This document shows, piece after piece, positions 1-64,000 of a stretch of DNA of 64,000 bases. The DNA is taken from contig NZ_CP040846.1 of the NCBI RefSeq assembly GCF_006274605.1, positions 1,123,041 through 1,187,040 of the forward strand. The letters run 5' to 3'. The notes below the pieces were generated by a model. The model searched no databases and was not told the DNA's origin. It saw only the letters and a list, made by a program, of their open reading frames with translations. A program made the translations under genes and the position numbers. Each line of letters begins with the position of its first letter. Positions within the stretch are counted from its first letter, which is position 1. The stretch comes from Thermococcus indicus (GTDB lineage: Archaea; Methanobacteriota_B; Thermococci; Thermococcales; Thermococcaceae).

Positions 1-1005
1 CTTCCTTCCGGGCCTTATGTCACGCTCGTCAACGTGGACCCTTATCCCCTCTGCCTTCAACTCCTCCGCTATCTCACGGGCGTAGGCGAAGACATCGGCC
101 TCGGCGTTCTTCTTGGGGATTGGAACTATAACCACCTGTACCGGGGCCACCGTCGGGGGCAGAACCATTCCCCTGTCGTCGCCGTGGATGGCTATGACCG
201 CTGCCAAAAGGCGCTCGCTCATTCCGAACGTTGTCTGGTGGGCGTACTCGTGGTCGCCGCTCTCGGTCTCGTACTGGATGTTGTAGGCCTTCGCGAAGTT
301 CTGGCGGTAGTTGTGCATCGTGCCTATCTGGAGGGTCCTTCCGTCGGGCATCATGACCTCTGCGCCGAGGGAGTAGTAGGCTCCGGGGAACTTGTCCCAG
401 TCAGGTCTCTTGGAGATAATGTAGGGAATCGCGAGGAACCTCGCGAGGTTGTCGAATATCTCGAGGTCCTCTTTTATCTGCCTCTCCGCATCCTCAAAGC
501 TGTCGTGGGCGGTGTGGGCCTCAAAGAACCTGCTTATCTCGCGGACGCGGATGAGCGGTCTCGTGTGCTTGGTCTCGTAGCGGTACGTGTTAACTATCTG
601 GTAAACCTTGAAGGGCAGGTCGGCGTGAGAGCGAATCCAGAGCGAGAACATTGAGTACATAGCTGTCTCGCTCGTCGGTCTGAGGATCAGCCTGATATCG
701 AGCGGGTCGTGGCCGGCGTGGGTGACCCAAAAAACTTCTCCCTCGAAGCCGGCTATGTGCTCGGCCTCCTTCTGGAACTCGGTCTCAGGGATGAGAGCCG
801 GGAACAGAACCTCATCGTGGCCCGTTCTCTCCATCTCGGAATGGACGAAGCGCTCGATGTTTCTCATTATCTTGAGGCCGTAGGGCAGCCAGATGTTCAT
901 TCCCTTGACCGGATAGCGTTTGTCCTGAATTCCAGCGGTCTCGATAAGTTCGTTGTACCACTCGCTGAAACTCTCGCTCCATTTCTTCCGCTCAACCTTA
1001 CTCAT
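1..1005 (-). CDS. proS: Prolyl-tRNA synthetase, 3' part missing
   Basis: Class II synthetase that charges tRNA-Pro with proline in the cytoplasm. The 335 visible codons begin [20 protein letters not shown] and carry the family's N-terminal part: a motif-1 region (NIWLPYG), the TSE loop (RPTSETA) and a motif-2 block ([13 protein letters not shown] followed by [13 protein letters not shown]). This is the eukaryote/archaea-like ProRS type, normally about 480 residues, so the anticodon-binding end and the C-terminal zinc domain lie left of the window. The ATG at 1005 follows a strong GGTGGTG ribosome site, and a TATA-like CTTAAAAAC lies about 35 bases upstream. No frameshift is seen in the visible part. 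The identification is secure. Confidence 0.95.
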
Positions 1006-1035
1006 CTGCACCACCTAACGGGAGAAACCGAAAAA

Positions 1036-1044
1036 GTTTTTAAG
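1036..1044 (-). promoter_or_regulatory. TATA box for proS
   Basis: On the minus strand this reads CTTAAAAAC, about 35 bases upstream of the proS ATG. That spacing fits a short leader holding the GGTGGTG ribosome site. Confidence 0.5.
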
Positions 1045-1130
1045 TTTTCCCGGTGCTGGCTCGGCTTTTTGACGAATCCCATGCAAAAGCCTTATTAGGA
1101 CCGTTTCGATAAGCATCTTAAGGTGATAAC

Positions 1131-2132
1131 ATGAGGCCGAAGGTGGCCGTTCTCTTTAAGATGAAGAGCAAGCCCGTTGAGGAGCTCAGGAAATACGCGG
1201 ACGTCGAGTTCATCCTGTATCCGGACGTAGATGAGCTGAAGGATCGGATTGGGGAGTTTGACGGCGTCATAATCTCCCCGCTGAACAGGTTTCCGCGCGA
1301 AGTCATCGAGGGGGCCGAAAGGCTAAAGGTCATCAGCTGCCATTCAGCAGGCTACGATCACGTTGACGTTAAAGCCGCAACGGAGAGGGGGATATACGTT
1401 ACCAAGGTTGCTGGAGTCCTCAGCGAGGCCGTCGCGGAGTTCGCCGTTGGCCTGACCATAGCCCTCCTCAGGAAGATCGCCTACTCCGACAGGTTCATCC
1501 GCGCCGGGAAGTGGGACTCCCACAGAACCGTCTGGAGCGGGTTCAGGGACATAGAAACGGTCTACGGGAAGAAAGTTGGAATCCTCGGCATGGGTGCCAT
1601 AGGAAAGGCCATAGCGAGAAGAATGAATGCGATGGGCACGGAGATACTCTATTGGTCCCGCTCTCAGAAGCCCGATATTGAAAAGGAAGTCGGGGCGATT
1701 TACAAGCCACTCGACGATGTCCTGCGGGAAAGCGATATCGTGATTCTGGCCCTGCCGTCCACACCGGAGACGTATCACGTCATAAACGCGGAGAGGCTGA
1801 AGCTTCTCGAAGGCAAATACCTCGTCAATATCGGCCGCGGGACACTGGTGGACGAGAAGGCCCTCGTGAAGGCCATCGAGGAAGGAAAGCTGAAGGGATA
1901 CGCGAGCGACGTCTTCGAGAATGAGCCGGTTCAGGAGCACGCGCTTTTTGACTACGAATGGGAGACCGTTCTAACGCCCCACTACGCGGGCCTCTCAAGG
2001 GAAGCGATGGAGGACATGGGCTTCCAGGCGGTTGGGAATCTCCTCACCGTTCTCCGCGGTGAAGTTCCAGACACTCTGGTGAATCATGAAGTGCTCGGAA
2101 TCCGTCCGCCGGAGAAGGTAAAGATGCTCTGA
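1131..2132 (+). CDS. D-2-hydroxyacid dehydrogenase (glyoxylate reductase-like)
   Basis: NAD(P)-dependent dehydrogenase of the D-isomer-specific 2-hydroxyacid family, interconverting a 2-oxoacid and a D-2-hydroxyacid. The 333 residues show the Rossmann motif GMGAIG (about 153-158) and the expected catalytic triad: Arg in NIGRG (about R236), Glu in FENEP (about E265) and His in TPHYAG (about H284). It is related to, but clearly diverged from, the characterised Thermococcus litoralis glyoxylate reductase, so the substrate cannot be read from sequence; phosphoglycerate, glyoxylate or hydroxypyruvate are all possible. The ATG at 1131 follows AAGGTGATAAC. The next gene starts 11 bases after the stop, so the two may be cotranscribed. 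Confidence 0.85.
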   Translation: MRPKVAVLFKMKSKPVEELRKYADVEFILYPDVDELKDRIGEFDGVIISPLNRFPREVIEGAERLKVISCHSAGYDHVDVKAATERGIYVTKVAGVLSEAVAEFAVGLTIALLRKIAYSDRFIRAGKWDSHRTVWSGFRDIETVYGKKVGILGMGAIGKAIARRMNAMGTEILYWSRSQKPDIEKEVGAIYKPLDDVLRESDIVILALPSTPETYHVINAERLKLLEGKYLVNIGRGTLVDEKALVKAIEEGKLKGYASDVFENEPVQEHALFDYEWETVLTPHYAGLSREAMEDMGFQAVGNLLTVLRGEVPDTLVNHEVLGIRPPEKVKML

Positions 2133-2142
2133 GGTGGTTGTG

Positions 2143-3138
2143 ATGCTCGTTGATGAGCTGAGGGAGATAACTCAAATCCCCGGTATTTCAGGCTACGAGG
2201 AAAAGGTCGGGGAGAAGATAGCGGAGTGGATTGAGCCCTACGCGGACTACACGGTTGACACCATCGGAAACCTCACCGTCGAGCTCGGTGAGGGCGAACT
2301 CAAGGGCATCTTTATGGCCCACATGGACGAGATTGGGCTTCTCATAACGGGCATAAGACCGGACGGAAAGCTCACCTTCAGGAAAATCGGGGGCATTGAT
2401 GACAGGCTCCTCTACGGAAGGCACCTTGACGTCATCACCGAGAACGAGAAGCTCGACGGCGTTATCGGAGCACTTCCGGTGCACTTAAACCTTGAAAGAA
2501 AGTTTGACACGGTTCCCTGGAGCAAACTGGTCATAGACATCGGCGCCGAGAGCAGGGAGGAGGCAGAAGCCCTTGGCGTTAAGGTGTTGGATTATGCGGT
2601 CTTCAAGAAGCACTTTGCCGTTCTCAACAACCGCTATGTCTCGACCCGCTCCCTTGACGACCGCTTCGGTGTCGTCGCACTGGTTGAGGCAATAAAGGAC
2701 CTCGTTGACCACGACCTCGATGGAAGGTGGATCTTCGCCTTCACAGTGCAGGAGGAAATAGGCCTCAAGGGAGCGAAGTTTCTGGCCGAGCATTACACTC
2801 CAAAGTACGCCTTTGCCATAGACTCCTTCGCGTGCTGCGGCGATATAACCGGAGACGTAAGGCTCGGAGGAGGTGCCGTGATAAGGGCAGTCGATAACTC
2901 CGCGATTTACACTAGGAAGCTCGCCAGAAAGGTTGCCGGGATAGCGTCGAGGAACGAGATTCCCCTTCAGGTGGGCGTCACAGGCGGCGGAACGGATGCG
3001 TCTGTGTTCCAGGGCAAGAGCGAGGTTTTAGCTTTGAGCGTTCCGATAAGGTACCTCCACAGCGAGGTCGAGACCCTCCATCTGGCCGACCTCGAGGCGC
3101 TGATAAAGCTTATAGAGGCGATAGCGTTTGAACTATAA
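2143..3138 (+). CDS. M42 family metallo-aminopeptidase
   Basis: Cytoplasmic di-metal aminopeptidase of the M42 (TET/deblocking aminopeptidase or endoglucanase-like) family, acting late in peptide breakdown. All metal and catalytic residues are visible: H60 and D62 in AHMDEIG, D172 in SLDDR, E204/E205 in VQEEIG, D227 in FAIDS, and a C-terminal His in YLHSEVE. Length (331 residues) is normal for the family, whose archaeal members form dodecameric tetrahedra. I chose ATG 2143 rather than GTG 2134 because GAGGTGG at 2131-2137 then sits at ribosome-site distance. The gene almost abuts the upstream dehydrogenase. Peptide specificity (acidic, basic or neutral N-termini) cannot be assigned by eye. 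Confidence 0.9.
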   Translation: MLVDELREITQIPGISGYEEKVGEKIAEWIEPYADYTVDTIGNLTVELGEGELKGIFMAHMDEIGLLITGIRPDGKLTFRKIGGIDDRLLYGRHLDVITENEKLDGVIGALPVHLNLERKFDTVPWSKLVIDIGAESREEAEALGVKVLDYAVFKKHFAVLNNRYVSTRSLDDRFGVVALVEAIKDLVDHDLDGRWIFAFTVQEEIGLKGAKFLAEHYTPKYAFAIDSFACCGDITGDVRLGGGAVIRAVDNSAIYTRKLARKVAGIASRNEIPLQVGVTGGGTDASVFQGKSEVLALSVPIRYLHSEVETLHLADLEALIKLIEAIAFEL

Positions 3139-3168
3139 GCATTAAATTAGAAAACTGGAGGTGATTCT

Positions 3169-3933
3169 TTGCTCAAATACCTCGGTTACTTCGCGGTCGG
3201 AGTCTTTATCGGCATCCTCGCGGCCCTCTTTGGCCTTGGAGGAGGGTTCCTGATAGTCCCTACACTCAACTTCCTCGGCGTTGAGATACACCACGCCGTC
3301 GGAACTTCCAGTGCGGCCGTCGTCTTTACCTCCCTCAGCTCGGCGATAGCGTACTCAAGGCAGAAGAGAATACACTATAAAGTCGGCCTCCTTTTGGCCT
3401 CAACGGCCGTAATAGGAGCATACATCGGCGCGTGGATGACCTCCTTTATAAGCGCCGCCCAGCTAAAGGTCATCTTCGGCGCGGCCCTCGTTGTAGTGGC
3501 CATCAGGATATACAGGAAGAAGACGGCCGAACCAAGCGAGGTTAAGCTTGAGGAAGTTGAGGTCAACTACAAGCTCGTCCCCATAGGTGGGTTCTTTGCC
3601 GGAATTGCCAGCGGCCTCCTTGGCGTTGGCGGGGGAATAATCAACGTGCCGTTTTTAACGTACCTTGGCCTACCGATACACTACGCGGTCGCTACCTCAA
3701 GCTTTGCGATAGTCTTCACAGCAACCGCTGGAGCGCTCAAGCACTACGCCATGGGCAACGTGGAGACACAATGGCTGGTCCTCCTCGTTCCGGGCCTCAT
3801 CATAGGCGCCCAGCTCGGTGCGAGGATAGCGAAGCGGACGAGGGCATCTTCCCTAAAAAAGGCCTTCGCCGTTGTCATGGCCCTCCTTGCCCTGAGGATG
3901 ATACTGAAGGGCCTTGGACTTCCTGTCCCGTGA
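3169..3933 (+). CDS. TauE/SafE family permease 1
   Basis: Integral membrane protein of the TauE/SafE (sulfite/organosulfonate exporter, formerly DUF81) family. The 254 residues are two homologous halves, each starting with a glycine-rich signature: GLGGGFLIVP near the N-terminus and GVGGGIINVP near residue 145. Each is followed by a conserved H-x-A-V-G/A-TS motif. Around eight hydrophobic segments are evident. The start is a TTG at 3169 preceded by a full GGAGGTGA site; no ATG is placed as well. The substrate is unknown; sulfite, sulfoacetate or other anions are transported by relatives. A paralogue follows at 4003 with its own promoter. Confidence 0.85.
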   Translation: MLKYLGYFAVGVFIGILAALFGLGGGFLIVPTLNFLGVEIHHAVGTSSAAVVFTSLSSAIAYSRQKRIHYKVGLLLASTAVIGAYIGAWMTSFISAAQLKVIFGAALVVVAIRIYRKKTAEPSEVKLEEVEVNYKLVPIGGFFAGIASGLLGVGGGIINVPFLTYLGLPIHYAVATSSFAIVFTATAGALKHYAMGNVETQWLVLLVPGLIIGAQLGARIAKRTRASSLKKAFAVVMALLALRMILKGLGLPVP

Positions 3934-3964
3934 GGCCCTCTTCTCCTTTGATTACCCTGCTAAA

Positions 3965-3973
3965 TTATATAAA
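3965..3973 (+). promoter_or_regulatory. TATA box for second TauE/SafE gene
   Basis: TTATATAAA lies about 34 bases before the ATG at 4003. With the usual TATA-to-start distance the transcript would begin only a few bases upstream of the ATG, and no ribosome site is present, so this is probably a leaderless mRNA. Confidence 0.6.
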
Positions 3974-4002
3974 CCCTCCCGGGGATACCGGGCCGATGCG
4001 GA

Positions 4003-4755
4003 ATGCTTAACCCCATAATAGCCGTTTTGATGGGTGTTCTCATAGGTGCAATAGCCGGTCTGTTCGGGGTCGGAGGCGGGTTCCTCATAGTCCCCTCGCT
4101 GGTGTTCCTAGGACTGCCCATCCACGTGGCCATCGGAACCAGCCTCGCGTGCATAACGATAAGCTCCCTGTCATCGGCCTACGCCCACATCCGGGCAGGC
4201 AGGGTTCTCTACCGCGTGGCTTTCCTGAAGGAGGTCTTCTCAATTCCGGCCGCGGTGATAGGCGCGTATCTCTCGGGAATGCTGAACTCAAACGTCCTGG
4301 AGGCTGTATTTGGGCTTCTCCTAATCTACGTTGCCTACGTCTTCGTCAAAAGGAACGACTTAAGAAACCGCGGGGAGGCTCTGAGGATAAACTACCGGAA
4401 GGTCCCACTGATAGGTGCCCTCTCCGGCCTGACTTCAGGACTCCTTGGGGTCAGCGGGGGCGTACTGAACGTTCCCCTCTTTCACACCCTCGCGGGCCTC
4501 CCCGTGAACTACGCCGTCGGAACGTCCAGCCTCGCCCTGTTCTTCACTGCCCTAGTAGGAACGGTTACTCACATAGGACTCGGACAGGTGAACCTCCAGA
4601 CGGCTCTCCTGCTCTCCCCGGGTCTCATAATAGGAGCCTCCATAGGAGCCAGACTGGTTCCAAAGCTTCATCCAAGGCGGTTTAAGATACTGTTCTCGGC
4701 ACTTCTGATACTTGTCGCGGTGAGGCTCCTCATCAGGGCACTCAAAGGTTTTTAA
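4003..4755 (+). CDS. TauE/SafE family permease 2
   Basis: Second TauE/SafE membrane permease (250 residues), paralogous to the one at 3169. It has the same two-repeat layout: GVGGGFLIVP at the N-terminus and GVSGGVLNVP in the second half, followed by the conserved AIGTS and AVGTSS segments. The two copies are well diverged, so this is not a recent duplication. It has a strong TATA box and apparently a leaderless start, unlike its neighbour, which uses TTG and a full ribosome site; the two are therefore probably expressed independently. The substrate is not inferable. Confidence 0.85.
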   Translation: MLNPIIAVLMGVLIGAIAGLFGVGGGFLIVPSLVFLGLPIHVAIGTSLACITISSLSSAYAHIRAGRVLYRVAFLKEVFSIPAAVIGAYLSGMLNSNVLEAVFGLLLIYVAYVFVKRNDLRNRGEALRINYRKVPLIGALSGLTSGLLGVSGGVLNVPLFHTLAGLPVNYAVGTSSLALFFTALVGTVTHIGLGQVNLQTALLLSPGLIIGASIGARLVPKLHPRRFKILFSALLILVAVRLLIRALKGF

Positions 4756-4786
4756 CGTTCAACCTCAATTTCCCCCGGTGAGAAAG

Positions 4787-5068
4787 ATGTCGGAACTTTT
4801 CGAGAAAATCAAGGCCGAGTACGGCGTCGAGATAAAGGATGAGCGCGACATGACGAACGCGTGGAGGCTCGTTGAGGCCCTTAAGGATAAGGGCTGGGTG
4901 GTGTACATCATCACCGCTAAGGGTCGCGAGCAGGTCGATGCATGGCACCCGAACTACGGAAGCCTGTACGCCCAGTTCGGCGAGATTCCACATTTTAAAA
5001 ACGTGGTGGAAGGCATATGCGTTACAGCACTCCATATAAGGGAGCTTGAGAAGAATGGAACGCTCTGA
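4787..5068 (+). CDS. Conserved small hypothetical protein
   Basis: A 93-residue soluble protein beginning [13 protein letters not shown], which I do not recognise. It is mixed alpha/beta with an amphipathic first helix, a central GWVVYIITAKG strand-turn and a YGSLYAQFGEIPHF segment. It has no metal-binding cysteine pairs and no membrane segment. ATG 4787 is preferred over the GTG at 4778 because GGTGAG (4777-4782) is the ribosome site. It lies alone between the TauE permease and a secreted protein. Codon use matches the neighbours, so it is probably a real housekeeping-type Thermococcales gene. Confidence 0.7.
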   Translation: MSELFEKIKAEYGVEIKDERDMTNAWRLVEALKDKGWVVYIITAKGREQVDAWHPNYGSLYAQFGEIPHFKNVVEGICVTALHIRELEKNGTL

Positions 5069-5129
5069 AACGTTCGTTCCGCCGGAGTCCTCAAATAGGT
5101 TTGGGGCGTAGCGTTCATCGGTGATGCCC

Positions 5130-6344
5130 ATGAACGGGATGAAGGGCTTTGCACTGGCCCTGGCAATATTGCTGGTTGGAAGTGTGATACCCCTGGGACT
5201 GGCAGAGAGCAACGGCACGAGCAACGCCACCGGAAGCTACACCGGAGCCCTGGACAACAGCACCCGGGAGATGGTGATAGCGGGTCAGTTGATTGATCAG
5301 CTTCAGAGGCTGAGCAAGTTCGCCGAAGATAAGATAGAACCCATAAAGGACAAGCTGCCCGAGAACTCGACGATACTGACCCACTACGAGCTCGCAGAGG
5401 ACTACAAGGAAAAGGCAGTGAGCGAATACGAGGCCGGCGACTACTACAGCTCGATACTGGACAGCCTCACCGCTATGCACCACTACAAGGTTGCCCTCTC
5501 AGCGCTCAAGGAGGCCAAAGAGAAGGTTCAGGATGTAAGGGAACGCATCAAAATGGAAATCGAGCGCCTCAGTGAGTACTTCAGGTTCGTTGAGAAGACC
5601 ATAAGGCTGGCAGAGAACCAGGGAATAGACGTGAGCAACCTCACCGCACTTTACAACGAGACCAAGGATGCCTACAAAGTTGTACTGGATGAGCTCAAGG
5701 CCGGAGACTACGAAAAGGTGAGGGCAGACTATGAGATTGCCAAGGAGAAGAAGTCCCTCCTCGACGAGGAGCTGAGAAAGGTCCGCGAGGAGCTCGCCTA
5801 TGCCAACGCCGATAAGATCGTCAAGGATTTCCTGATGAAGGGCGAGAAGGGAATGGAGATAGCTCAGAAGGCAATCGAGGTCGGGGAGGGGAACGGCTAC
5901 AACGTGACGGAGCTCCAGGAGAGGCTCGATGCATTCTCGGAGGTTTACAGTCAGGTCAAGGCTCTCGCCGACGAAGGCAAGTGGGAGGACGCCCTCACCG
6001 TCATGAAGGACAACAGGGAAACAATAATTGAGTTCCACAGAGCTGTTGAGTTCGTACTCAGGAAGGTTCGCGAAAGGGAGCTCGATGAAAAGCTGAAGGA
6101 CGTTCGCGCCTTCCTCAGGGAGATGAACGAGGGGATTCAGAAGGACGCAAAGGCGCTTCGCGAGCTCAAGAACAGGGGCGTCGACACCACCCGGGCAGAG
6201 GTTCAGCTGAAGGTGGCCTCCCAGGAGCTCAGGATAGGCGTCGAGCTTCTAAAAGCGAAGAAGCCCCTCCAGGCCAAGGCACACTTTGCAATAGCGCTGG
6301 ACATGCTCCACAGGGTGGATGAGTTCATACTCGCCCACTCCTGA
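5130..6344 (+). CDS. Secreted helical/coiled-coil protein
   Basis: Exported protein of 404 residues with a classical signal peptide (MNGMKGFALALAILLVGS... ending near GLAES). Next comes an Asn/Thr/Ser-rich stretch with several N-glycosylation sequons (NGT, NAT, NST). The rest is highly charged and almost entirely helical, with repeated three-helix-like units such as ELAEDYKEKAVSEYEAGDYY and LKAGDYEKVRADYEIAKEKK. The recurring E-AGDY pattern suggests TPR-like or spectrin-like helical repeats. It has no C-terminal membrane anchor and no catalytic motif. ATG 5130 fits the GGTGAT site at 5120-5125. The gene 33 bases downstream encodes a membrane-anchored winged-helix protein, hinting at an envelope-related pair. 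Function is unknown. Confidence 0.75.
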   Translation: MNGMKGFALALAILLVGSVIPLGLAESNGTSNATGSYTGALDNSTREMVIAGQLIDQLQRLSKFAEDKIEPIKDKLPENSTILTHYELAEDYKEKAVSEYEAGDYYSSILDSLTAMHHYKVALSALKEAKEKVQDVRERIKMEIERLSEYFRFVEKTIRLAENQGIDVSNLTALYNETKDAYKVVLDELKAGDYEKVRADYEIAKEKKSLLDEELRKVREELAYANADKIVKDFLMKGEKGMEIAQKAIEVGEGNGYNVTELQERLDAFSEVYSQVKALADEGKWEDALTVMKDNRETIIEFHRAVEFVLRKVRERELDEKLKDVRAFLREMNEGIQKDAKALRELKNRGVDTTRAEVQLKVASQELRIGVELLKAKKPLQAKAHFAIALDMLHRVDEFILAHS

Positions 6345-6377
6345 CCTTTCCTTTTTAGTTTATGGAGGGATGCTTAA

Positions 6378-7217
6378 ATGAGACCCAAATGGATCCCAAT
6401 CCTCATGATGATAACGCTCATCCTCCTGCCAGGGGTTAGTTCCTATACCGTTTCATCCCTGGTTTTGACGGTTTACAATGACGGCTACGTCAAGGTTGAA
6501 TATGAACTCCTGCCCGCGGAGTATTCATCCCAGATTGAACTTCCCCTCCTCGGCAACCATTACGAGAACGTCATCGTTGAGGACGGGAGCGGAAACCCCC
6601 TCAACTTCAGGCTTGAGAACGGAAGCCTTCTCATCTATTCCGGGGATGCTGAGGTAGTCAGGGTCTCCTACTACACCCCTGACCTGACCGTGAAGCAGGG
6701 CATGGTGTGGACGCTTAACGTCGCGACCAATGATTCCTTCACAGTTGTGCTGCCCGAAAACGCCATAGTGGTTGACCTGAGCGACATACCGCTTGAGATA
6801 GCCGGGAACTCAATAACCATGCCCCCCGGAAACCAGAGTGTTTCCTACACACTCAACGGAAGAGGGGCTGAGGGTGGAAATGGAACGGGGAGTTCGGAGT
6901 ATCTGCCAATCTTGGCGGGTCTCGGCGTGGTCGGGGGTTTAGCCTACGCCCTCTGGAGAAGGAAAGGCGGAGGAAAATCAATGCCAAGCCGTGAGGAGTT
7001 CCAGGCCAGGCTTGAGAACCTCGACCTCAACGAGGAAGAGAAACGCGCGCTACTATACATCTTTGACAAGGGTGGAAAGGCCAGTCAGGCGGAGGTTCGT
7101 GAAGCGATAGGCCTGCCCAAAACCACCGCATGGAGGATGTTCAAGCGCCTTGAGCGGAAGGGTCTGGTGAAGGTTCTTAAGGGCAGGAAGGAAAACTGGG
7201 TGGAGCTTAGGTTTTAA
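6378..7217 (+). CDS. Membrane-anchored winged-helix regulator
   Basis: A 279-residue protein with an unusual layout. It has a signal sequence (about 1-22), an extracytoplasmic beta-rich domain (about 23-165) with sequons, a Gly-rich linker and one membrane segment (about 175-193, YLPILAGLGVVGGLAYALW). The cytoplasmic C-terminus (about 205-279) is a clear winged helix: KRALLYIFDKGGKASQAEV, then a recognition helix LPKTTAWRMFKRLERKG and a wing. This fits a one-component transmembrane transcription regulator sensing an envelope signal; similar archaeal proteins are known but mostly uncharacterised. The start has a GGAGGG site. It probably shares an operon with the secreted protein upstream. Target genes are unknown; the role is inferred from domains. 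Confidence 0.8.
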   Translation: MRPKWIPILMMITLILLPGVSSYTVSSLVLTVYNDGYVKVEYELLPAEYSSQIELPLLGNHYENVIVEDGSGNPLNFRLENGSLLIYSGDAEVVRVSYYTPDLTVKQGMVWTLNVATNDSFTVVLPENAIVVDLSDIPLEIAGNSITMPPGNQSVSYTLNGRGAEGGNGTGSSEYLPILAGLGVVGGLAYALWRRKGGGKSMPSREEFQARLENLDLNEEEKRALLYIFDKGGKASQAEVREAIGLPKTTAWRMFKRLERKGLVKVLKGRKENWVELRF

Positions 7218-7243
7218 GGTTTAAAAAGCTCCGCTTTTCTGAG

Positions 7244-7254
7244 TTTTCTTTTTT
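7244..7254 (+). terminator. Oligo-T terminator after membrane regulator
   Basis: TTTTCTTTTTT lies 27 bases after the stop of the winged-helix gene. Oligo-U runs are the usual archaeal intrinsic termination signal. Confidence 0.45.
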
Positions 7255-7365
7255 GTTCCAGGGAATAAATGAACATCGGTACTGGTCCATTCAATTCCTT
7301 AACGTTCTCTCATCGAAACCATTCCACCGGCCAATAACCGCATGGCCCAAAATGCTGTAGAAAGA

Positions 7366-7374
7366 TTATTATAC
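7366..7374 (+). promoter_or_regulatory. TATA box for ATPase gene
   Basis: TTATTATAC is about 36 bases before ATG 7406, within an A+T-rich gap and just upstream of the GGTGGT ribosome site at 7397-7402. Confidence 0.45.
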
Positions 7375-7405
7375 TTTGCCAACATCATTTCTTAGCGGTG
7401 GTCCC

Positions 7406-8731
7406 ATGTTCGTGAACAGGGAACGGGAGCTGAAGTTCCTCGAAAGGAAGTGGAGCGATGATGGAGCACAGCTCATAATCATCTACGGGAGGAGAAGGGT
7501 TGGAAAGACCATGCTCCTCAAAGAATTCCTTAAGGATAAAAAGGGCGTTTACTTCCTCGCTACCGCCGATTCCATGGGCGAGAACGTTAAAGGACTAGCA
7601 GAAAAATTCTCGGAGCTTACGGGGAGAGAATACTTCAAAGACGTGAGAGATTTCGGAAAGCTCTTCCGCTACCTTGCCGATGAGATAAAAAACGAGAGGG
7701 TCGCCGTCGTTCTGGACGAGTTCCAGTATCTCATGAGCCTTGAGTCCGGAATTTTAAGCGTTCTCCAGAAGGCCTGGGATGAGCATCTCAGGGATACCGG
7801 AATCTTTCTCGTTCTCTGCGGCTCTTCAATAGGGATGATGGAGAGAACGCTTGAGTACAAGAGCCCGCTCTACGGGAGAAGAACTGGCCAGTGGAAGGTC
7901 GAGCCCTTTGACATCAGAGCTATAGCGGAGATGCTTTCTGATAGGGACATGGAGGAGATTGTAAAGTTTTACGCCGTTTTCGGCGGCGTTCCCTTCTACC
8001 TCGACATCGTGAAGGATTTAAGCGTTGAAGAGGCCATAAGGGAGAAGGTTCTGAGGAAGGGTGAGGTCCTCTATGAGGAGCCGGAGTTTCTCCTGAGGGA
8101 AGAGCTGAGGGAACCAAGGACGTACAAGCTGATACTCAAAGGTCTGTCCCTCGGGTACGAAACCCTCGGGGAGCTGGTTAATTTTACGGGCCTCGACAGG
8201 GGGAATCTCTCGAGGTACATTGACACACTTGAAAGGCTCGACCTAGTTGGCTACGAGCTCCCATACGGAAGGAGGAAGAGGGGGCGCTACTACATCAGGG
8301 ACAACTTCTTCAACTTCTGGTTCCGCTTTGTGTATCCCAACTTAGCCGATTTGGAGCTTGGCATGGTTGATGATGTCTGGGCTAAGATTGAGAAAAGCCT
8401 GAACGCCTACTACGGCAAAATGTTCGAGAGGCTCGTGAGGGAGATGCTAAGGATGAAGATACTCGACTTCGGGCAGAAAAAAGTCGCAAGGTGGTGGCAC
8501 AAGGGGGAGGAGATTGACGCGGTTGTGGAGCTTGAAGACGGCCTGCTCTTCGTCGAGGTGAAGTGGAGCGAGCTGAAGAGAAAGGATGCGGAAAGGGCAC
8601 TTGAAGAGCTGAAGAAAAAGGCAAACTCCTTTGACGTGAAAGACAAAAGGTTTCTGCTCATTGCCAGAAGAATCAGGGGAAAAAGCAACGAGATGATGGA
8701 CCTGAAAGACCTTGAGGAGTTAATACGCTGA
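7406..8731 (+). CDS. Archaeal ATPase with DUF234 nuclease-like tail
   Basis: A 441-residue member of the archaeal P-loop ATPase group (ATPase_2/DUF234), expanded in hyperthermophiles. It begins MFVNREREL, with Walker A GRRRVGKT (about 28-35) and Walker B VVLDEFQYL. A winged-helix region (NFTGLDRGNLSRYIDTLERL) follows. The C-terminal DUF234 part shows EIDAVVELEDG...FVEVKW, a PD-(D/E)XK-like arrangement of D, E and K. A nuclease activity is suggested by that motif but is not proven for the family. ATG 7406 has GGTGGT upstream. Families like this are often strain-variable. The gene is monocistronic, between a T-rich terminator and convergent metG. Confidence 0.8.
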   Translation: MFVNRERELKFLERKWSDDGAQLIIIYGRRRVGKTMLLKEFLKDKKGVYFLATADSMGENVKGLAEKFSELTGREYFKDVRDFGKLFRYLADEIKNERVAVVLDEFQYLMSLESGILSVLQKAWDEHLRDTGIFLVLCGSSIGMMERTLEYKSPLYGRRTGQWKVEPFDIRAIAEMLSDRDMEEIVKFYAVFGGVPFYLDIVKDLSVEEAIREKVLRKGEVLYEEPEFLLREELREPRTYKLILKGLSLGYETLGELVNFTGLDRGNLSRYIDTLERLDLVGYELPYGRRKRGRYYIRDNFFNFWFRFVYPNLADLELGMVDDVWAKIEKSLNAYYGKMFERLVREMLRMKILDFGQKKVARWWHKGEEIDAVVELEDGLLFVEVKWSELKRKDAERALEELKKKANSFDVKDKRFLLIARRIRGKSNEMMDLKDLEELIR

Positions 8732-8768
8732 AATCCTGAGCATTTCAAAGCCTGTTAAAAGTCCAATA

Positions 8769-8783
8769 GGAGAAAAAGAAAGG
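8769..8783 (-). terminator. T-rich terminator after metG
   Basis: On the minus strand CCTTTCTTTTTCTCC begins 4 bases after the metG stop. It lies between the convergent ATPase and metG genes. Confidence 0.4.
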
Positions 8784-8786
8784 GGC

Positions 8787-11018
8787 TTACCTTATCCCTG
8801 CTCCCAGTTTTATCTCCTTGTCCGGCATCAGCAGGGCGACGTTCTCTCCGTCGTCAGCAGCGAGGAGCATTCCCTGGCTCTCAACGCCGCGGAGCTTCTT
8901 GGGCTCGAGGTTGGCTATGATGACGACGTAGTGGTTGAGCAGCTCTTCCGGCTTGTAGTACTTCTTCAGTCCGGCGACGAGCTGCCTGACCTCGTCGCCC
9001 AAATCGACCTTGACCACGTAGAGCCTGTCGGCGTTCGGGTGGTCCTTGACCTCGATTATCTTCCCAACCCTCAGGTCGAGCTTCATGAAGTCGTCAAAGC
9101 TTACGTATCCCATTCTTTCACCTTCCTCCCTTTTCTTCGCCTTCTCCTTCTTCGAGGCTTTTCCGGGCTTTTCAGCTTTAGCCCCCATTTCATCCCCGTA
9201 GATGCTCTTAAGGATTGCCATGGCCTCTTCCCGTTTGGCCTCCCCGAAGCGCTCTAGAGCTACCTTCACAACGTCGTCCCGCTTGTAGTACTTCTCAAGG
9301 AGCAGTCTCGCGCTCTTCGGGTTGCCCCGGGCTATGTAGTTCACGATGAAGTAGATTATGTCCTCATCCGTCACCTTCTTGAACATCGGAGTGGCTTTTC
9401 TAACCCTGTGTCCGGCCGGAATCTCGGTGAACTCCCAGCGCTTGAGTTCCTCGAGGTTGAGGAGGTGCCATATCTTCTCGCTGGCATCGGGGAGGAACGG
9501 CTCCAGCAGGATTCCAAGGGCCTTGACTATCTGGAGTGAGATGTTCACAGTGGTTGCAGTTCTTACGCGGTCGGTCTTGGCGGTCTTCCACGGTTTCTGG
9601 TAGTCGAAGTAGCGGTTGCCGAAGATTGCCAGCTCCATGACCCTCTTTAACGCGTCCTTGAACTTGTATTGAGCTATCAGCTTTCCGGTCTCCTCGAAGG
9701 CCTTCTCGATTTCCTCGAAGGCCCGCCTATCAAGGTCGTCAAGCTCGCCCCTTTCGGGCACGACTCCATCGAAGTAGCGGTTGGCGAAGGTCATCGCCCT
9801 GTGAACGAAGTTTCCGAGGTTGTTTACCAGCTCCTCGTTTATCTTGCTCTTGAAGTCGGCGAAGCTGAAGTCGCTGTCCCTCATTTCGGGCATTATGGCC
9901 GTGAGGTAGTAGCGGAGGTAGTCCGCTGGGAAGGCATCGAGGAACTCGTGAACCCATATCGCCCAGTTCCTGCTCGTTGAGAACTTCTTGCCCTCCAGAT
10001 TGAGGTACTCGTTGGCGGGGATGTCATAGGGGAGAAGCCACTCGGCCTCGATGTCCTCATCCCTGTACTTGCCGTAGGCCATCAGGAATGCCGGCCAGAA
10101 TATCGCGTGGAAGGGCACGTTGTCCTTGCCGATGAAGTGTATAACTTTCGTCTCACCATCGAAGTTGAGCCAGAACTTCTTCCACTCGTTCTCCCTTCCC
10201 TCCCGCTTCAGGTGCTCGATGGTGATCGAGATGTAGCCTATCGGGGCCTCGAACCAGACGTAGAGCACCTTTCCTTTAACGTCCTCGTCGTCGAGCGGAA
10301 CCGGAATGCCCCAGTTGAGATCCCTCGTCATGGCCCTCTCTTCGAGGCCCTCATTAATCCAGCCGAGGACGGTGTTTCTGACGTTGGGCTTCCAGTGCTC
10401 CTGGCTGAGAACCCACTCCTTCAGCCGCGCCTCGAAGTCCTGCATCCGGATGTAGTAGTGGGCGGAGTCTTTTGTGGTGATTGGATTGCCGCACAGGTTG
10501 CAGCGCGGGTTTATGAGTATCTCCGGTGTCAGTGGATGGCCGCAGACCTCACACTGGTCGCCGCGCTGGTTCTCGGCGCCACAGTATGGGCAGGTGCCTA
10601 TCACAAATCTGTCCGGGAGGAACATCTTGTCATGCTCGCAGTAGGCCTGCTTGGTGACCTTCTTGACCAGGTGGCCGTTTTCCAAAGCCTTGAGGAAGAA
10701 CTCCTGGCTTACCCGGTAGTGAACCGGAAGCTCGGTTCTGCCGAAGTAGTCGAAGCTTATCTTGGCCCTCTTGAAGGTCGTCTTTATGTGCTCGTGGAAC
10801 TCGTCGACGATTTCCCTGGCGCTCCTGTTCTCCTTGAGCGCGCGGAATGTTATCGGCGTCCCGTGTTCATCGGTTCCACAGACGAAGAGCACCTCCTCGC
10901 CCTTCAGTCGGAGGTAGCGCACGAAGATGTCCGCTGGAAGGTATGCCCCTGCCAGGTGTCCCGCGTGAATCGGACCGTTAGCGTAAGGAAGGGCTGACGT
11001 CACCATGTACCTGACCAT
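8787..11018 (-). CDS. metG: Methionyl-tRNA synthetase with fused tRNA-binding domain
   Basis: Class I synthetase charging tRNA-Met. Of its 743 residues, the core shows HAGH (18-21, HIGH motif) and KFSTS (345-349, KMSKS motif). The zinc knuckles are C143/C146/C156/C159, with a second pair C173/C176. A Lys/Glu-rich linker (around KAEKPGKASKKEKAKK) leads to a C-terminal EMAPII/Trbp-like OB domain starting at YVSFDDFMKLDLRVG, which binds tRNA non-specifically; some archaea encode it separately. The ATG at 11018 fits GGTGG at 5 nt, so the in-frame GTG at 11027 is not the start. Upstream are TATA-like TTATAA elements. All key residues are intact. Confidence 0.97.
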   Translation of the reverse strand: MVRYMVTSALPYANGPIHAGHLAGAYLPADIFVRYLRLKGEEVLFVCGTDEHGTPITFRALKENRSAREIVDEFHEHIKTTFKRAKISFDYFGRTELPVHYRVSQEFFLKALENGHLVKKVTKQAYCEHDKMFLPDRFVIGTCPYCGAENQRGDQCEVCGHPLTPEILINPRCNLCGNPITTKDSAHYYIRMQDFEARLKEWVLSQEHWKPNVRNTVLGWINEGLEERAMTRDLNWGIPVPLDDEDVKGKVLYVWFEAPIGYISITIEHLKREGRENEWKKFWLNFDGETKVIHFIGKDNVPFHAIFWPAFLMAYGKYRDEDIEAEWLLPYDIPANEYLNLEGKKFSTSRNWAIWVHEFLDAFPADYLRYYLTAIMPEMRDSDFSFADFKSKINEELVNNLGNFVHRAMTFANRYFDGVVPERGELDDLDRRAFEEIEKAFEETGKLIAQYKFKDALKRVMELAIFGNRYFDYQKPWKTAKTDRVRTATTVNISLQIVKALGILLEPFLPDASEKIWHLLNLEELKRWEFTEIPAGHRVRKATPMFKKVTDEDIIYFIVNYIARGNPKSARLLLEKYYKRDDVVKVALERFGEAKREEAMAILKSIYGDEMGAKAEKPGKASKKEKAKKREEGERMGYVSFDDFMKLDLRVGKIIEVKDHPNADRLYVVKVDLGDEVRQLVAGLKKYYKPEELLNHYVVIIANLEPKKLRGVESQGMLLAADDGENVALLMPDKEIKLGAGIR

Positions 11019-11049
11019 TTTAACCACCGTCCGGCAATGGATTCAGAGC

Positions 11050-11058
11050 CTTATAAGA
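11050..11058 (-). promoter_or_regulatory. TATA box for metG
   Basis: The minus strand reads TCTTATAAG about 35 bases before the metG ATG. A second candidate, TGTTTAAAAC, lies 15 bases further upstream. Confidence 0.4.
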
Positions 11059-11177
11059 CCTGCGGGTTTTAAACATTACGGTGGGTTATTTTCAGTTGCT
11101 CAAAATATGTTGAGTTATGCATAATCTCTGCCCAAAGGTTTTAGTTTGGATGGCATCCATGAAGTGCGGTGACCCTC

Positions 11178-11525
11178 ATGAAAGCCAGAATCATCGAGCG
11201 CTTCAAATTTGAGGCGGCCCATGCGGTCCTGATTGACGGAAAGCCCGAGGAGATACACGGTCACACCTTCAGGCTTGAGGTGGCCGTCGAAGGTCCACTG
11301 GAGAACGGCTACGTGATGGACTTCCTCGAACTGAGGGGGATTATGAATGAAATCATCGAGAAGCTCGACCACAGAAACCTGAACGCCCTCTTCGAAAACC
11401 CCACCACGGAAAACATCGCCCTCTGGATAGCGGGAGAGGTGGAGAAAAGGCTTCCTGACGGCGTAAGGCTCCACAGGATAGTCCTCTGGGAGGGCGAGGA
11501 GAACGGGGTGGAGTTTGAGTTCTGA
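11178..11525 (+). CDS. PTPS-III-like 6-pyruvoyltetrahydropterin synthase paralogue
   Basis: A 115-residue T-fold enzyme of the PTPS/QueD superfamily. Zinc ligands are H15 (FEAAH) and H27/H29 (IHGH). The loop before HGH has no cysteine; instead it reads PEEIHGH, with E24 in an E-x2-HGH arrangement. This is the signature described for PTPS-III, which converts dihydroneopterin triphosphate to 6-hydroxymethyl-dihydropterin, replacing dihydroneopterin aldolase. The conserved LDHRNLN, PTTENIA and C-terminal E105 (VLWEGEE) are present. A folate/methanopterin-type pterin role is therefore more likely than queuosine/archaeosine QueD, as inferred from the motif. ATG 11178 follows GGTGACC; the in-frame GTG at 11169 is part of that site. 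Confidence 0.85.
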   Translation: MKARIIERFKFEAAHAVLIDGKPEEIHGHTFRLEVAVEGPLENGYVMDFLELRGIMNEIIEKLDHRNLNALFENPTTENIALWIAGEVEKRLPDGVRLHRIVLWEGEENGVEFEF

Positions 11526-11531
11526 GAAACG

Positions 11532-11539
11532 TTTTTATC
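11532..11539 (+). promoter_or_regulatory. TATA box for VapBC module 1
   Basis: TTTTTATC lies 32 bases before ATG 11571, directly after the pterin gene, so the toxin-antitoxin pair has its own promoter. Confidence 0.45.
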
Positions 11540-11570
11540 TCCCGTGTGGAAGTTAGAAATGGTGAACGGG

Positions 11571-11744
11571 ATGTCAGAGGCTACGTCAGAACGGATGTTA
11601 AAGCTGTATTCTCATCTTTTCAAAGAGGCTCTCGAACTTAAGAAGCTTATCGAAGTAAAGAAAAAGGAAGTTAGACCCGGAATGTTTGGAAAGGGGAACG
11701 TTGAGGAGTTCAAAAAGTACCGGCTTGAGGTGTATGAGAGGTGA
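11571..11744 (+). CDS. Putative VapB-type antitoxin 1
   Basis: A 57-residue helical, highly charged protein (MSEATSERMLKLYSHLFKEA...) that overlaps the start of a PIN-domain gene by 4 bases (GTGA). No clear AbrB or ribbon-helix-helix motif is visible. The assignment rests on size, charge and position immediately before vapC, the normal VapBC arrangement. ATG 11571 has GGTGAA at 5 nt spacing; an earlier in-frame start lacks a ribosome site. It would neutralise the downstream RNase by binding its active site and probably repress the promoter just upstream. Confidence 0.65.
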   Translation: MSEATSERMLKLYSHLFKEALELKKLIEVKKKEVRPGMFGKGNVEEFKKYRLEVYER

Positions 11745-12217
11745 TCTTCATAGACTCAAGCGTTTTCTACAACTACCTTGTCGAAACCAGCCTCACCGAA
11801 TATGCCATTGATGTTCTTGAGTCCCGGGAAGGGAAACTAACTTCAGACACCGTCGTTGATGAGCTATTCTACGCGCTTATCCGGAAGCTTGGAGAGAAGG
11901 AGTACAACGCAAGGTCAATCTGGAAGGTCAAGGAGCTTCTCAGAAACGACGCCGAGTTCAGGAGACGTGCTTCTGATGTTATATCTGACATATTAGCACT
12001 CCTTGACGCAAAAGATGTTTTACTTGTCTCTGACTCCCGGGACTGGCTGACCGTTGCCACCCTCGTCCACGACTACTCCTTGCTCCCTCACGACGCCAGA
12101 ATCCTCGCCACCGCTTTGGAGTATAACTGTGATAAGCTCGCCACCCTCGACGAGGACTTTGGGACGGTGAAGGATGTTATCCGGCTCGCTCCGGAGGGGT
12201 TCTGGAGGAAGGATTAA
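11741..12217 (+). CDS. vapC: PIN-domain toxin VapC 1
   Basis: A 158-residue PIN-domain ribonuclease, the presumed toxin of a VapBC pair. Acidic residues expected to bind Mg2+ are visible: D5 in FIDSS, a Glu in VVDELFYAL, an Asp in LLPHDARILATA and an Asp in ATLDEDFG. It starts at a GTG overlapping the antitoxin stop (GTGA), so translation is coupled. Family members cleave specific tRNAs or rRNA; the target here is unknown. Nothing suggests inactivation. Confidence 0.85.
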   Translation: MIFIDSSVFYNYLVETSLTEYAIDVLESREGKLTSDTVVDELFYALIRKLGEKEYNARSIWKVKELLRNDAEFRRRASDVISDILALLDAKDVLLVSDSRDWLTVATLVHDYSLLPHDARILATALEYNCDKLATLDEDFGTVKDVIRLAPEGFWRKD

Positions 12218-12242
12218 ATCTCCCGGGGACGAAGGTAGGTGG

Positions 12243-12314
12243 GTGAGAAAGAGGCGTGAAGGGGAGCTGAGAAGGCTCGTTGAAGAGCTTGTCGCCCTGA
12301 TGAAGACCCCGTGA
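12243..12314 (+). CDS. Possible short ORF (23 aa), doubtful
   Basis: GTG-initiated 23-codon frame (MRKRREGELRRLVEELVALM...) in the gap after VapC 1. It is preceded by a TATA-like GATTAAATC (about 12212) and a GGTAGGTGG stretch that could be a ribosome site. The peptide is a plausible amphipathic helix but far too short to identify; it could be a remnant of an antitoxin. The rest of the 12218-12375 gap holds nothing else I can support. Confidence 0.2.
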   Translation: MRKRREGELRRLVEELVALMKTP

Positions 12315-12375
12315 ACCACAAGGTTTTTTCATTTTAGGCCCTGTATGTATGAAAAGAACCTTAAGTCCTCCAGTT

Positions 12376-12849
12376 CTACCGTGACTCTACCCTAACCTCA
12401 CGCACGCTCTCCGTGAGCGCCATTCCATTTGTTCCCTTCTCGAAGGAGAGACCGTCGGGCAAAGATACCTTAACCGGCACGGCTTTTTTCTTCTCCTCGC
12501 TGGGGCTCCAGCTTATTAAATCGCCCTCCTCAACGTCGAGCGTTTTTATCAGCCCCACAGGCCCTTCAATTATATACTTGGCTGGCCCTTTCGGGGCGTA
12601 GAGCCGCCATCTCCGGGCGGTTTTGAAGTCCACCACCCGTCTCGCAGAATCAAGCCAGATGACGTCTATATCGCTGAGCATAAAGAACATATGAATCGAC
12701 GCATTGGCCTTTGTTTCAGCAGGGAGGATAAAAACGAGGGCATAGTTGATGTTTTTAACCAGCATTAATCCCCTGAAGCGCTTAAAGAAGCTGTCCGCCA
12801 GCTTCACGGGCCCGTGCCACGTTCTCTCCTTGGTCTCGTTGATGAGCAT
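12376..12849 (-). CDS. DUF192 family protein
   Basis: A 157-residue protein with the DUF192 core: the family motif RFRGLML near residue 24, then [25 protein letters not shown] and a [12 protein letters not shown] strand. Function of the family is not established; many bacterial members carry a signal peptide, which this one lacks. The C-terminal about 35 residues are a charged extension. No ribosome site precedes ATG 12849. An ACTTATC element about 26 bases upstream suggests a leaderless transcript. It is convergent with VapC 1 and has no operon partner. Confidence 0.75.
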
Positions 12850-12897
12850 GGTAAGAAATGGGAGCGTGAGTTGATAAGTTTTTGGGAAAGAAAGGAG

Positions 12898-13458
12898 CTA
12901 GAGATCTCCAGCCTTTGCCTTCTCCCCAAGCTCGAAGCCCCTGTGGAGCGCCCTGAGGTTTATCTCCTCGGTGCCCTTGGGGACCGCATCCAGAACGGCC
13001 TTCTCTATGGCATCCCTGCTCACGACGCCGGTCCAGGCCGTCAGGATCCCTAGGGTGAGGATGTTCATGGTGAGGCTCAGTCCGGTGGTTTCCTCGGCTA
13101 TCTCCGTGAGCGGCAGCGAGACCACTTCAAGGTCCTTCTCGAACTCCCTATCGCGATGGGGAACGAGCTCCTCCTCGACTATTATGCGGGCACCCTTCCT
13201 GACGGTGTGGAGGTACTTGTTGTAGGCCTCCTGGGAGAAGAAGACTGCACAGTCGGGATTGAGGGTCTTGGGGTAGTCTATGGGCTCGTCGCTTATGACC
13301 ACCTCCGCCTTGCTCGCTCCTCCCCTTGATTCCGGCCCATAGGCCTGTGTCTGAACGGCGTAGAGTCCCTCGTAGACTGCAGCAGCTCTCCCAAGAATGA
13401 CGCTCGCTAAAATGACTCCCTGACCGCCGAAGCCGCTGAAGAGTATCTCCTTCCTCAT
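12898..13458 (-). CDS. 2-oxoacid:ferredoxin oxidoreductase gamma subunit, second complex
   Basis: Gamma subunit (186 residues) of a TPP-dependent 2-oxoacid:ferredoxin oxidoreductase, which oxidises a 2-oxoacid to acyl-CoA and CO2 and reduces ferredoxin. The N-terminal FSGFGGQGVILAS and the YGPESRGGASKAEV segment are typical. It is the last gene of a long leftward operon, and its ATG (13458) overlaps the beta-subunit stop with GGTGG 5 nt before it. The open frame runs further upstream inside the beta gene, but that extension is antisense-frame noise. Together with the alpha and beta genes to its right it forms a complex with no delta subunit beside it. The substrate is unknown. Confidence 0.9.
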   Translation of the reverse strand: MRKEILFSGFGGQGVILASVILGRAAAVYEGLYAVQTQAYGPESRGGASKAEVVISDEPIDYPKTLNPDCAVFFSQEAYNKYLHTVRKGARIIVEEELVPHRDREFEKDLEVVSLPLTEIAEETTGLSLTMNILTLGILTAWTGVVSRDAIEKAVLDAVPKGTEEINLRALHRGFELGEKAKAGDL

Positions 13459-14300
13459 TCTTCCCACCCCATCATCTTCTTGGCGCGCTTCTTGTAGGCC
13501 CCGTACTCCCTCACGAGACCCGGCCTGTCCCTGTCTGCGAACTCGCCGATGACTATCTTGCCCTCGAGCTCCTCCGGCGGCATCTTCTTCGCCTTCGCGA
13601 GCGGGACGGTTATCTTCTGGTACCAGCGGAGCAGTTCCGGAGCGGTCTTCATTCTGTTCCTCCTTCCGAAGCTTATCGGGCACGGAGAGAGGAACTCGAC
13701 AAGCGTGAAGCCCTCCTTCTGGAGTGCCTTCTTGATGCTGTTGATTCCCTGGAGGTAGTTGAAGACGCTCCATCTCGCCACGTAGTTGGCTCCAGCCGAG
13801 ACTGCCAGATCGGCTATGTCGAAGGGATTCTCGAACTGGCCGTAGGGAGCAGTAGTTCCGCGCAGGCCCTTAAGGGCCGTCGGCGCGACCTGGCCACCGG
13901 TCATTCCGTAGGTGAAGTTGTTGATGAGGATAACGGTTACGTCGAGGTTCCTCCTGATGGCGTGGATGAAGTGGTTTCCTCCTATGGCTGCGGCATCGCC
14001 ATCGCCCATGAAGGCGATTATCTTGAGGTTCGGGTTGGCGAGCTTTATGCCTGTGGCGAAAGCCAGGGCCCTTCCGTGGGTCGTGTGCAGGCCGTCGAAG
14101 TTGACAAAGCCAGGAACGCGGGAGGAACAGCCGATTCCGCTGACCCAGACTATCTCGTCCGGGTTCAGCTTTAGGTCGTCTATCGCACGGAGCGTGTACT
14201 GTAAAGCTGAGCCAATTCCACAGCCCGGACAGAATATCGTCGGGAGCATGTCCTTTCTCAGGTACTTGTCGCGAATCTCGTAAGCGGATTTCAGGTACAT
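13455..14300 (-). CDS. 2-oxoacid:ferredoxin oxidoreductase beta subunit, second complex
   Basis: TPP-binding beta subunit, 281 residues. Motifs in order: FCPGCGIG (first two Fe-S cysteines), SGIGCSS (third), the TPP motif GDGDAAAIGGNH...ILINNFTYG, and LSPCPI (fourth cysteine). Together these ligate one [4Fe-4S] cluster next to TPP. The HTTHGRALAFATG segment is also characteristic. ATG 14300 is coupled to the alpha stop (one base gap) with GGTGG at 5 nt. It is paralogous to the beta gene at 16622. It depends on thiamine made by the thi genes 30 kb away. Confidence 0.93.
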   Translation of the reverse strand: MYLKSAYEIRDKYLRKDMLPTIFCPGCGIGSALQYTLRAIDDLKLNPDEIVWVSGIGCSSRVPGFVNFDGLHTTHGRALAFATGIKLANPNLKIIAFMGDGDAAAIGGNHFIHAIRRNLDVTVILINNFTYGMTGGQVAPTALKGLRGTTAPYGQFENPFDIADLAVSAGANYVARWSVFNYLQGINSIKKALQKEGFTLVEFLSPCPISFGRRNRMKTAPELLRWYQKITVPLAKAKKMPPEELEGKIVIGEFADRDRPGLVREYGAYKKRAKKMMGWEE

Positions 14301-15449
14301 TCAGCCCACCACCCTCTCGACTATCTCCATCGGAGTGTGAACCTCGCCGCCTATCTTTGCTATGAGCTCGACCTCCGCCTTTCCGTTGGCGCCCTCTTTG
14401 ACGAGGTGGTAGAGCTGTCCGAGGTTCATCTCCGGGACGTATATCTTCCTCACGCGCTCGGCAAGCTCCTCGATCATGTCGAAGTCAAAGGGCCATATCG
14501 TGTTGAGCTTGAGGAGGCCTGCCTTAACGCCCCTCTCGCGGAGTATCTTAACGGCCCTCACAGCCGAGCGGGAGACTATGCCGGTGCTTACTATCGCCAC
14601 CTCGGCGTCATCGAGCTCGAAGGCATCGTAGGAGATGATGTCCTCCCTGTTGCGCTCCAGCTTTTCGATTATTCTACGTATGAGCTTCTCGTGAACCTCC
14701 GCATCGACCGTCTTGGGCCTTCCCCTCTCGTCGTGGGTGAGGCCGGTGACGTAGGTTCTGTACCCCTTGCCGAATATCGGCATCGGCGGCACGCCGTCGC
14801 CGTGTATGTCCCCGAAGGGATACTTGGCCTCCTCCTCGTTGGCAGGAAGCTTGCGGTCGATTATCTCGACCTCCCCTGGTGTGGGGATGTAAACGCGCTC
14901 GCGCATGTGGGCTATCTCCGCGTCGGTGAGAAGAACGACCGGCGTCCTGTACTTCTCGGCCAGGTTGAAGGCCCTTATCGTCAGGTCGAAGGCCTCCTGG
15001 ACGGTTGAGGGACTGAGGACTATGAGCGAGTGGTCGCCGTGGGTTCCCCAGATGGCCTGCATTATGTCGCCCTGGGCCGCGAGGGTCGGTTGACCCGTTG
15101 AAGGCCCACCGCGCTGGACGTCCACGACAACGACCGGGGTTTCAGTCATTATCGCGTAGCCTAGGTTTTCCTGCATGAGGCTGAATCCCGGGCCGCTCGT
15201 TGCCGTCATAGCCTTCGCTCCAGCCCAGGAGGCGCCTATTATCGCCGCCATGCTCGCCAGCTCGTCCTCCATCTGTATGCTCACACCGTCCACCAGCGGC
15301 ATGTAAAGGGCCATGGCCTCGAATATCTCGCTCGCAGGTGTGATGGGATAGCCCGCGTAGAAGCGGCATCCCGCGAGGATCGCCGCCCTCGCTATCGCCT
15401 CGTCCCCCTGAATGAAATCGCTCTTACCGACCGGAAACGGGTATCTCAT
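14301..15449 (-). CDS. 2-oxoacid:ferredoxin oxidoreductase alpha subunit, second complex
   Basis: Alpha subunit (382 residues) with the pyrimidine-binding part of the TPP site: GCRFYAGYPITPASEI, IQMEDELASMAAIIGAS, TSGPGFSLMQENLGYA and the RGGPSTGQPT loop. The C-terminal half is the transketolase-C-like domain. I place the start at ATG 15449, since GGAGG is 7 nt upstream; the ATG at 15455 would be too close. The stop of korG overlaps the start (ATGA-type). Substrate could be a branched-chain, aryl or other 2-oxoacid; sequence alone does not decide. Confidence 0.93.
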   Translation of the reverse strand: MRYPFPVGKSDFIQGDEAIARAAILAGCRFYAGYPITPASEIFEAMALYMPLVDGVSIQMEDELASMAAIIGASWAGAKAMTATSGPGFSLMQENLGYAIMTETPVVVVDVQRGGPSTGQPTLAAQGDIMQAIWGTHGDHSLIVLSPSTVQEAFDLTIRAFNLAEKYRTPVVLLTDAEIAHMRERVYIPTPGEVEIIDRKLPANEEEAKYPFGDIHGDGVPPMPIFGKGYRTYVTGLTHDERGRPKTVDAEVHEKLIRRIIEKLERNREDIISYDAFELDDAEVAIVSTGIVSRSAVRAVKILRERGVKAGLLKLNTIWPFDFDMIEELAERVRKIYVPEMNLGQLYHLVKEGANGKAEVELIAKIGGEVHTPMEIVERVVG

Positions 15450-15958
15450 CTGCATCCCTCCTCGTAACCGACCCTGAAGGCTTTGATGTTTATATCCTCG
15501 GTCCCCTTGGGAACCCTCCTTCTTATGGCCTCCTCGACGTTTTCCTTCTTCACAATACCGGTTTTCGCCACGAGATAGCCGAGGGCGACCATGTTGACGG
15601 TGAGTGCCAGACCCGTGCTTTCCTCCGCCAGGCGCGTGAACGGGGCACCGATGTAGTCCCTATCGGGCTTGACCAAGTCCGTGTCTATGATCAGCAGCCC
15701 GTCTTCCTTAAGCTCGTCCTTTACTGTGTCGTAGCCTAGCTGGGCGAGGGCAACGAGAACGTCGGCCTTCGTCACGATTACATCGTAAATGGGCTCCTTT
15801 GAGATTATCACGTCGGATATTGAATGACCCCCCCTGCTCGCGGAGCTGTAGTCCTGGGTCTGGACGACGTTGAGGCCCTCTATCGCAGCCGCCTCTCCGA
15901 GTATGACACCGGCCAGGACAACGCCCTGGCCACCTATGCCTGCGAACCTAACCTGCAT
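15446..15958 (-). CDS. korG: 2-oxoacid:ferredoxin oxidoreductase gamma subunit (KGOR-like)
   Basis: Gamma subunit, 170 residues, with FAGIGGQGVVLAG and the TQDYSSASRGGHSISDV motif. It most likely belongs to the first complex (korD-korA-korB to the right), because the second complex has its own gamma at 12898. Two genes of a MNT-HEPN module separate it from korB, which is unusual. ATG 15958 is chosen because GGGGGTG is 5 nt upstream; the ribosome site lies inside the last codons of the HEPN gene, so translation remains coupled through the insertion. I infer 2-oxoglutarate as substrate from gene order known in Pyrococcus, not from a diagnostic residue. Confidence 0.88.
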   Translation of the reverse strand: MQVRFAGIGGQGVVLAGVILGEAAAIEGLNVVQTQDYSSASRGGHSISDVIISKEPIYDVIVTKADVLVALAQLGYDTVKDELKEDGLLIIDTDLVKPDRDYIGAPFTRLAEESTGLALTVNMVALGYLVAKTGIVKKENVEEAIRRRVPKGTEDINIKAFRVGYEEGCR

Positions 15959-15960
15959 TT

Positions 15961-16338
15961 TCACACCCCCAAGTAGGATTTCGCAAACTCCAAGAACTCA
16001 CGGGCGTATTCCAAAACTTCATGTGCTTCTTTTTCGGTGTACTCGATGAATGCGTCGTAGTCAGCCGTGTGTCTCATGTTCAGAGCCTTTGAATATCCTG
16101 TGTATAATCTCGGAGGCATCTCTCCAGTTTTAACGAATTCCTTGCCGAGCGCTGCATGGACTCCAGCGTGTCTCCTTGGAGTAATTCCCTTAGCCAGCAA
16201 AAGGGCCCTTGCACAGTAGAACATGGCGTAGTATGCACTGGAGATGGCAAGGCTATAGTACCCACTCTCAAAGAGCTCGCCCGTGGCATTTAGTCTTTCT
16301 TCAGCCTTCTTGATTAGCGCGTGTATTTCGTCGTTCAT
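15961..16338 (-). CDS. HEPN-domain protein (toxin of MNT-HEPN pair)
   Basis: A 125-residue all-helical HEPN protein. The N-terminal helix (MNDEIHALIKKAEERLNAT) is followed by SGYYSLAISSAYYAMFYCARALL, the diagnostic HEPN helix. Next comes a TPRRHAGVHAALG loop, with an R-x4-H possibility, and a C-terminal RHTADYD motif. HEPN proteins of this type act as RNases whose activity is blocked by AMPylation from the partner nucleotidyltransferase. The ATG overlaps the partner's stop (ATGA). The stop lies 3 bases from korG, whose ribosome site it contains. It is embedded in the kor operon. Confidence 0.85.
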   Translation of the reverse strand: MNDEIHALIKKAEERLNATGELFESGYYSLAISSAYYAMFYCARALLLAKGITPRRHAGVHAALGKEFVKTGEMPPRLYTGYSKALNMRHTADYDAFIEYTEKEAHEVLEYAREFLEFAKSYLGV

Positions 16339-16616
16339 ACTGCGATGCCCTCCGACTTGGCCGTTCTGTAGAGACTGTCCCTTTTTATGTGCGGCACTAT
16401 CATGACCGAGACCCCAAGTTCAAGCGTCATATTTGCGCTGAGCTCTGCTATAATCTCCCAGTCCTCCGGTTTAACCTCATCTTTGAGGATTACGAGAATG
16501 TCCAGGTCGCTGTCCTCTTTAAAGTCTCCTCTGGCCCTTGAACCAAATATTATAACCTCCTCCACCCTGTCTCCAAAGGCGTCCCTGATTTTCTTTCCAA
16601 CGCCCGCGAGCTCCAT
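16335..16616 (-). CDS. Minimal nucleotidyltransferase (MNT antitoxin)
   Basis: A 93-residue MNT-family nucleotidyltransferase with the intact motif GSRARGDFKEDSDLD: G25-S26, catalytic acidic pair D37/D39 and a downstream conserved VSVMIV strand. It pairs with the HEPN gene overlapping its 3' end; MNT antitoxins modify the HEPN toxin with AMP. ATG 16616 fits the GGAGTG site. A GTG at 16625 overlapping the korB stop is possible but places the site wrongly. The pair sits between korB and korG and is read from the kor promoter. Confidence 0.88.
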   Translation of the reverse strand: MELAGVGKKIRDAFGDRVEEVIIFGSRARGDFKEDSDLDILVILKDEVKPEDWEIIAELSANMTLELGVSVMIVPHIKRDSLYRTAKSEGIAV

Positions 16617-16621
16617 ATTCC

Positions 16622-17473
16622 TCACTCCTTAAGGCCGAAGTGCTCCTGAACTTCGTCTATGAGCTTGTTAAGCTCTGTGATGAACTCGGGCCTCTCCCTG
16701 TTGACGAACTCGCCGATGACGAACTTGCCCTCGAGCTCCTCCGGGCTCATGTTTCTGGCCTTGCTAACCGGAACCGAGTTCTTGAGGAACCAGTGGAGCA
16801 TCTCGGCCGGCTCCTTCATCCTGTTCCTCCTTCCGAACTGGACCGGGCACTGGGAGATGACCTCAACGAGCGAGAAGCCCTTAACCTGGAGGGCTTTCTT
16901 TATGCTCTCGATGAGCTGGTAGACGTGGGCGGTTGTCCAGCGGGCAACGTAGCTCGCTCCGGCGGCAGCAACAGTCTCAGAAATCTGGAGAGGGTGTTCT
17001 ATGTTTCTGTACGGGCTGGTGGTGGTTTTGGCGCCGAAGGGCGTCGTTGGGGCCACCTGTCCGCCCGTCATTCCGTAGATGAAGTTGTTGACGAGGATTA
17101 CGGTTATGTCTATGTTCCTTCTCGCGGCGTGGAGCAGGTGGTTGCCGCCTATGCTCGCCAGATCACCGTCACCGCTTATGACGACGACCTTCTTGTCCGG
17201 AAGGCCGACCTTAACGCCAGTGGCGAAGGCAATCGCCCTCCCGTGGGTCGTGTGGAGGGTATCGGCTAAAAAGTACGGTGAGGCTATCCATGCGGAGCAG
17301 CCTATACCGCTGACGACGACGAGATCCTTCGGGTCGAGTTTGAGGCTGTCTATCGCGTTCGCGAAGGCGTTGAGGACGGTTCCGCCGCCGCAGCCGGGAC
17401 AGAGGGCCGTGGGTAAAGCCTCCTTGCGGAGGTACTTAACCATCGGATAGGTGGAGTATATCTTCTTCGCCAT
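16622..17473 (-). CDS. korB: 2-oxoglutarate:ferredoxin oxidoreductase-like beta subunit
   Basis: Beta subunit of the first complex, 283 residues. The TPP and Fe-S motifs match those of its paralogue at 13455: LCPGCGGG, SGIGCSA, ISGDGDLASIGGNH...ILVNNFIYG and ISQCPVQFGRRNRM. The start ATG at 17473 overlaps the korA stop (TGATG), with GGGGTG upstream. The stop is followed by the MNT gene instead of gamma. The product transfers electrons from 2-oxoacid decarboxylation to ferredoxin through its [4Fe-4S] cluster. 2-Oxoglutarate is inferred from the D-A-B-G gene order. Confidence 0.93.
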   Translation of the reverse strand: MAKKIYSTYPMVKYLRKEALPTALCPGCGGGTVLNAFANAIDSLKLDPKDLVVVSGIGCSAWIASPYFLADTLHTTHGRAIAFATGVKVGLPDKKVVVISGDGDLASIGGNHLLHAARRNIDITVILVNNFIYGMTGGQVAPTTPFGAKTTTSPYRNIEHPLQISETVAAAGASYVARWTTAHVYQLIESIKKALQVKGFSLVEVISQCPVQFGRRNRMKEPAEMLHWFLKNSVPVSKARNMSPEELEGKFVIGEFVNRERPEFITELNKLIDEVQEHFGLKE

Positions 17474-18663
17474 CAGGCAACACCCCTTATCTCGCGGAGG
17501 ATTTCCTCAACGGTCAGAGGCACTCCGCCAATTTTGTTCACGCCCTTGAGGAGAACGTCGTCGTTGACGTAGCGCTCGACTTCGATTATCATCTGACCGA
17601 GGTTCATCTCGGCGACGAGTATTGTCCTAACGCGCTTTCCAAGCTCCCTCATTCTCTCCGCCGGGAACGGGTGGACGGTCTTCGGCACGAAGAGGCCGAC
17701 ATTTATTCCCTCTTCTCTCGCCCTGAGAACCGCCCCAAGGGCCGGACGAGCGCTAACGCCCCAGCTGACGACGAGTATCTCGGCATCGTCCGTGAAGTGC
17801 TCCTCGTACTTCTCGTAAACTTCGCGGTTCTTCTCGATCTTGCGGTGGATTCTCCTCACGAGCTTATCGTGGACCTCGGGGGTGTAAACATCTCTCAAAC
17901 CGTTCTCCTTGTGGGTCGAACCGGTGACATGGGTGAAGTAGCCGTGGCCAAAGAGAGGCATCGGCGGAACGCCGTCCCCGTGGGGGTCGCCGAAGGGGAG
18001 CCTTGCCTCTTCTTCATTCTGTGGAAGCTTGCGGTAGGCAATTTCCACTTCCTCGATGTCCGGAATTTTTATCTGCTCCCTGGTGTGAGCTAAAACCCCA
18101 TCGAAGAGCACCACAACTGGAGTTCTCAGCTTTTCGGCGATGTTAAAGGCCCTTATGGTCTCCCAGAAGGCGTCCTGCCCGCTCGTTGGAGAAACGGCAA
18201 CGATTGGGTGGTCCCCGTGCGTTCCCCATCTCGCCTGGAAGAAGTCGCCCTGAGCTCCCTTCGTGGCCTGTCCGGTTGAGGGGCCGCTCCTCTGGACGTC
18301 GACAAGAACGAGCGGGGTTTCGGTCATCACGGCATAGCCTAGGTTCTCCTGCATGAGGCTGAATCCGGGTCCGGCAGTGGCGGTCATAACCTTAAACCCG
18401 GTCCATGAGGCGCCGACCATCGCGGCTATGCTCCCTATCTCGTCCTCCATCTGGAGGTAGTAGCCGCCGAGCTTCGGCAGTTCTCTTGCCATAGTCTCAG
18501 CTATCTCGCTGGATGGGGTTATCGGGTAACCCGCGTAGAAGCGGCACCCTGCGAAGAGAGCGCCATAGGCTACAGCCTCATTGCCCTGCATGAAGTAGTT
18601 GCCCGGTTTGTAGAGCTTTCTAATGAGCCTGAGCTGTTCAGGCTCGTCTCCACGAATAATCAT
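17473..18663 (-). CDS. korA: 2-oxoglutarate:ferredoxin oxidoreductase-like alpha subunit
   Basis: Alpha subunit, 396 residues, with GCRFYAGYPITPSSEIAET, LQMEDEIGSIAAMVGAS, TAGPGFSLMQENLGYA and RSGPSTGQATKGAQGD. These are the alpha-side TPP contacts and the loop conserved in KGOR/VOR-type enzymes. I prefer ATG 18663, preceded by GGTGGTGAGC, over the in-frame GTGs at 18672 and 18669. The first codons overlap the end of korD, so the operon is translationally coupled. It shares clear paralogy with the alpha subunit at 14301 but differs in the N-terminal extension (IIRGDEPEQLRLIRKLY). Confidence 0.93.
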   Translation of the reverse strand: MIIRGDEPEQLRLIRKLYKPGNYFMQGNEAVAYGALFAGCRFYAGYPITPSSEIAETMARELPKLGGYYLQMEDEIGSIAAMVGASWTGFKVMTATAGPGFSLMQENLGYAVMTETPLVLVDVQRSGPSTGQATKGAQGDFFQARWGTHGDHPIVAVSPTSGQDAFWETIRAFNIAEKLRTPVVVLFDGVLAHTREQIKIPDIEEVEIAYRKLPQNEEEARLPFGDPHGDGVPPMPLFGHGYFTHVTGSTHKENGLRDVYTPEVHDKLVRRIHRKIEKNREVYEKYEEHFTDDAEILVVSWGVSARPALGAVLRAREEGINVGLFVPKTVHPFPAERMRELGKRVRTILVAEMNLGQMIIEVERYVNDDVLLKGVNKIGGVPLTVEEILREIRGVA

Positions 18664-18665
18664 GC

Positions 18666-18938
18666 TCACCACCTTACCGCGATGGCGAAGTCAGGGCAGA
18701 GCAGTTCACAGAGCTTGCACTTGACGCACTTCTCAGCATTAACCGGAACCGGATAGTGGACGCCCTTCTCGCTGAGCTCTTTGCTCCATTCAAACACTTT
18801 TCTCGGGCACATCTCGACGCAAATGCCACAGCCCTTGCACAGAAAAGTGTCCACGTCGATTTCAACGATTCCTTCCGCCTTGCCGGTAACGAGGTAGTCA
18901 GACCTCTCAACCACGGTTTTCCCTTCGACATCTGCCAT
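18666..18938 (-). CDS. korD: Oxidoreductase delta subunit, 2x[4Fe-4S] ferredoxin
   Basis: A 90-residue ferredoxin-like subunit with two complete cluster motifs, CKGCGICVEMCP and CVKCKLCELLCP, that relays electrons from the beta subunit to external ferredoxin. ATG 18938 is chosen because GGTGA lies 5 nt upstream; the ATG at 18944 would overlap the site. It is the first gene of the seven-subunit-plus-two operon running left to 12898. The TATA box is at about 18985. Confidence 0.9.
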   Translation of the reverse strand: MADVEGKTVVERSDYLVTGKAEGIVEIDVDTFLCKGCGICVEMCPRKVFEWSKELSEKGVHYPVPVNAEKCVKCKLCELLCPDFAIAVRW

Positions 18939-18980
18939 AAGCATCACCCGCGATTTGCTAAGCCCTTTTACGTTTGTCAA

Positions 18981-18990
18981 CATTTAAAGC
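18981..18990 (-). promoter_or_regulatory. TATA box of the kor operon
   Basis: The minus strand reads GCTTTAAATG about 47 bases before the korD ATG, leaving a leader of roughly 20 bases with the GGTGA site. It is the only clear promoter for the nine genes 12898-18938. Confidence 0.55.
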
Positions 18991-19088
18991 TTTCGTGAGG
19001 GCTCATAAATGAGCATCAAAGAATCACGAGAGACGTTATAAGGCCGGCGAAAAGAAAGCATGAAAATTCTTTCAAAAGCGAAATAACT

Positions 19089-20063
19089 TCACCACGTCAG
19101 CAGTTGCCAGTCGAGGAGGCCGTTCTCAATTATGTACTCCCATCTCTCGCGGCACTCTGGCTTGAGGTTCTCGATGTGGCTCAAATCCTGCGTCGCCGAG
19201 AACTTCTTTATCGCCCTTCCTATGGTCCGGTCGTAGTCCGTGAGGCAGTTGTGCGGACCGCGCCTTGAGCCAGCCCCCACTGGGTCGCTCAGGATCCTCT
19301 TGTTCGGGAAGCGCTTCTTCGCCCAGATAAGGACCTCGACCGCGCTCCAGAGCCACGGCGGACGGTACTCCTTTTTCTCCCAGAGCCGTTCATAGAGCGT
19401 CCCCTTCTGGATGTCGGTGATGTTTATCGAGAAGGTGTCGGTGTATGGCTCGGCTTTTATTATGCTCTCCTTGGCGTCCTCTACCCCGTCGCGTTCGGAA
19501 AGGAAGATGGGCTTCAGCAGGAGGTAGGTCTTGACCTTGGCCCCGGCTTTGCGAGTTATCTCTGCAGCCTTAACGAAGTCTTCAAAGGTGTTGCCCTTGT
19601 TGATCGAGACATCGGCGATGTCGTCGTTTGCCGTCTCAAGGCCTATTGCCACCTCGAAGTGTTTATCGGGGACTATTTCGGCCAGCTCTTTAACCGCGTC
19701 GTAGCGGACCAGCTCACTCCTGCTCTCTATCACTATCTCCTTGACCTCGTCCAGAGCGGCCAGAATCTCGAAGATTCTCCTCCTCGTTTCGGGCTTAAGC
19801 TCCCCGTTGTCAAGGAACGAACCGGAGGTAAACATTCTAACCGCGAAGGGTCCCTTTTTGCCTTTGATTTTCTTAAGGGCTTCTCTAACGTAGTCCACTA
19901 TCGCCTCCTGGCTCCACTTCACCTTCGGTGCGGCCGTTGGGTAGGCGCACATGTAGCAGGCCTGGTTGATCCTGAAGCGATAGCAACCTATCGTGGGCAG
20001 GATTATGAAGAGTGCCGTTCCGGGCTTTCCGGCGACGTTGTCCTCGCTCGTCCAGTATGTCAT
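19089..20063 (-). CDS. Archaeosine radical SAM enzyme RaSEA-like
   Basis: A 324-residue radical SAM protein of the COG1244/TIGR01210 group. The cluster motif is atypical: C27-x8-C36-x2-C39 in TIGCYRFRINQACYMCAYP. This group contains RaSEA, the enzyme that with ArcS turns lysine-bound preQ0 in tRNA position 15 into archaeosine (known in Thermococcus kodakarensis). Other conserved pieces are FTSGSFLD, IESRSELV, IGLETAND and DPVGAGSRRGPHNC near the C-terminus. ATG 20063 fits GGTGAGAGA; the frame continues upstream but without a ribosome site. It is monocistronic, with its own TATA box, divergent from VapBC module 2. Confidence 0.88.
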   Translation of the reverse strand: MTYWTSEDNVAGKPGTALFIILPTIGCYRFRINQACYMCAYPTAAPKVKWSQEAIVDYVREALKKIKGKKGPFAVRMFTSGSFLDNGELKPETRRRIFEILAALDEVKEIVIESRSELVRYDAVKELAEIVPDKHFEVAIGLETANDDIADVSINKGNTFEDFVKAAEITRKAGAKVKTYLLLKPIFLSERDGVEDAKESIIKAEPYTDTFSINITDIQKGTLYERLWEKKEYRPPWLWSAVEVLIWAKKRFPNKRILSDPVGAGSRRGPHNCLTDYDRTIGRAIKKFSATQDLSHIENLKPECRERWEYIIENGLLDWQLLTW

Positions 20064-20093
20064 TCTCTCACCTAAGCCTCGCTGGAAGTTAGG

Positions 20094-20103
20094 GTTTTTA
20101 AAG
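20094..20103 (-). promoter_or_regulatory. TATA box for RaSEA gene
   Basis: The minus strand reads CTTTAAAAAC about 35 bases before ATG 20063. Confidence 0.55.
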
Positions 20104-20112
20104 GTGAGGGAA

Positions 20113-20121
20113 GGTTTAAAT
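20113..20121 (+). promoter_or_regulatory. TATA box for VapBC module 2 and surE
   Basis: GGTTTAAAT lies 33-41 bases before ATG 20154. It is the only evident promoter for the antitoxin, toxin and surE genes, which all overlap. Confidence 0.5.
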
Positions 20122-20153
20122 CGGTTCGGGTTAAGTTCTATTTCGGTGAGAAG

Positions 20154-20342
20154 ATGGAGGAAGTTGAAAAGATAATCGCCCGCCACAAGAACGAGGATCC
20201 GATATGGCTTGATATTCAGCTGGCAATTCTACTGGGCAAGATCGACAAAAAAGAGGCCCTAAAAAGGGCCAAGGGAGTCATGAAAACCTCCAAATCCTGG
20301 CAGGAGCTGGAGGCGGAGATGTATGATGAGCTTGTTCCTTGA
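20154..20342 (+). CDS. Putative VapB-type antitoxin 2
   Basis: A 62-residue acidic, helical protein (MEEVEKIIARHKNEDPIWLD...) directly upstream of, and overlapping by 20 bases, a PIN-domain gene. No standard DNA-binding fold is obvious. The QLAILLGKIDKKEALKRAKG segment resembles antitoxin families that accompany archaeal VapC. ATG 20154 follows GGTGAGAAG. The role is inferred from position and size. Confidence 0.65.
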   Translation: MEEVEKIIARHKNEDPIWLDIQLAILLGKIDKKEALKRAKGVMKTSKSWQELEAEMYDELVP

Positions 20343-20790
20343 CAGCAACGTCTTCGTCGAGTACATTAAAGGAAATCCAGATGCATCGACACTCCTATCT
20401 ACGGTAATAGATGGCGAGTTTAGACTGTTCACAAACGAGACAGTTTACAACGAGGTTCTTTTCACATACCTGCGCTCAAATATTGGAGGCTACTGGATCC
20501 TCAAAAGGAATAGGGAGGATGTTAAGAAGACCGCAATGCTGTTTATTCATCAGGTTCTGCCCATTTTAAGTTCGACGAATTTCCTCGATACAACTCATGA
20601 GATTGCCCTCATGTCGATTAAATTTACCGCCGAATACGGCCTTCTTCCAAGCGACGCCCTAATCCTCGCAACCGCAAAGTACTACGGTCTTGACGGCATC
20701 GTCAGCCTTGACTCTGATCTCCTTCAAGTTGCACCCAAGGAGGGACTGCTCGCCATTTCAAAGGTTGATGACTTGAGGGAAGGAGAATGA
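20323..20790 (+). CDS. vapC: PIN-domain toxin VapC 2
   Basis: A 155-residue PIN ribonuclease. Acidic active-site positions are visible as D7 in LFLDSNV, a Glu in ETVYNEVLF, an Asp in LLPSDALILATA and an Asp in VSLDSDL. It starts within the antitoxin gene, preceded by GGAG (ATG 20323 or the adjacent 20326). Its stop overlaps the surE start as ATGA, so an essential-looking nucleotidase gene is translationally coupled to a toxin. The tandem VapB-VapC order is canonical. The RNA target is unknown. Confidence 0.83.
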   Translation: MMSLFLDSNVFVEYIKGNPDASTLLSTVIDGEFRLFTNETVYNEVLFTYLRSNIGGYWILKRNREDVKKTAMLFIHQVLPILSSTNFLDTTHEIALMSIKFTAEYGLLPSDALILATAKYYGLDGIVSLDSDLLQVAPKEGLLAISKVDDLREGE

Positions 20791-21563
20791 GAATCCTCAT
20801 CACGAACGATGACGGGATTTATTCCAGGGGCCTGAGGGCGGCTGTCGAAGCTGTGAAAGACCTCGGGGAGGTTTACGTGGTCGCGCCGCTCTTCCAGAGG
20901 AGTGCCAGCGGAAGGGCCATGACCCTTCACCGTCCCCTCAGGGCCAAGCTCGTTGACGTCCCCGGGGCGAAGATAGCCTACGGCATAGATGGAATGCCGA
21001 CGGACTGCGTAATCTTTGCCCTCGCACGCTTTACCGATTTCGACCTCGCCATAAGCGGGATAAACCTCGGTGAGAACCTCAGCACTGAGATAACCGTTTC
21101 GGGAACAGCTTCAGCCGCTATAGAGGCAGCCACCAACGGCATTCCGAGCATAGCGATAAGCCTTGAAGTCAGCAGGGAGAAGTATAAGTTCGGCGAGGGG
21201 AGCGAGGTTGACTTCTCCATAGCCTCGCACTTCCTGAGGAAGGTTACGCGGGCCGTTCTAAGGGATGGTCTTCCCGAAGGCGTCGACATGCTCAACGTGA
21301 ACGTTCCGGACGATGCGACGCCCGAGACTGAGATAGCCGCCACGAGACTTGCCCACAGGATGTACCGACCGACGGTCGAGGAGCGCATAGACCCCAAGGG
21401 CAACCCGTACTACTGGATAGTCGGCAGGAAATGCCGGGAGTTCGAGCCCGGAACTGACGCCTACGCCCTCAAGGTTGAAAGAAAGGTCAGCGTGACCCCA
21501 ATAAACATAGATATGACCGCGCGGGTGGACTTTGAGAACCTATACAAACTTTTAATCCTTTAA
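20787..21563 (+). CDS. surE: 5'/3'-nucleotidase SurE
   Basis: Metal-dependent phosphatase that removes phosphate from nucleoside 5'- and 3'-monophosphates. The 258 residues show the SurE signature at the N-terminus (ITNDDG, metal ligands D8/D9), the SASGRAMTLH loop, and the SGINLGENLSTEITVSGT motif with the conserved Ser and Asn. Length is typical. The ATG overlaps the vapC stop (ATGA). Codon use is normal for the genome. Confidence 0.95.
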   Translation: MRILITNDDGIYSRGLRAAVEAVKDLGEVYVVAPLFQRSASGRAMTLHRPLRAKLVDVPGAKIAYGIDGMPTDCVIFALARFTDFDLAISGINLGENLSTEITVSGTASAAIEAATNGIPSIAISLEVSREKYKFGEGSEVDFSIASHFLRKVTRAVLRDGLPEGVDMLNVNVPDDATPETEIAATRLAHRMYRPTVEERIDPKGNPYYWIVGRKCREFEPGTDAYALKVERKVSVTPINIDMTARVDFENLYKLLIL

Positions 21564-21698
21564 TACATCTTTACGTTTTATAGTATGCAATTGTATTCAT
21601 TAAGTTTAGTTTGGGGAAGAGTAATGTGCCGACTTATTAACTTTTGTCCACACAAGATTTATTAAGTGTATTGGAGAATATATCCACTGGTGGTTCCC

Positions 21699-23024
21699 TT
21701 GAAGAAGTGGCGGACGATGGCATTTGCAGTCCTTTTTGCGGTTTTAGTTTTGAGTAGCCTCACTGGAGCTTTAAGCATGGTTCCCCCGAAGGGCCACACT
21801 GGTTCCGTCACGCCAGCTGAAGCCACGTCTGTCGCTCAGAGACACCTGCAGTGGGCATCTTCAAACCTGCCCGGATTTGAAGACTGGAAGAACGCAAAGC
21901 TTTCCCAGCCTGTGGTGTACTACTTCCCCAACGGAACCAAGAGCGCCTACGAGTTCACCGTGCTGGTGAACGGAAAGCCCAATGGATTCATACTCGTGGC
22001 GGCTCAGAGGTACATGCCCCCCGTTCTTGAGTTCAGCAAAGGCGAGGCACCCAGCAAAAGGCTGGGAAGAATCACTGCGACCAGAATAAAGGGCTTTTCA
22101 ACGGAACGGCACAGGTTGCTCTATTACGGGGCGTTAAGCTATAGTGTGGAGCTAAAAAACGGAAAGGCCATGGACATCTACGGCAGACATATTCCTGTCC
22201 CAAAAACTGTAGGACTCTCATTCTCTCCAAAACGTGTAGCAGACGCATGGGGAGCCTTTGAGACTCCCTCAGCAAGTGAACCTATGGTTGAGATTCTCTC
22301 AGAAGACATTTATACCAAAATCATACCTAACGTTCCGGTGTGGACAGAGGACTCATACTTTGGAGACCCGGGAAATGGGTATATTAGCTATCCAAACAAT
22401 GTCGGGCCAAGCGCTGACCCCTGGGACGCATGGGACGGGTGCACTCCAATTGCCGCGGCCCAGATTATAGCGTATTATGAGCACCCAGAAATCTATGAAA
22501 ACGGTTATTACACTCAGGAATACAAGGAGTACATGACGTCTTTGGTTGATATCCTCCACTACACCATGGGAACGTTTGATAAGGAAGGCAATCCCGGACA
22601 GACTTACGTGTGTGGGAGACGGGGCCCTGATGCATGTGATGGCATTGAAGCATTTGCCAGCGAATATCAAAAACTGAAGAACGAAGGAATTGTTTCGTGG
22701 TCTCTCGTCCACAGTTACGATGCACAGCCAACATGCACATGGGGTTTGTGCTGGTTGCATGCATACATAAACGCGGATGATGTCATTGATGAAGTTAACG
22801 CCCACAGACCTGCCCTACTCCAGTTAGACAATGGTGGAATTGCAGTGGATAGACAAAAAGCATATGGAAACCATAGCGTGGTTATAGTTGGGTACGTTGG
22901 AAACAGCTACACCATCGACTACGTAGTGATCCATGATGGGTGGGACATGAGCGAGCATTATCTCGCGTGGGGCAACTGGGGCTCAGATACTCACCTCGTG
23001 AAGGTAATTCCTAAGAGGAGGTGA
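21699..23024 (+). CDS. Secreted papain-fold cysteine peptidase (C10/C39-like)
   Basis: A 441-residue exported protein. The TTG start at 21699 has GGTGG 5 nt upstream and gives a signal peptide MKKWRTMAFAVLFAVLVLSS. Residues about 30-150 resemble the inhibitory pro-domain of streptopain-type (C10) peptidases (YEFTVLVNGKPNGFILVAAQ, PVLEFSKGEA). The C-terminal half has the catalytic Cys in DGCTPIAAAQIIAYYE, the His in GNHSVVIVGY and an Asp/Asn partner in VIHDGWD. I see this as a zymogen-like extracellular or surface cysteine protease; the exact MEROPS family is uncertain. The A+T content is visibly higher than in flanking genes. It opens the accessory island and is 4 bases from the first of the small membrane proteins. 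Confidence 0.75.
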   Translation: MKKWRTMAFAVLFAVLVLSSLTGALSMVPPKGHTGSVTPAEATSVAQRHLQWASSNLPGFEDWKNAKLSQPVVYYFPNGTKSAYEFTVLVNGKPNGFILVAAQRYMPPVLEFSKGEAPSKRLGRITATRIKGFSTERHRLLYYGALSYSVELKNGKAMDIYGRHIPVPKTVGLSFSPKRVADAWGAFETPSASEPMVEILSEDIYTKIIPNVPVWTEDSYFGDPGNGYISYPNNVGPSADPWDAWDGCTPIAAAQIIAYYEHPEIYENGYYTQEYKEYMTSLVDILHYTMGTFDKEGNPGQTYVCGRRGPDACDGIEAFASEYQKLKNEGIVSWSLVHSYDAQPTCTWGLCWLHAYINADDVIDEVNAHRPALLQLDNGGIAVDRQKAYGNHSVVIVGYVGNSYTIDYVVIHDGWDMSEHYLAWGNWGSDTHLVKVIPKRR

Positions 23025-23028
23025 ATTC

Positions 23029-23499
23029 ATGAGACTTCGCTCGCTCCTCTATCTTTTCCTCTTCCCTGCATGGGAGTTCCTGCTCATGATCTTACTTTCC
23101 CCAGGATATTATGTTAAAGCATCCTGCCTTCAGATACATCCATATCCAATCTGCGGCTTTCACTTTAGCCCGTCGGCAACTTTCGTCCTCCTCGTGACGG
23201 CACCGTTCTTAATCTCAATTATCCTCGGTCTCTGGAAGAAATGGGACGAACTCGTAGCATTTGGAGTTCCTTCCTTTGTCGTTGTTTTAGTAACGATTAT
23301 CCTCCTGTATCTCTTCGAAAAGTCATGGATTTCCTTTTTCGTGCCCGTAATAGTCTCGGTGGTCCTGTATAGCCTCCCATGTATAAGACTGGACGGCCCT
23401 ATAAAAAGAGCGGAAAGGCTGGTATGGATAGCCACGTCACTCATAGTCTCGTTTATCCTCTGCATTATGGTGTGGAATGGCATATCAATAATGGTATAG
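23029..23499 (+). CDS. Small four-TM membrane protein, array copy A1
   Basis: A 156-residue membrane protein, intact copy of a family I do not recognise. Layout: N-terminal TM (LLYLFLFPAWEFLLMILL), an extracytoplasmic loop with two cysteines (YYVKASCLQIHPYPICGF), then HFSPSATFVLLVTAPF and three further hydrophobic segments. Shared marks across the array are AWE, YYVK, SPS-x-FVLLV and a LWKKW-type turn. It has a full GGAGGTGA site before ATG 23029 and follows the peptidase by 4 bases, so it is likely cotranscribed. Confidence 0.65.
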   Translation: MRLRSLLYLFLFPAWEFLLMILLSPGYYVKASCLQIHPYPICGFHFSPSATFVLLVTAPFLISIILGLWKKWDELVAFGVPSFVVVLVTIILLYLFEKSWISFFVPVIVSVVLYSLPCIRLDGPIKRAERLVWIATSLIVSFILCIMVWNGISIMV

Positions 23500-23550
23500 A
23501 AGAATTTTATAACAAAGGATGTCGTATTTACTGCAGATGGAGGGGGCTTA

Positions 23551-24265
23551 ATGAGGAAATTCCACATTGTCTTCCTGTTGTTGGTTGTCACATTGGCGTT
23601 GATTGCCGCGAAAGTCTCTCAACATCCAGAAAAAAGCCAGTGCTTCTCAACGGTGCCTGTGAACGTCAGCGATGTTAAGCCTCCCATCGTCAGCGGGCCG
23701 GGGTTCCCGCCGAGCTACAAGTTCGGGGGAATAACATTGGATGAGGTTGTAAACGGAAGCCCCCGACACGTGCTCCCCGGGTTTTTTGGCTTTGAAAACG
23801 GCGTCGTGGCCCCTTGAAAAGCCCGCCTGCTACTTTAAATCCCTGGAAGGCGTTTCCGAGAACTGGACTGGGATTATAGCACCCGGCCTGAACGTTGAAG
23901 GAGTTGAGCTCTCCGGAACCCTCCACATGGCCGTTTACTTGTATCCGTTGGAGGAAACGGCAATAATATCCAAGGTGAATTACGGGGAAACGCCGGAGAA
24001 GTCAAAGATAACCGAAGCATTTCGGCTCAAGTATAAGGAACCCCCCAGTGAGATCGTGGACGCCTACATTTCCAAGCTTAAGGACTCGGGCTATACCGCC
24101 GTCAGGGAGCTTTCCGGAGGTCTTTTCAAGGGTTGGATTTTCAGGAAGGGAAATAATTACCTGCTCGTGCTTAAGGTTAGAGACCAGGGCAACCTGTACC
24201 TGCTCCTCGCCAGAGGTAATGAGAGGGACATCAAAAAACTCGCTGACTCAATTTCCCTTATGTGA
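23551..24265 (+). pseudogene. Secreted/membrane-anchored protein gene with one frameshift
   Basis: Reading starts at ATG 23551 (signal or anchor MRKFHIVFLLLVVTLALIAA), preceded by a GGAGGGGG site, and stops early at 23817. The frame that continues to 24265 resumes at LEKPACYFKSLEGVSENWTG. Joining both frames near the CCCC run at 23810-23813 gives one sensible protein of about 237 residues, so a single-base indel (or a sequencing error) is the simplest reading. The product has an extracytoplasmic domain with sequons, ends DIKKLADSISLM, and has no known motif. It lies between membrane-protein copies A1 and B1. Confidence 0.55.
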
Positions 24266-24277
24266 GGTGATGTGGTG

Positions 24278-24770
24278 GTGAGGCTCAGAGGGCCCCCTCC
24301 TCCACATTTTTGTCCTCGTCTCAGCAACGGCGTGGGAGCTTGTACTTGCCTATAATAGTCGGGCCATCAGTGAGTATTATGTTGAGAAAGGCACAATTTT
24401 TTTTGAGAACTGGACAGGTGGGACAGGGGGACCCTGCATTTCTTGGAGCAAATACTCCCCCTCATTAGAGTTTGTTCTCCTAGTCCTACTCCCTACACTC
24501 GTCCTGATTATCTTATACCTTTGGTTTAAGGAGCCCGCCCTAAAGAAATCGGCACTCTCAATAGGGTTGCCTGTTTTGTCAGTGATTGTTATCTATTTTA
24601 AAACTACAGGACCGGGTGTTTTATTGGTTCTGATTGTTGTCTCGGCTGCGGTTGGTGGAGTAGTTGGGAAAGACAAGTGGGAAAAAGTGCTACTCAGTAT
24701 TGCGGGCTTTCTACCAAGCCTTATAATAGGTATGATAATAGCGGCTGAACTCACAGCCGTATGGTGTTAA
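24278..24770 (+). pseudogene. Array copy B1, frameshifted near its start
   Basis: This copy starts at GTG 24278 (RLRG-), then falls out of frame within the G/C run at about 24290. From LHIFVLVSATAWELVLAYN on it is open to TAA 24770 and matches the intact copy at 25288: AWEL, EYYVEKG, SPSLEFVLLVLLPTLVL, ALKKSALSIGLPVL. One base must be added or removed to join start and body. It may be a decayed paralogue or an assembly error. Confidence 0.55.
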
Positions 24771-24788
24771 TAAGGGGTGAGTGAACCC

Positions 24789-25260
24789 ATGAAACTCAGC
24801 CCTCTCCTTTACCCTTTCTTCTTTCCAGCATTGGGAGTTCCTGCTGATGGTTTTACTTCCACGGGAGTACTACGTCGGGGTTTCCTGCCTTCAGAGGCAT
24901 CCGTATCCAATATACACTTTTCACTTCAGCCCATCACCAGCGTTCATTCTCCTCGTGATAGCGCCGTTTATAGTCTCAATTGCTCTTGGCCTTTGGAAAA
25001 AATGGAGTGAGTTCATAACGTTTGGAACTTTTTCGCTCGCCGTTGTCGTAGTAACGCTTCTGCTCCTTTACCTCTTCGAAAAGTCTTGGATTCCCGTTGC
25101 CAGCCCCATAGTTACATCGGCAGTATTGTATGGCCCCTTCTGTGGGAAGATGAAGTGCCCAACAAGGGAAGAAAAACTAGTGTGGGTAGCGACGTCGCTC
25201 ATGACCTCGTTCATCCTCTGCATTATGGTGTGGGCGGACATCGGGAGCAGTATAAACTGA
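24789..25260 (+). pseudogene. Array copy A2, frameshifted near residue 15
   Basis: ATG 24789 follows GGGGTGA and encodes MKLSPLLYPFFFPA. An extra T at about 24831 (ATTGGGAG against ATGGGAG in A1) then shifts the frame. Removing it gives WEFLLMVLLPREYYVGVSCLQRHPYPIYTF, closely parallel to A1, through LWKKWSEFI and YLFEKSWIP to the stop at 25260. The body is otherwise intact (137 codons open), so the damage is recent or is a sequencing artefact. Confidence 0.6.
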
Positions 25261-25287
25261 AAATCCAGCCAGTATGGGGGTGAGCCT

Positions 25288-25749
25288 GTGAAACTCAGAG
25301 AACTTCACATTTTTGTCCTTGCCTCAGCAATGGCGTGGGAGCTTTTCCTCGCATACAACGCACCCCAGCTGGACGACTACTACATCAAAGGCGGAATGAT
25401 TCATCTGAGCAGTGGAGTCATCAAATGCTGGAGGGAGTACTCACCATCATTAACTTTTGTTATTCTCGTTCTCCTCCCCGCTCTCGTCTTGCTCGCCCTG
25501 TATCTCCTCTTCAAGAAAGCCACCCTAAAGAAATCGGGTCTCGCGATTGGAGTGCCCGTTCTGTTGGTGGTTCTCGTCTCCCTCATAAACCCCGATAGTT
25601 CTCTCTTGGCCCTGCCCGTCATCTCCGTCGGCGTTGGTGCTGTGCTCGGGGAAGGAAAAGGGGAGAAGGCGTTGCTCGCTATCGAGGGCTTTTTGCCGGG
25701 TTTTGTTGTGCTTACGATAATACTCGGCGGGCTTGCGGTCAGTTGCTGA
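25288..25749 (+). CDS. Small membrane protein, array copy B2
   Basis: Intact 153-residue membrane protein, GTG start at 25288 after GGGGGTGA. It has an N-terminal TM (IFVLASAMAWELFLAY), a loop with DDYYIKGG and one cysteine, SPSLTFVILVLLPALVLLALYLLF, a Lys-rich turn, and further hydrophobic segments ending GGLAVSC. It is homologous to B1 over its whole length and more distantly to the A copies, which share AWE, YY-x-K and SPS-x-F. Function is unknown. Confidence 0.65.
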   Translation: MKLRELHIFVLASAMAWELFLAYNAPQLDDYYIKGGMIHLSSGVIKCWREYSPSLTFVILVLLPALVLLALYLLFKKATLKKSGLAIGVPVLLVVLVSLINPDSSLLALPVISVGVGAVLGEGKGEKALLAIEGFLPGFVVLTIILGGLAVSC

Positions 25750-25765
25750 TGGAAGGGGAAGCACC

Positions 25766-26217
25766 ATGAGACGAGTCATGCCATTCCTGCTCCCCATCGT
25801 CGAGTTCGCACTTGCCTTTGCCGTCCCGCGAGAGGACTACGTGAAGGCCCTCTGCTGGTCGAGAAGCCCTCCCGCCTGTTCCTTCGAGTTCTCTCCCTCC
25901 CCGGTCTTCTTCTTAGCCGTTGCGCTTCCTTCGTCCTTCTCACGGTTCTCTCGCTCTGGAGAACCTGGAGGGAAACCGCCATTCTCTCGGGCTCCGCTGG
26001 AGTCGCCGTGCTCATCGGTACCGCGCTCTTAACCTTCCAAGAAGAAACTGCTCTGCTGGCCGTTCTAATCCTCTCGCCCCTTCTCCAGTGGGTGTTTGCA
26101 AAAGTTGCGGGGGCTCAAATCGAAAAGAAGGGAGGAGCTCTCCGGACGGTCCCAGCCGTCCTGAGCTTCATCGCCGTCTCGATTGTGGTGCGCATGGGTC
26201 TAGCAGTGAGTATATGA
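25766..26217 (+). pseudogene. Array copy A3, frameshifted
   Basis: ATG 25766 encodes MRRVMPFLLPIVEFALAFAV, then EDYVKALC and FEFSPSPVFFLAVAL. At about 25926-25932 one base appears to be missing. Restoring it continues as PFVLLTVLSLWRTWRE and on through the frame ending at TGA 26217 (RMGLAVSI). The order of motifs (YVKA, C, FSPS-x-F, LW-x2-W) is that of A1 and A2. It ends 1 base before the convergent ftsY stop. It is more G+C-rich than the other copies. Confidence 0.55.
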
Positions 26218-26218
26218 T

Positions 26219-27202
26219 TCACCCCTCTCCAAAAATCCTCTCCACAAACCACTTCTCGTCGAAGGGCCTTAGGTCGTCGTAGCCCTGACCAACGCCGACG
26301 AAGAGTATCGGCGCTCCAATCGCGTGGCTTATGCTCAGAGCCGCACCGCCGCGGGCGTCAGCATCGAGCTTGGTGAGGATTACGCCGTCTATCTTAACCG
26401 CCTCGTTGAACTGCTTCGCCTGCTCTACTACTGAGTTGCCGGCAAGGCTGTCGCCGACGAATATCACCAGGTCCGGCTTGGTTACGCGCGCTATCTTCTT
26501 CATCTCGTCCATGAGGTTTCTGTTCAGCTCGTTCCTCCCGGCGGTGTCTATGAGGACGACATCCAATCCCCTGGCCTTTGCATGCTGGATCGCGTCGTAG
26601 GCAACCGCAGCTGGATCTGCTCCGTAGGAGTGCTTGATGACCTTGACGCCGACGCGCCTTGCGTGCTCCTCGACCTGCTCTATCGCTCCAGCCCTGAAGG
26701 TGTCGCTCGCGGCTATGACGACGCCGAGACCGTTCTTCCTGAGCCAGTGGGCGAGCTTGGCTATGGTGGTCGTCTTTCCGGAGCCGTTGAAGCCCACGAA
26801 GGCTATGACGAAGGGTTTCTCCTCCTTGGACTTGATGAGCTCGATGAGGTCTATCTTCTTCTCGGGGGTTAGAATCTCCAGTATCGCCTCCCTGAGGCCG
26901 TCCTCAATGAGCTTGCCTTTGTTGGTTCCGATGCGAACTTTCTTCCCAACGAGATTCTCATTGATTTTCTCCCTCAGGGCTTCCACGGTTTCGAGGGCAA
27001 CGTCCGCCTCCAAAAGTTCAATTTCCAGCTCGTCCAGTGCCTCTTCAACGTCCTTCTCCTTTATCTCAACCTGGAGGAGCTTTTCAATGAACCCCTTTTT
27101 TTCCTCTGGAGTCCCCTTTTCAAGGGTCTTCTCTTCCTCCTCTATCTTCTCTTCAACGGTCTTTGTGAACTTCTTGAGCTTTTCCCGGAGTTTTCCGAAC
27201 AT
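26219..27202 (-). CDS. ftsY: Signal recognition particle receptor FtsY
   Basis: SRP receptor GTPase that docks SRP-ribosome complexes at the membrane. It has 327 residues: an acidic N-terminal segment (about 10-40), the N domain, and the G domain with P-loop GFNGSGKTT (137-145), [15 protein letters not shown] and TKLD motifs. The C-terminus reads [16 protein letters not shown] 27202 is favoured by GGTGG at 5 nt; the GTG at 27211 is part of that site. The TATA box is TTATATAGG at about 27238. Confidence 0.96.
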
Positions 27203-27232
27203 CTTCACCACCTGATGAGCGAGCGACTTAAG

Positions 27233-27243
27233 CCTATATAATT
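27233..27243 (-). promoter_or_regulatory. TATA box for ftsY
   Basis: The minus strand reads AATTATATAGG, 31-41 bases before the ftsY ATG. Confidence 0.6.
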
Positions 27244-27265
27244 ATTATGATAATTATTATGAAGT

Positions 27266-27323
27266 GCCCTCGGCGATAGCTGGTGTCATCACACCTCAGA
27301 CCCGAAGCCACTCGTCATCGGGC
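27266..27323 (-). ncRNA. C/D box sRNA candidate (2'-O-methylation guide)
   Basis: The minus strand reads in order: GCCC stem, box C (G)ATGACGA, a 12-nt guide GTGGCTTCGGGT, box D' CTGA, a 4-nt linker, box C' TGATGA, a 12-nt guide CACCAGCTATCG, box D CCGA and GGGC, which pairs with the 5' GCCC. Both guides have exactly the 12-nt length typical of archaeal sRNPs. C and D each differ from consensus at one base; C' and D' are perfect. A TATA box is centred 25-26 bases upstream of the 5' end. It would guide fibrillarin-L7Ae-Nop5 methylation of rRNA or tRNA. The D guide complements GAUAGCUGGU, a motif I recall from domain II of 23S rRNA. Confidence 0.75.
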
Positions 27324-27344
27324 GGGGGTGTCTCATCCCCGGAG

Positions 27345-27352
27345 TTTATAAA
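27345..27352 (-). promoter_or_regulatory. TATA box for the C/D sRNA
   Basis: TTTATAAA, self-complementary, is centred 25-26 bases upstream of the GCCC that opens the sRNA. That is the expected distance to a transcription start. It lies in a gap with no coding frame. Confidence 0.6.
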
Positions 27353-27365
27353 CCGCACGCGCCAT

Positions 27366-27815
27366 TCAGTACCTCCTGACGTAGGTTTTGCTCTCGACTA
27401 TTCGCCCGTCCTCCAGACGCATCACATCGACCCTTTCGAACCCGACGGTTTCCCTCTTGTATGCGATTAGATAGTCAATGAAGTCCTTGATTCTGTAGCG
27501 CGTTATCGAATCCTTCACGTACTTGTGTTCGTACAGCAGGATGAGCTTGTCCATGTGCTCTCCCAGCCACTTCTGGAGCCTTTCTCTCTCGGCCTTTGAG
27601 CGCGAGAGGGGATTGATTATCAGGTACACATCGAAGTCGTCACTCTCAAACGGTGGGCCGATGTAGACGTCACCGTTCACCTGGAATGGAAGGTATTCAG
27701 CAAGCACGCGCCTGCCGTCCTTGCTCCAGGCATTGATGTATATTTTCGCAAGCCTCTTCCCGTCTCCAGTTATTAAAACGGCTCCCGAGTTCAGTTCGGC
27801 TATTTTCTTCAGCAT
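27366..27815 (-). CDS. Conserved hypothetical protein
   Basis: A 149-residue soluble protein (MLKKIAELNSGAVLITGDGK...) that I do not recognise. It looks alpha/beta, with a strand-rich first half (AKIYINAWSK, VYIGPPFESDDFDVYLIINP) and a Lys/Arg-rich helical second half (KAERERLQKWLGEHMDK). The acidic ESDDFD followed by VYLIIN could be a nucleotide- or metal-binding loop, but that is a guess. Start candidates are ATG 27815, ATG 27821 and GTG 27824; none has a strong ribosome site. Codon use matches the genome. Confidence 0.65.
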   Translation of the reverse strand: MLKKIAELNSGAVLITGDGKRLAKIYINAWSKDGRRVLAEYLPFQVNGDVYIGPPFESDDFDVYLIINPLSRSKAERERLQKWLGEHMDKLILLYEHKYVKDSITRYRIKDFIDYLIAYKRETVGFERVDVMRLEDGRIVESKTYVRRY

Positions 27816-27884
27816 GGTCATCACAAAAAACTTTTACCGGGTGGTTAAAATCCTTTCTCAAATTTTCGGTTTTTCTGTAACCGC

Positions 27885-27896
27885 AAACTATATATT
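27885..27896 (+). promoter_or_regulatory. TATA box for BMP ABC operon
   Basis: AAACTATATATT, about 45 bases before ATG 27938, is the strongest TATA box in the area. The leader carries GGGGTG. Confidence 0.65.
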
Positions 27897-27937
27897 CCGT
27901 CTGGAGTTATACCTTTGAAAACTCGTGGGGTGTTAGC

Positions 27938-29167
27938 ATGAAGAAATGGTTAAGTCTGTTTTTAATAGGCCTCATGGCCCTCAGTGTCGTGGCCAGCGGC
28001 TGTATATCCCCCGGTGGGGAGGAGTCCACCAAAGGCGCCATCGCCATCGTCTATGATGTCGGCGGGAGGGGTGACCTGAGCTTCAACGACATGGCCTACC
28101 TCGGTGCCAGCAAAGCGGCGAAGGACTTCAACCTCGACCTCGTTGAGCTCCAGAGCAACAGCGAGGACGACTACGTTAAGAACCTCGAGACCCTTGCCGC
28201 CCAGAAGAAGTACCTCGTTATCATAGCCGTGGGCTTCATGATGACCGACGCCGTTAAGCAGGTCGCGGATGAGTATCCCGACCAGAAGTTCGCCATCATC
28301 GATGGTTACATCCCTGACAAAGACAACGTCATGAGCATCCTCTTCAAGGAGAACGAGGGATCGGCCCTTGCCGGTGCACTCGCTGGCCTCATAGCGGCCA
28401 ACGACGGCAAGGACAAGGTCGGCATCGTTCTCGGAATGGAGATACCCGTTCTCTACAAGTTTGAGGCCGGCTACCGCTTCGGTGTTAAGTGGGCCGAGGA
28501 CTACTACAAGCAGAAGGAGGGCAAGGACGTTACCGTGGACGTTATCTACCAGTACACCGGAAGCTTCGGCGACGCCGCCAAGGGTAAGGCGGCGGCGAGG
28601 GCCCAGCTCGCCCAGGGCGCCTGGGTTATCTACCAGGTCGCCGGCGGAACCGGACTCGGCGTCTTTGATGCGGTTGGAGAGGTCCTTGACTCCCAGGGCA
28701 AGAAGATGGGTCCGCCCTTCGCCATCGGTGTTGACTCGGCCCAGGACTGGATCAAGCCGGGCGTCATAATAGCCAGCATGATGAAGCGCGTTGATGTCGG
28801 TGTCTACACCGCCGTCAAAGACGCCGTCGAAGGCAACTTCAAGGGTGGCATAGTCGAGCTTGGCCTTAAGGAGGACGGTGTTGGCCTCAGCACCGTTGAC
28901 GACGTTATGGCCATGTTTGACTCCCTGCCCGAGGACACCCAGCAGCAGAAGCTCAAGGATCTCGGCTTCAACAGCAGGGACGAGCTGAGGCAGTACCTCG
29001 AGGACACCAGGAAGCAGGTTCCCGACTGGATCTGGGACGCCGTCAAGGAGCTTCAGGGCAAGATCACCACCGGCGTGATCAAGGTTCCGGCTCCCATGGA
29101 TCAGGACGGAATTGGGGCAGTTAGGAACGCCAAGACCTGGCAGGAAATGATGGAACTCGCCAAGTGA
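27938..29167 (+). CDS. BMP-family (nucleoside-type) ABC substrate-binding lipoprotein
   Basis: A 409-residue receptor of the BMP/PnrA/Med family, anchored outside the membrane by a lipobox ending VASGC at C22. The mature part starts with the ligand-binding motif YDVGGRGDLSFND, followed by IAVGFMMTDAV and a characteristic EGSALAGALAGLIA segment. Relatives bind purine nucleosides. The gene is followed by an oligo-T stretch and then the ATPase and two permeases, a typical order that allows excess receptor. About 60 residues near the C-terminus (STVDDVMAMF to KITTG) form an inserted or extended helical region. Confidence 0.92.
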   Translation: MKKWLSLFLIGLMALSVVASGCISPGGEESTKGAIAIVYDVGGRGDLSFNDMAYLGASKAAKDFNLDLVELQSNSEDDYVKNLETLAAQKKYLVIIAVGFMMTDAVKQVADEYPDQKFAIIDGYIPDKDNVMSILFKENEGSALAGALAGLIAANDGKDKVGIVLGMEIPVLYKFEAGYRFGVKWAEDYYKQKEGKDVTVDVIYQYTGSFGDAAKGKAAARAQLAQGAWVIYQVAGGTGLGVFDAVGEVLDSQGKKMGPPFAIGVDSAQDWIKPGVIIASMMKRVDVGVYTAVKDAVEGNFKGGIVELGLKEDGVGLSTVDDVMAMFDSLPEDTQQQKLKDLGFNSRDELRQYLEDTRKQVPDWIWDAVKELQGKITTGVIKVPAPMDQDGIGAVRNAKTWQEMMELAK

Positions 29168-29170
29168 CCC

Positions 29171-29186
29171 TTTAATTTTCTTTTCT
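29171..29186 (+). terminator. Partial terminator between receptor and ABC genes
   Basis: TTTAATTTTCTTTTCT starts 4 bases after the receptor stop. It probably stops part of the transcripts, so that receptor mRNA exceeds that of the ATPase and permeases. Confidence 0.4.
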
Positions 29187-29209
29187 CTACTTTCAAAGGG
29201 GGTGCGGCA

Positions 29210-30748
29210 ATGGAGAGAACACCAATAATCGAGATGAAGGGAATCGTCAAGGTGTATCCGGACGGCACGAAGGCCCTCAAAGGTGTTGATCTTACGGTCA
29301 ATAAAGGCGAGATTTTGGGTCTCCTCGGTGAGAACGGTGCCGGAAAGACCACCCTCATGAAGATCCTCTTCGGGATGCTCCATCCCACGTCGGGTAAAAT
29401 TCTCATCCGGGGCGAAGAGGTTCGCTTTAAGAGCCCCTCCGATGCCATCGCCCACGGCATCGGTATGGTTCACCAGCACTTCACGCTCGTTGAAGTTTTC
29501 GATGCCCTCCACAACATAATACTCGGAATGGAGGGCCACGGGGCGTTTTCTAAGATAGACGTTTATAGGGCAAGGGAAAGGCTCCAGAGTCTCATGGACG
29601 ACCTGAACTTCCAGGTGCCCCTCGAAATCCCCGTCGAGGACCTCCCCGTTGGTGTTCAGCAGAGAATAGAGATCCTCAAGATGCTCTACCGCGACGTTGA
29701 TGTCCTCATCCTCGATGAGCCCACGGCGGTTCTCACGCCCATAGAGGTTGAGGAGCTTTTCCGTGTCCTGAGGCAGCTCAAGGCGGAGGGCAAGACCATC
29801 ATCTTCATCAGCCACAAGCTCAACGAGGTCATGGACCTCACCGACCGCGTCACAGTTATCCGAAAGGGCGAGGTCATCGGAACTGTCAACACGAGCGAGG
29901 CAACGCCCCAGCTCCTTGCCAAGATGATGGTTGGCAGGGACGTTGTCCTGAAGATAGAGAAGCCTCCAAAGGAGGCAGGGGAGCCGATTCTCCGCGTCGA
30001 GAACCTCAAGGTGATGGGTGACCGTGGCGAGATTGCTGTCAACGGCCTCTCGTTCGAGGTCCGCGCCGGCGAGATATTTGGAATAGCGGGCGTCGAGGGC
30101 AACGGCCAGACCGAGCTGATTGAGGCGATTTCCGGTCTCCGAAAGGTGGAGAGCGGTAGAATATACCTTCAGGGCAAGGACATCACGGGCAGGGGGCCAA
30201 GGGAGCTCTACGACCTCGGAATGGCACACATACCCGAGGACAGGACTCACATGGGCCTCATACTGGACATGACCGTCACGGAGAACTCCGTCCTCGGCCT
30301 CCACTGGCATCCCAGGTTCCAGCGCTTTAAGGGCGTTATAAACTGGAGCAAGGCCAGAGAACACGCCAGGTCGCTCATAGAGCAGTTCGATATCTCCGCC
30401 CCGGGTACTGAGGCACCGGTTAAGTCCCTCAGCGGTGGAAACCAGCAGAAGCTCATCGTTGCGAGGGAGGTCAGCAAGGAGCCCATATTCATCATAGCGG
30501 CCCAGCCGACGCGCGGTGTCGATGTCGCCTCGACGGAGTACATAAGGAACTACCTCGTCAAGCTCAGAAACGAGGGTAAAGCGGTCCTTCTGGTCTCGGC
30601 CGATCTGGACGAGGTTCTTCAGCTCAGCGACAGGATGGGAATAATCTACGAGGGCGAGTTCATGGGCGTTGTGAAGCCCGAGGAAGTGAACACGGAAGAG
30701 ATAGGAATGATGATGGGAGGTATCCGCTATGAAGAAATCAGGAAGTGA
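29210..30748 (+). CDS. ABC transporter ATPase, double cassette (sugar/nucleoside type)
   Basis: A 512-residue ATPase with two ABC cassettes, as in RbsA/YufO-type importers. Cassette 1 has Walker A GENGAGKTT, a signature-like VGVQQRIEI and Walker B LILDEPTAVL. Cassette 2 is degenerate: GVEGNGQTE instead of a P-loop, signature LSGGNQQK and Walker B FIIAAQPTRGVD. Such asymmetry is normal in this subfamily. It energises the permeases encoded immediately downstream, with GGGGTG before ATG 29210. Its end overlaps the first permease by 20 bases. Confidence 0.94.
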   Translation: MERTPIIEMKGIVKVYPDGTKALKGVDLTVNKGEILGLLGENGAGKTTLMKILFGMLHPTSGKILIRGEEVRFKSPSDAIAHGIGMVHQHFTLVEVFDALHNIILGMEGHGAFSKIDVYRARERLQSLMDDLNFQVPLEIPVEDLPVGVQQRIEILKMLYRDVDVLILDEPTAVLTPIEVEELFRVLRQLKAEGKTIIFISHKLNEVMDLTDRVTVIRKGEVIGTVNTSEATPQLLAKMMVGRDVVLKIEKPPKEAGEPILRVENLKVMGDRGEIAVNGLSFEVRAGEIFGIAGVEGNGQTELIEAISGLRKVESGRIYLQGKDITGRGPRELYDLGMAHIPEDRTHMGLILDMTVTENSVLGLHWHPRFQRFKGVINWSKAREHARSLIEQFDISAPGTEAPVKSLSGGNQQKLIVAREVSKEPIFIIAAQPTRGVDVASTEYIRNYLVKLRNEGKAVLLVSADLDEVLQLSDRMGIIYEGEFMGVVKPEEVNTEEIGMMMGGIRYEEIRK

Positions 30749-31778
30749 GTCCCTGAAGTCAATAAACCTCCGTCCCTTCGTCGAGAGCCTCATAGCCATA
30801 CTCGTGGGTTTCATCATCGGGGCGCTAGTCCTCCTGGCCTTCGGCTACAACCCGTGGTCCGCTTACTACTGGCTCTTCCAGGGCGCCCTTGGGTCCACGT
30901 ACGGAATAGCGTCCACGCTCAAGTACGCCACCCCGATAATGCTCACTGCGCTCACGTTTGCAATCGGCACGAGGACCGGAATCTTCAACATCGGTGCGGA
31001 GGGCTCCTTCTACTTCGGCGCCATAGCGGCTGTGATATTCACCAACGTCTGGGACAACATGCTCTTTGGCCTCGCCATGGGCATGCTCCTCGGAGCACTC
31101 TGGGCCCTCCCGGCGGCGGTGCTCAAGGTCTACCGGGGTGTGCATGAGGTCATATCCACGATAATGCTCAACTGGATCGGCTGGTTCTTCGTGCTCTGGC
31201 TCATAGTCGGCCCCTACGCCAACCCCAGCGACCCCAACAAGACCATCAGGATACCCGTTGATGCAAGGCTTCCCATCATCGGCTACGGACTTTCGATAGC
31301 CATAGTCATCGCGGTAGTTGCCGCGGTGCTCACCTACTTCCTGCTCTGGCACACCACGATGGGCTTCGGCATGCGCGCCAGTGGAATAAACCAGAAAGCC
31401 GCACGCTACGCGGGGATGAATCCAAAGATGGCGGTCATGTGGTCTTTCCTCATCGGCGGTCTCCTCAGCGGCCTCGGCGGTGCCATGAAGATCATGGGAG
31501 AGGGACCCAGCTACGCCATCAGCCAGGGCGGTGCGAACATCTACGGCTTCGGTTTCGACGGAATAGGCGTTGCCCTCGTCGGCAGGAACCACCCGGTCGG
31601 CATAATCCTATCGGCGATATTCTTTGGAATGCTCCGCGCTGGAACCGCCCTGATGCAGGCCCAGGCCCACGTCCCGCTGGAGATCATCAAGGTCATACAG
31701 GGAATCATCGTCATAACCGTCGCCATCCCGAGCCTGTACGACCTGGTTAAGAAAGCAATCCACAGGGGGGCTGCCTGA
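30729..31778 (+). CDS. ABC permease 1 (BMP/nucleoside type)
   Basis: A 349-residue BPD_transp_2 permease with about nine membrane segments and the conserved LTFAIGTRTGIFNIGAEGSF motif, used for coupling in this subfamily. ATG 30729 lies within the ATPase gene (20-base overlap), implying translational coupling. It pairs with the next gene as a heterodimeric channel. Confidence 0.92.
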   Translation: MKKSGSESLKSINLRPFVESLIAILVGFIIGALVLLAFGYNPWSAYYWLFQGALGSTYGIASTLKYATPIMLTALTFAIGTRTGIFNIGAEGSFYFGAIAAVIFTNVWDNMLFGLAMGMLLGALWALPAAVLKVYRGVHEVISTIMLNWIGWFFVLWLIVGPYANPSDPNKTIRIPVDARLPIIGYGLSIAIVIAVVAAVLTYFLLWHTTMGFGMRASGINQKAARYAGMNPKMAVMWSFLIGGLLSGLGGAMKIMGEGPSYAISQGGANIYGFGFDGIGVALVGRNHPVGIILSAIFFGMLRAGTALMQAQAHVPLEIIKVIQGIIVITVAIPSLYDLVKKAIHRGAA

Positions 31779-32671
31779 TGGACGTTGGATCCGTGCTCTC
31801 CATCCTGATAACCTCCCTAATGGCCATGGTGCCCATAGTGCTCACGAGCGTTGGCGCCGCGTGGAGCGAGAGGGCCGGAGTTGTCAGCATCGGCTACGAG
31901 GGTGTTCTGCTCATGAGCGCCTTCTTCGGTGCAATATTCGCCGAACTCACCAGCAACGCAGTGGTGGGACTGCTCGGCGGCATTTTCGTTGGAATACTCC
32001 TTGGAATGCTGCACGGTGTCCTCACCGTCTACCTCAAGGGAGACCACGTTATCCCCGGTATAGGCATCAACCTGCTCGCCATGGGTGTCGTCCCCTTCGG
32101 TATCCTCGCCTACTGGGGAACCGCCGGCCAGCACCAGCTTCCACACGACGCCCAGATGTGGCACTTAAAGACACCCTACGGTGAGCTCAGTCCGATGGTT
32201 CCCGTGACCATCATCATCGCGCTGGTCACCTGGTGGGTGCTCTTCAAGACCCCGCTCGGACTCCGCGTGCGCTCCGTCGGTGAGAACCCGGAGGCAGCCG
32301 ATGCCCTGGGTATAAACGTCGAGAAGTACAGGTTCTGGTCAACGGTCTACGGACACGCCCTGGCCGGCCTCGGCGGAGCGTTCATGAGCGTGGACTGGCT
32401 CGGCCTCGTGCACAAGACCATGTCCGGAGGCAGGGGTTTCATAGCCCTCGCCAACATGGTCTTCAGCGGCTGGAACCCGCTCGTCTCCCTCATCGGCGGC
32501 TGGCTCTTCGGATTCTTCGACGCCCTTGCCGCATGGCTCGCCCCGAAGCACATAATCCCCGGGCAGTTCATCCTGATGCTGCCCTACATAATGACCCTCA
32601 TCATCGTGGCGGGCATCATCGGCAAGGCCAGGCCGCCGAAGTGGGACGGAAGGCCCTACAAGAGGGAGTGA
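31778..32671 (+). CDS. ABC permease 2 (BMP/nucleoside type)
   Basis: A 297-residue second permease of the importer, with AWSERAGVVSIGYEGVLLMSAF as the counterpart of the GIFNIGAEG motif in permease 1. Its ATG overlaps the stop of permease 1 by one base. It has six to eight hydrophobic segments and a C-terminus rich in Lys/Arg. T-rich sequence (TCTCTTTTCTCTGCTCTTT, 32677-32695) follows the stop and probably ends the operon. Confidence 0.92.
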   Translation: MDVGSVLSILITSLMAMVPIVLTSVGAAWSERAGVVSIGYEGVLLMSAFFGAIFAELTSNAVVGLLGGIFVGILLGMLHGVLTVYLKGDHVIPGIGINLLAMGVVPFGILAYWGTAGQHQLPHDAQMWHLKTPYGELSPMVPVTIIIALVTWWVLFKTPLGLRVRSVGENPEAADALGINVEKYRFWSTVYGHALAGLGGAFMSVDWLGLVHKTMSGGRGFIALANMVFSGWNPLVSLIGGWLFGFFDALAAWLAPKHIIPGQFILMLPYIMTLIIVAGIIGKARPPKWDGRPYKRE

Positions 32672-32676
32672 CCCAT

Positions 32677-32695
32677 CTCTTTTCTCTGCTCTTTA
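32677..32695 (+). terminator. T-rich end of the BMP operon
   Basis: TCTCTTTTCTCTGCTCTTT begins 6 bases after the last permease stop, with no further coding on this strand until 33835. Confidence 0.35.
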
Positions 32696-32749
32696 TTCCC
32701 TATGATGGCAAAACACGGCCACAATGGGGAAAAGAAAAGTGAATCCGAA

Positions 32750-33742
32750 TCATCTCTTGAGTATGACCCCGAGGGCAACGCCGAGGACTATGCCGACGAC
32801 CAGGGAGAGCGCCACGTACCTTCCCACATCGTCCCTCTGGGCCGGCAGGGTTTCTCCCGGCCTGCCGCCGAGGGCCTTAATCACCGCCGCGCTGTTCTCG
32901 ATTAGAACCTCCGTGTAAGGTCTGTCGCTCCAGAAGACCGTTATCTCGGCGAGCGGCTTCCCGCTCTTTGCCGCCAGCTCCTTCGCCGCGTCCTTCATCT
33001 GGTCGGGGCTGTCGAGGGCGTAGACCACGAGGTCGGTTCCTTCGGCGGTTCCGAGGAGCTCGTCGATGCCTATCGCAGGAACCTCCTCCTCGGGCTTTAT
33101 TGAGGCAGCTGCCCTTATCCCGAGCCACTCGATGGCGTACTCGTCGGGCGGCATCTGGATGACGGCGGTTTTGTTGCCCTCAACCAGCGCCCTGTACGCC
33201 TCCACTATCGCCTCGACCCTGCTCTCGAAGTCCCTGTAACTCGCCCTGTAGAGCCCCGCTTGGGTGGGGTTGGCCCTCTCGAGCGCCTTTTCAGTCGCCC
33301 TCGCTATGGCCAGGGCGTTGGTCGGGTCCAGCCAGACGCCGTGGGGGTTGTCCTTGTCGTTGTACCAGTGCTCGGGGAGATAGCGGAAGCCCTCGCGCTT
33401 GTAGTCATCGAGGAAAAGCGCCTCCCCCGTTATCGTTCCCTCCTCCTTCAGCTCGGCTATCTTCTTCTCCACGGGCAGGTGGCCGCCGGTGGTTACTATC
33501 ACGTCGGCTTTCCTCAGGAGTTCGATCTGGCTCGCGGTCAGCTGGTACTCATGGGGATCCGCGCCGGGGGGAATTATGTAAACCACATCCACGGAGTCCC
33601 CGAAGGCGTCCTGAACTATTGAGGCAATCGGGGCTATGCTGGTAACTACGAGGGGTTTCTCTGAGGAGGCCCCGGCGAAGGGGATGAGCCCTGCCGTCGC
33701 GGTTAGTAAGATGAGTGTGATAACCAATCCTCCCGCCCTCAT
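32750..33742 (-). CDS. ZnuA-like metal-binding protein with C-terminal membrane anchor
   Basis: A 330-residue solute-binding protein of the zinc/manganese (TroA/ZnuA) family. It has a signal peptide (MRAGGLVITLILLTATAG) and putative metal ligands in DPHEYQLT, GGHLPVEK, NPHGVWLDP and a late Asp in ALDSPDQMK. The usual His-rich loop is absent. A final hydrophobic segment (YVALSLVVGIVLGVALGVIL) anchors it to the membrane, which replaces a lipobox. No ABC ATPase or permease genes lie beside it, so its partners are elsewhere. ATG 33742 follows GGGTGACC. Confidence 0.85.
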   Translation of the reverse strand: MRAGGLVITLILLTATAGLIPFAGASSEKPLVVTSIAPIASIVQDAFGDSVDVVYIIPPGADPHEYQLTASQIELLRKADVIVTTGGHLPVEKKIAELKEEGTITGEALFLDDYKREGFRYLPEHWYNDKDNPHGVWLDPTNALAIARATEKALERANPTQAGLYRASYRDFESRVEAIVEAYRALVEGNKTAVIQMPPDEYAIEWLGIRAAASIKPEEEVPAIGIDELLGTAEGTDLVVYALDSPDQMKDAAKELAAKSGKPLAEITVFWSDRPYTEVLIENSAAVIKALGGRPGETLPAQRDDVGRYVALSLVVGIVLGVALGVILKR

Positions 33743-33773
33743 TTTCGGTCACCCGAACTCTTCTTCCGAAATC

Positions 33774-33785
33774 GCTTTAAAAAGC
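33774..33785 (-). promoter_or_regulatory. TATA box for ZnuA-like gene
   Basis: The minus strand reads GCTTTTTAAAGC, 32-43 bases before ATG 33742. It is nearly palindromic and sits back to back with the TATA box of the metalloprotease gene. Confidence 0.5.
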
Positions 33786-33793
33786 CCTCGGAA

Positions 33794-33805
33794 GCTTTAA
33801 ATACC
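33794..33805 (+). promoter_or_regulatory. TATA box for secreted metalloprotease gene
   Basis: GCTTTAAATACC lies 30-41 bases before ATG 33835. Confidence 0.55.
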
Positions 33806-33834
33806 AGTTGCCCGAAATACCACAGGGTGTCGTG

Positions 33835-35622
33835 ATGAAGCGACTGTGGGCTTTAATAATCCTGTCGCTCTTCATCGGAGCGGCCGCGCCGCAGGTGACC
33901 GGCTACGATGTGACCGAACGGGTGAGCGTTGAGATAAGTCCCAACTCCGAGCTGCTGAGCGTCGTTTACTACCTCGCCTTTGGCCACGACCCCTTCGTCG
34001 TAGACCGCGGGGGCTACCTCGATGAAGTTGATTCATATTTCGCCCCCTACAGGAACCACCGCGCGGTTCAGATGCTGCGGGAGCACCTTGAAAAGGCCTC
34101 TTCCATCTCGGAGAGGGACATGAGGCTGTTCTACATCGAGTATTATCTCCTCCTCTGCACGGAACCTCCTGAGCTCCAGCCCTGGGGGAACATCGACGAC
34201 CCCTGGACGCTCGACTTCATCGGGGCATTGAGGGACTTCGCCAGGGAGAGCGACTTCATGACCTTTTACAGAACCCATCAGGATTACTACCTGGAAGACC
34301 TCCGGATATACGAGAACGCCCTCTCGCTCCTCCCGCCGGACGAGTTTCTGAGCAGATACACCGACGCTTCCAACGTCCGCTTCGAGTTCCTGCACCCGTT
34401 CCTGGTGGCGATACACGGCCACAGCTTCAACCCCGTCAGGGACGGCGTCCAGATATACGGGGCTGGGGGAATGGTACCCCTCGTTAGGCGCGACCCCCAG
34501 AGGACGGTTTGGAGCTACAAGACGGCGAGGGACACGATGTTCGGCCTGCCCCTCAACAGGGACTACGTGAACAACACGGGCCTTGACGAGCTTATCTACC
34601 TGGGCTTCGTCTACCACGAGCTGGGCCACGACATCACCCTGCCGGGCCTCTACGCCAACTACGGCGACACTTACTCCCTGGCCTACCTGGAGGACACCAT
34701 TGAGGAGGACATGCCGTACCTAGCGCGCTACGACATTCACTTCTGGGACCGGACGGGAATGATATACGAGGGCTTCGCTGACGGCTGGCTGGACTTCGCG
34801 CTCTCCAACGTGGACCCCGACTACGCGGCCTTGGCGGTGTGGCTCCAGAGGGCCTGGGGCGAGTTCTGGATAGACGAGGTGCTCCGGCTCTACGGCAGGT
34901 ACGCGGCAATGAGCGTCCAGAACTCCGTTCCCCTCAACGACTACGTGGACGAGATGCTCGTTGATCTGAGGACGATGATTCCCCCCGAGAACGCCGGCAA
35001 GCTCTACGACGAGCGCGTCCCGGTGACCCCGCTGAGGGCCTTCGACAGGGGTGCGGTGAAGGGTAGAGTAGTGATAGTTTACGGAACCCAGAACCCCGAC
35101 CCTTCGGGGGTCGAGAGGGACAGGGAGACGGCCGATACAATAGCCCAGAACCTCAGGGTCTTTTACTCCCAGTGGAACGGGACGGTGGAGGTTTCGATCA
35201 AGGCGGACGTGAACGTCACCGACGAGGACCTGAACTCGAACCTGGTGTTGGTCGGAGGGCCCTACTCAAACTCGCTCGTCGATGAGCTGGACGAGGGCTT
35301 TCCACTGCGCTTTGTGCCCGCTGGAGACGGCCACTGGATCCTCGAGAGGAACCCCGACTGGGAGGTTTACTCCTACGTTCTAACCAGCAATGAGGAAGAC
35401 CCCGTTATCACGGGGGAGCTCGAGGACATCACGGGAACCGCCGCAATAATGGCCGTGAGGAACCCACACAACCCGGCCAATTACATCGTCTGGGTGGCGG
35501 GGGAGAACAGGAACCTGACGGCCCTCTTCCAGAACCCGACGTACTACCTGAGCAGCTACGAAATATGGAGTGAAAAGGGAATAGAGATGGGGTTCTACGT
35601 TCAGCCGCTGGCGTCTTCCTGA
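33835..35622 (+). CDS. Secreted zinc metalloprotease (DUF4932-like)
   Basis: A 595-residue exported protein with a signal peptide (MKRLWALIILSLFIGAAAPQ). The zincin motif is HELGH at H261-E262-H265, with a candidate third ligand E312 in YEGFADGW, a gluzincin-like arrangement resembling DUF4932 proteins. The N-terminal 250 residues are helical. The C-terminal about 200 residues (from GRVVIVYGTQNPDP) form an alpha/beta domain whose VYGT...ETADTIAQNL and LVLVGGPYSN pieces look like an S-layer-associated or Rossmann-like module. ATG 33835 is chosen over the upstream TTG because of AGGGTG and the signal peptide. Substrate is unknown; an extracellular protease is the best inference. Confidence 0.75.
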   Translation: MKRLWALIILSLFIGAAAPQVTGYDVTERVSVEISPNSELLSVVYYLAFGHDPFVVDRGGYLDEVDSYFAPYRNHRAVQMLREHLEKASSISERDMRLFYIEYYLLLCTEPPELQPWGNIDDPWTLDFIGALRDFARESDFMTFYRTHQDYYLEDLRIYENALSLLPPDEFLSRYTDASNVRFEFLHPFLVAIHGHSFNPVRDGVQIYGAGGMVPLVRRDPQRTVWSYKTARDTMFGLPLNRDYVNNTGLDELIYLGFVYHELGHDITLPGLYANYGDTYSLAYLEDTIEEDMPYLARYDIHFWDRTGMIYEGFADGWLDFALSNVDPDYAALAVWLQRAWGEFWIDEVLRLYGRYAAMSVQNSVPLNDYVDEMLVDLRTMIPPENAGKLYDERVPVTPLRAFDRGAVKGRVVIVYGTQNPDPSGVERDRETADTIAQNLRVFYSQWNGTVEVSIKADVNVTDEDLNSNLVLVGGPYSNSLVDELDEGFPLRFVPAGDGHWILERNPDWEVYSYVLTSNEEDPVITGELEDITGTAAIMAVRNPHNPANYIVWVAGENRNLTALFQNPTYYLSSYEIWSEKGIEMGFYVQPLASS

Positions 35623-35918
35623 GGGAGGCTTTCCCTTTTTCCATTTCCGTTGCTCTTGATGTGAGGCTTGCCGATGGCTATGGTGAAGCCCTTGAAGCTG
35701 TCGTCCTTTCTGTTGAACTCTATCGCCAGCGGAAGGCCGTTGTCCTCGTTGAAGACGATCCTCACGATCCTCGCCCGGGAGTGGTCGTTGAGGTAGTCCT
35801 CTTTGAGACCGTCGTAGTTCTCGAGCACCTCGTCTATGCTCTCGCTGTGCATTTCGTAGATTTCCCTGGCGTAAACGCTGTGGTTTTTGATTTCCTGAAC
35901 CCTCTTTTCCCGGTCCAA
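35601..35918 (-). CDS. Small conserved hypothetical protein
   Basis: A 105-residue charged protein (MDREKRVQEIKNHSVYAREIYEMH...) starting at TTG 35918 with GAGGGTGTGAT upstream. A helical first half is followed by IVRIVFNEDNGLPLAIEF and a FKGFTIAIGKPHIK strand pair. I do not recognise it. It lies 12 bases after the phosphoribosyltransferase gene, probably in the same transcript. Its 3' end overlaps the convergent metalloprotease gene by 22 bases. Confidence 0.6.
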   Translation of the reverse strand: MDREKRVQEIKNHSVYAREIYEMHSESIDEVLENYDGLKEDYLNDHSRARIVRIVFNEDNGLPLAIEFNRKDDSFKGFTIAIGKPHIKSNGNGKRESLPQEDASG

Positions 35919-35930
35919 GCTATCACACCC

Positions 35931-36578
35931 TCAGGCTTTGCGCCAGGCTCCCTCGCGGAACTTAAAAACTTTCCTGCGCTCCGCCATTCTGAGTGCTTCC
36001 TCAAGCTTGCCCTTCGGGACTTCCATCCCGTGGAGCTCCTTGAACAGGTCGATGATTTCATCGGTTGTTAAGGCTTCCTTCTCCTCAAAGAGGTTGCCAA
36101 CGAGGTTTATCATGTCCTCAACGAAGTTCCACGGGAAGACTATCCACGCCCAATCGATCTCCTCGCCGTAGTAGTCGGGCTTGAAGCGCGAACCCCTGAT
36201 GGTGAGGAGCGTGGCGACCCTTATCTCGGCCGGCCCCTTGCCCTCGATGTAGTTCCTGGCGAGCGTTAGGCTCTCCCCCGTGTCGCTGATGTCGTCGACG
36301 ATTAGAACCTTCTTGCCGCCCAGGTCGTAGTTGCTGCCGTACTTGAGCTTTGCCTTCCCGTCCGGGGTCGCTGTGACGCCCCAGTGCTCGACCTTGAGGC
36401 TGACGAGGTCCTTGATGCCGAGGTAGTCGCAGTAGAGCCTCGCTGCAACCCAGCCGCCCCTGGCAAGCCCGACCACAACATCGGGCTTCCAGCCGTCTTC
36501 GAGAATCTTCCAGGCACCTTCCTTTGCCCACCTTTCTATGTCGTCCCAAGAAGCGAGATAAGCCGGAAACTTCTTCAT
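35931..36578 (-). CDS. Phosphoribosyltransferase (COG2236-like)
   Basis: Type I PRTase of 215 residues with the PRPP-binding motif VLIVDDISDTGESL. The N-terminal GLARGGWVAARLY loop supplies the pyrophosphate contacts. It resembles archaeal purine (hypoxanthine/guanine/xanthine-type) salvage PRTases, but the base is not assignable by eye. A C-terminal extension of about 60 residues (from TTDEIIDLFKELHGMEVPKG) looks like a small winged-helix or dimerisation element. A TATA box (ACTTAAATAC) lies at about 36616; the start lacks a strong ribosome site, so the transcript may be leaderless. Confidence 0.8.
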   Translation of the reverse strand: MKKFPAYLASWDDIERWAKEGAWKILEDGWKPDVVVGLARGGWVAARLYCDYLGIKDLVSLKVEHWGVTATPDGKAKLKYGSNYDLGGKKVLIVDDISDTGESLTLARNYIEGKGPAEIRVATLLTIRGSRFKPDYYGEEIDWAWIVFPWNFVEDMINLVGNLFEEKEALTTDEIIDLFKELHGMEVPKGKLEEALRMAERRKVFKFREGAWRKA

Positions 36579-36610
36579 TGGATTTCCCTTAATTGAGCGG
36601 AGGGAAGGGT

Positions 36611-36620
36611 GTATTTAAGT
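36611..36620 (-). promoter_or_regulatory. TATA box for phosphoribosyltransferase
   Basis: The minus strand reads ACTTAAATAC, 33-42 bases before ATG 36578. Confidence 0.55.
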
Positions 36621-36650
36621 GTTTTGCTCCCGGGCGTTGATTGGGAGATG

Positions 36651-36660
36651 ATAAAAAAGG
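36651..36660 (-). terminator. Oligo-T terminator after cysS
   Basis: The minus strand reads CCTTTTTTAT, starting about 8 bases after the cysS stop and before the promoter of the next leftward gene. Confidence 0.5.
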
Positions 36661-36667
36661 TTGGAAA

Positions 36668-38098
36668 TCAGACCTTAACCCTCTTCCAGACCGTTCCCTG
36701 CGGGGTGTCCTCGAGCTGAATCCCCATCTCCCTGAGCTCTGCCCTTATCCTGTCGGCCAAAGCAAAGTTGCGCTCCTTCCTGAGCTGGGCGCGGACGTCG
36801 ATGAGGAGCTGGATAAGGGCCTCCTCCTCGCCCGCCCTCTGCTCCCTGAAGTAGTCCTCGAAGATGCCGAAGACCTCGCTTACGATCCTGAAGAACTCCA
36901 GCGCCTTGCGGAGGATGCTCTCCTTCGGCTTTTCAGCCTTCGTTAGATACCTGTTGACTGCGTTGCTCGCCTCGAACACCGCCTTCAAAGCCTCGGCAGT
37001 GTTGAAGTCGTCGTCCATGGCGCTGTAGAACTTCTCCCTCGCGTTCCTTATAGCCTCGTAGGCCTCGAACTCTTCCTGACCCCACTTGAATGCTATATCG
37101 GCCCGCTCCATGGCCACGCGGATGTTCTCGAGGGTGTTGTAGAGCCTCTCGAGGTTGTTCCTAGCGTGCTCTATGCCCTCCTCAGTGTAGTCGAGCGGCG
37201 AGCGGTAGTGCCTCTGGAGGATGAACAGCCGTATGACCTCGGGGTCGTAGCGCTCCAGCATTTCTCTGATGGTCACGAAGTTGCCGAGGCTCTTGCTCAT
37301 CTTCTCCCCGTTCACCATCAGGAAGCCGGTGTGGAGCCAGTACTTGACCCACTCGTGCCCTGTGCAGGCCTCGGTCTGGGCTATCTCGTTCTCGTGGTGC
37401 GGGAAGATTAGATCGTTGCCGCCACCGTGGATGTCGAAGCTCTCGCCGAGGTACTTGGTGCTCATCGTGGAGCACTCTATGTGCCAGCCGGGCCTTCCCT
37501 CGCCCCAGGGGCTTTCCCATTTGGGCTCCCCGGGCTTGGCTTTCTTCCAGAGGGCGAAGTCCTCGGGATTCTTCTTGCCCTCGCCGGGCTCAACGCGAGC
37601 GCCCTTCCTGAGCTCCTCGAGCTTTATCCCGCTCAGCTTTCCGTAGTCCCTGAACCTCTGAACCTCAAAGTAAACGCCGTCGCTTCCCTCGTAGGCGTAG
37701 CCCTTCTCCTGGAGCTTCCTCACGAACTCTATAATGTCGTCCATGTGCTCGGTGACGCGCGGATAGACGTCGGCGGGCTTGACCTTCAGGGCCTTCATGT
37801 CCTCAAGGAAGAGGCGGAGGAACCTCTCGGCAAGCTCCCTCGGATCCTCGCCGGTTTCATTCGCCCTGCGGATGATTTTATCGTCGATGTCGGTGAAGTT
37901 CATGACCATGAGAACGGTGTAGCCGCGGTGCTCAAGGTATCTCCGGATAACGTCGAAGGCCACGTAGGTTCTGGCGTGGCCGAGGTGAGTGTAATCGTAA
38001 ACCGTTGGCCCACAGACGTACATCCTGACCTCCCCGTCTCTCAAAGGCCTGAACTCCTCCTTCCGCTTTGTCAGGGTGTTGTACACTCTTATGGCCAT
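36668..38098 (-). CDS. cysS: Cysteinyl-tRNA synthetase
   Basis: Class I synthetase that charges tRNA-Cys, 476 residues. Zinc ligand C29 in MYVCGPTVYD, HIGH-type HLGH (38-41), further zinc ligands in ECSTMSTKYLG and GGGNDLIFPHHENE, and KMSKSLGNF are all intact. It has the normal bacterial/archaeal length including the DALR domain. The start has GGTGGTGAGAAG. The gene is monocistronic with its own TATA box and terminator. Confidence 0.97.
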   Translation of the reverse strand: MAIRVYNTLTKRKEEFRPLRDGEVRMYVCGPTVYDYTHLGHARTYVAFDVIRRYLEHRGYTVLMVMNFTDIDDKIIRRANETGEDPRELAERFLRLFLEDMKALKVKPADVYPRVTEHMDDIIEFVRKLQEKGYAYEGSDGVYFEVQRFRDYGKLSGIKLEELRKGARVEPGEGKKNPEDFALWKKAKPGEPKWESPWGEGRPGWHIECSTMSTKYLGESFDIHGGGNDLIFPHHENEIAQTEACTGHEWVKYWLHTGFLMVNGEKMSKSLGNFVTIREMLERYDPEVIRLFILQRHYRSPLDYTEEGIEHARNNLERLYNTLENIRVAMERADIAFKWGQEEFEAYEAIRNAREKFYSAMDDDFNTAEALKAVFEASNAVNRYLTKAEKPKESILRKALEFFRIVSEVFGIFEDYFREQRAGEEEALIQLLIDVRAQLRKERNFALADRIRAELREMGIQLEDTPQGTVWKRVKV

Positions 38099-38128
38099 CT
38101 TCTCACCACCGGGGGAACTTCGTGAAGC

Positions 38129-38139
38129 CCTTTTATTAG
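38129..38139 (-). promoter_or_regulatory. TATA box for cysS
   Basis: The minus strand reads CTAATAAAAGG, about 35 bases before the cysS ATG. Confidence 0.4.
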
Positions 38140-38226
38140 GTTATCGCCTTCATCATGGCCAGATTTGTGTACGCGGCCCGTTCTTTTTTGAAAGTCTGGG
38201 AGCGTGTGTGCACGGCCGCCGGCAAA

Positions 38227-38238
38227 AGCTTAAAAAGC
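38227..38238 (+). promoter_or_regulatory. TATA box for FKBP gene
   Basis: AGCTTAAAAAGC lies about 45 bases before the start, followed by a leader with GGAGGT. Confidence 0.5.
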
Positions 38239-38283
38239 AACCCTCTCAATCCGGGGTAGAGCAGGAAAAAGGAGGTTACGATG

Positions 38284-39318
38284 ATGAAGGTTCAGAAGGG
38301 AGACGTCATAAGGCTTCACTACACCGGAAAGGTCAAGGAGACCGGCGAGGTCTTTGACACCACCTACGAGGAGGTTGCCAAAGAAGCCGGAATCTACAAC
38401 GAGAACGGTATTTACGGCCCGGTTCCGATAGCCGTCGGCGCCGGTCACGTTCTCAAGGGCCTCGACGAGCAGCTTGAGGGCCTCGAGGTCGGAGAGAAGT
38501 ATGAGATAATAGTTCCGCCCGAGAAGGGCTTTGGAAAGCGCGACCCCAAGCTCATAAAGACCTTCACCCTCGGCCAGTTCAGGAGGCAGGGCATCTACCC
38601 GTTCCCGGGAATGCCGGTTGAGATCGAGACCGAGGGCGGCAGGAAGCTCAAGGGCCGCGTCCTCACCGTCAGCGGCGGCCGCGTGAGGGTTGATTTCAAC
38701 CACCCCTACGCCGGCAAGCACCTCATCTACGAGGCAGAGGTTGTTGAGAAGATTGAGGACCCGATAGAGAAGGTCAAGGCCCTGATAGAGCTCCGCATGC
38801 CCCGGGTGGACACCGGGAAGGTCATCATCGAGGTTGGCGAGAAGGACGTTACCGTGGACTTCAGCAACGCCGGACTTGAGAAGAACACCCTAGTCCTCGG
38901 AGAGATACTCCTCGAGAGCGACCTCAAGTTCATCGGCTACGAGGAGGTCAACTTCAAGCCGGGCGTTGACGAGCTCCTCAAGCCGCCCGAGGAGAAGGGC
39001 GAGGAAGTCGTGGAGCTCGAGGAAGAGGTCAGCGAGCCCCTCCTTGAGAAGGTTGAGGAGAAGGCTGAAGAGGCCAAGGAAGAGCCTGAGGCTGAGGCGA
39101 AGCCGGAGGAAGCCACCGAGGAGGAGCCCAAGGAGAAACCGGAGACCAAGGGGGCTGAGGAGGCGGAGAAGGAGAAGAAGCCCAAGAGGAAGACTACGAG
39201 AAAGAGCACCAAGGGCAGGAAGACCAGGAGAACGACGACCAAGAAGACCACCAGCAAGAAGAAGACCAAGGTGGTCGAGGAGAAGAAGGGCGAGTCCACA
39301 GCCAAAGACTCGGAGTGA
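38284..39318 (+). CDS. Long-type FKBP peptidyl-prolyl isomerase with acidic-basic tail
   Basis: A 344-residue cis-trans prolyl isomerase/chaperone. The FKBP fold (VQKGDVIRLHYTGK, GEVFDTTYEE, VGAGHVLKGLDEQLEGL, IIVPPEKGFGKRD) is followed by the archaeal insert and C-terminal domain to about residue 235. Then comes a tail of about 110 residues: first strongly acidic (EEKGEEVVELEEEVSE...), then strongly basic (KRKTTRKSTKGRKTRRTTTKK). Archaeal FKBPs of 26-29 kDa normally end before this tail. The acidic/basic layout recalls eukaryotic nuclear FKBPs and suggests binding to nucleic acid or ribosome. GGAGGT precedes; ATG 38281 is an equally possible start. Confidence 0.88.
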   Translation: MKVQKGDVIRLHYTGKVKETGEVFDTTYEEVAKEAGIYNENGIYGPVPIAVGAGHVLKGLDEQLEGLEVGEKYEIIVPPEKGFGKRDPKLIKTFTLGQFRRQGIYPFPGMPVEIETEGGRKLKGRVLTVSGGRVRVDFNHPYAGKHLIYEAEVVEKIEDPIEKVKALIELRMPRVDTGKVIIEVGEKDVTVDFSNAGLEKNTLVLGEILLESDLKFIGYEEVNFKPGVDELLKPPEEKGEEVVELEEEVSEPLLEKVEEKAEEAKEEPEAEAKPEEATEEEPKEKPETKGAEEAEKEKKPKRKTTRKSTKGRKTRRTTTKKTTSKKKTKVVEEKKGESTAKDSE

Positions 39319-39340
39319 GGTTTTTAATCCCTCACTTTTT
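39314..39340 (+). terminator. Stem-loop and T-run after FKBP gene
   Basis: AGTGAGG (39314-39320) and CCTCACT (39330-39336) form a perfect 7-bp stem with a 9-base loop, followed by TTTTT. The stem overlaps the stop codon. It looks like an intrinsic terminator. Confidence 0.6.
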
Positions 39341-39361
39341 ATATCTATTCTGGTGTGGTGC

Positions 39362-40270
39362 ATGGTCAGCGAGGAGAGGCTTAGGATACTGCTGGAGGAC
39401 CTCGGCTCGAAGTTCGTTAAGGATGACATTCCAAAGATTCGGAGTGCGCTGCTGGCCCTTCGAAAGGTGAGTGAAATCCCGGTCTCCCGTCTCAACCCTT
39501 CGACTGGGTATCATCCGGTGGTGATTTTCAAGAGGAGATTCGGAAGGATTCAAAAGGAGGTTCCCGTCTCCATCGTGGACCTGAAGGTTCTCAACAGATA
39601 CAACATGCCCGGATGGCGGAGGGAGATTGAATTTTGGCTCGATAATGATGTGGCCCTTCAGGACAGCATCATGGGAATAGAGGCCCTCATGATAGGCGAC
39701 CCCAGACAGCTGAACAGGCTGGGCGATGTCCTTCGTCGGATTCTTCAGCAGATGAATTATCGTCCGCGGAGGCTGATTCTCTTCTACAGCACAATCTACA
39801 TGGACTTTGGGGCGGACCGGTACATTCAGATAGACCTCCGCGGGGGAGACATGGAGCTGACGCTGATAAATATGAAATTAAGCGAGGCATCCAGCTATCT
39901 CGGAAGGGCCATAACCGGTATAGACTCCTCGTTCGGCAACAAGAACATGGAGTTCTATAAGCTGCTTTTTGCATACGCGACTGAAACACGGAGCTCTTTT
40001 GACTGGTTTTTCCACAGATACATATACCCTCGGCTAAATCCGGAGCAGAAGGAGTTCTTTGAGGAGATGCAGGACTACAGGAACTTCCTCACCCTCCTCT
40101 ACTCCTACATGAACCGTCTCAACAAGGACCGGATTGGAACGGAGGTTGGCATAAGGGTCATCAGAAGGGCCAATCCAAAGAGACCGCTTGAAATAGGCAT
40201 AGTGTTCACGAACCGGGGCATAGAGATAAGGAGGTACGCAAACAACGTCCAGATAAGCTTCATGGTGTGA
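39362..40270 (+). CDS. Conserved hypothetical protein
   Basis: A 302-residue soluble protein (MVSEERLRILLEDLGSKF...) I do not recognise. It is mainly helical, with a central beta section (RRLILFYSTIYMDFGADRYIQIDLRGGDMELTLI split by turns) and a basic C-terminus (RVIRRANPKRPLEIGIVF). No catalytic motif is evident. The open frame extends upstream inside the FKBP tail gene, but the ribosome site GGTGTGGTGC before ATG 39362 marks the start. The stop overlaps the GTG that could start the next gene, so the two may be cotranscribed. Confidence 0.7.
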   Translation: MVSEERLRILLEDLGSKFVKDDIPKIRSALLALRKVSEIPVSRLNPSTGYHPVVIFKRRFGRIQKEVPVSIVDLKVLNRYNMPGWRREIEFWLDNDVALQDSIMGIEALMIGDPRQLNRLGDVLRRILQQMNYRPRRLILFYSTIYMDFGADRYIQIDLRGGDMELTLINMKLSEASSYLGRAITGIDSSFGNKNMEFYKLLFAYATETRSSFDWFFHRYIYPRLNPEQKEFFEEMQDYRNFLTLLYSYMNRLNKDRIGTEVGIRVIRRANPKRPLEIGIVFTNRGIEIRRYANNVQISFMV

Positions 40271-40278
40271 ATGCCCCT

Positions 40279-40881
40279 ATGAAACTCAGACGCAACCCGT
40301 ACGTTCTCTACGCGCTTTCCCTACCATTTATCATCGCGGTCCGCTACAGCGGCGGCGGGCTCTTCCTCTGGGCGGGCTACAACGTCCTGTTCTATTTCGC
40401 CCTCCCCCTAGTCCTGGCGTATGCCCTCGGTTTCGAGCGGGGGGAGCTGGGGGTTCGGGCGGGCAGGCTTTCTGAGTACCGATGGGCCCTCTTCCTTTTC
40501 ATCGCCACAATCCCTCTGAGCATCTACGGCACGACGATTCCGTCGATGAAGGAGTACTATCCAATATTCGAATACTCTGGACCGCTTGATTTCATCGTCA
40601 AGGAGCTGGCGGTAGGGGTGATAATGTTCGCCCACGAGGCTTTTTACAGGGGAATACTGCTCTTTCCCCTCGCCAGGAGGAACGAGTGGCTCGGGATTCT
40701 GGCGCAGGATGTTCCCTACGCCCTCGTCCACATTGGAAAGCCGGGCATAGAGGTTCCATATTCGTTCGTGGCGGGGATAGTCTTCGCCAAGCTTGACCTT
40801 CGGGCCGGAAGCTTCCTCCCCAGCTTTCTCCTCCACTGGCTTGGCTCGGTGCTCTTCGACGTCCTGTGCGTCCTCCTATAG
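40279..40881 (+). CDS. CPBP-type (CAAX-like) membrane protease
   Basis: A 200-residue membrane protein with the CPBP/Abi motifs: E-x3-R in AHEAFYRGILLFPLA, His in VPYALVHIGKPGIE and a late LLHWLGSVLFD. It has six or seven hydrophobic segments. The family includes prenyl-protein proteases and bacteriocin self-immunity proteins; the archaeal role is unknown. The start could instead be GTG 40267, overlapping the previous stop; ATG 40279 is chosen with low certainty. The C-terminal ALVH and HW residues are intact, so it should be active. Confidence 0.8.
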   Translation: MKLRRNPYVLYALSLPFIIAVRYSGGGLFLWAGYNVLFYFALPLVLAYALGFERGELGVRAGRLSEYRWALFLFIATIPLSIYGTTIPSMKEYYPIFEYSGPLDFIVKELAVGVIMFAHEAFYRGILLFPLARRNEWLGILAQDVPYALVHIGKPGIEVPYSFVAGIVFAKLDLRAGSFLPSFLLHWLGSVLFDVLCVLL

Positions 40882-40927
40882 GCTAGGATGGCGAAATAGC
40901 TATTAGGGATCAGCCCCAAGAAACCTT

Positions 40928-41680
40928 ATGCTGGGCGCCGAAGTGTACCTGAAGGGCCGGTACTGGGAGGTTGACCTCCTCCGCGGCATCGGAATAACGA
41001 TGATGGTGGTCTCAAACTTTGTCACAGACCTCTGGCTCTTCCTCAACTACTCCGGGCACCGCACGTTCTGGTTCGCCTTCGCAGTTGTCACCGCCTCGAT
41101 ATTCGTCTTCACATCTGGCCTCTCGTTCTGGATAAGCTATTCCCGAACGGTAAAGAGAAACCCCCAACCGTACATGAAGTATTTCCGGCGCTTTCTCAAG
41201 CTATTTGGCCTTGGTATGCTCATAACCCTCGTCACCTCCCTTCTCCCGGGTGAAATGACGATTCACTTTGGAATCCTCCACTTCCTCGGCGTGGCGGCTC
41301 TCCTGGCCATTCCATTTCACCGGTTCGAGAGAAAGAACCTTTTCTGGGCAGTCTTTTTCATCCTCGGCTATTTCCTGGTGAGCAGCCTCCACGATGGCCT
41401 CTGGCTCCTCCCCCTGGGCATTACGCCCGAGAACTACTTCGCTCCCGATTACTTCCCGATTTTTCCCTGGTTTGGAGTGTACCTGCTCGGAATGACCGCT
41501 GGGAGCGTTTTCTACCCCGGGGGAACAAGAAAAATGCATCCTTCCCTGCCGCAGAGTCCCGCGATTCACTTCCTAACCTTCGCTGGCAGGCACACGCTGG
41601 CAATATACCTGCTCCACCAGCCGGTTCTCGTGGGCCTGCTGAGGCTTGTCCACGGGCCTATCCCGGGGCTTCCAATTTAA
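40928..41680 (+). CDS. DUF1624 (HGSNAT-like) membrane acyltransferase
   Basis: A 250-residue multi-pass membrane protein of the heparan-alpha-glucosaminide N-acetyltransferase-like group. Diagnostic pieces are RYWEVDLLRGIGITMMVVSN at the N-terminus, HFGILHFLGVAALL, FPIFPWFGVYLLGMTAG and AGRHTLAIYLLHQP. About seven membrane segments are present. Relatives transfer acetyl groups across the membrane to sugar amines; here a cell-envelope sugar is a possible acceptor. It has no clear ribosome site at ATG 40928. Confidence 0.8.
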   Translation: MLGAEVYLKGRYWEVDLLRGIGITMMVVSNFVTDLWLFLNYSGHRTFWFAFAVVTASIFVFTSGLSFWISYSRTVKRNPQPYMKYFRRFLKLFGLGMLITLVTSLLPGEMTIHFGILHFLGVAALLAIPFHRFERKNLFWAVFFILGYFLVSSLHDGLWLLPLGITPENYFAPDYFPIFPWFGVYLLGMTAGSVFYPGGTRKMHPSLPQSPAIHFLTFAGRHTLAIYLLHQPVLVGLLRLVHGPIPGLPI

Positions 41681-41685
41681 CCGGA

Positions 41686-41697
41686 AAATTTAAAAAG
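41686..41697 (+). promoter_or_regulatory. TATA box for 41719 gene
   Basis: AAAATTTAAAAA lies 22-33 bases before ATG 41719, so the mRNA is likely leaderless. Confidence 0.5.
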
Positions 41698-41718
41698 TTC
41701 GTTCCAACTTTGAATCGT

Positions 41719-42333
41719 ATGAAGGTGGAAATCGAAGCGTTTATGGAGCCTCCTTCCATTGAAGAGTGCCTGAGAAAGGCCGCGCTCGACGCGCTGGTGG
41801 ACGAGACGGTCAGGGTCAGGGGAGATTTCGTTAGTGAGCTTTTCCACCCAGGTCCGTGGGAGAGGTTTAAGGAATGCACCCGGCCAAAAGCGAGCGTCGA
41901 GTTCTCGGTGGGCGGGTTATTCATCGCCCGGGGTGAGGAGGACTACCTACGGTTTGCGGAGGGAATTTTAAGCATCGGGGCCGTCGCAAGGGGCAGGTTT
42001 GAGGTGGCCTTAAGGCTGGCGGGGCTTACGGAAACGCACCTCTTGGCGGACCCCGTGGACGATGGAGTCCAACTGTCGTTCGCGGGCTTCTACGGCATGG
42101 TAAGGCTCTCCGAAGGCGGGATAACCTTCTCGACGGAAGAGAGCACCGTGCAGGTGCCTCTTGAGGACTACCTCGGCGCCGAGGAGCGCTTTCTCAGTTC
42201 CCTCGCCTTCGACCTCAGGGAGCTGTTCGAGACCTGCTCAAAGCACGGACTTGAGAGGGCGTTCCTCGAGAACACCCGGCCGGTGAGGCTTCTCCTGAAG
42301 GTGATTGGCTATGAGAACGGGGTGGGACGTTGA
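41719..42333 (+). CDS. Hypothetical protein, first of a pair
   Basis: A 204-residue soluble acidic protein (MKVEIEAFMEPPSIEECLRK...) of unknown function. It is alternating alpha/beta with a PVDDGVQLSFAGFYGMVRLSEGG sheet region (split here by turns) and a helical C-terminus. There are four cysteines without spacing typical of metal sites. Its last 23 bases overlap the next gene, whose ribosome site lies inside it; the two are a coupled pair. Their N-terminal regions may be distant relatives, since both have a sheet region with L-x-F-x-V strands. Confidence 0.6.
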   Translation: MKVEIEAFMEPPSIEECLRKAALDALVDETVRVRGDFVSELFHPGPWERFKECTRPKASVEFSVGGLFIARGEEDYLRFAEGILSIGAVARGRFEVALRLAGLTETHLLADPVDDGVQLSFAGFYGMVRLSEGGITFSTEESTVQVPLEDYLGAEERFLSSLAFDLRELFETCSKHGLERAFLENTRPVRLLLKVIGYENGVGR

Positions 42334-43444
42334 GGTAACGCGGGAGTGGCTACTCGAAAATCTCCTGGAACTCTCGAGGTCGGGCGACTTCCTCGAGTAC
42401 TCCCGGAAGGACTGGGACGACTACGGGGTTCTAAGCCTCTGGCAGGGCGACCTCCTCGTCTTCGGGGCGGACGTTTTCCTCGGCCAAGCTCTCGAAGAGC
42501 TGGCCCTCCTGAACTTCCACCTGCTCGGGACTGAGGCACCGCTCGACCTTGGAAAGCCGCGGACGGGAAAGCTTGAGGGGAGGCCCTTCCACCGGGCCCT
42601 CGCGGGAAAGAACTTCGACGCGTTCTTGGGGGAGCACCTGATATTTAGCCTCGGCTCCTACGACCCCTGGATAGACCTGCACGTCGTTGATGACGGGAAG
42701 ACCCTGGGGATCCTTTCCCTCGAGTGGTACGGACCGCACCAAGAGCTGTACTTCGAGGTTCCCAAGGAGGAGTGGCTCGACTCAACGGTGAGGCTCTTCA
42801 CGATGGTCGTTAGGGACTTCGAGAGGATGCGGGGGACGCTTCTCAGGCACGGCCTCATTGAGGCACCTCAAAAAATCGGGCGCTACCGGGTAATCCTGAG
42901 GAGCCTTCTCGACGCGTATCCAATAGACCTCGACGCCCTGCCACCGGCTTACGCCCCCTGGGAGGTGGAGGAAGTCCTGAGAACGGCCTCGAACTTCCTG
43001 TTCCGGGGGAGTGCCGAAGGGGCAAAGTGCGTCCTCGACTCGCTCGAAAACCCCAACCACTACTGGCAGGCGCTCTCCAGAATCCACGGGAAACCGGAGA
43101 CCCTCGAGCGCCTCTACCGCCTCCTTGATGAGCCATACCGCTCTGAGGCTCTGGCCCACCTGGCATACCTATACACTGTGGATGGAAAGCCCGGGGACGG
43201 ATCGAGGATCGCGGAGGAGCTAAGGAGCGATGCAGCCCACTGGAACCTCGCCTTGGGACTTCTCAGAGTGGAGTGCTATGAAGAGGCCATAGCAACTGCG
43301 GAAAGAATCGAAAACGCCTGGCTTAGGGGAGGAGTTCTCATCAGGGCCTACCTCGATCGGCCGGAGCTGGCCGAGGAGATAAAGGGGATAGCGCCGGAGC
43401 ACGTTAGAGTCTTCATCGAGGAAAGGGAGAAAGGAGGACATTGA
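42311..43444 (+). CDS. Hypothetical protein, second of a pair, helical-repeat C-terminus
   Basis: A 377-residue soluble protein, unrecognised. The first 180 residues are alpha/beta (LSLWQGDLLVFGADVFLGQALEEL, LGSYDPWIDLHVVDDG). The second half is all helix, with TPR/HEAT-like units (RSEALAHLAYLYTVDGKPG, WNLALGLLRVECYEEAIATAER). ATG 42311 has GGTGATT at correct spacing inside the upstream gene. The stop lies 32 bases inside the convergent thiDN gene. It is probably a partner of the 41719 product. Confidence 0.6.
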   Translation: MRTGWDVEVTREWLLENLLELSRSGDFLEYSRKDWDDYGVLSLWQGDLLVFGADVFLGQALEELALLNFHLLGTEAPLDLGKPRTGKLEGRPFHRALAGKNFDAFLGEHLIFSLGSYDPWIDLHVVDDGKTLGILSLEWYGPHQELYFEVPKEEWLDSTVRLFTMVVRDFERMRGTLLRHGLIEAPQKIGRYRVILRSLLDAYPIDLDALPPAYAPWEVEEVLRTASNFLFRGSAEGAKCVLDSLENPNHYWQALSRIHGKPETLERLYRLLDEPYRSEALAHLAYLYTVDGKPGDGSRIAEELRSDAAHWNLALGLLRVECYEEAIATAERIENAWLRGGVLIRAYLDRPELAEEIKGIAPEHVRVFIEEREKGGH

Positions 43445-44708
43445 CCCTTTTCACGACCTCCCGCGCGTCCCTTCCGAAGATTAGAACCATCGGCTCCTTG
43501 CCCCAGTCCCCGAGGTGGTAGATTAAATCGGGCCTCTCTCCAGCCCTCTTAACGGCCGTCTCTATTCCCCATTCCATCGTTCCCCTCCCGGCTCTCTTTA
43601 CCTCCTCCGGCTCCTCCCTGCGGTCGTAGAAGGAAACGACGAGGCCGAGCTCTTTGGCCCGCGCTATCAGCTCTTCCGAATAGCACAGGTTCAGGACGGC
43701 CCGGGTTTCTGGGTAGAACTCGCGCATCCTGAGCAAAGCCCTCCTCAGGTGGTCGCTGGCGTTAAGTTCCACGGGGCCAACAGGCTTTACCGTTTTTCCG
43801 TAGCGGACGATTCTGCCCTTAACTGCGAAGACTTCGCCGAGGGGAGTCGCGAGCGCGAAGTTCGTTCCCACCTCCGGAACGTGGGAGTTTAACTTTTCCC
43901 CGAGCTTCACCAGCTCTCCAACGGCCCCTTCAAGCTCTTCCCTGGCCCTCCAGCGGTAGGCATCTCTCTGGAGCTTCCAGAGGAGATTGACGGCCTTCGC
44001 TTCGGCCTTTGAGAACCTTATGGCGCCTTCGACGAAGCTCTTAGCATTTTCCACTGCCTCGGGAAGCTCAAACTCCTTCGCCAGAAAAGCGGCCAAGGCT
44101 GACGAGAAGGCACAGCCCGTCCCGTGGGTGAAGCCATCAACCCTTTCCCCAGGAAACTCAAAGAACTCCCCGTTCCAGTAGAGGACGTCGGTGAAGTTGA
44201 GATGCCCGCCCTTAACTACAACCGCTTCCGCTCCAAGCTCCTCCGCCATGGCCCTCGCCGCTTCTCTCATGTCTCCAACCGAGCGGATTTCGATGCCCGT
44301 AAGTGTTTCTGCCTCGGGGACGTTGGGGGTGACTATCGAGCCACTCACGAGGACCTTGAGCGACTCGACGTCATCAATGAGCCTCTCACCGGTGCTCGAA
44401 GCCATCACCGGGTCGAAGACCCTCGTTAAGTCCTCCGTCTCCTTGGCAACGACCTTGGCTATCTCCCCGCTCCCAAGCATGCCCACTTTGACTGCCTTAA
44501 TATCGAAGTGCCCCTTAACGGCCCGTATCTGGTCCCTCACGACCTCCACTGAAAGAGAGAAATAGCCGGAAACCTTCTCGGGGTTCTGGTAGGTGACCGC
44601 TGTAAGAATTGGGAGCGGGTGCTCCCCTAAAGCCGAGACCGTCTCGATGTCAGCCTTCAGTCCAGCTCCCCCGCCGGTGTCGAGGCCCGCTATGATGAGA
44701 ACGGCCAT
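43413..44708 (-). CDS. thiDN: Bifunctional HMP(-P) kinase / thiamine-phosphate synthase ThiDN
   Basis: A 431-residue fusion. The ThiD part (about 1-245) phosphorylates hydroxymethylpyrimidine twice: LIIAGLDTGGGAGLKADIE, DPVMASSTGE, and the anion-hole/catalytic stretch THGTGCAFSSALA (C199). The ThiN part (about 260-431) joins HMP-PP and thiazole phosphate, replacing ThiE: VGTNFALATPLG, LNASDHLRRALLRM, and DWGKEPMVLIFGRDA near the end. This fusion is typical for archaea. ATG 44708 follows GGTGATGGA and lies 4 bases from the thi4 stop, so thi4-thiDN is an operon. Confidence 0.95.
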   Translation of the reverse strand: MAVLIIAGLDTGGGAGLKADIETVSALGEHPLPILTAVTYQNPEKVSGYFSLSVEVVRDQIRAVKGHFDIKAVKVGMLGSGEIAKVVAKETEDLTRVFDPVMASSTGERLIDDVESLKVLVSGSIVTPNVPEAETLTGIEIRSVGDMREAARAMAEELGAEAVVVKGGHLNFTDVLYWNGEFFEFPGERVDGFTHGTGCAFSSALAAFLAKEFELPEAVENAKSFVEGAIRFSKAEAKAVNLLWKLQRDAYRWRAREELEGAVGELVKLGEKLNSHVPEVGTNFALATPLGEVFAVKGRIVRYGKTVKPVGPVELNASDHLRRALLRMREFYPETRAVLNLCYSEELIARAKELGLVVSFYDRREEPEEVKRAGRGTMEWGIETAVKRAGERPDLIYHLGDWGKEPMVLIFGRDAREVVKRVNVLLSPFPR

Positions 44709-44712
44709 TCCA

Positions 44713-45462
44713 TCACCTCAGCTTTTCGAGAATTTCGAAGGCCGCTTTCCTCCCGCTGAGGAACATTCCGCCGAATATCGGGCCCATTCTCGGGGCACCG
44801 CTTATCGCGTTCGCGGCCATTCCGGTGACGTAGAGGCCGGGGAAGATTTCCTTCGTGTGCTTTACGGTGAGCTCTTCGCCCCTCTCGGCCCACATCGGGC
44901 CCTCTCCGGGAACCTCAAGCAGGCCGCGCCTGACGAGGTGTTGCGTAATCTGCGCCCCGTGGCCCGTCGAATCGATTACAAACTTCGCCTCGACGGTGAG
45001 CGGGTCCACGTGGAGGCCCGTCATGAGAACCGGCGTCCAGTTGATTACGATTCCGGCCACGCGGTCGTCCTTGAGAACCAAGTCCTCGACCTCAATCATG
45101 TTGAAGAACCTCACGCCGGCTTTGACGGCCTTGCTCGCTATTGTCGTTGCTGTTTCGATAGCATCTGCAACGTAGAGGCCGTTTTTAAAGGGCTTGTACG
45201 TTATCCCGAACTCGTCGAGGATTTCCCTGGCTTCCTCCTGGACGACTATCCTGTTGAAGCCCATCGCGCCGCCCCAGATTCCGCCGCCGGTGGAGAGCTT
45301 CTTCTCGAATATCGCAACCTTTGCCCCGTTCTTCGCCAGGTAATAGCCTGCAACCATCCCCGAGGGGCCCGCGCCGACTATCGCCACGTCAAGGCTCAAA
45401 CTCTCAAGAAGCTCGGCCGTGTAGGCCTCTATTATCGCCCTGCTTATCTCTATTTCTCTCAT
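44713..45462 (-). CDS. thi4: Thiazole synthase Thi4, non-suicidal (His-type)
   Basis: A 249-residue flavin-fold enzyme making the thiazole phosphate carboxylate from NAD and glycine. The dinucleotide motif is VGAGPSGMVAGY (29-40), followed by FEKKLSTGGGIWGGAM. At the position of the yeast sulfur-donating cysteine the sequence has His (H151 in TGLHVDPLTV). Such archaeal Thi4 enzymes use free sulfide and iron and turn over catalytically. The C-terminal GLYVTGMAANAISGAPRMGPIFGGM is typical. ATG 45462 is chosen for GGGTGG at 5 nt rather than GTG 45471. It is the first gene of the thi4-thiDN operon, next to regulatory copy R1. Confidence 0.95.
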   Translation of the reverse strand: MREIEISRAIIEAYTAELLESLSLDVAIVGAGPSGMVAGYYLAKNGAKVAIFEKKLSTGGGIWGGAMGFNRIVVQEEAREILDEFGITYKPFKNGLYVADAIETATTIASKAVKAGVRFFNMIEVEDLVLKDDRVAGIVINWTPVLMTGLHVDPLTVEAKFVIDSTGHGAQITQHLVRRGLLEVPGEGPMWAERGEELTVKHTKEIFPGLYVTGMAANAISGAPRMGPIFGGMFLSGRKAAFEILEKLR

Positions 45463-45470
45463 CACGACCA

Positions 45471-45547
45471 CCCAAAAACCTTTTAAGGCTCGCTAAAAAC
45501 TGAGTTTTGAAATTTAAAAACTTTGTTATAAGTGGGTTTTAAACCGG
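45471..45547. promoter_or_regulatory. thi regulatory region, copy R1
   Basis: A 77-bp A+T-rich segment before thi4, about 90% identical (7 substitutions, one indel) and in the same orientation as copy R2 at 47224. It has TATA-like cores usable in both directions (ATTTAAAAA or its complement TTTTTAAAT, and TTATAA). An imperfect palindrome, CTAAAAACT-G-AGTTTTGAA, lies at 45493-45511. Leftward it drives thi4-thiDN. The rightward promoter half now faces the 3' end of the 45578 gene and is antisense to it. Confidence 0.7.
45493..45511. promoter_or_regulatory. Imperfect thi operator palindrome in R1
   Basis: CTAAAAACT and AGTTTTGAA flank a central G. Two positions break the symmetry that is perfect in copy R2. 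It is a likely regulator (ThiR-type) site for thi4. Confidence 0.5.
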
Positions 45548-45562
45548 CAGAAAATGCGAGTA

Positions 45563-45577
45563 GCGAAAAAAGAAAAA
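45563..45577 (-). terminator. T-rich end of the 45578 gene
   Basis: The minus strand reads ATTTTTCTTTTTTCG directly after the stop codon. Confidence 0.4.
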
Positions 45578-47167
45578 TCAACGGTCATGCCCGGTGTTGA
45601 TATTATCCGGGCAGTAACCAGTACGCGGGTCACAGGGCGGGCTGTAGCCAGGATCCCCTGGGATGAAGATATCTCCAAACATTCCAGTTAGGGGGTACTT
45701 GTCACCTTTGTACTCAAATGCCACTTTACTGGAATATATTGTGACGCGTACGTTGGTATCTTTGTACTTTTCTTTCAATGCCATTGAAACACTTACTAAT
45801 GAAGATATCCTCGTTTCTTTAGTTAGCCCCACTCCAATTGCTAATGTGAAAGGTGCGATTTTTGTGTTTCCTCCGCCAATGACTCCCAGCACTGGTGCTG
45901 AAGCTGAAAACAGTGGTAGGGTATTTACTCTATGACTAAAGTAATATGTGTTGGTGAGAAGCCCTCCCTCGCTTTCCATAACGCCCTTGGGAGTCCAGTA
46001 CCTATGTACAAACAGCATCGTCCTGCTCATCGGTCCTCCGTTCTCCCTTGGCCATCCGGGTTCTACGAACTCTCTCAGGCGCATGTCCTTTTCATCTGGT
46101 TTCCCCAAGATAACGTACGCGTAGGTGTCGAGAGGTTTTTTGTTCCAGACCTCACCATTGATGTAATCAACTCTATAGAGCTGGTACTTGGCAAACGTCA
46201 CGCTACCCCTAATTCCGGCCCCAATAACGGAAGGCGAAGTTAACTCTGAACCCCATATCTTAATCGTTGATTCAGGGATCCTGAGGGAGTTTTTATTTAT
46301 TACATATGAATGCCCAAGTATCTTTCCTTCCACTGAGCCACTGACACTTCCTTTTTCAATGGCTCCCACCGCAGAGAAAGCTAGCTCCGCGTTATTGTCT
46401 GATATTGCATCGTAGTTTAAGGAGATAAAAACGTTATTTACCTTATCAGTGTCTCCAGTTACTTGAAACGCAGCCACCGGAATGATGCTGGCTGTTCCTA
46501 ACGTCTTCTCGTGAAGCCACTCAAAACAGTACCACGTCCGATCGCCACCTTCATAGAACACTGGCGAACAGGAAGACTCAAGAAGTGATAATCTCTCAGA
46601 GGAGATGCCAATGGTTTCTCTGGTTTCCTTTGAGGTTACCCTCCCATGATCTCGTAGCATCCTCATGACTTCTCCCTTGTCGTAAAGTCTGTCAATAGCA
46701 TTGCCGTCGAGTTGGACCTTGATCGTCATTCTGGATACAATCCCGTTAACCGTGAGGGGAACCGTTTTCATGAAGTAATTCAGATTGCCATCTCTGTCAA
46801 CAGTAGTCCCCAGCAGGAGCAGGGAAGGTTTCACGCTCCCCGGGTCGATGCTTTCGGCCGTTAAGTACTTGCTCCATTCGCGCATGGCATGGAGTACACG
46901 GTAAAAGTCTATTGAGATCTTGCCCTTACCGGAATAAACTCCGAGGTCCATCAGAGAGCCGTTGGGCATAAGCATTGAGATCGTAACCGTCGCCGGGTCA
47001 TCGGTGGGCAGTTCAACCTCGAAGGAGGGCTCGAAGATAAAGTTCCGGTAGTAATCCACCCTCGTCCCGTAGTATTCGGTGGACTTCACTGGAATCTGGG
47101 AGGCTGCAAAAACCGACGCTGACACCACGGCAAGTATCAGGAGAAAGACTATTGCCACTCTTTTCAC
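45578..47167 (-). CDS. Secreted hypothetical protein between two thi regulatory copies
   Basis: A 529-residue exported protein with a signal peptide (MKRVAIVFLLILAVVSASVFA). It is beta-rich, with a helix-turn section around residues 165-195 (LYDKGEVMRMLRDHGRVTSKETRETIG). It has a possible disulfide pair (SSCSPVFYE, TWYCFEW) and a Cys/Pro/Gly-rich end (SPPCDPRTGYCPDN). I recognise no family. The base composition is clearly more A+T-rich than the thi genes around it, suggesting transfer. The start is GTG 47167 with GGTGATCC. Its upstream region is R2, so transcription may be under thiamine control. Confidence 0.7.
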   Translation of the reverse strand: MKRVAIVFLLILAVVSASVFAASQIPVKSTEYYGTRVDYYRNFIFEPSFEVELPTDDPATVTISMLMPNGSLMDLGVYSGKGKISIDFYRVLHAMREWSKYLTAESIDPGSVKPSLLLLGTTVDRDGNLNYFMKTVPLTVNGIVSRMTIKVQLDGNAIDRLYDKGEVMRMLRDHGRVTSKETRETIGISSERLSLLESSCSPVFYEGGDRTWYCFEWLHEKTLGTASIIPVAAFQVTGDTDKVNNVFISLNYDAISDNNAELAFSAVGAIEKGSVSGSVEGKILGHSYVINKNSLRIPESTIKIWGSELTSPSVIGAGIRGSVTFAKYQLYRVDYINGEVWNKKPLDTYAYVILGKPDEKDMRLREFVEPGWPRENGGPMSRTMLFVHRYWTPKGVMESEGGLLTNTYYFSHRVNTLPLFSASAPVLGVIGGGNTKIAPFTLAIGVGLTKETRISSLVSVSMALKEKYKDTNVRVTIYSSKVAFEYKGDKYPLTGMFGDIFIPGDPGYSPPCDPRTGYCPDNINTGHDR

Positions 47168-47223
47168 AGGATCACCTAGATAGTTTATAGTATCTACAAC
47201 TTCAAAAAGTTTTCGGTTGAGCG

Positions 47224-47301
47224 CCCAAAAACCTTTTAAGCCGCGCTCAAAACTAAGTTTTGAGATTTAAAAACTTTGTTATAAACGGGTTTTAAAACCG
47301 G
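47224..47301. promoter_or_regulatory. thi regulatory region, copy R2
   Basis: A near-copy of R1 in direct orientation, ending at the thiC ribosome site. Rightward, ATTTAAAAA (47265-47273) is 38-46 bases before thiC ATG 47311 and fits as its TATA box. Leftward TATA-like elements (TTTTTAAAT, CTTAAAAGG) point to the 45578 gene. The perfect 19-bp palindrome at 47246-47264 abuts the TATA element. Confidence 0.75.
47246..47264. promoter_or_regulatory. Perfect thi operator palindrome in R2
   Basis: CTCAAAACT-A-AGTTTTGAG is a perfect inverted repeat of 9 bp per arm around one base. It sits immediately upstream of the thiC TATA element, where a bound dimer would block TBP/TFB. ThiR (HTH fused to a ThiN-like domain) is the known archaeal thiamine regulator and the natural candidate. 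Confidence 0.65.
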
Positions 47302-47310
47302 GTGATGGGA

Positions 47311-48591
47311 ATGACCCAGCTTGAGGAAGCTCAAAGGGGAGTAATCACGGAGGAGATGAAGTTCATCGCCGAGAGGGAGGGAATCAGCGCCGAGAAGCTC
47401 AGGAGGAGCGTCGCCAAAGGCCATACTGTCATCTTCCGCAACGTCCGCCACGACTGGGTTAAGCCCGTCGCTGTCGGCAACGTCGTCCGCGTGAAAATCA
47501 ATGCCAACATAGGCACCTCCCGCGACATCGTCGACCTCAAGGCCGAAATAGAGAAGGCTAAGGTCGCTGTCAAGTACGGGGCCGACACCATAATGGACCT
47601 CTCCACCGGCGGCGACCTCGATTCGATAAGGAAGGCCATAATGCACGCCGTTGACGTGCCGATTGGGACGGTGCCTATTTACCAGGCGGCGGAGGAGATG
47701 TTGGCAAAGGGAAAGGCAATCATCGAGATGAGCGAGGACGATATGTGGAAGGCCGTTGAGAAGCACTTCAGGGACGGCGTTGATTACACGACGATTCACG
47801 TTGGAGTCACGAAGGAAGTCGTCGAGAAGATGAAGGGTACGAAGAGAATCGTCGGCATGGTCTCGCGCGGGGGGACGTTTTTAGCTGCCTGGATACTTCA
47901 CTGGGGCGACGAGAATCCTTTCTATAAAGACTACGACTATCTGCTTGAGCTGGCCAGGGAGTACGACGTCGTTCTCAGCCTCGGCGACGGGTTGAGGCCT
48001 GGCGGACTGCCAGATGCTGGCGACGAGCTTCAGATAGCGGAACTCTACACCCTCGGGAGGCTCGTTAGAAAGGCCAGGGAAGCCGGAGTTCAAACGATGG
48101 TCGAGGGGCCAGGCCACGTTCCGATAGACCAGATAGGGGCCCAGGTGAAGCTCGCCAAGATCGCCACGGACAATGCTCCTTTCTATGTGTTGGGTCCGAT
48201 AGTTACCGACGTTTTCCCAGGCTACGACCACATCACGGCTGCCATAGGCGGAGCAATAGCCGCCCTGAACGGCGCCGACTTCCTCTGCTACGTAACGCCG
48301 GCGGAGCACCTCGGACTGCCGACGGTGGAGCACGTGAGGGAAGGGGTTATAGCCGCCAGGATAGCCGCTCACGCGGTGAACCTGACACGCTTCGAGGCCG
48401 ACTTTAGGAAGGACTACCTCATGAGCCTGGCCCGCGGTAAACTCGACTGGGCGGGACAGTTCGAGCTGAGCCAGGACAGAGATAGATTCATCGAAATAAG
48501 GAAGGAGAGACCGACAAAGACCGAGGCCTGCTCGATGTGCGGCGACCTCTGCGCGATAAAGCTCATCAACGACATGCTGAGGGATGGGTGA
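47311..48591 (+). CDS. thiC: Phosphomethylpyrimidine synthase ThiC
   Basis: Radical SAM enzyme that rearranges aminoimidazole ribotide to HMP-phosphate, 426 residues. Seen are the substrate-binding segments (ADTIMDLSTGGDLDSIR, VGMVSRGG, VEGPGHVP, GPIVTDVFPGYDHI, IGGAIAALNGADFLCYVTPAEHLGLP, given here in pieces) and the C-terminal cluster motif CSMCGDLC (C-x2-C-x3-C, the archaeal spacing). ATG 47311 follows GGGTGAT; the upstream GTG/ATG codons are part of the site. It is controlled by the R2 region. AIR links it to the purine genes downstream. Confidence 0.96.
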   Translation: MTQLEEAQRGVITEEMKFIAEREGISAEKLRRSVAKGHTVIFRNVRHDWVKPVAVGNVVRVKINANIGTSRDIVDLKAEIEKAKVAVKYGADTIMDLSTGGDLDSIRKAIMHAVDVPIGTVPIYQAAEEMLAKGKAIIEMSEDDMWKAVEKHFRDGVDYTTIHVGVTKEVVEKMKGTKRIVGMVSRGGTFLAAWILHWGDENPFYKDYDYLLELAREYDVVLSLGDGLRPGGLPDAGDELQIAELYTLGRLVRKAREAGVQTMVEGPGHVPIDQIGAQVKLAKIATDNAPFYVLGPIVTDVFPGYDHITAAIGGAIAALNGADFLCYVTPAEHLGLPTVEHVREGVIAARIAAHAVNLTRFEADFRKDYLMSLARGKLDWAGQFELSQDRDRFIEIRKERPTKTEACSMCGDLCAIKLINDMLRDG

Positions 48592-48597
48592 GGCGGA

Positions 48598-49257
48598 GTG
48601 AGGCTCATCTACCGCGGCAAGACCAAGGACGTCTACGAGGACGGCCCCCACCTAATCTTCCACTTCAAGGACACCGTCCTTGGCAGAGCAGGGAGAGAAG
48701 ACAGCGGGGGCAACGAGGTAATCGGTGAGAGGGAGGGAAAGGGAAGCATTGTCCTGGAGCAGACGGAGTTCTTCTTCCGCCTTCTTGAGAAAAACGGCTT
48801 AAAGACGCACTTCGTCGAGCGGATTGACAGCAGAAAAGCCCGCTTCCTGAAGGCAGAGAGGATTCCGCTGGAGGTCGTCTACCGCGAATTGGCCTATGGG
48901 AGCTTCCTGCTGAGGTACGGGCGCTGGGTAAAACCCTTCCAGAGGCTTGGAATGGTTGAGTTCACGCTGAAGGACGACTCCCTCGACGACCCGATCATAG
49001 CTGAGGAAGCAGTGGCTGCCCTCGGAATCGCGAGCGATGGGGAGCTTAGAGAAATGAAGTCAATCACGAGGAAGGTCGCGGAAATCTTAAGGAAGTTCTT
49101 CTCCTCAAAGGGCCTCCAGCTGGTGGATTTTAAGCTCGAGTTCGGGAGGCTGAATGGAGAGATTCTGGTGATAGACGAGCTCAGCGGCGACACTATGCGC
49201 GTTGCCAAAGGCGGGAGAATCCTGAGCAGGGAGGAACTGTTGGAGGTGATTGAATGA
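48598..49257 (+). CDS. purC: SAICAR synthetase PurC
   Basis: ATP-dependent synthesis of SAICAR from CAIR and aspartate, 219 residues. Motifs: YRGKTKDVYE near the N-terminus, GNEVIGEREGKGSI, RKARFLKAERIPLEVVYRE (typical RNx-A/S-GS-L region in diverged form), LVDFKLEFG and IDELSGDTMR. It starts at GTG 48598, 6 bases after thiC, with GGGTGAGGCGGA upstream, and overlaps purP by 4 bases (ATGA). It is the first of a purC-purP-purO run that may be read through from thiC. Confidence 0.95.
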   Translation: MRLIYRGKTKDVYEDGPHLIFHFKDTVLGRAGREDSGGNEVIGEREGKGSIVLEQTEFFFRLLEKNGLKTHFVERIDSRKARFLKAERIPLEVVYRELAYGSFLLRYGRWVKPFQRLGMVEFTLKDDSLDDPIIAEEAVAALGIASDGELREMKSITRKVAEILRKFFSSKGLQLVDFKLEFGRLNGEILVIDELSGDTMRVAKGGRILSREELLEVIE

Positions 49258-50186
49258 TTATCTCGACGATAGCTTCGCACTCCTCCCTCCAGATTCTCCT
49301 TGGGGCTAAGGATGAGGGATTCAAGACAAGGCTCTACGTGAAGCCCGAGAGGAGGGCCTTCTACGCCTCCACGAGGCTCGCGGACGAGCTTGTCGTTACG
49401 GAAGAGATGGGCGCGATTCTTGAGGACGATGGAATAGTAATTCCGCACGGCTCCTTCGTCGCTTATCTCGGGCTTGAGGCAATAGAGAACGCCAAAGCCA
49501 AGTTCTTCGGCAACAGGCGTTTCCTCAAGTGGGAAACCAGCTTTGAGCTCCAGGATAGGGCCCTTAAAAAGGCCGGTATTCCGATGGTTGAAGTCATCGA
49601 GCCCGGAGAGGCCAAGCCGGACGAGCTTTACTTTGTCCGCCTTGAGGGACCGAGGGGTGGAAGCGGGCACTTCTTGGCTTACGGTTATGAACTGGAGGAG
49701 AAGACCAAAGACCTGAGCGAACCCTACAGGATTGAACGCTTCACAGACGGAGTTTACCTCTACGTCCACTTCTTCTATTCGCCGATTTTAAACCGTTTGG
49801 AGCTCTTTGGCGTTGATGAGCGCCTGGTCATTGCGGACGCAAACAAGAGGCGGCCCTTCAGGACCCTCCCCTACACCATAGCGGGAAACAAGGCAGTAGC
49901 GCTGAGGGAGTCGCTCATTCCAGTGCTCTACGATTACGGATTGGCTTTCGTCGATGCCATGGAAGAGCTTGAACCTCCCGGCATCATAGGACCCTTCGCT
50001 CTCCACTTCGCCTACGATGGTGAATTCCGCTGCATAGGCTTCGCCTCGCGCATAGACGGCGGCAGCAATGCCAAACACTGGTACTCGGCCCTCTACTGGG
50101 AGAGGCCGATGCTCATGGGCGAGAGGATAGCGCGCGAGATTAAGCTGGCCCTCGAGGAGGACCGCCTCAGGGAGGTGGTAGCTTGA
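49254..50186 (+). CDS. purP: FAICAR synthetase PurP
   Basis: ATP-grasp ligase that formylates AICAR with free formate, the archaeal replacement for PurH transformylase. The 310 residues begin IISTIASHSSLQILLGAKDEG, with GNRRFLKWE, the ATP-grasp loop LEGPRGGSGHF, and a C-terminal FCIGFASRIDGGSN-like stretch (here EFRCIGFASRIDGGSNA). Several PurP paralogues exist in Thermococcales, some of uncertain activity; adjacency to purC and purO supports a purine role. The start overlaps purC and the stop overlaps purO. Confidence 0.92.
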   Translation: MIISTIASHSSLQILLGAKDEGFKTRLYVKPERRAFYASTRLADELVVTEEMGAILEDDGIVIPHGSFVAYLGLEAIENAKAKFFGNRRFLKWETSFELQDRALKKAGIPMVEVIEPGEAKPDELYFVRLEGPRGGSGHFLAYGYELEEKTKDLSEPYRIERFTDGVYLYVHFFYSPILNRLELFGVDERLVIADANKRRPFRTLPYTIAGNKAVALRESLIPVLYDYGLAFVDAMEELEPPGIIGPFALHFAYDGEFRCIGFASRIDGGSNAKHWYSALYWERPMLMGERIAREIKLALEEDRLREVVA

Positions 50187-50773
50187 CGTACACCGGAAGG
50201 ACCCTCGGAATCGGTCTGATGAACGGCAAGCCCTTCGCATTCTACCTCCTCTGCTCCCGTTCTTTTCCCCAGAGGAGGGCAGTGGTGAGGAGAAACGCGG
50301 TTTACATTGAGAACTTAACGGAGACGGACAACCCCTACGTCAGCTACCCAGTCGTGAGGCTCCTCGATGACTACGCCGTCGTGACGAACGGCCTCCAGAC
50401 GGACTTCATGGCCCAGGCCCTTGAGTGGGAGAGCCCGAGGAAAGCCCTGGTTCATGTCCTGGATGTACTCGACTACGAGCGCGATTCCTACTCAACTCCG
50501 AGAATAGCCGGGATAATTGAACATGGAAACGGTAAGGGCTGGCTCGGCTTCGCCGGGAGGGACGAGTTCTGGGTTAAATCGCTGGAGCTGGAGGAGGGGA
50601 CGGCATTCGTGACGGCGACCTACGACCTTGGCTTCGTCGAGCTCGATTTCCCACCCTTTTCAACGGCGGAAGGGCTTGCTGGGAGAGTCATGGGGCTGCC
50701 CTTCGAGAACAAGGTTCTGGCGATTGGGGTCGTGGAAGAGAAAAAAGGATGGAGGCTGGCCGTCAGCCCCTGA
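50183..50773 (+). CDS. purO: Archaeal IMP cyclohydrolase PurO
   Basis: Closes FAICAR to IMP, the last step of purine synthesis, using the archaeal PurO fold rather than PurH. The 196 residues show YTGRTLGIGLMNGKPFAFY (split by turns), SRSFPQRR, NPYVSYP, VTNGLQTD and an ERDSYSTPRIAG motif. The start is TTG 50183, overlapping the purP stop (TTGA), with GGAGGTGG 5' of it. The 3' end overlaps the convergent symporter gene by 11 bases. Confidence 0.93.
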   Translation: MTYTGRTLGIGLMNGKPFAFYLLCSRSFPQRRAVVRRNAVYIENLTETDNPYVSYPVVRLLDDYAVVTNGLQTDFMAQALEWESPRKALVHVLDVLDYERDSYSTPRIAGIIEHGNGKGWLGFAGRDEFWVKSLELEEGTAFVTATYDLGFVELDFPPFSTAEGLAGRVMGLPFENKVLAIGVVEEKKGWRLAVSP

Positions 50774-52215
50774 CCGAAAAGGCCTCCTCCAGCTCCCCCT
50801 CAAGCGGCTCTGCCCTGGTGGCGAGGCTCACGAGCACCATAACAACGGCGGATACCAGTGCTCCGCTGACGTAGATGTACTCCCAGTACTGGAAGGACAC
50901 GACACCGGTTATTCCCAGCACCGCGGCCAGGGAACCGGCCGCCATGCCGGCCAGAGCGCCCTCCTTCGTGGCCCGTCTCCAGTAAATGCCGAGCACGAGG
51001 GGTATGAAGACGCCGGAGGTGTACACATCGTAGGAGTATATCAGCAGCTCCACGATCCCCTGGATGGTGAGCGCCGCCACCAGGGAGAGCAGGCCAATGG
51101 CGACGGTGGTTATCACCGAAAGGTTCAGCAGCTTCTTTTCGTCGGCTTTGGGGTTGATGAAGCTGGCGTAGATGTCCCTCACCATGTGGGATGTTGCCGC
51201 GGATAGAAGGGAATCCGCGGTACTCATCACCGCGGCCAGGACGGCCGCCACGAAGATCGCTCCCACGCCGCTCCCGAAAACCGTAATGACCAGCGCGGGC
51301 ACGGCGGTCTTCGGTGAGTTTATTATCGACTCCGGGTTGCCGGAGAGGGCTATGGCGAGCATGCCCGCAAGTGCCGGCAGGAACGAGAGTGCCATGAGCA
51401 GAGCGCCGGCGTATATCGCGCCCCTCCTTGCCGTCTTCTCGTCCTTCGCCGCGAACAGCCGCTGATAAAAGTCCTGGCCAATGAGGGTGTACATTACCGT
51501 GGCCAGGAGCGTCAGGGCCAGGAGAGATGCTCCCAGCGAGGTGAGGCTGAAGTAGCTTGAGGCCGGCTGGGGAAGGCCCTGGATGCCCTCCAGCGCACCC
51601 CTCAGACCGTTTATTCCCCCCACCTTTATGAGGCCGAGAACCACGGCCACGAAGATTCCAACGCTTCCGATGATTACCTGAACGAAATCCGTAAGCGCCA
51701 CCGCCCACAGTCCTGAAAAGGCCGTGTATGCTATGAAGACCAGCGTCGCAAGCACCGCTCCAGCCGTGCCGGGCAGTCCAATCGCCTCGAAGATCGCCGA
51801 GGCTGCCCAGACCTGTGCCCCCAGTATGCCAACGAGCGCCAGGAGCGACAGCAGGGCCGCCAGCAAGCGGATGGTCTTGCTCCTATAGCGCATCTCCAGA
51901 ACGTCCGGCACGGTGTAAAGTGCCAGCGCGCGCATGGGCCTTGCAAGGGTCAGACCGAGAACCAGAAGCCCCAGGCCGCAGGCGAAGCCGTACCAAATTC
52001 CACCTAACCCGTACGTTGCTCCCCAGCTAGCTCCGCCCAGGATGAAAGCCACCACCATAGTGAGTGGCTGCAAGGGTTCCTACGCTAAGTCCCAGTCCCA
52101 GCCTCCTTCCGGCGAGCAGGAAGTCGGCCGAGGTTCTGATGTACTTCCGCGCGTACGCTGATATCGCTAGCATCGCTCCCATGTAAACCGCTATTGTCGT
52201 CCATATTGCGTCCAT
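50763..52215 (-). pseudogene. Sodium:solute symporter (SSS family), one frameshift
   Basis: A permease of the SSS (PutP/PanF) family of about 483 residues if one frameshift is corrected. ATG 52215 (GAGGTGTTGGAA upstream) gives MDAIWTTIAVYMGAMLAISAY, TSADFLLAGRRLGLGLSVGTLAAT and HYGGGF. An extra base in the AAA run at 52045-52047 then shifts the frame, and the other frame continues ILGGASWGATYGLGGIWYG to the normal end. The sodium-site region (AAVLAAVMSTADSLLSAAT) is intact. It may be a recent inactivation, a sequencing error or, less likely, programmed frameshifting. Substrate is unknown. Confidence 0.75.
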
Positions 52216-52257
52216 TTCCAACACCTCAACGGGACGGTCGGGAGAGATAGCATCCCA

Positions 52258-52265
52258 ATATAATT
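52258..52265 (-). promoter_or_regulatory. TATA box for the symporter
   Basis: The minus strand reads AATTATAT, 43-50 bases before ATG 52215. Confidence 0.5.
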
Positions 52266-52268
52266 TTT

Positions 52269-52286
52269 TTCCATGAAATCATGGAA
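52269..52286. promoter_or_regulatory. Inverted repeat abutting the symporter TATA box
   Basis: TTCCATGA-AA-TCATGGAA is a perfect 8-bp inverted repeat with a 2-base centre. It lies just upstream of the TATA box on the symporter side, the position of TFB-recruiting or repressing regulators. It is a likely operator. Confidence 0.5.
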
Positions 52287-52401
52287 GAACGACTAAATAG
52301 ACAACTTACTTGCGGCGGTTTCTGTCGTTTTGACATATCACTTTTCGAGCTTCACCGATACTCTTATTAGCGCTAAAGCCTTCATCTTAATGGTGATTCT
52401 C

Positions 52402-54252
52402 ATGGAGGACCAGTACATGTGGATGGAGAACCTAGAGGATGAGCGCGTTTTAAAGGTGGTCGAGGAGGAAAACAAGCGTTTTAGGGAGTTCATTGGGGGA
52501 CTGAGCGACGAGCTTTTCCCCGAGGTCTGGGAGTACTACTCAATGCCGACGCTCTACGGTGCGAAGCTCACCGAGAAGGGCATCATAGCGATGTACAAGG
52601 AGAGGGAGAGACAGCTTATCAGATGGCTCGGTGGAGATGTCATAGTTGATTCCAAGGCCCTTGAGGAGGAGCTTGGCGATGAGGTCCTGCTTCAGGGCTT
52701 CACCGCCGACGGAAAGGGAAGGTTCCTCGCCTACAGCTTCTCCATCGGAGGCGCCGATGAGGGGATAACCCGAATCATAGACCTCAAAACAGGAAAGCTC
52801 ATCGACGAGATGAAGCCCTCGGTCTGGAACGTGACCTTCCTTGAGGACGGATACTACTTCTCCCGCTTCTACCGGCACGGTGAAACGCCCGACGGGGTTA
52901 AGGCTCCAGCGGTGAGGCTCTTCTGGAAGGATGGGAACGGGGAGAAGATGGTCTTCGGAGAGGGCCTCGGCTCCGGCTACTTCATCGGGCTGAGGAAGAG
53001 CACCGATGGAAAGACTGCGATGGTAACGGTGACCTTCGGCTGGAACAGGGCTGAGATATACGTCGGGCCGATAGCGGAGCCGGACCGGTGGGAGAAGGCC
53101 TACTCTGCAGAGGTTCCGGCGGAGCCGATCGATGTAATCGACGGAAAGCTCTACGTCCTCACGAGGGAGGGGAGGGGCCTCGGAAAGGTAATAAGGGTGG
53201 AGGACGGAAAAGTTACCGAGGTCCCCCCCGAAGGCGAATTCCCGCTGGAGTGGGCGGTCATCGTGGACGGAAAAATAATCGCCGGCAGGCTCGTCCACGC
53301 GAGCTACCGCCTTGAGGTCTACTCCCTGGACGGCGAAAAGCTTGACGAGGTGACCTTCGACCTTCCGGGGAGCGTCTATCCACTCGACGCCGACGGGAAG
53401 AGAGCTTTACTCCGTTACGAGAGCTTCACGGTTCCCTACAGGCTCTACGGGTTCGATGGAGAGCTCAACCTCATAGGGGGGCAAGAAATTGAAGGTGACT
53501 TCAGGGTCGAGGAGGATTTTGCAGTCTCCAAAGACGGAACGAGGATTCACTACTTCCTCGTTAGGGGCGGGAGGGACGAGAAGAAGGCATGGGTCTTCGG
53601 CTACGGCGGCTTCAACATAGCACTAACCCCGAGGTTCTTCCCGCAGGCTATACCCTTCATAAAGCGCGGCGGGACATTCGCCATGGCCAACCTCCGCGGC
53701 GGTTCCGAGTACGGCGAGGAGTGGCACAGGGCGGGAATGAGGGAGAACAAACAGAACGTCTTCGATGACTTCATAGCGGTTCTGGAGAAGCTCAAGGCAG
53801 AAGGTTATAGAGTTGCCGCGTGGGGCAGGAGCAACGGCGGGCTTTTGGTTTCTGCCACACTCACCCAGAGGCCGGACGTTATGGACGCCGCGCTGATAGG
53901 CTACCCCGTCATAGACATGATGCGCTTCCACAAGCTCTACATCGGCAGCGTTTGGATCCCTGAGTACGGCAACCCCGACGACCCGAAGGATAGGGAGTTT
54001 CTGCTGAAGTACAGCCCTTACCACAACGTTGACCCTGAGAAGAGCTATCCCCCGACGCTTATCTACACCGGCCTCCATGACGATCGCGTTCATCCGGCAC
54101 ACGCCCTCAAGTTCTTCATGAAGCTGAAGGAAATGGACGCGCCCGTCTACCTCCGCGTGGAGACCAAGAGCGGCCACATGGGTGCTTCACCCGAAACGAG
54201 GGCGAGGGAGCTGACGGATTTGCTCGCGTTCGTGGTGAAAATCCTTTCTTAG
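52402..54252 (+). CDS. Prolyl oligopeptidase
   Basis: Cytoplasmic serine peptidase (S9A) cutting after proline in short peptides, 616 residues. The N-terminal beta-propeller (about 70-365) precedes the alpha/beta hydrolase domain. The catalytic triad is S477 (GRSNGG), D560 (LHDDRVHP) and H592 (KSGHMG), the numbering I recall for P. furiosus POP. I choose ATG 52402 because GGTGAT (52392-52397) is the ribosome site; upstream in-frame ATGs lack one. It works with the aminopeptidase and transporters in peptide use. Confidence 0.96.
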   Translation: MEDQYMWMENLEDERVLKVVEEENKRFREFIGGLSDELFPEVWEYYSMPTLYGAKLTEKGIIAMYKERERQLIRWLGGDVIVDSKALEEELGDEVLLQGFTADGKGRFLAYSFSIGGADEGITRIIDLKTGKLIDEMKPSVWNVTFLEDGYYFSRFYRHGETPDGVKAPAVRLFWKDGNGEKMVFGEGLGSGYFIGLRKSTDGKTAMVTVTFGWNRAEIYVGPIAEPDRWEKAYSAEVPAEPIDVIDGKLYVLTREGRGLGKVIRVEDGKVTEVPPEGEFPLEWAVIVDGKIIAGRLVHASYRLEVYSLDGEKLDEVTFDLPGSVYPLDADGKRALLRYESFTVPYRLYGFDGELNLIGGQEIEGDFRVEEDFAVSKDGTRIHYFLVRGGRDEKKAWVFGYGGFNIALTPRFFPQAIPFIKRGGTFAMANLRGGSEYGEEWHRAGMRENKQNVFDDFIAVLEKLKAEGYRVAAWGRSNGGLLVSATLTQRPDVMDAALIGYPVIDMMRFHKLYIGSVWIPEYGNPDDPKDREFLLKYSPYHNVDPEKSYPPTLIYTGLHDDRVHPAHALKFFMKLKEMDAPVYLRVETKSGHMGASPETRARELTDLLAFVVKILS

Positions 54253-54324
54253 CTTTCTCCATTTTTCAGTTCAACGTTTTTGGAAGGGTAGATGATTTTG
54301 ATAAATTTCTGTTAAATTCGAAAC

Positions 54325-54334
54325 CGTTATAAGT
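54325..54334 (+). promoter_or_regulatory. TATA box for purA
   Basis: CGTTATAAGT lies 32-41 bases before ATG 54366. Confidence 0.5.
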
Positions 54335-54365
54335 CCCCTATTGACTTAAATCTGGGTAAGGAGCC

Positions 54366-55385
54366 ATGCCGAGCTACATCGTTGTTGGCGGTCAATGGGG
54401 AGACGAGGGCAAGGGCTCCGTTATAGCGTACCTTGCCCTGAAGGACGAGCCTGAGGTCATAGCGCGCGGTGGCGTTGGGACGAACGCGGGCCACAGCGTT
54501 TTTATCAACGGCAGGAAGTATGCGGTCAGGCAGCTTCCAACGGCGTTCATCCAGACGAAGGCCCGGCTTCTCGTGGGTGCGGGCGTTCTGGTTGATCCCC
54601 GGGTGTTCTTCCACGAGCTTGAGCATCTTAAGGACTTCAACGTCGCCGAGAGGGTTGGCATCGACTACCGCTGTTCCATAATCGAGGACGAGCACAAGAA
54701 GCTCGACAGGAGCAACAGCCACCTCCACGACAAGATAGGCACCACCGGAAGCGGCTGTGGGCCGGCGAACGCCGACAGGGTCATGAGGCGGGCGAGGCTT
54801 GCAAAGGACGTCCCCGAGCTTGAACCCTACCTGGCTGATGTCGCCGCGGAAGTGAACGACGCCCTGGACGAAGGAAAGCTCGTGCTCGTCGAGGGGACGC
54901 AGGGCTTCGGCCTGAGCCTCTACTACGGAACCTATCCCTACGTGACCTCGAAGGACACGACCGCTTCAGCCATAGCGAGTGACGTTGGAATAGGCCCGAC
55001 GAGGGTCGATGACGTCATAGTCGTCTTCAAGAGCTTCCCGACGAGGGTCGGCGAAGGGCCGTTCCCGACGGAGATGAACCAGGAAGAGGCTGAGAAGCTG
55101 GGCCTCGTTGAGTACGGGACCGTCACAGGGAGGCGGAGGCGGGTCGGCTGGTTCGACTTCGAGTTCGCCCGCTACTCCGCGAAGCTCAACGGCGCGACGA
55201 TGCTCGCCCTGACGATGCTGGACAAGTACGACAAGGATGCCTTCGGTGTCACCGACTACGACAAGCTTCCTAGGAGGGCCAGGGAGTTCGTTGAGGAGAT
55301 TGAGGAGCGCGTCGGTGTTCCGGTTGGACTCATCAAGACCGGGCCCGAGCTGGAGCACATAATAGACAGAAGGGAAAACATCTAG
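54366..55385 (+). CDS. purA: Adenylosuccinate synthetase, short archaeal form
   Basis: GTP-dependent conversion of IMP plus aspartate to adenylosuccinate, the first step to AMP. The 339 residues are about 90 shorter than the bacterial enzyme, as is usual in Thermococcales and methanogens. Motifs: [10 protein letters not shown] (8-17), [43 protein letters not shown] (in pieces) and [10 protein letters not shown]. It follows the GTP-loop pattern with no missing catalytic residue. A weak AAGGAG precedes the ATG. It consumes IMP made by the purC-purP-purO genes. Confidence 0.96.
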
Positions 55386-56182
55386 CCCTCGAGAAACTCC
55401 AGAATCATGCCCCTGACCTTTTCTTTCTCCAGTTTTGCTATTTCCTCAAAGGAGAGCGTCTCTTCAAGCCACCTGATGAACCTGTAGCCGAGATAGTAGC
55501 CGGTGAACTTCATTCCGAAGAGCTCGTACCACGAGCCAAAGAACGGGTTCAGGGGTTCGTTTTCCCGCACCCTCCTTGCGAACTCCTCCTTAATGCGCCG
55601 CTCGTTTCTCGTGCACCATTCGAACCATCCATCATATTCGAGGTGCCATGGCCTCCCCGTTATGCTGTCCTCCACCCTCTGGGCGAACCCCTCCGTATAC
55701 AGTCCCATAATGGCGTTTTCTTCGAGCTTTTCCAGGTCCTCGTTCCTCATGAGCCAGTGCACAAGATGTCCGAATTCGTGCGCAATCAGTCCAGCAATTC
55801 CATCGTACCATCCAAGCTCGGCTACGGCTTCCAGGCCAAAAAGAATTGCAGGCTTTCCTTTGAATTCTGTCACCCACCCGGCCCCGTTTTCAAGGCCGAC
55901 GTATATGACGATGTTGTAATCGTCCTGTGTGATTCCGAACAGCCGCTCAATATAGGCGGCAATTTTTGGCAGTGCCCCCATGAAGCACTCGTATGCTTTA
56001 TTGAACTCCTCTGGCTTCCTCTTGTCCAGCAGCCTCAGATAATCCCTCCAGCTTGCCCCGTACCCTGCATAGTCCGCTTTAATTTTTTCAAAGAGTTCCG
56101 GATAGCCACTGATGTATGCGATCCAACCCTCCGGGCTCCCGTCCCAGCGTTCCATAAAATCCTGGAAGGTGTCGAAGATCAT
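55382..56182 (-). CDS. Predicted cytoplasmic zinc protease (DUF2268-like)
   Basis: A 266-residue protein with a zincin motif HEFGH (H135-E136-H139) and a downstream Glu in YTEGFAQRV (E164), a gluzincin-like triad. It resembles DUF2268-type predicted proteases. There is no signal peptide or membrane segment. The aromatic-rich N-terminus ([23 protein letters not shown] in pieces) is unusual. It is the last gene after the hydrolase at 56189 (6-base gap) in a leftward operon starting with VapBC 3. The 3' end overlaps the purA stop by 4 bases. Substrate is unknown. Confidence 0.75.
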
Positions 56183-56188
56183 GAGAAT

Positions 56189-56965
56189 TCACCCTGTGTG
56201 CCTCACCATCCACTCAACCACCGTTCGGTGGAGTTCATCCGCCCACTCGGGGTCCTCGAATATCTCGTGGTAGGCCCCCTCGAATTCTTTAATCGCCTTG
56301 TCCTCAACTGCCAGCTCCTCAAAAAGCCTCCTCGAGCCCCCGGGCGGTGTTATCACGTCGCCCGTGCCGACGATTAAGAGGATTGGAACCTTTATCATCC
56401 CCGCGTCCCTGTGGGCCAGTTCCATGTTCTCGAAGATGCTCCTTCCGAGCTTTGCGGAAATCCTGTCGTGGACGAGTGGGTCTTCGACGTAGCGTTTCAC
56501 CGCTTCGGGGTTCCTGGAAAGCAGCTCCGGCTTCAATCCGTTGGAGAGAACAACCCCTGGGGCCACCTTTCCAAGGAACTTCGCGAGGGTTACCATGAAT
56601 CCGGGCGTTTCGGGGCTTTTGGCGAGGGCCGGCGAGGACGCTACCACGCCCAGTATTTTATCGGGCCGTGTCTCAGCGTATCTGATGACGGTTAAGCCGC
56701 CGAGGCTGTGGCCGAAGAGGAATGGGTTTTCGCCGATTTCGTCTATTATCCCGTCGATTATTTCCATAGCTTCTTCGACACTCGTATGCCCCCTCTTGCC
56801 GGGGCTCTTCCCGTGGCCGGGCCAGTCGAAGGTGTAGACGGCGAAGCCGGCATCGTTGAGCTCTCTGATTAATCTCCCGTACCTTCCGCTGTGCTCGCCG
56901 AGGCCGTGGACGAGAACGACCCAGCCGAGCCTCGGTTCGCCGAACCTGGCCTTGTAAACCTCCAT
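56189..56965 (-). CDS. Alpha/beta hydrolase, monoacylglycerol lipase/lysophospholipase type
   Basis: A 258-residue serine hydrolase. It has an oxyanion-hole motif VLVHGLGEHSGRY, a DWPGHGKSPGKRGH loop typical of the Hydrolase_4 (monoglyceride lipase) group, nucleophile S87 in FGHSLGG, Asp in VGTGDVITPP and His in GAYHEIF. ATG 56965 follows GGGTGGTTGAG, only 2 bases after the VapC 3 stop. Lipids of archaea are ethers, so natural substrates are probably exogenous or minor esters. Confidence 0.88.
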   Translation of the reverse strand: MEVYKARFGEPRLGWVVLVHGLGEHSGRYGRLIRELNDAGFAVYTFDWPGHGKSPGKRGHTSVEEAMEIIDGIIDEIGENPFLFGHSLGGLTVIRYAETRPDKILGVVASSPALAKSPETPGFMVTLAKFLGKVAPGVVLSNGLKPELLSRNPEAVKRYVEDPLVHDRISAKLGRSIFENMELAHRDAGMIKVPILLIVGTGDVITPPGGSRRLFEELAVEDKAIKEFEGAYHEIFEDPEWADELHRTVVEWMVRHTG

Positions 56966-56966
56966 C

Positions 56967-57371
56967 TCAACCACCCAGCCAAATTCTCTTGAGTGGAAGC
57001 CTGTCAAAATCCTCATCCTCGCTCACTATTGCCTGAAGGCCGTTGTTCTCTATGACTGCAACGTGAAGGGCATCGGAGGGACGGAGGTTGTATTTGAGGA
57101 TTATTTCTCTGGCAGTTATGTAATCGAAGACCCCCAGAGGGAGAACTTCGACGTAGGGAAGGACTTTCTCGTCTATGAACTCAATAGAGAGTTTGTATGG
57201 GACGTCGTATTTCCTCCTGGCAACGTGGATGGTTTCGTCAAGAACCAGCGCGCTTGTGTAAAGGCTGTGATTCTCAATCAGCTCGGCGTAGAACTCCACG
57301 ATTTTCCGCTCAGCTTTGGGTGTTCTGGTTAGGAGGTAAACGAGAAGGTTTGTGTCGAGGAAGAGCTTCAT
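56967..57371 (-). CDS. vapC: PIN-domain toxin VapC 3
   Basis: A 134-residue PIN ribonuclease: D6 in LFLDTNLLVYLL, Glu in LVLDETIHVARR, Asp in LRPSDALHVAV and Asp in VSEDEDFDRLPL. It starts at an ATG overlapping the antitoxin stop by 4 bases. It is directly followed by the lipase-like gene, so toxin and hydrolase share a transcript. The antitoxin is of AbrB type, so this module is a textbook VapBC. Confidence 0.88.
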   Translation of the reverse strand: MKLFLDTNLLVYLLTRTPKAERKIVEFYAELIENHSLYTSALVLDETIHVARRKYDVPYKLSIEFIDEKVLPYVEVLPLGVFDYITAREIILKYNLRPSDALHVAVIENNGLQAIVSEDEDFDRLPLKRIWLGG

Positions 57372-57643
57372 TCTCCAATCCCCCAGACCTCGTCGAACTC
57401 ATCTTCGAGGCTTATACCTTTAAGTTCGCCGAGTTTGGCGGGTTTTCCCTTGGCCCTCTTGTGCTTCCATTCGAGGAGCTCTTCAATCAGCTTTTCTTTA
57501 CTCTTCTTGGGCATTATTATCAGCCCCCTCTCCGTCGGCTCGACTATCACCTCCCCACCTTCCTTTATGCCATAAGCTTCCCTGAAAACCTTGGGGATGA
57601 CTATCTGTCCCTTCGGCCCGACCTTGAGGCGGATACTAACCAA
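57368..57643 (-). CDS. vapB: AbrB-type antitoxin VapB 3
   Basis: A 91-residue protein with an N-terminal swapped-hairpin AbrB/MazE DNA-binding domain (VGPKGQIVIPKVFREAYGIK, then EVIVEPTERGLIIMP) and a C-terminal charged helix that binds the toxin. I place the start at TTG 57643 because GGTGA then stands at 5 nt; the GTG at 57652 belongs to the ribosome site itself. A perfect inverted repeat overlaps its TATA box, matching the expected autorepression. Confidence 0.88.
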   Translation of the reverse strand: MVSIRLKVGPKGQIVIPKVFREAYGIKEGGEVIVEPTERGLIIMPKKSKEKLIEELLEWKHKRAKGKPAKLGELKGISLEDEFDEVWGIGE

Positions 57644-57662
57644 TGGTATCACCGTGTATAAC

Positions 57663-57679
57663 TTATGGTCTAACCATAA
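57663..57679. promoter_or_regulatory. VapB 3 operator: inverted repeat
   Basis: TTATGGT-CTA-ACCATAA is a perfect 7-bp inverted repeat overlapping the TATA box and initiator of vapBC 3. AbrB-type antitoxins bind such palindromes. Confidence 0.6.
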
Positions 57680-57682
57680 AAA
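57674..57682 (-). promoter_or_regulatory. TATA box for vapBC 3 and downstream genes
   Basis: The minus strand reads TTTTTATGG, 31-39 bases before TTG 57643. It is half covered by the inverted repeat. Confidence 0.5.
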
Positions 57683-57753
57683 CGTTGCCTGATAATGGTT
57701 CGGGCTTTCATCCCTTCCCTTTCGGAAAGGAACCTCCTCGATTGGTCAAAATG

Positions 57754-58407
57754 TCAAGAAGAGAACGGGCTCTCCCTGAGCCTCTCGTTTGCGAACCGGA
57801 CGATTCTCTCGACATCCTTCCCTATCGTTTCAGGTTCGGGCTTCATCTGGACGTAGAACACGTTGGTCTTCGGCGTTAGTGAGACGTGCTTGATGTTGTG
57901 GGGGTTCGATAGGCTCTCGATAAGGGCCCTCAGGTTCTCCACGTCCCGCTTCTTCTCGTACAGGGCCTCGTACTGCTTTCCGGCTATCTCTATGACCTCC
58001 TTCCTGAGCAGCTCCTCGTTATCTATTCCCGGCCTCATCCGGTAGTAACCCTTCTGAATGAGGTGGGCCTCCCTCTGTATGTCCGAGAACGGCTTGATAA
58101 CGAGGTACAGCTTGTCGTGCCGGCTCGTTATCAGCGCTATCGGGAAGTAAAGGAGGCTGTGTCTGGGCAGGAGCGTGAGGGTGTACTCGAACTTCCTGAT
58201 GTTGTCCCTGTTGACCTTGTACTCGGCGCGGAAGCCGATGTAGCCGCCGAGCCAGGTGTAAAGCTCGTCCTCAGGTTTGATTACATCCTTGACGGCCCGT
58301 ATGTAGTGTTCCATCAACATGAGGTTCAGCTTCCGCCCCCTGTAGAACTGAAGGGCGGAGATGCCGGCGATAAGGAATATCGCGACAAACAGTACCTGAT
58401 TGTCCAT
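57754..58407 (-). CDS. Single-TM hypothetical protein of the Get3-like operon
   Basis: A 217-residue protein with one N-terminal membrane segment (MDNQVLFVAIFLIAGISAL), followed by a basic stretch and a mixed cytoplasmic domain (EDELYTWLGGYIGFRAEYK, HSLLYFPIALITSRHDKLY). The C-terminal helix is SLTPKTNVFYVQMKPEPET and beyond. I do not recognise it. ATG 58407 fits GGAGGATTGAG, a ribosome site inside the end of the DUF59 gene, so it is the last gene of the operon. The longer open frame upstream is an artefact. Confidence 0.7.
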   Translation of the reverse strand: MDNQVLFVAIFLIAGISALQFYRGRKLNLMLMEHYIRAVKDVIKPEDELYTWLGGYIGFRAEYKVNRDNIRKFEYTLTLLPRHSLLYFPIALITSRHDKLYLVIKPFSDIQREAHLIQKGYYRMRPGIDNEELLRKEVIEIAGKQYEALYEKKRDVENLRALIESLSNPHNIKHVSLTPKTNVFYVQMKPEPETIGKDVERIVRFANERLRESPFSS

Positions 58408-58408
58408 C

Positions 58409-58693
58409 TCAATCCTCCTCCAGCGGATAGTACCTTTCGAGGGTTCGTGCATCGAGTACCTCAAGATTGGCGACATCATCGAGGGCATTAACAACATCCC
58501 TCACGATCCGCCAGCGAACGGGCCAGCTGAGGGCGTTCTGAAACGGGTGATGCAGGCCCTCGGAGAGGCGGAGGTATACCCTGACGCCCTCCTCGTCGGC
58601 TTGAACTTTAACGAGCCCGAGGCTCACTATATCCACCTCGGTTATGGGGTCCTTCACCCTTTTAAGCCTCTCGTAGATTTCTTCACTCTCCAA
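58409..58693 (-). CDS. MIP18/DUF59 family protein
   Basis: A 94-residue protein with the MIP18 (DUF59, SufT-like) fold signature: EEIYERLKRVKDPITEVDIVSLGLV, where the usual DPE-hP-V-h-DLG motif is degenerate (DPITEV, SLGLV). Family members assist Fe-S cluster assembly or carry clusters with ApbC/Nbp35 ATPases. The start appears to be TTG 58693, inside the end of the ArsA-like gene (11-base overlap), with only a weak ribosome site. A C-terminal cysteine is absent, so cluster binding itself is doubtful. Confidence 0.75.
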   Translation of the reverse strand: MESEEIYERLKRVKDPITEVDIVSLGLVKVQADEEGVRVYLRLSEGLHHPFQNALSWPVRWRIVRDVVNALDDVANLEVLDARTLERYYPLEED

Positions 58694-59675
58694 CTATCGT
58701 TCCCCCGAGGGTTCTGAGACGCTCCAGCCCGCGGGGTTCCTCCGCGAAGACGGGTATCCTCACAACCTCGATTCCCCTGAACTTCCTCCCCACCTCGCCG
58801 AGAACCCGCTCCTGGGCCTCCAGCTTGGCCTTCAGCTCCGGAACCTCCGTCCTCAGCTCCAGGACCTTGTTCATGACGATCATGTTGAAGGGAACCCTAA
58901 ACTTCTTCAGGCTTTTGTAGGCCCTCTCCGTCTCGTAAAGCGGGAGCATCTCGGGGTTCATCACCGCCACGACGCTCGTTTTCTCGGGGTCGGTTATAAC
59001 TCCCTCAACGAAGGCCACCTCTTCGCGGTACGACTTCAGCTCCTTCATTACTGCGTCGTCATCCTCCCTCGTGGGCAGCTTTATCTTCTCGCCCTCGACG
59101 GTGAACTCCTGATCTCCATGGATGTTGGCTATTGCGGCGCGTCTGTCGAGTATGGCCTTCCTTATCTCGATGAGTTTGTCCGTCCAGATTAGGGAGATTT
59201 TGGGGAGCGCGAGAACCCTCAAGGTTAACCCCGTTGGAGGGGTGTCAAAGATTATAACGTCCCACTCATCTCCCTTCGCGAGTATCTCCCTCACAGCCTC
59301 CAGCGTTGCGTACTCCTCGATTCCTGGAGAGTAGCTCAGAACCTCGAAGTACTTCTCCAGGTTTATGACCGTTAGGTAGCGGTACGTGTGCTTCATGCTC
59401 TCCTCCAGGTGCTTCAGATAGGTCTTTATCAGCTTCTCCATGTCAAGTTCACTTGCATAGAGGTTCTCGGCTATTCTCTTTGGTTTGTCCTTCAACTTCA
59501 CCATCAGCACGTCACCGAGGTTGTGGGCCGGGTCTAGGGAGACGATGAGGGTCCTGTAGCCCCTCTCCGCGAGCGCCGCGGCGGCCGCCGCCGAACCCGT
59601 TGTTTTCCCAACTCCACCCTTGCCTATGAAAAAGACGACGCGGTAGCCCTTTTTGGGCAGGAAGAACTCCCTCAT
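58683..59675 (-). CDS. Get3/ArsA-family ATPase
   Basis: A 330-residue deviant-Walker ATPase: P-loop GKGGVGKTT (18-26), switch I SLDPAHNLGDVL, switch II DTPPTGLTLR and VMNK. These match the Get3/ArsA group, which either targets tail-anchored membrane proteins or energises arsenite efflux. The CxxC zinc motif of eukaryotic Get3 and the metalloid-binding cysteines of ArsA are both missing; I see no cysteine at all. No arsenic genes are nearby. The operon context is a small protein, this ATPase, DUF59 and a single-TM protein. Confidence 0.88.
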   Translation of the reverse strand: MREFFLPKKGYRVVFFIGKGGVGKTTGSAAAAAALAERGYRTLIVSLDPAHNLGDVLMVKLKDKPKRIAENLYASELDMEKLIKTYLKHLEESMKHTYRYLTVINLEKYFEVLSYSPGIEEYATLEAVREILAKGDEWDVIIFDTPPTGLTLRVLALPKISLIWTDKLIEIRKAILDRRAAIANIHGDQEFTVEGEKIKLPTREDDDAVMKELKSYREEVAFVEGVITDPEKTSVVAVMNPEMLPLYETERAYKSLKKFRVPFNMIVMNKVLELRTEVPELKAKLEAQERVLGEVGRKFRGIEVVRIPVFAEEPRGLERLRTLGGTIVGE

Positions 59676-59684
59676 GGGACCACC

Positions 59685-59975
59685 TCACGTGATTTCAAAC
59701 ATCCCAGCCAGCTCGCCGAGCACGTCGTCCATGTCCACCGCCCTGCGCTGCATTACGTACAGCTCGCGCGTCATGTGCGGCAGTATCCTTATCACGAGCG
59801 TCGTCGGCGGACTGGGAATTCCAACGAAAGCTCCCATTAGCGTGAGCGCGAAGACGTTCTCAAGCTCCCTCAGCTCGAATTCGAGGTACTCGGTTGAGTT
59901 CTGCTTGAATGCCCCGAAAAAGCCCTTTAAGAAGGCCCTAACGTTCTCTAGCGGGTCTTTTTCTTTCTCCGTCAT
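59685..59975 (-). CDS. Small conserved hypothetical protein upstream of Get3-like ATPase
   Basis: A 96-residue protein (MTEKEKDPLENVRAFLKGFFGAF...) with a charged N-terminal helix, a Phe-rich amphipathic segment, and a hydrophobic stretch ALTLMGAFVGIPSPPTTLVI that could be a weak membrane helix. The end is acidic. ATG 59975 has GGTGG at 5 nt. It is the first gene of the Get3-like operon and might be a tail-anchored client or partner; this is an inference only. Confidence 0.65.
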   Translation of the reverse strand: MTEKEKDPLENVRAFLKGFFGAFKQNSTEYLEFELRELENVFALTLMGAFVGIPSPPTTLVIRILPHMTRELYVMQRRAVDMDDVLGELAGMFEIT

Positions 59976-60011
59976 TTTCACCACCCGAGAATTGAAAAAT
60001 AAAGAAAGACG

Positions 60012-61772
60012 TCAGGCCGCGCTCGCGGCGTACTCTTCCCCGGGCCTCTTCCAGGCAACCCAGAAGTCCCAGGCGAGGAGCAGGTTGAGGAGCAGGCTGA
60101 CCACGAGCGCGCCCTTGACAGCTATGAGGTACTGGCCGACCATCGGCACGTAGATGAGGTACCAGATTATCGCCGCCGTCACCGTGATCCAGAGGAAGAG
60201 GGCAGGGATTAGAACCGCCCAGCTCCAGTTTCCAGCTCTCTGGACCTTTGCAACCCAGAGCGCGGCGGTCATCATGGCTATACTGGCGAGCATCTGGTTC
60301 ATCGCACTGAATGCCGGCCAGATGACCTTGTAGCCGGCTCCCCAGGCGAGGTAGGTTCCAAGGCCGGCGATGATTATCGACGCGACCCACTTGTTGGTAA
60401 CGAGCTTCATGGCGCCCTTGCTGGTGTCGGAGATCATTCCAAAGAGCTCCTGCCAGGCGAAGCGGCCGAGCCTCGTGGCCGTGTCGAGCGATGTGAGGGT
60501 GAACGCTGAGACCCAGAGGGTCGCGAAGGTCTTTCCAAAGGTTTCGCTGACGCCGTAGAACTCGCTGACCGCCTTGGCGTAGCCTCCGAGGAAGGTGCCG
60601 AGACCGCCGACGTTGATGTAGTTGAGTCCCCACTCGGTGGGATCACCGCTGAGGCCCGTAAGCTGGACTCCGTAGACGGCTATGGAGGTGATGACGATGG
60701 TGGAGAGGAATCCTTCGGTGAACATTCCACCGTAACCCACCATCAGGCCGTGGATCTCATTGTCAAGCTGTTTCGAGGTGGTTCCGGAACCCACGAGCGA
60801 GTGGAATCCGCTGAGGGAACCGCATGCTATGACGAGCGGTATCGTGGGCCAGAAGGGCGATGCCACCGGAACGGAGCCGTCGGCGGTGATTCCCTTGATG
60901 ACGTTGGCGCTCCACATGGTGTACGCGGGGGCGGCAAAGTCCTTGGCCAGGAATATGAGGGCTATGCCGCCGAAGAGCAGGCCGAACCACAGGATGTAGG
61001 CGTTGAGGTAGTCCCTGGGCTGGAGGAGTATCCAAACCGGGAGCGAGGCCGCGATTATGATGTAAACCATGAGGATTATGTTCCAGTAGTGGTAGGCGGT
61101 TGTGTAGGCGGCCGAGGTTGGGTCGGTCTGGCCGTCCACGAAGACCAGCGGGTACTTGAGACCGACCCACACTGCTATGATGAGCAGGATTATGCCGATT
61201 ATCGTTGCCAGCTTGAACTCCATCTTGACCTTGTACATTAGGTATCCCAGTATCACCGCGACGAGCAGGAAGAGGAGCGTCGCGGTTGCGGCCTGGGGCG
61301 TTACGGTGAGCAGCTTGGCGGTGACGGCAACGAAGGCCGCGACGACGAGCAGCAGGGCGAACCAGATGTATACCTCGAAGGATATGCCCGTTTTCCTGCT
61401 CATGAGCTTTCCGGCTATCCACTGGACTGACTTACCATCGTAGCGAACCGATGACATCAGTGCCAGATAGTCGTGGACTGCACCGATGAAGACGTTTCCG
61501 AACCAGACCCATATGAGTCCCGGAAGCCATCCCCAGGCCATTGCCAGGGCGGGACCAACGATCGGGCCCGCTCCCGCTATCGATGCAAAGTGGTGGCCGT
61601 AAAGGACAAGCGGGTGTGCCGGAACGTAGTCAACTCCGTCGTAGAGCTTGTGGGCCGGAGTCGGCCTGTTGGGGTCGGCCTTGACGACCTTGCTCTGAAG
61701 GCTCTTGCCGTAGCTGAAGTACATGGCCAGGTATATAACACCGGCCAGAAGAACTATTACAGCGGAGTTCAT
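60012..61772 (-). CDS. cstA: CstA-family peptide/pyruvate permease
   Basis: A 586-residue carbon starvation protein A homologue with some 16 membrane segments. Conserved parts are HFASIAGAGPIVGPALAMAWG, GNVFIGAVHDYLALMSS, SGFHSLVGSGTTSKQL and DTATRLGRFAWQEL. Bacterial relatives import peptides or pyruvate. ATG 61772 follows GGAGGTGCAACC; the frame further upstream is not used. A strong TATA box lies 45 bases upstream. Fits the peptide-fermenting lifestyle suggested by the peptidases and Kor enzymes nearby. Confidence 0.93.
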   Translation of the reverse strand: MNSAVIVLLAGVIYLAMYFSYGKSLQSKVVKADPNRPTPAHKLYDGVDYVPAHPLVLYGHHFASIAGAGPIVGPALAMAWGWLPGLIWVWFGNVFIGAVHDYLALMSSVRYDGKSVQWIAGKLMSRKTGISFEVYIWFALLLVVAAFVAVTAKLLTVTPQAATATLLFLLVAVILGYLMYKVKMEFKLATIIGIILLIIAVWVGLKYPLVFVDGQTDPTSAAYTTAYHYWNIILMVYIIIAASLPVWILLQPRDYLNAYILWFGLLFGGIALIFLAKDFAAPAYTMWSANVIKGITADGSVPVASPFWPTIPLVIACGSLSGFHSLVGSGTTSKQLDNEIHGLMVGYGGMFTEGFLSTIVITSIAVYGVQLTGLSGDPTEWGLNYINVGGLGTFLGGYAKAVSEFYGVSETFGKTFATLWVSAFTLTSLDTATRLGRFAWQELFGMISDTSKGAMKLVTNKWVASIIIAGLGTYLAWGAGYKVIWPAFSAMNQMLASIAMMTAALWVAKVQRAGNWSWAVLIPALFLWITVTAAIIWYLIYVPMVGQYLIAVKGALVVSLLLNLLLAWDFWVAWKRPGEEYAASAA

Positions 61773-61810
61773 GGTTGCACCTCCATGTATATTCTGCGCT
61801 GTGATGTACA

Positions 61811-61822
61811 CTTTTTAAATAT
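61811..61822 (-). promoter_or_regulatory. TATA box for cstA
   Basis: The minus strand reads ATATTTAAAAAG, 39-50 bases before ATG 61772. Confidence 0.6.
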
Positions 61823-61920
61823 AAATGCCTTTCGGCAAAAAACTGAACCTTTTTCGTTTTTAAACTGATAGTTGGAAACCCGGCCAGAAGCTTGCTGATA
61901 AAACCTTTTGTGTACTCCCG

Positions 61921-61946
61921 CAAAAGTGAGAAGGAAGGAGATTCCT
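61921..61946 (-). terminator. Imperfect stem-loop and T-run after oadA
   Basis: On the minus strand GGTGAGGAA and TTCCTTCTCAC can pair with a small bulge, followed by TTTTG. This lies directly at and after the oadA stop codon. Confidence 0.4.
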
Positions 61947-63733
61947 CACCTTAGCTCTATGAGTGGTTGTCCGGTGTCTACTGTGTCGCCTTCTTTGACT
62001 AGGATTTTTTTGACTACTCCATCCTTTGGGGCGGGAATCTCGTTCTCCATCTTCATTGCCTCGAGGACGACCAACCCCTGACCGGTTTTGACCGAGTCTC
62101 CCTCCTTGACGAGTATTCTCAAAATCTTGCCGGGCATTGGGGCAGTAACAAGGCCCTCACCGGCAGGAGCGGGAGTCGAGACAGGAGCAACCGAAGCCGG
62201 AGCAGGGACCGCCGTGGGGATGGGTACAGGGGCAGTGGCTGTTTTCGGAGCACTGGGTGGAGTCGAAGCCCCCGCTATCTGGGGCAGGTACCTGAGGGCA
62301 CTCAGGTCGATGCCCTCAACGCCGACCTCGAATTCGACGCCGTCCACGTAGACCTTGAACCTCTGAACCGTGGGCGGCAGCTCAGGCTTCTTCCTGCCCT
62401 CCTTCCTGGCCCTGAAGAACTCCCTGGCTATCTGCGGGAAGAGGCAGTAGGTCAGAACATCCTCCTCCCTCTCCAGGTAGCCCAGCTCCTCAAGCTCCTT
62501 TCTGCATTTCTCCAGCGCGGGTGCGAGCAACTCTCCAGGTCTTACGGTTATGGGTTCCTCCTCCCCCAGGACCTTTGCCCGCAGCTCGGGGTTTATCTCC
62601 CCCGGCGGCCTTCCGTAGAGTCCCTTGATGTAGTTCTTGACCTCCTCGGTTATTCTCTCGTACCTTCCAAAGAGGACGTTGAGAACCGCCTGCGTTCCGA
62701 CTATCTGGCTGGTCGGCGTCACCAGCGGCGGCCATCCAAGGTCTTCCCTGACGCGCGGTATCTCCTCCAGAACCTCCTGGAGCCGGTCTAAAGCTTTCAT
62801 CTCGCCGAGCTGGCTTATGAGGTTGGAGTACATCCCGCCGGGAACCTGGTACTTCAGAACGTAGGGGTTCACCATGAGGGCCTCCCTGTGGAGCATTCCT
62901 GAGTATTTCTCGTCTAGGAGCCTCTTCAGGTACCTCGAAACCTCGTGGATGAGCTCCCTGTCGAGGTGGCTCCCAACCGCTTCCGGCAGGGCGTGCCAGA
63001 TGGTCTGTATGCCCGGTTGAGCCGTTCCAAAGGCGAGTGGACTTATCGCGGTGTCTATGTAGTCCGCCCCGGCCTCGACGGCCTTGAGGTACGTTGCGAC
63101 GGCCATTCCGGTGGTGGAATGGGTGTGAACGTTTACGGGAACACCGTAGCGTTCCTTTATCTCGCTCACCAGCTCATAGGCCTTCCAGGGCGTCAGCAGG
63201 GCCGCCATGTCCTTGATGGTGATGACATCAACGTCCAGGGCGAGCAGTTCTTCCACCTTCTTCATGTAGTACTCGAGCGTGAACACCTTGCCCGTCGTGT
63301 AGGCTATCGCACCCTGAACCTCTGCGCCAACTTCTTTCGCCTTCCTTATCGCCACCTCCATGTTCCTGACGTCGTTTAGGGCATCGAATATTCTGAAGAT
63401 GTCTATTCCGTTCCTGTGGGCCAGCTCGACGAATTTTTCGACCACGTCGTCCGGATAGTGGCGGTAGCCGACGACGTTCTGCCCGCGGAGGAGCATCTGA
63501 AGCTTCGTCTTCCTTATGTGCTCTCTGAGGAGCCTCAGCCTCTCCCAGGGATCCTCCCGGAGGTAGCGGATGCAGACGTCGAAGGTAGCTCCTCCCCAGA
63601 CCTCCATGGAGTAGAAGCCGATTTTATCCATCTTCTCGGCTACTGCCAGCATGTCGTCAGTTATGAGTCGCGTCGCTATGAGGGACTGGTGAGCGTCCCT
63701 AAACGTTGTATCTATTATCTCAACCCTGCTCAT
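61946..63733 (-). CDS. oadA: Oxaloacetate decarboxylase alpha / pyruvate carboxylase B-type with biotin domain
   Basis: A 595-residue carboxyltransferase fused to its biotin carrier. The TIM-barrel domain begins IIDTTFRDAHQSL (metal Asp, catalytic region), with EVWGGATFDVC, FRIFDALNDVRNM, KDMAALLTPW and the metal ligands HTHSTTGMA. A PYC_OADA conserved domain, then a Pro/Ala-rich linker (about 490-525), lead to the biotinyl domain with K561 in EAMKMEN. It either decarboxylates oxaloacetate (with a membrane beta subunit) or carboxylates pyruvate (with a biotin carboxylase); neither partner is in this window. TATA and GGAGGTGGG are present. Confidence 0.93.
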   Translation of the reverse strand: MSRVEIIDTTFRDAHQSLIATRLITDDMLAVAEKMDKIGFYSMEVWGGATFDVCIRYLREDPWERLRLLREHIRKTKLQMLLRGQNVVGYRHYPDDVVEKFVELAHRNGIDIFRIFDALNDVRNMEVAIRKAKEVGAEVQGAIAYTTGKVFTLEYYMKKVEELLALDVDVITIKDMAALLTPWKAYELVSEIKERYGVPVNVHTHSTTGMAVATYLKAVEAGADYIDTAISPLAFGTAQPGIQTIWHALPEAVGSHLDRELIHEVSRYLKRLLDEKYSGMLHREALMVNPYVLKYQVPGGMYSNLISQLGEMKALDRLQEVLEEIPRVREDLGWPPLVTPTSQIVGTQAVLNVLFGRYERITEEVKNYIKGLYGRPPGEINPELRAKVLGEEEPITVRPGELLAPALEKCRKELEELGYLEREEDVLTYCLFPQIAREFFRARKEGRKKPELPPTVQRFKVYVDGVEFEVGVEGIDLSALRYLPQIAGASTPPSAPKTATAPVPIPTAVPAPASVAPVSTPAPAGEGLVTAPMPGKILRILVKEGDSVKTGQGLVVLEAMKMENEIPAPKDGVVKKILVKEGDTVDTGQPLIELR

Positions 63734-63763
63734 ACCCCCACCTCCATCCCGGGCTACAGTCAG

Positions 63764-63774
63764 CCATTTAAAAG
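63764..63774 (-). promoter_or_regulatory. TATA box for oadA
   Basis: The minus strand reads CTTTTAAATGG, 31-41 bases before ATG 63733. Confidence 0.6.
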
Positions 63775-63830
63775 TCTAACGACGTTCGGTGGAGAAGAAT
63801 TCGACAGAAGACGAAATGATGTCGCGCCGG

Positions 63831-63865
63831 AAAATTTGAAAATTGGTGAGGGCTCAGAGGAGCCC
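63831..63865 (-). terminator. Stem-loop terminator after aldolase gene
   Basis: On the minus strand GGGCTC-CTCT-GAGCCC (63865-63850) forms a perfect 6-bp hairpin over the stop codon. It is followed within 20 bases by two TTTT runs. Confidence 0.5.
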
Positions 63866-64000
63866 CTCAGCTTTCGCCGCTTCCTCAGGGTCCTCGTTGC
63901 GGTGGACGACGCGGAGGAGTGCCTTTATAAACGGCTCCGGGTCTTCACGCTGGAAGATGTTTCTTCCAACGACTGCTCCGGCTCCGCCGGCCTCTATAAC
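63854..64000 (-). CDS. Class I fructose-bisphosphate aldolase, archaeal type, C-terminal fragment
   Basis: The last 48 codons of a gene entering from the right edge: [20 protein letters not shown], then [20 protein letters not shown] and a short end. The [12 protein letters not shown] phosphate-binding strand and the following helix match the DhnA/FbaB-type archaeal aldolase family. This family makes or cleaves fructose-1,6-bisphosphate, or related transaldolase-like substrates such as in ADTH synthesis. The rest of the gene, including the Schiff-base lysine, is outside the window, so the subfamily is tentative. Confidence 0.75.

What the first reader, a model, noticed from the sequence alone, without database searches (positions are those of the whole stretch)
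23029..26217. Tandem array of an undescribed family of small membrane proteins
Five paralogous 150-160-residue multi-TM proteins (A1, B1, A2, B2, A3) lie head to tail behind a secreted papain-fold peptidase, with one other secreted-protein gene. All share AWE, YY-x-K, Cys in the outer loop and SPS-x-FVLLV. Tandem copies of small membrane proteins beside an exported protease recall immunity or envelope-defence arrays; I know no family that matches.
Basis: partly seen in the sequence, partly recalled or inferred. Interest (0 to 1): 0.65.

Follow-up and report, generated by a model that had tools for sequence, protein, structure and literature searches.

The report
Archaeal protease and membrane-protein immunity-like array
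A hot-vent archaeon (Thermococcus) carries a stack of small membrane-protein genes behind a secreted protease whose active half is swapped between strains, which looks like a toxin-and-antidote system with spare antidotes, a type of weapon rarely described in these archaea.

Summary
The array is real. Five tandem paralogues (TMP) and one secreted protein (SEC) follow a secreted papain-fold peptidase (PEP) between surE and ftsY in a Thermococcus genome. Three TMPs and SEC carry single-base frameshifts; PEP, A1 and B2 are intact. TMP matches no Pfam, NCBIfam, PADLOC or PDB family and occurs in 39 of 115 genomes of the phylum, in two genera only, nearly always at this site; in eight related genomes surE and ftsY are adjacent or nearly so.

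New evidence supports a polymorphic toxin/immunity reading. PEPs share a conserved I69-like propeptide but carry three exchangeable catalytic domains (AU test p=0.004). Type I is followed by TMP with a 4-nt gap, type II by SEC, type III by a third secreted protein. Orphan C-terminal ends of type I PEP precede TMPs, usually with the same gap, in about ten other genomes. TMPs move between species (dS 0.05-0.3 against about 0.6-2.9 for most flanking comparisons), persist intact and under purifying selection without PEP, and are always intact beside intact type I PEP (6/6). I infer that TMPs are membrane immunity proteins against type I peptidase and that the array is a polyimmunity locus. Toxicity and protection are untested.

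The parts
21690..23024 (+). PEP, type I: secreted papain-fold (C10/C39-like) cysteine peptidase; signal peptide, I69-like propeptide (about 21780-22064), exchangeable catalytic domain (about 22290-23021; Cys251 at 22440, His395 at 22872)
   Evidence: Pfam below cut-off: C10 E=4e-4, C39_2 E=8e-4, I69 E=5e-3; conservation and types; intact
23029..23499 (+). TMP A1, intact, about 5 TM, starts 4 nt after the PEP stop
23551..24265 (+). SEC: membrane-anchored secreted protein, +1 frameshift near 23800
24278..24770 (+). TMP B1, +1 frameshift near 24293 (89% DNA identity to an intact copy in L091)
24789..25260 (+). TMP A2, +1 frameshift near 24831
25288..25749 (+). TMP B2, intact; model pLDDT 89.6: helix, short helix, extracellular beta hairpin (33-51), four helices; dS 0.06 to the single TMP of genome G017
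25766..26217 (+). TMP A3, -1 frameshift near 25927
20787..21563 (+). surE, left border of the variable site
26219..27211 (-). ftsY, right border of the variable site

Best explanation
The locus is a polymorphic toxin/immunity-like system of Thermococcus. PEP is exported as a zymogen with a constant I69-like inhibitory propeptide and a catalytic domain that strains exchange by recombination. The gene right behind each catalytic type is its cognate partner: a 5-TM protein (TMP) for type I, a membrane-anchored extracellular protein (SEC) for type II, another secreted protein for type III. TMP most likely protects the producer's envelope from type I peptidase, perhaps by binding it at the outer beta hairpin or shielding its membrane target. 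Extra TMPs left when PEP modules were displaced or lost form a polyimmunity array against peptidases of neighbouring Thermococcus; unused copies decay. Shown: the anatomy, domain swap, linkage, orphan tails, transfer between species, purifying selection, loss pattern. Inferred: proteolytic attack on competitors, immunity, the binding mode.
For: (1) Propeptide 69-93% identical across 11 hotspot PEPs, but catalytic domains form types at least 70% alike within and 33-46% between; propeptide and catalytic trees conflict with strong support and the AU test rejects one type I clade in the propeptide (p=0.004). (2) Type I is followed by TMP, type II by SEC, type III by another secreted ORF. (3) Gap of 4 nt from PEP stop to TMP start, kept before orphan tails. 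(4) One genome holds type II PEP - SEC - orphan 164-aa type I C-terminus - TMP (L132), like CDI orphan modules (PMC3150448). (5) TMP dS 0.04-0.3 between species whose flanking genes mostly differ by dS about 0.6-2.9. (6) Intact TMPs in genomes with no PEP match (G022, G026, G043), under purifying selection (L123-L124 dN/dS 0.28; L111-L112 0.19). (7) The TMP next to an intact type I PEP is intact in 6/6, distal copies 7/14 (p=0.044); intact type II PEP occurs with only a broken or partial TMP in two loci. (8) All 17 genomes with sizeable hotspot PEP have TMP (p=2e-8, not corrected for kinship). (9) Empty sites in relatives.
Against: No toxicity, protection or binding has been tested. All catalytic types are one superfamily, unlike classical polymorphic toxins. 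In the window itself no PEP tail precedes B1, A2, B2 or A3. TMP subtypes next to type I PEP vary freely, so no fine pairing of subtypes is visible. PEP-SEC pairs elsewhere in Thermococcus genomes need no TMP. The association counts are not phylogenetically corrected and some rest on draft genomes. C10 zymogens with adjacent inhibitors exist that are not known as toxins against competitors (PMC2873492).
Confidence: 0.55

Rival explanations
1. PEP is an ordinary secreted digestive or processing protease, and TMP/SEC are its dedicated self-protection or maturation partners (like SpeB-Spi or Bacteroides C10-inhibitor pairs), with no role in competition.
For: C10/I69-like architecture; C10 proteases lie beside co-transcribed inhibitors thought to protect the producing cell (PMC2873492); PEP-SEC2 pairs at other loci are two-gene units without arrays.
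Against: Arrays of TMPs, intact TMPs in genomes without PEP, catalytic-domain swapping and transfer between species are not expected for a housekeeping pair.
Confidence: 0.25
2. TMPs are diversifying surface proteins (virus receptors, superinfection-exclusion or adhesion proteins) and the peptidase merely rides with them at a recombination hotspot.
For: Variable outer hairpin (mean identity 26%) beside a conserved SPS-TM2 (49%); at least one chimeric TMP (L121); standalone occurrence.
Against: The fixed 4-nt PEP-TMP junction and tails that come only from the PEP C-terminus tie TMP to PEP; TM3-5 vary as much as the hairpin; no hit in phages or PADLOC.
Confidence: 0.12
3. The array is mostly selfish or neutral debris: tandem duplication and decay at a tolerant intergenic site.
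For: 24 of 71 copies broken or partial, four frameshifts in the window, empty sites.
Against: 47 intact copies, dN/dS 0.14-0.5 for most close pairs, single intact orphans kept in many genomes.
Confidence: 0.08

Closest known systems
CDI/Rhs polymorphic toxins with orphan CT/immunity modules (Poole et al. 2011, PMC3150448)
   Same: Conserved N-terminus, exchangeable C-terminus, cognate gene right behind it, orphan C-terminal fragment plus partner downstream, exchange between strains
   Different: No large adhesin or VENN-like boundary; the toxin would be a secreted zymogen; all C-termini are papain-fold; partner is a multi-TM or secreted protein; archaeal
Homogeneous polyimmunity loci (Zhang et al. 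2012, PMC3482391)
   Same: Tandem same-strand paralogues, variable number between strains, one locus per genome
   Different: TMP matches no named immunity family in the libraries searched; the array is often headed or interrupted by PEP, its tails or SEC
C10 (streptopain) zymogens with adjacent inhibitors: SpeB-Spi, Bacteroides Bfp-Bfi (PMC2873492)
   Same: I69-like propeptide, papain-fold catalytic domain, partner gene immediately adjacent
   Different: Match below Pfam cut-offs; partner TMP is a polytopic membrane protein; SEC shows no similarity to the propeptide; swapped catalytic types
VARTIG, hypervariable Thermococcales module (Makarova et al. 2021, PMC8416519)
   Same: Hypervariable Thermococcales locus with membrane proteins, recombining C-terminus, exchange between species
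   Different: No large Ig-type protein heads the loci examined here; a recognisable enzymatic effector is present; the VARTIG paper names no peptidase or ftsY

Membership tests
Polymorphic toxin system | Conserved N-terminal part joined to exchangeable C-terminal effector domains | tested here: met
   Identity matrices and conflicting trees, AU p=0.004
Polymorphic toxin system | Cognate immunity gene immediately downstream that changes with the effector type | tested here: inconclusive
   The position is met: type I to TMP, type II to SEC, type III to another secreted ORF; counting fragments 11 against 5, p=2e-4 uncorrected. That these genes give immunity is not shown
Polymorphic toxin system | Orphan effector C-termini with partner genes downstream | tested here: met
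   L100/L132, L099, L095, L098, L102, L113 and others
Polymorphic toxin system | Effector domains of diverse toxin families | tested here: not met
   All three types are papain-fold peptidases with conserved Cys and His
Polymorphic toxin system | Toxicity and specific neutralisation | not testable with these tools
   Needs experiment
Polyimmunity locus | Tandem same-strand immunity paralogues with small gaps, number differing between strains, one locus per genome | tested here: met
   0-5 copies per site, same strand; immunity itself untested
Polyimmunity locus | Not interrupted by toxin genes or cassettes | tested here: not met
   PEP heads the array, PEP tails and SEC lie inside it
Peptidase family C10 with I69 propeptide | Match over curated Pfam cut-offs | tested here: not met
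   C10 21.2 of 26 bits, C39_2 20.4 of 24, I69 17.6 of 25
Peptidase family C10 with I69 propeptide | Propeptide, then catalytic Cys and His in order | tested here: met
   C251 and H395 invariant in the 13-sequence alignment; activity not tested
VARTIG | Large Ig-domain protein (arCOG07710) heading the locus | tested here: inconclusive
   No such ORF seen between surE and ftsY in the loci mapped; no Ig profile was run on them
Known transporter or respiratory family (TMP) | Match in Pfam, NCBIfam, PDB sequence or fold | tested here: not met
   Only sub-threshold hits for a few members (LrgB E=3e-4 in 5 of 46); best fold match E=0.85

The most novel reading that the evidence does not exclude
A kin-discrimination system of hyperthermophilic archaea in which a zymogen protease with a constant inhibitory propeptide and swappable catalytic half attacks relatives, and 5-TM proteins of a new family act as surface immunity stored in a polyimmunity array: protease-based polymorphic toxins with membrane immunity in Thermococcales.
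Probability: 0.4. Interest if true: 0.82.

Novelty: new variant of a known kind. Interest (0 to 1): 0.62.

Why it matters
Antagonism among hyperthermophilic archaea is almost unexplored at the molecular level. VARTIG, the hypervariable Thermococcales module described in 2021, has no identifiable effector. This locus has a recognisable enzyme, a modular swap, defined candidate immunity genes and natural strains with every combination (type I, type II, orphan immunity only, empty site), so conflict between archaeal species can be tested directly. It would also be a case where a protease zymogen is the exchangeable unit and polytopic membrane proteins are the immunity.

Tried and rejected
Known family for TMP: Pfam, NCBIfam, PADLOC, PDB sequence and Foldseek gave nothing significant. 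Plasmid or phage carriage: no tblastn match to A1. SEC as a propeptide-like inhibitor (Spi type): no profile similarity to PEP. SEC fold: model poor (pLDDT 49), so no fold search was made. TM-SEC fusion in other genera (L128-L130) as a link between TMP and SEC: profile comparison inconclusive. First-part/second-part scan for chimeric TMPs found one clear case, L121; L108 looked chimeric by eye but did not pass. The 2019 archaeal toxin survey (mBio 00715-19) is not held, so prior mention there cannot be excluded.

Full report
Setting. The window is G000:C1:1123041-1187040, 2.23 Mb, in a genus whose other members match records titled Thermococcus (contig lengths 15963, 14983 and 47679 equal those of G056, G046 and G058). 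The array lies between surE (20787-21563, +) and ftsY (26219-27211, -).

Observation. PEP 21690-23024, A1 23029-23499, SEC 23551-24265, B1 24278-24770, A2 24789-25260, B2 25288-25749, A3 25766-26217. Alignment to intact homologues shows one single-base frameshift each in SEC, B1, A2 and A3, none in PEP, A1 and B2. A- and B-type searches converge on one family of 84 segments. The B2 model (pLDDT 89.6) has a first TM helix, a short helix, a beta hairpin at 33-51 and four more helices; no significant fold match.

Distribution. TMP occurs in 39 of 115 genomes of the phylum, in two genera; in G000 all six segments are in this array. Of the loci mapped, most lie beside rSAM, surE and ftsY, with 1-5 copies each, 47 of 71 copies intact. 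Among genomes without TMP, eight (L144-L147, L153, L154, L157, L158) have surE and ftsY adjacent or within about 110 bp; L144 has SurE 93% identical to the window. L159 keeps only scraps of PEP, B and A. G073, of another genus, has the set at another place with a transposase-like ORF inside it.

Domain swap. Eleven hotspot PEPs have propeptides 69-93% identical. Their catalytic domains form type I (window, L091-L095), type II (L100, L115, L116, L117) and type III (L101), at least 70% alike within types, 33-39% between I and the others, 41-46% between II and III. In the propeptide tree L116 (II) pairs with L095 (I), L100 (II) with L101 (III), and L117 (II) sits among type I, all with strong support; one type I clade is rejected (AU p=0.004). 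In the catalytic tree type I is one clade with strong support and type II one clade with 94/93 support.

Linkage. The gene right behind a type I PEP is TMP, behind type II SEC, behind type III another secreted ORF. In L115 the SEC reading frame lacks its N-terminal part. PEP relatives at other loci (about 35% identical) are followed by a secreted protein; SEC and that family are homologous by profile (E=9e-12). The stop-to-start gap is 4 nt in five of six intact type I loci (22 in L092). Orphan type I C-termini, 22-165 residues and reaching the end of the protein, precede TMPs in L095, L096, L098 (two), L099, L100 (two), L102, L103 and L113, with the same 4-5 nt gap where measured. L132 shows PEP II - SEC - orphan PEP I C-terminus - TMP. 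This is the layout of CDI orphan modules (PMC3150448), and the TMP run resembles a homogeneous polyimmunity locus (PMC3482391).

Mobility and selection. Close TMP pairs between species have dS far below the flanks: B2 against the G017 copy 0.06 against 0.81-1.32; L093-L094 0.05 against 1.28-2.92. The pairs were picked for high TMP identity, but the flank contrast holds; one pair (window-L097) has one low flank (0.07), L126-L127 one of 0.28, and L123-L124 looks vertical. dN/dS is 0.14-0.5 for most close pairs, including genomes with no PEP. GC of the copies ranges from 0.456 to 0.585, in keeping with mixed origins.

Reading. TMP is tied to the type I catalytic domain by position and history, but outlives it. 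An obligate anchor or exporter would not be kept without its enzyme; an immunity protein would. All six intact type I PEPs have an intact adjacent TMP, while distal copies are intact in 7 of 14 (p=0.044); two type II PEPs (L115, L117) live with only a partial or broken TMP. The same data fit self-protection from an ordinary secreted protease less well, because of the arrays, swaps and orphan genes. Toxicity, target and binding are inference.

Limits. Counts are not corrected for kinship; several loci are drafts; frameshifts lack read support; the 2019 archaeal toxin survey could not be read.

Noticed in passing
window 20154-20790: A 62-aa ORF and a PIN-domain-like ORF (VapBC-like by eye, not searched) between rSAM and surE; PIN is present or absent at this spot in relatives.
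   Followed up: partly
L079, L081-L086, L088, L089: A second PEP type (about 35% identical) at other loci, each followed by a secreted protein homologous to SEC or alike in layout, without TMP.
   Followed up: partly
L128:6127-6852, L129:7452-8162, L130:6206-7003: In other genera PEP is followed, directly or one gene on, by an ORF with N-terminal TM helices and a C-terminal part resembling SEC by eye; profile test inconclusive.
   Followed up: partly
L092:4919-6229, L097:71-313: Transposase-like (TnpB-type by eye) ORFs inside or beside TMP arrays, a possible vehicle.
   Followed up: no
L121:5564-6025: TMP whose first part matches A type (83%) and second part A3 type (68%), evidence of recombination between paralogues.
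   Followed up: partly
L109:966-1139: PEP reduced to residues 1-27 joined to 411-442, an internal deletion.
   Followed up: no

Follow-up and report, generated by a model that had tools for sequence, protein, structure and literature searches.

In homologous-recombination hotspots, conserved genes flank a site at which flexible genes are exchanged. The interval between thi4 and thiC in Thermococcus resembles these hotspots in that the same site holds alternative contents, with a scattered presence and transfer between species; indeed, the site is empty in 37 of 48 genomes, and its content moves without its flanks according to dS in three pairs of genomes. However, hotspots have unique flanks, whereas here one gene lies within direct copies of the promoter of the flanking operons. 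The arrangement also recalls pop-in/pop-out, which is a Campbell-type integration: in both cases a gene stands between two repeats, and a crossover between the repeats would give back the empty site, but here the arrangement is natural, the repeat is a promoter of 64-86 bp and a circular donor was not seen. Furthermore, Rodionov and colleagues are said to have described, in 2017, thi promoters of archaea that are regulated by ThiR. As in these promoters, a perfect palindrome is present in the thi4/thiC region studied here, and a regulator with HTH and ThiN domains is encoded in the genome; unlike them, this predicted control region is found twice with a gene in between. A literature search returned, at the level of its search results, no published work on this locus.

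The window analysed is a stretch of 64,000 nucleotides of the Thermococcus indicus genome (contig NZ_CP040846.1, positions 1,123,041 to 1,187,040). It encodes, on the minus strand, a thiazole synthase, thi4 (44713-45471; Pfam Thi4, 1.6e-79; likely start ATG at 45462), and downstream of it a thiD-thiN fusion combining a phosphomethylpyrimidine kinase and a thiamine-phosphate synthase (43413-44708; Pfam Phos_pyr_kin, 3.5e-70, and ThiN, 1.3e-51), and, on the plus strand, the HMP-phosphate synthase thiC (47302-48591; Pfam ThiC_Rad_SAM, 2.4e-183; likely start ATG at 47311) followed by purC (48598-49257; Pfam SAICAR_synt, 2.5e-43). Between thi4 and thiC lies one gene (45578-47167, minus strand) flanked by a direct repeat, whose copies R1 (45466-45543) and R2 (47219-47296) share 88% identity over 78 nt at a spacing of 1753 nt in a repeat search of the window (90.4% over 73 nt by BLAST). 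Both copies were assigned to the divergent thi control region by this search and by alignment with single-copy sites (38 in the case of R1). A sequence-only reading of this DNA had already reported a segment present twice in direct orientation at about 90% identity, and the same repeat was found again, the coordinates given there being shifted by about 5 nt. When R1 was used as a whole-genome query, it matched itself (E 6e-35) and R2 (E 7e-23); a third copy was absent, and the remaining four matches covered 14-21 nt with E values of at least 0.15. The window also contains diverged tandem duplications, at 13522-18052 (spacing about 3170) and 23026-27154 (spacing about 1760), both with about 71-74% identity over 150-300 nt and probably representing paralogous genes.

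The survey covered 94 species of Thermococcaceae, each represented by one genome. thi4 was detected at 77-100% identity at 56 loci in 55 genomes, and all 56 loci were inspected. Empty sites, with a single R and with the thi4 and thiC starts 64-86 bp apart, were found at 38 loci in 37 genomes. Ten contiguous loci were filled, with starts 897-1862 bp apart and R present twice; nine of them carry the gene family found in the window, and the tenth (G043) carries, in the same arrangement between two R, an unrelated 186-aa ORF that is absent from the other genomes of the set. In G060, the filled arrangement is divided between two contigs, and at the seven loci of the g3 group thiC lay outside the fetched stretch. 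The 48 genomes in which thi4 and thiC are neighbours therefore comprise 37 empty ones, 10 with the gene family (including G060) and one with the unrelated ORF, i.e. 11 filled genomes out of 48. The sequence-only reading had postulated an ancestral divergent thi4/thiC promoter split by an insertion and had proposed this comparison of the interval in relatives; the empty site with one R proved to be the common state, in agreement with that history. The insertion was upheld but not its uniqueness, given related alleles that occupy this position in 10 genomes, horizontal movement and a second, unrelated ORF. On an rpoB tree of 40 of the 48 genomes, the eight outside it all having empty sites, a quick search gave 9 changes between the filled and empty states, against a mean of 10.0 after shuffling; the filled state is scattered almost at random on this tree. 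Neither strain-level presence/absence nor an excision product was seen in this set of one genome per species. Two assemblies, G060 and G064, are fragmented, and in the latter the gene and its flanks are on one contig. A tandem R-gene-R-gene-R array was considered for G060, but contig C71 opens with a thi4-type border (ACCC-AAAACC), so that two haplotypes within one assembly are equally likely. G051 has two thi4-thiC loci (L192, L195) on two contigs, which reflect either two strains or a real duplication.

Both copies of R contain the perfect palindrome AAAACTnAGTTTT (45496-45508 in R1 and 47249-47261 in R2). These are its sole two exact matches in the genome, and with one mismatch permitted none of 100 shuffles of the window reached two matches. 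The palindrome stands beside a TTTAAA core (47262-47275 in R2), which reads as TATA both ways and, judging by eye from BRE/TATA spacing, would mark overlapping divergent promoters; the same element is found in R1, 1753 nt to the left. In the g3 group, where the thi4 region is without thiC, the palindrome persists in part. A ThiR-type regulator (HTH_3 and ThiN, 296 aa) is encoded outside the window (L238:1480-2370, minus strand; G000:C1, about 2116463-2117353), next to an ORF that reads like an aspartate carbamoyltransferase. In P. furiosus, ThiR (PF0601) is listed among predicted regulators (PMC10746257), and ThiR is the putative ligand of AAAACTnAGTTTT, which both the shuffle test and the genome search single out as a candidate operator.

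The inserted gene encodes a secreted-type protein of 529 aa without known domain, as judged from profile searches. Its G+C content is 48.1%, against 58.4% for thi4, 58.0% for thiC and 55.5% for the window, and 13 of 625 sliding windows of 1590 bp are at or below this value; its A+T-richness is moderate, not extreme. The N-terminus resembles, by eye, a signal peptide, from which a surface or secreted role can be predicted. The gene had been described from the letters alone as A+T-rich and coding for a secreted protein. Profile searches of Pfam, NCBIfam, PADLOC and PDB gave no convincing match for the protein, and the structure predicted for this protein by itself had a mean pLDDT of 35.6, too low to be of use. 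Across 115 genomes of the phylum, a profile search found the family in 29, all Thermococcaceae (29 of the 94 surveyed). Members of the clade with at least 62% amino acid identity occur in 10 genomes, invariably at the thi4-thiC site, and paralogues at 24-46% occur at other loci, one group of them between genes that read as decarboxylase-like and cation-efflux-like ORFs. Flanking R copies were sought at 20 paralogue loci (L127-L146) and none was found; three of these loci carry other weak repeats. Another clade of the family (L127, L146, L130, L131), located at another locus without flanking R, shares more than 83% DNA identity across three genera, with 93.5% between G080 and G069, and has apparently also spread horizontally. 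At the thi site, dN/dS is 0.11-0.34 in five of six pairs, which suggests a functional protein; in the sixth (G070/G071) it is 0.92, from 12 differences and a stop. Indeed, the G070 gene (L122:1501-3054) is a fresh pseudogene: it has an in-frame TAG although it shares 99.2% identity with the G071 copy, which is intact. The product of the inserted gene is thus probably functional, as a surface or secreted protein, and nothing found here ties it to thiamine.

A BRE/TATA-like element, GAAAACTTTTTGAAG (47200-47214, minus strand), precedes the inserted gene. It is conserved in the clade, and the paralogues without R are preceded by similar elements at similar spacing. In T. kodakarensis, the TATA element lies about 23 bp before the start, and leaders have a median of 16 nt, those of most mRNAs being 10-50 nt long (PMC4247193). 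With this spacing, the computed leader is roughly 12-16 nt from GAAAACTTTTTGAAG and about 77 nt from R2; therefore, the inserted gene is probably driven by its own predicted promoter, and the thi4-type half of R2 is probably an orphan. Another reading, which appears rather unlikely, is that this half of R2 drives the inserted gene and makes it a thiamine-regulated member of the thi regulon, which would account for the site preference. It is consistent with the orientation of the alleles, which at this site all face the way thi4 does with R2 upstream, with the conservation of the left half of R2 (mean pairwise identity 0.83), and with the presence of the gene at the thi site in all 10 genomes of the clade with at least 62% identity; the short leader offered by the gene's own element, the similar elements of the R-less paralogues and a leader from R2 beyond the range given for most T. 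kodakarensis mRNAs (PMC4247193) argue against it.

The history of the gene is not that of its hosts. Among the ten filled genomes, gene similarity tracks neither thi4 nor thiC, and its Spearman correlation with rpoB is -0.05 (45 pairs). Nucleotide identity of the gene exceeds that of thi4 and thiC in G070/G071 (99.2% vs 89.0% and 89.6%), G000/G064 (95.5% vs 85.3% and 85.5%) and G016/G069 (89.6% vs 75.6% and 81.2%), and the corresponding dS values are 0.008 vs 0.450 and 0.469, 0.117 vs 0.751 and 0.857, and 0.233 vs 1.237 and 1.278. For G070/G071, a binning error is unlikely because both are single-contig genomes. These dS contrasts show, in three pairs, that the gene crosses species independently of its neighbours. 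They contradict a single ancient insertion in the Thermococcus ancestor followed by vertical descent with many losses between R1 and R2 and without horizontal transfer: the left flank of R2, conserved in most filled genomes, does suggest a common origin, and repeat recombination would yield exact empty sites, but dS of the gene far below that of its flanks (at its strongest 0.008 vs 0.45-0.47) and the very different alleles of the near relatives G000 and G016 (rpoB 95.6%, gene 68.7%) make this history very unlikely, even if losses may be frequent.

Breakpoints of the three transfers were located with a two-state HMM on the oriented locus. In G070/G071, the near-identical block spans 755-2493, the thi4 start being at 756 and R2 at 2515; in G016/G069, a block of 1123 bp begins at 780, inside R1 (754-827), and a second block measures 113 bp; in G000/G064, both breakpoints (978 and 2437) are within the gene. 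Two of the three pairs thus have their left breakpoint at or within R1, and the right breakpoints are all left of R2 or within the gene, none being in R2. Leaving the insert aside, exchange also affects thi4 and thiC separately: identities are 75.6% for thi4 and 96.7% for thiC in G016/G038 (L176 in G016), and 76.0% and 93.3% in G040/G042, where both sites are empty. This separate exchange implies a break at or near R.

In R1, the left half serves thi4 and the right half, once the thiC side, is orphaned; in R2, the right half serves thiC and the left half, once the thi4 side, faces the inserted gene. The match of R1 to the single-copy R begins at the thi4 start and goes on to the run TTTTAAAA; that of R2 goes from CCAAAACC to the thiC start, the thi4 ribosome-binding stretch being missing; in G054, R1 extends through the orphaned thiC leader to about the thiC start codon. 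From these extents, the duplicated piece is nearly the whole control region. R column counts were made without G034_2, in which the anchor is absent, and single-copy conservation was derived from 25 chosen rows of 38. The identity of R1 with R2, 0.885 within genomes against 0.852 between genomes, is only slightly higher within and gives no strong signal of recent duplication. Decay of the orphan halves was expected, but the identity comparison shows none: identity is 0.89 for the right leader of R1 and 0.83 for the left leader of R2, against 0.84 and 0.91 at single-copy sites. Either R acts as a single operator unit over its full length, or exchange keeps renewing it. The earlier view that each copy keeps one useful and one orphan half is accordingly favoured by the gene's own BRE/TATA-like element (47200-47214) and sits less easily with these undecayed halves.

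The origins of the two copies also bear on how R was doubled. In G069, R1 is 0.99 identical to the R of G036/G014, whereas R2 is 0.96 identical to the R of G027, the genome closest to G069 in rpoB; in G064, R1 has an identity of 0.99 with G022, with which it also shares a one-base insertion, and R2 one of 0.96 with G065. In the G069 pair, one copy resembles the R of the host clade and the other a foreign type, so that their ancestries look different, which favours import of the second copy along with the gene. In G043, the extension on the left side of R2 agrees with the remaining R2 flanks at 11/16 positions in the best four comparisons (p ~6e-4 each, uncorrected), the other six giving p 0.015-0.38, which suggests a shared junction. 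A true target-site duplication, in which a staggered transposase or integrase cut would have doubled R at each insertion, is very improbable despite the clean direct repeats flanking a single gene: the insert is a single long ORF of no Pfam or NCBIfam family, without transposase or integrase, the duplicated piece is about 77 nt and not short, the repeat search detected no inverted pair linking the insert ends, and the two G069 copies match different clades. The control region is indeed doubled almost entirely, as first described, but duplication of the target is not required to explain it.

The explanation that we favour, and consider fairly probable as a whole, is that an R-bracketed gene entered the ancestral single-R interval with a second R and was then exchanged by homologous recombination. 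The ancestral interval would have been a single divergent control region of 64-86 bp, into which the gene and a second R entered in a minority of Thermococcus species, yielding thi4-R1-gene-R2-thiC; R1 would retain the promoter of thi4 and R2 that of thiC, both operons would stay intact, and the gene would supply its own core promoter. R, about 90% identical across species, could provide homology for incoming R-gene-R DNA, presumably through natural uptake and RadA-type recombination. R together with the starts of the flanking genes is the most likely place of exchange, and other transfers may have involved crossovers in longer stretches of thi4/thiC. Linear as well as genomic DNA is taken up by P. 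furiosus COM1, in which 40 nt of flanking homology are enough for marker replacement (PMC3462420, PMC5099854); R, at 64-86 bp, exceeds this length and would thus be long enough. Speaking against R as homology, recombination in T. kodakarensis is described in PMC5495485 as reported only for at least 500 bp. The same source describes a T. nautili plasmid enzyme, the pTN3 integrase, which recombines DNA segments as short as 104 bp (PMC5495485). An integrase of this type, with low sequence specificity and acting on homologous stretches, could perform the R-by-R exchange instead of RadA, and the pTN3 system is indeed alike as a homology-based exchange in Thermococcus; this alternative has a low probability, since R is shorter (about 78 nt, against a minimum of 104 bp there), and its copies are non-identical. 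The insert itself has no integrase. With homologous recombination, the scattered presence of the gene could be explained because recombination between R1 and R2 would delete it and leave an exact empty site, scarless loss being possibly a consequence of the proposal.

In summary, a gene can enter a packed bidirectional promoter and leave both operons unbroken by bringing the promoter along a second time. Since genetic tools exist for some of the Thermococcus species that have this small site, it is directly testable. As a tentative generalisation, a conserved divergent vitamin promoter could be a landing site for interchangeable single-gene cassettes (two unrelated ones so far), which need no recombinase, leave without a scar and keep the flanking operons functional. 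A regulatory region that selection holds nearly constant would then double as a homology arm, and conserved promoters may steer where foreign genes settle.
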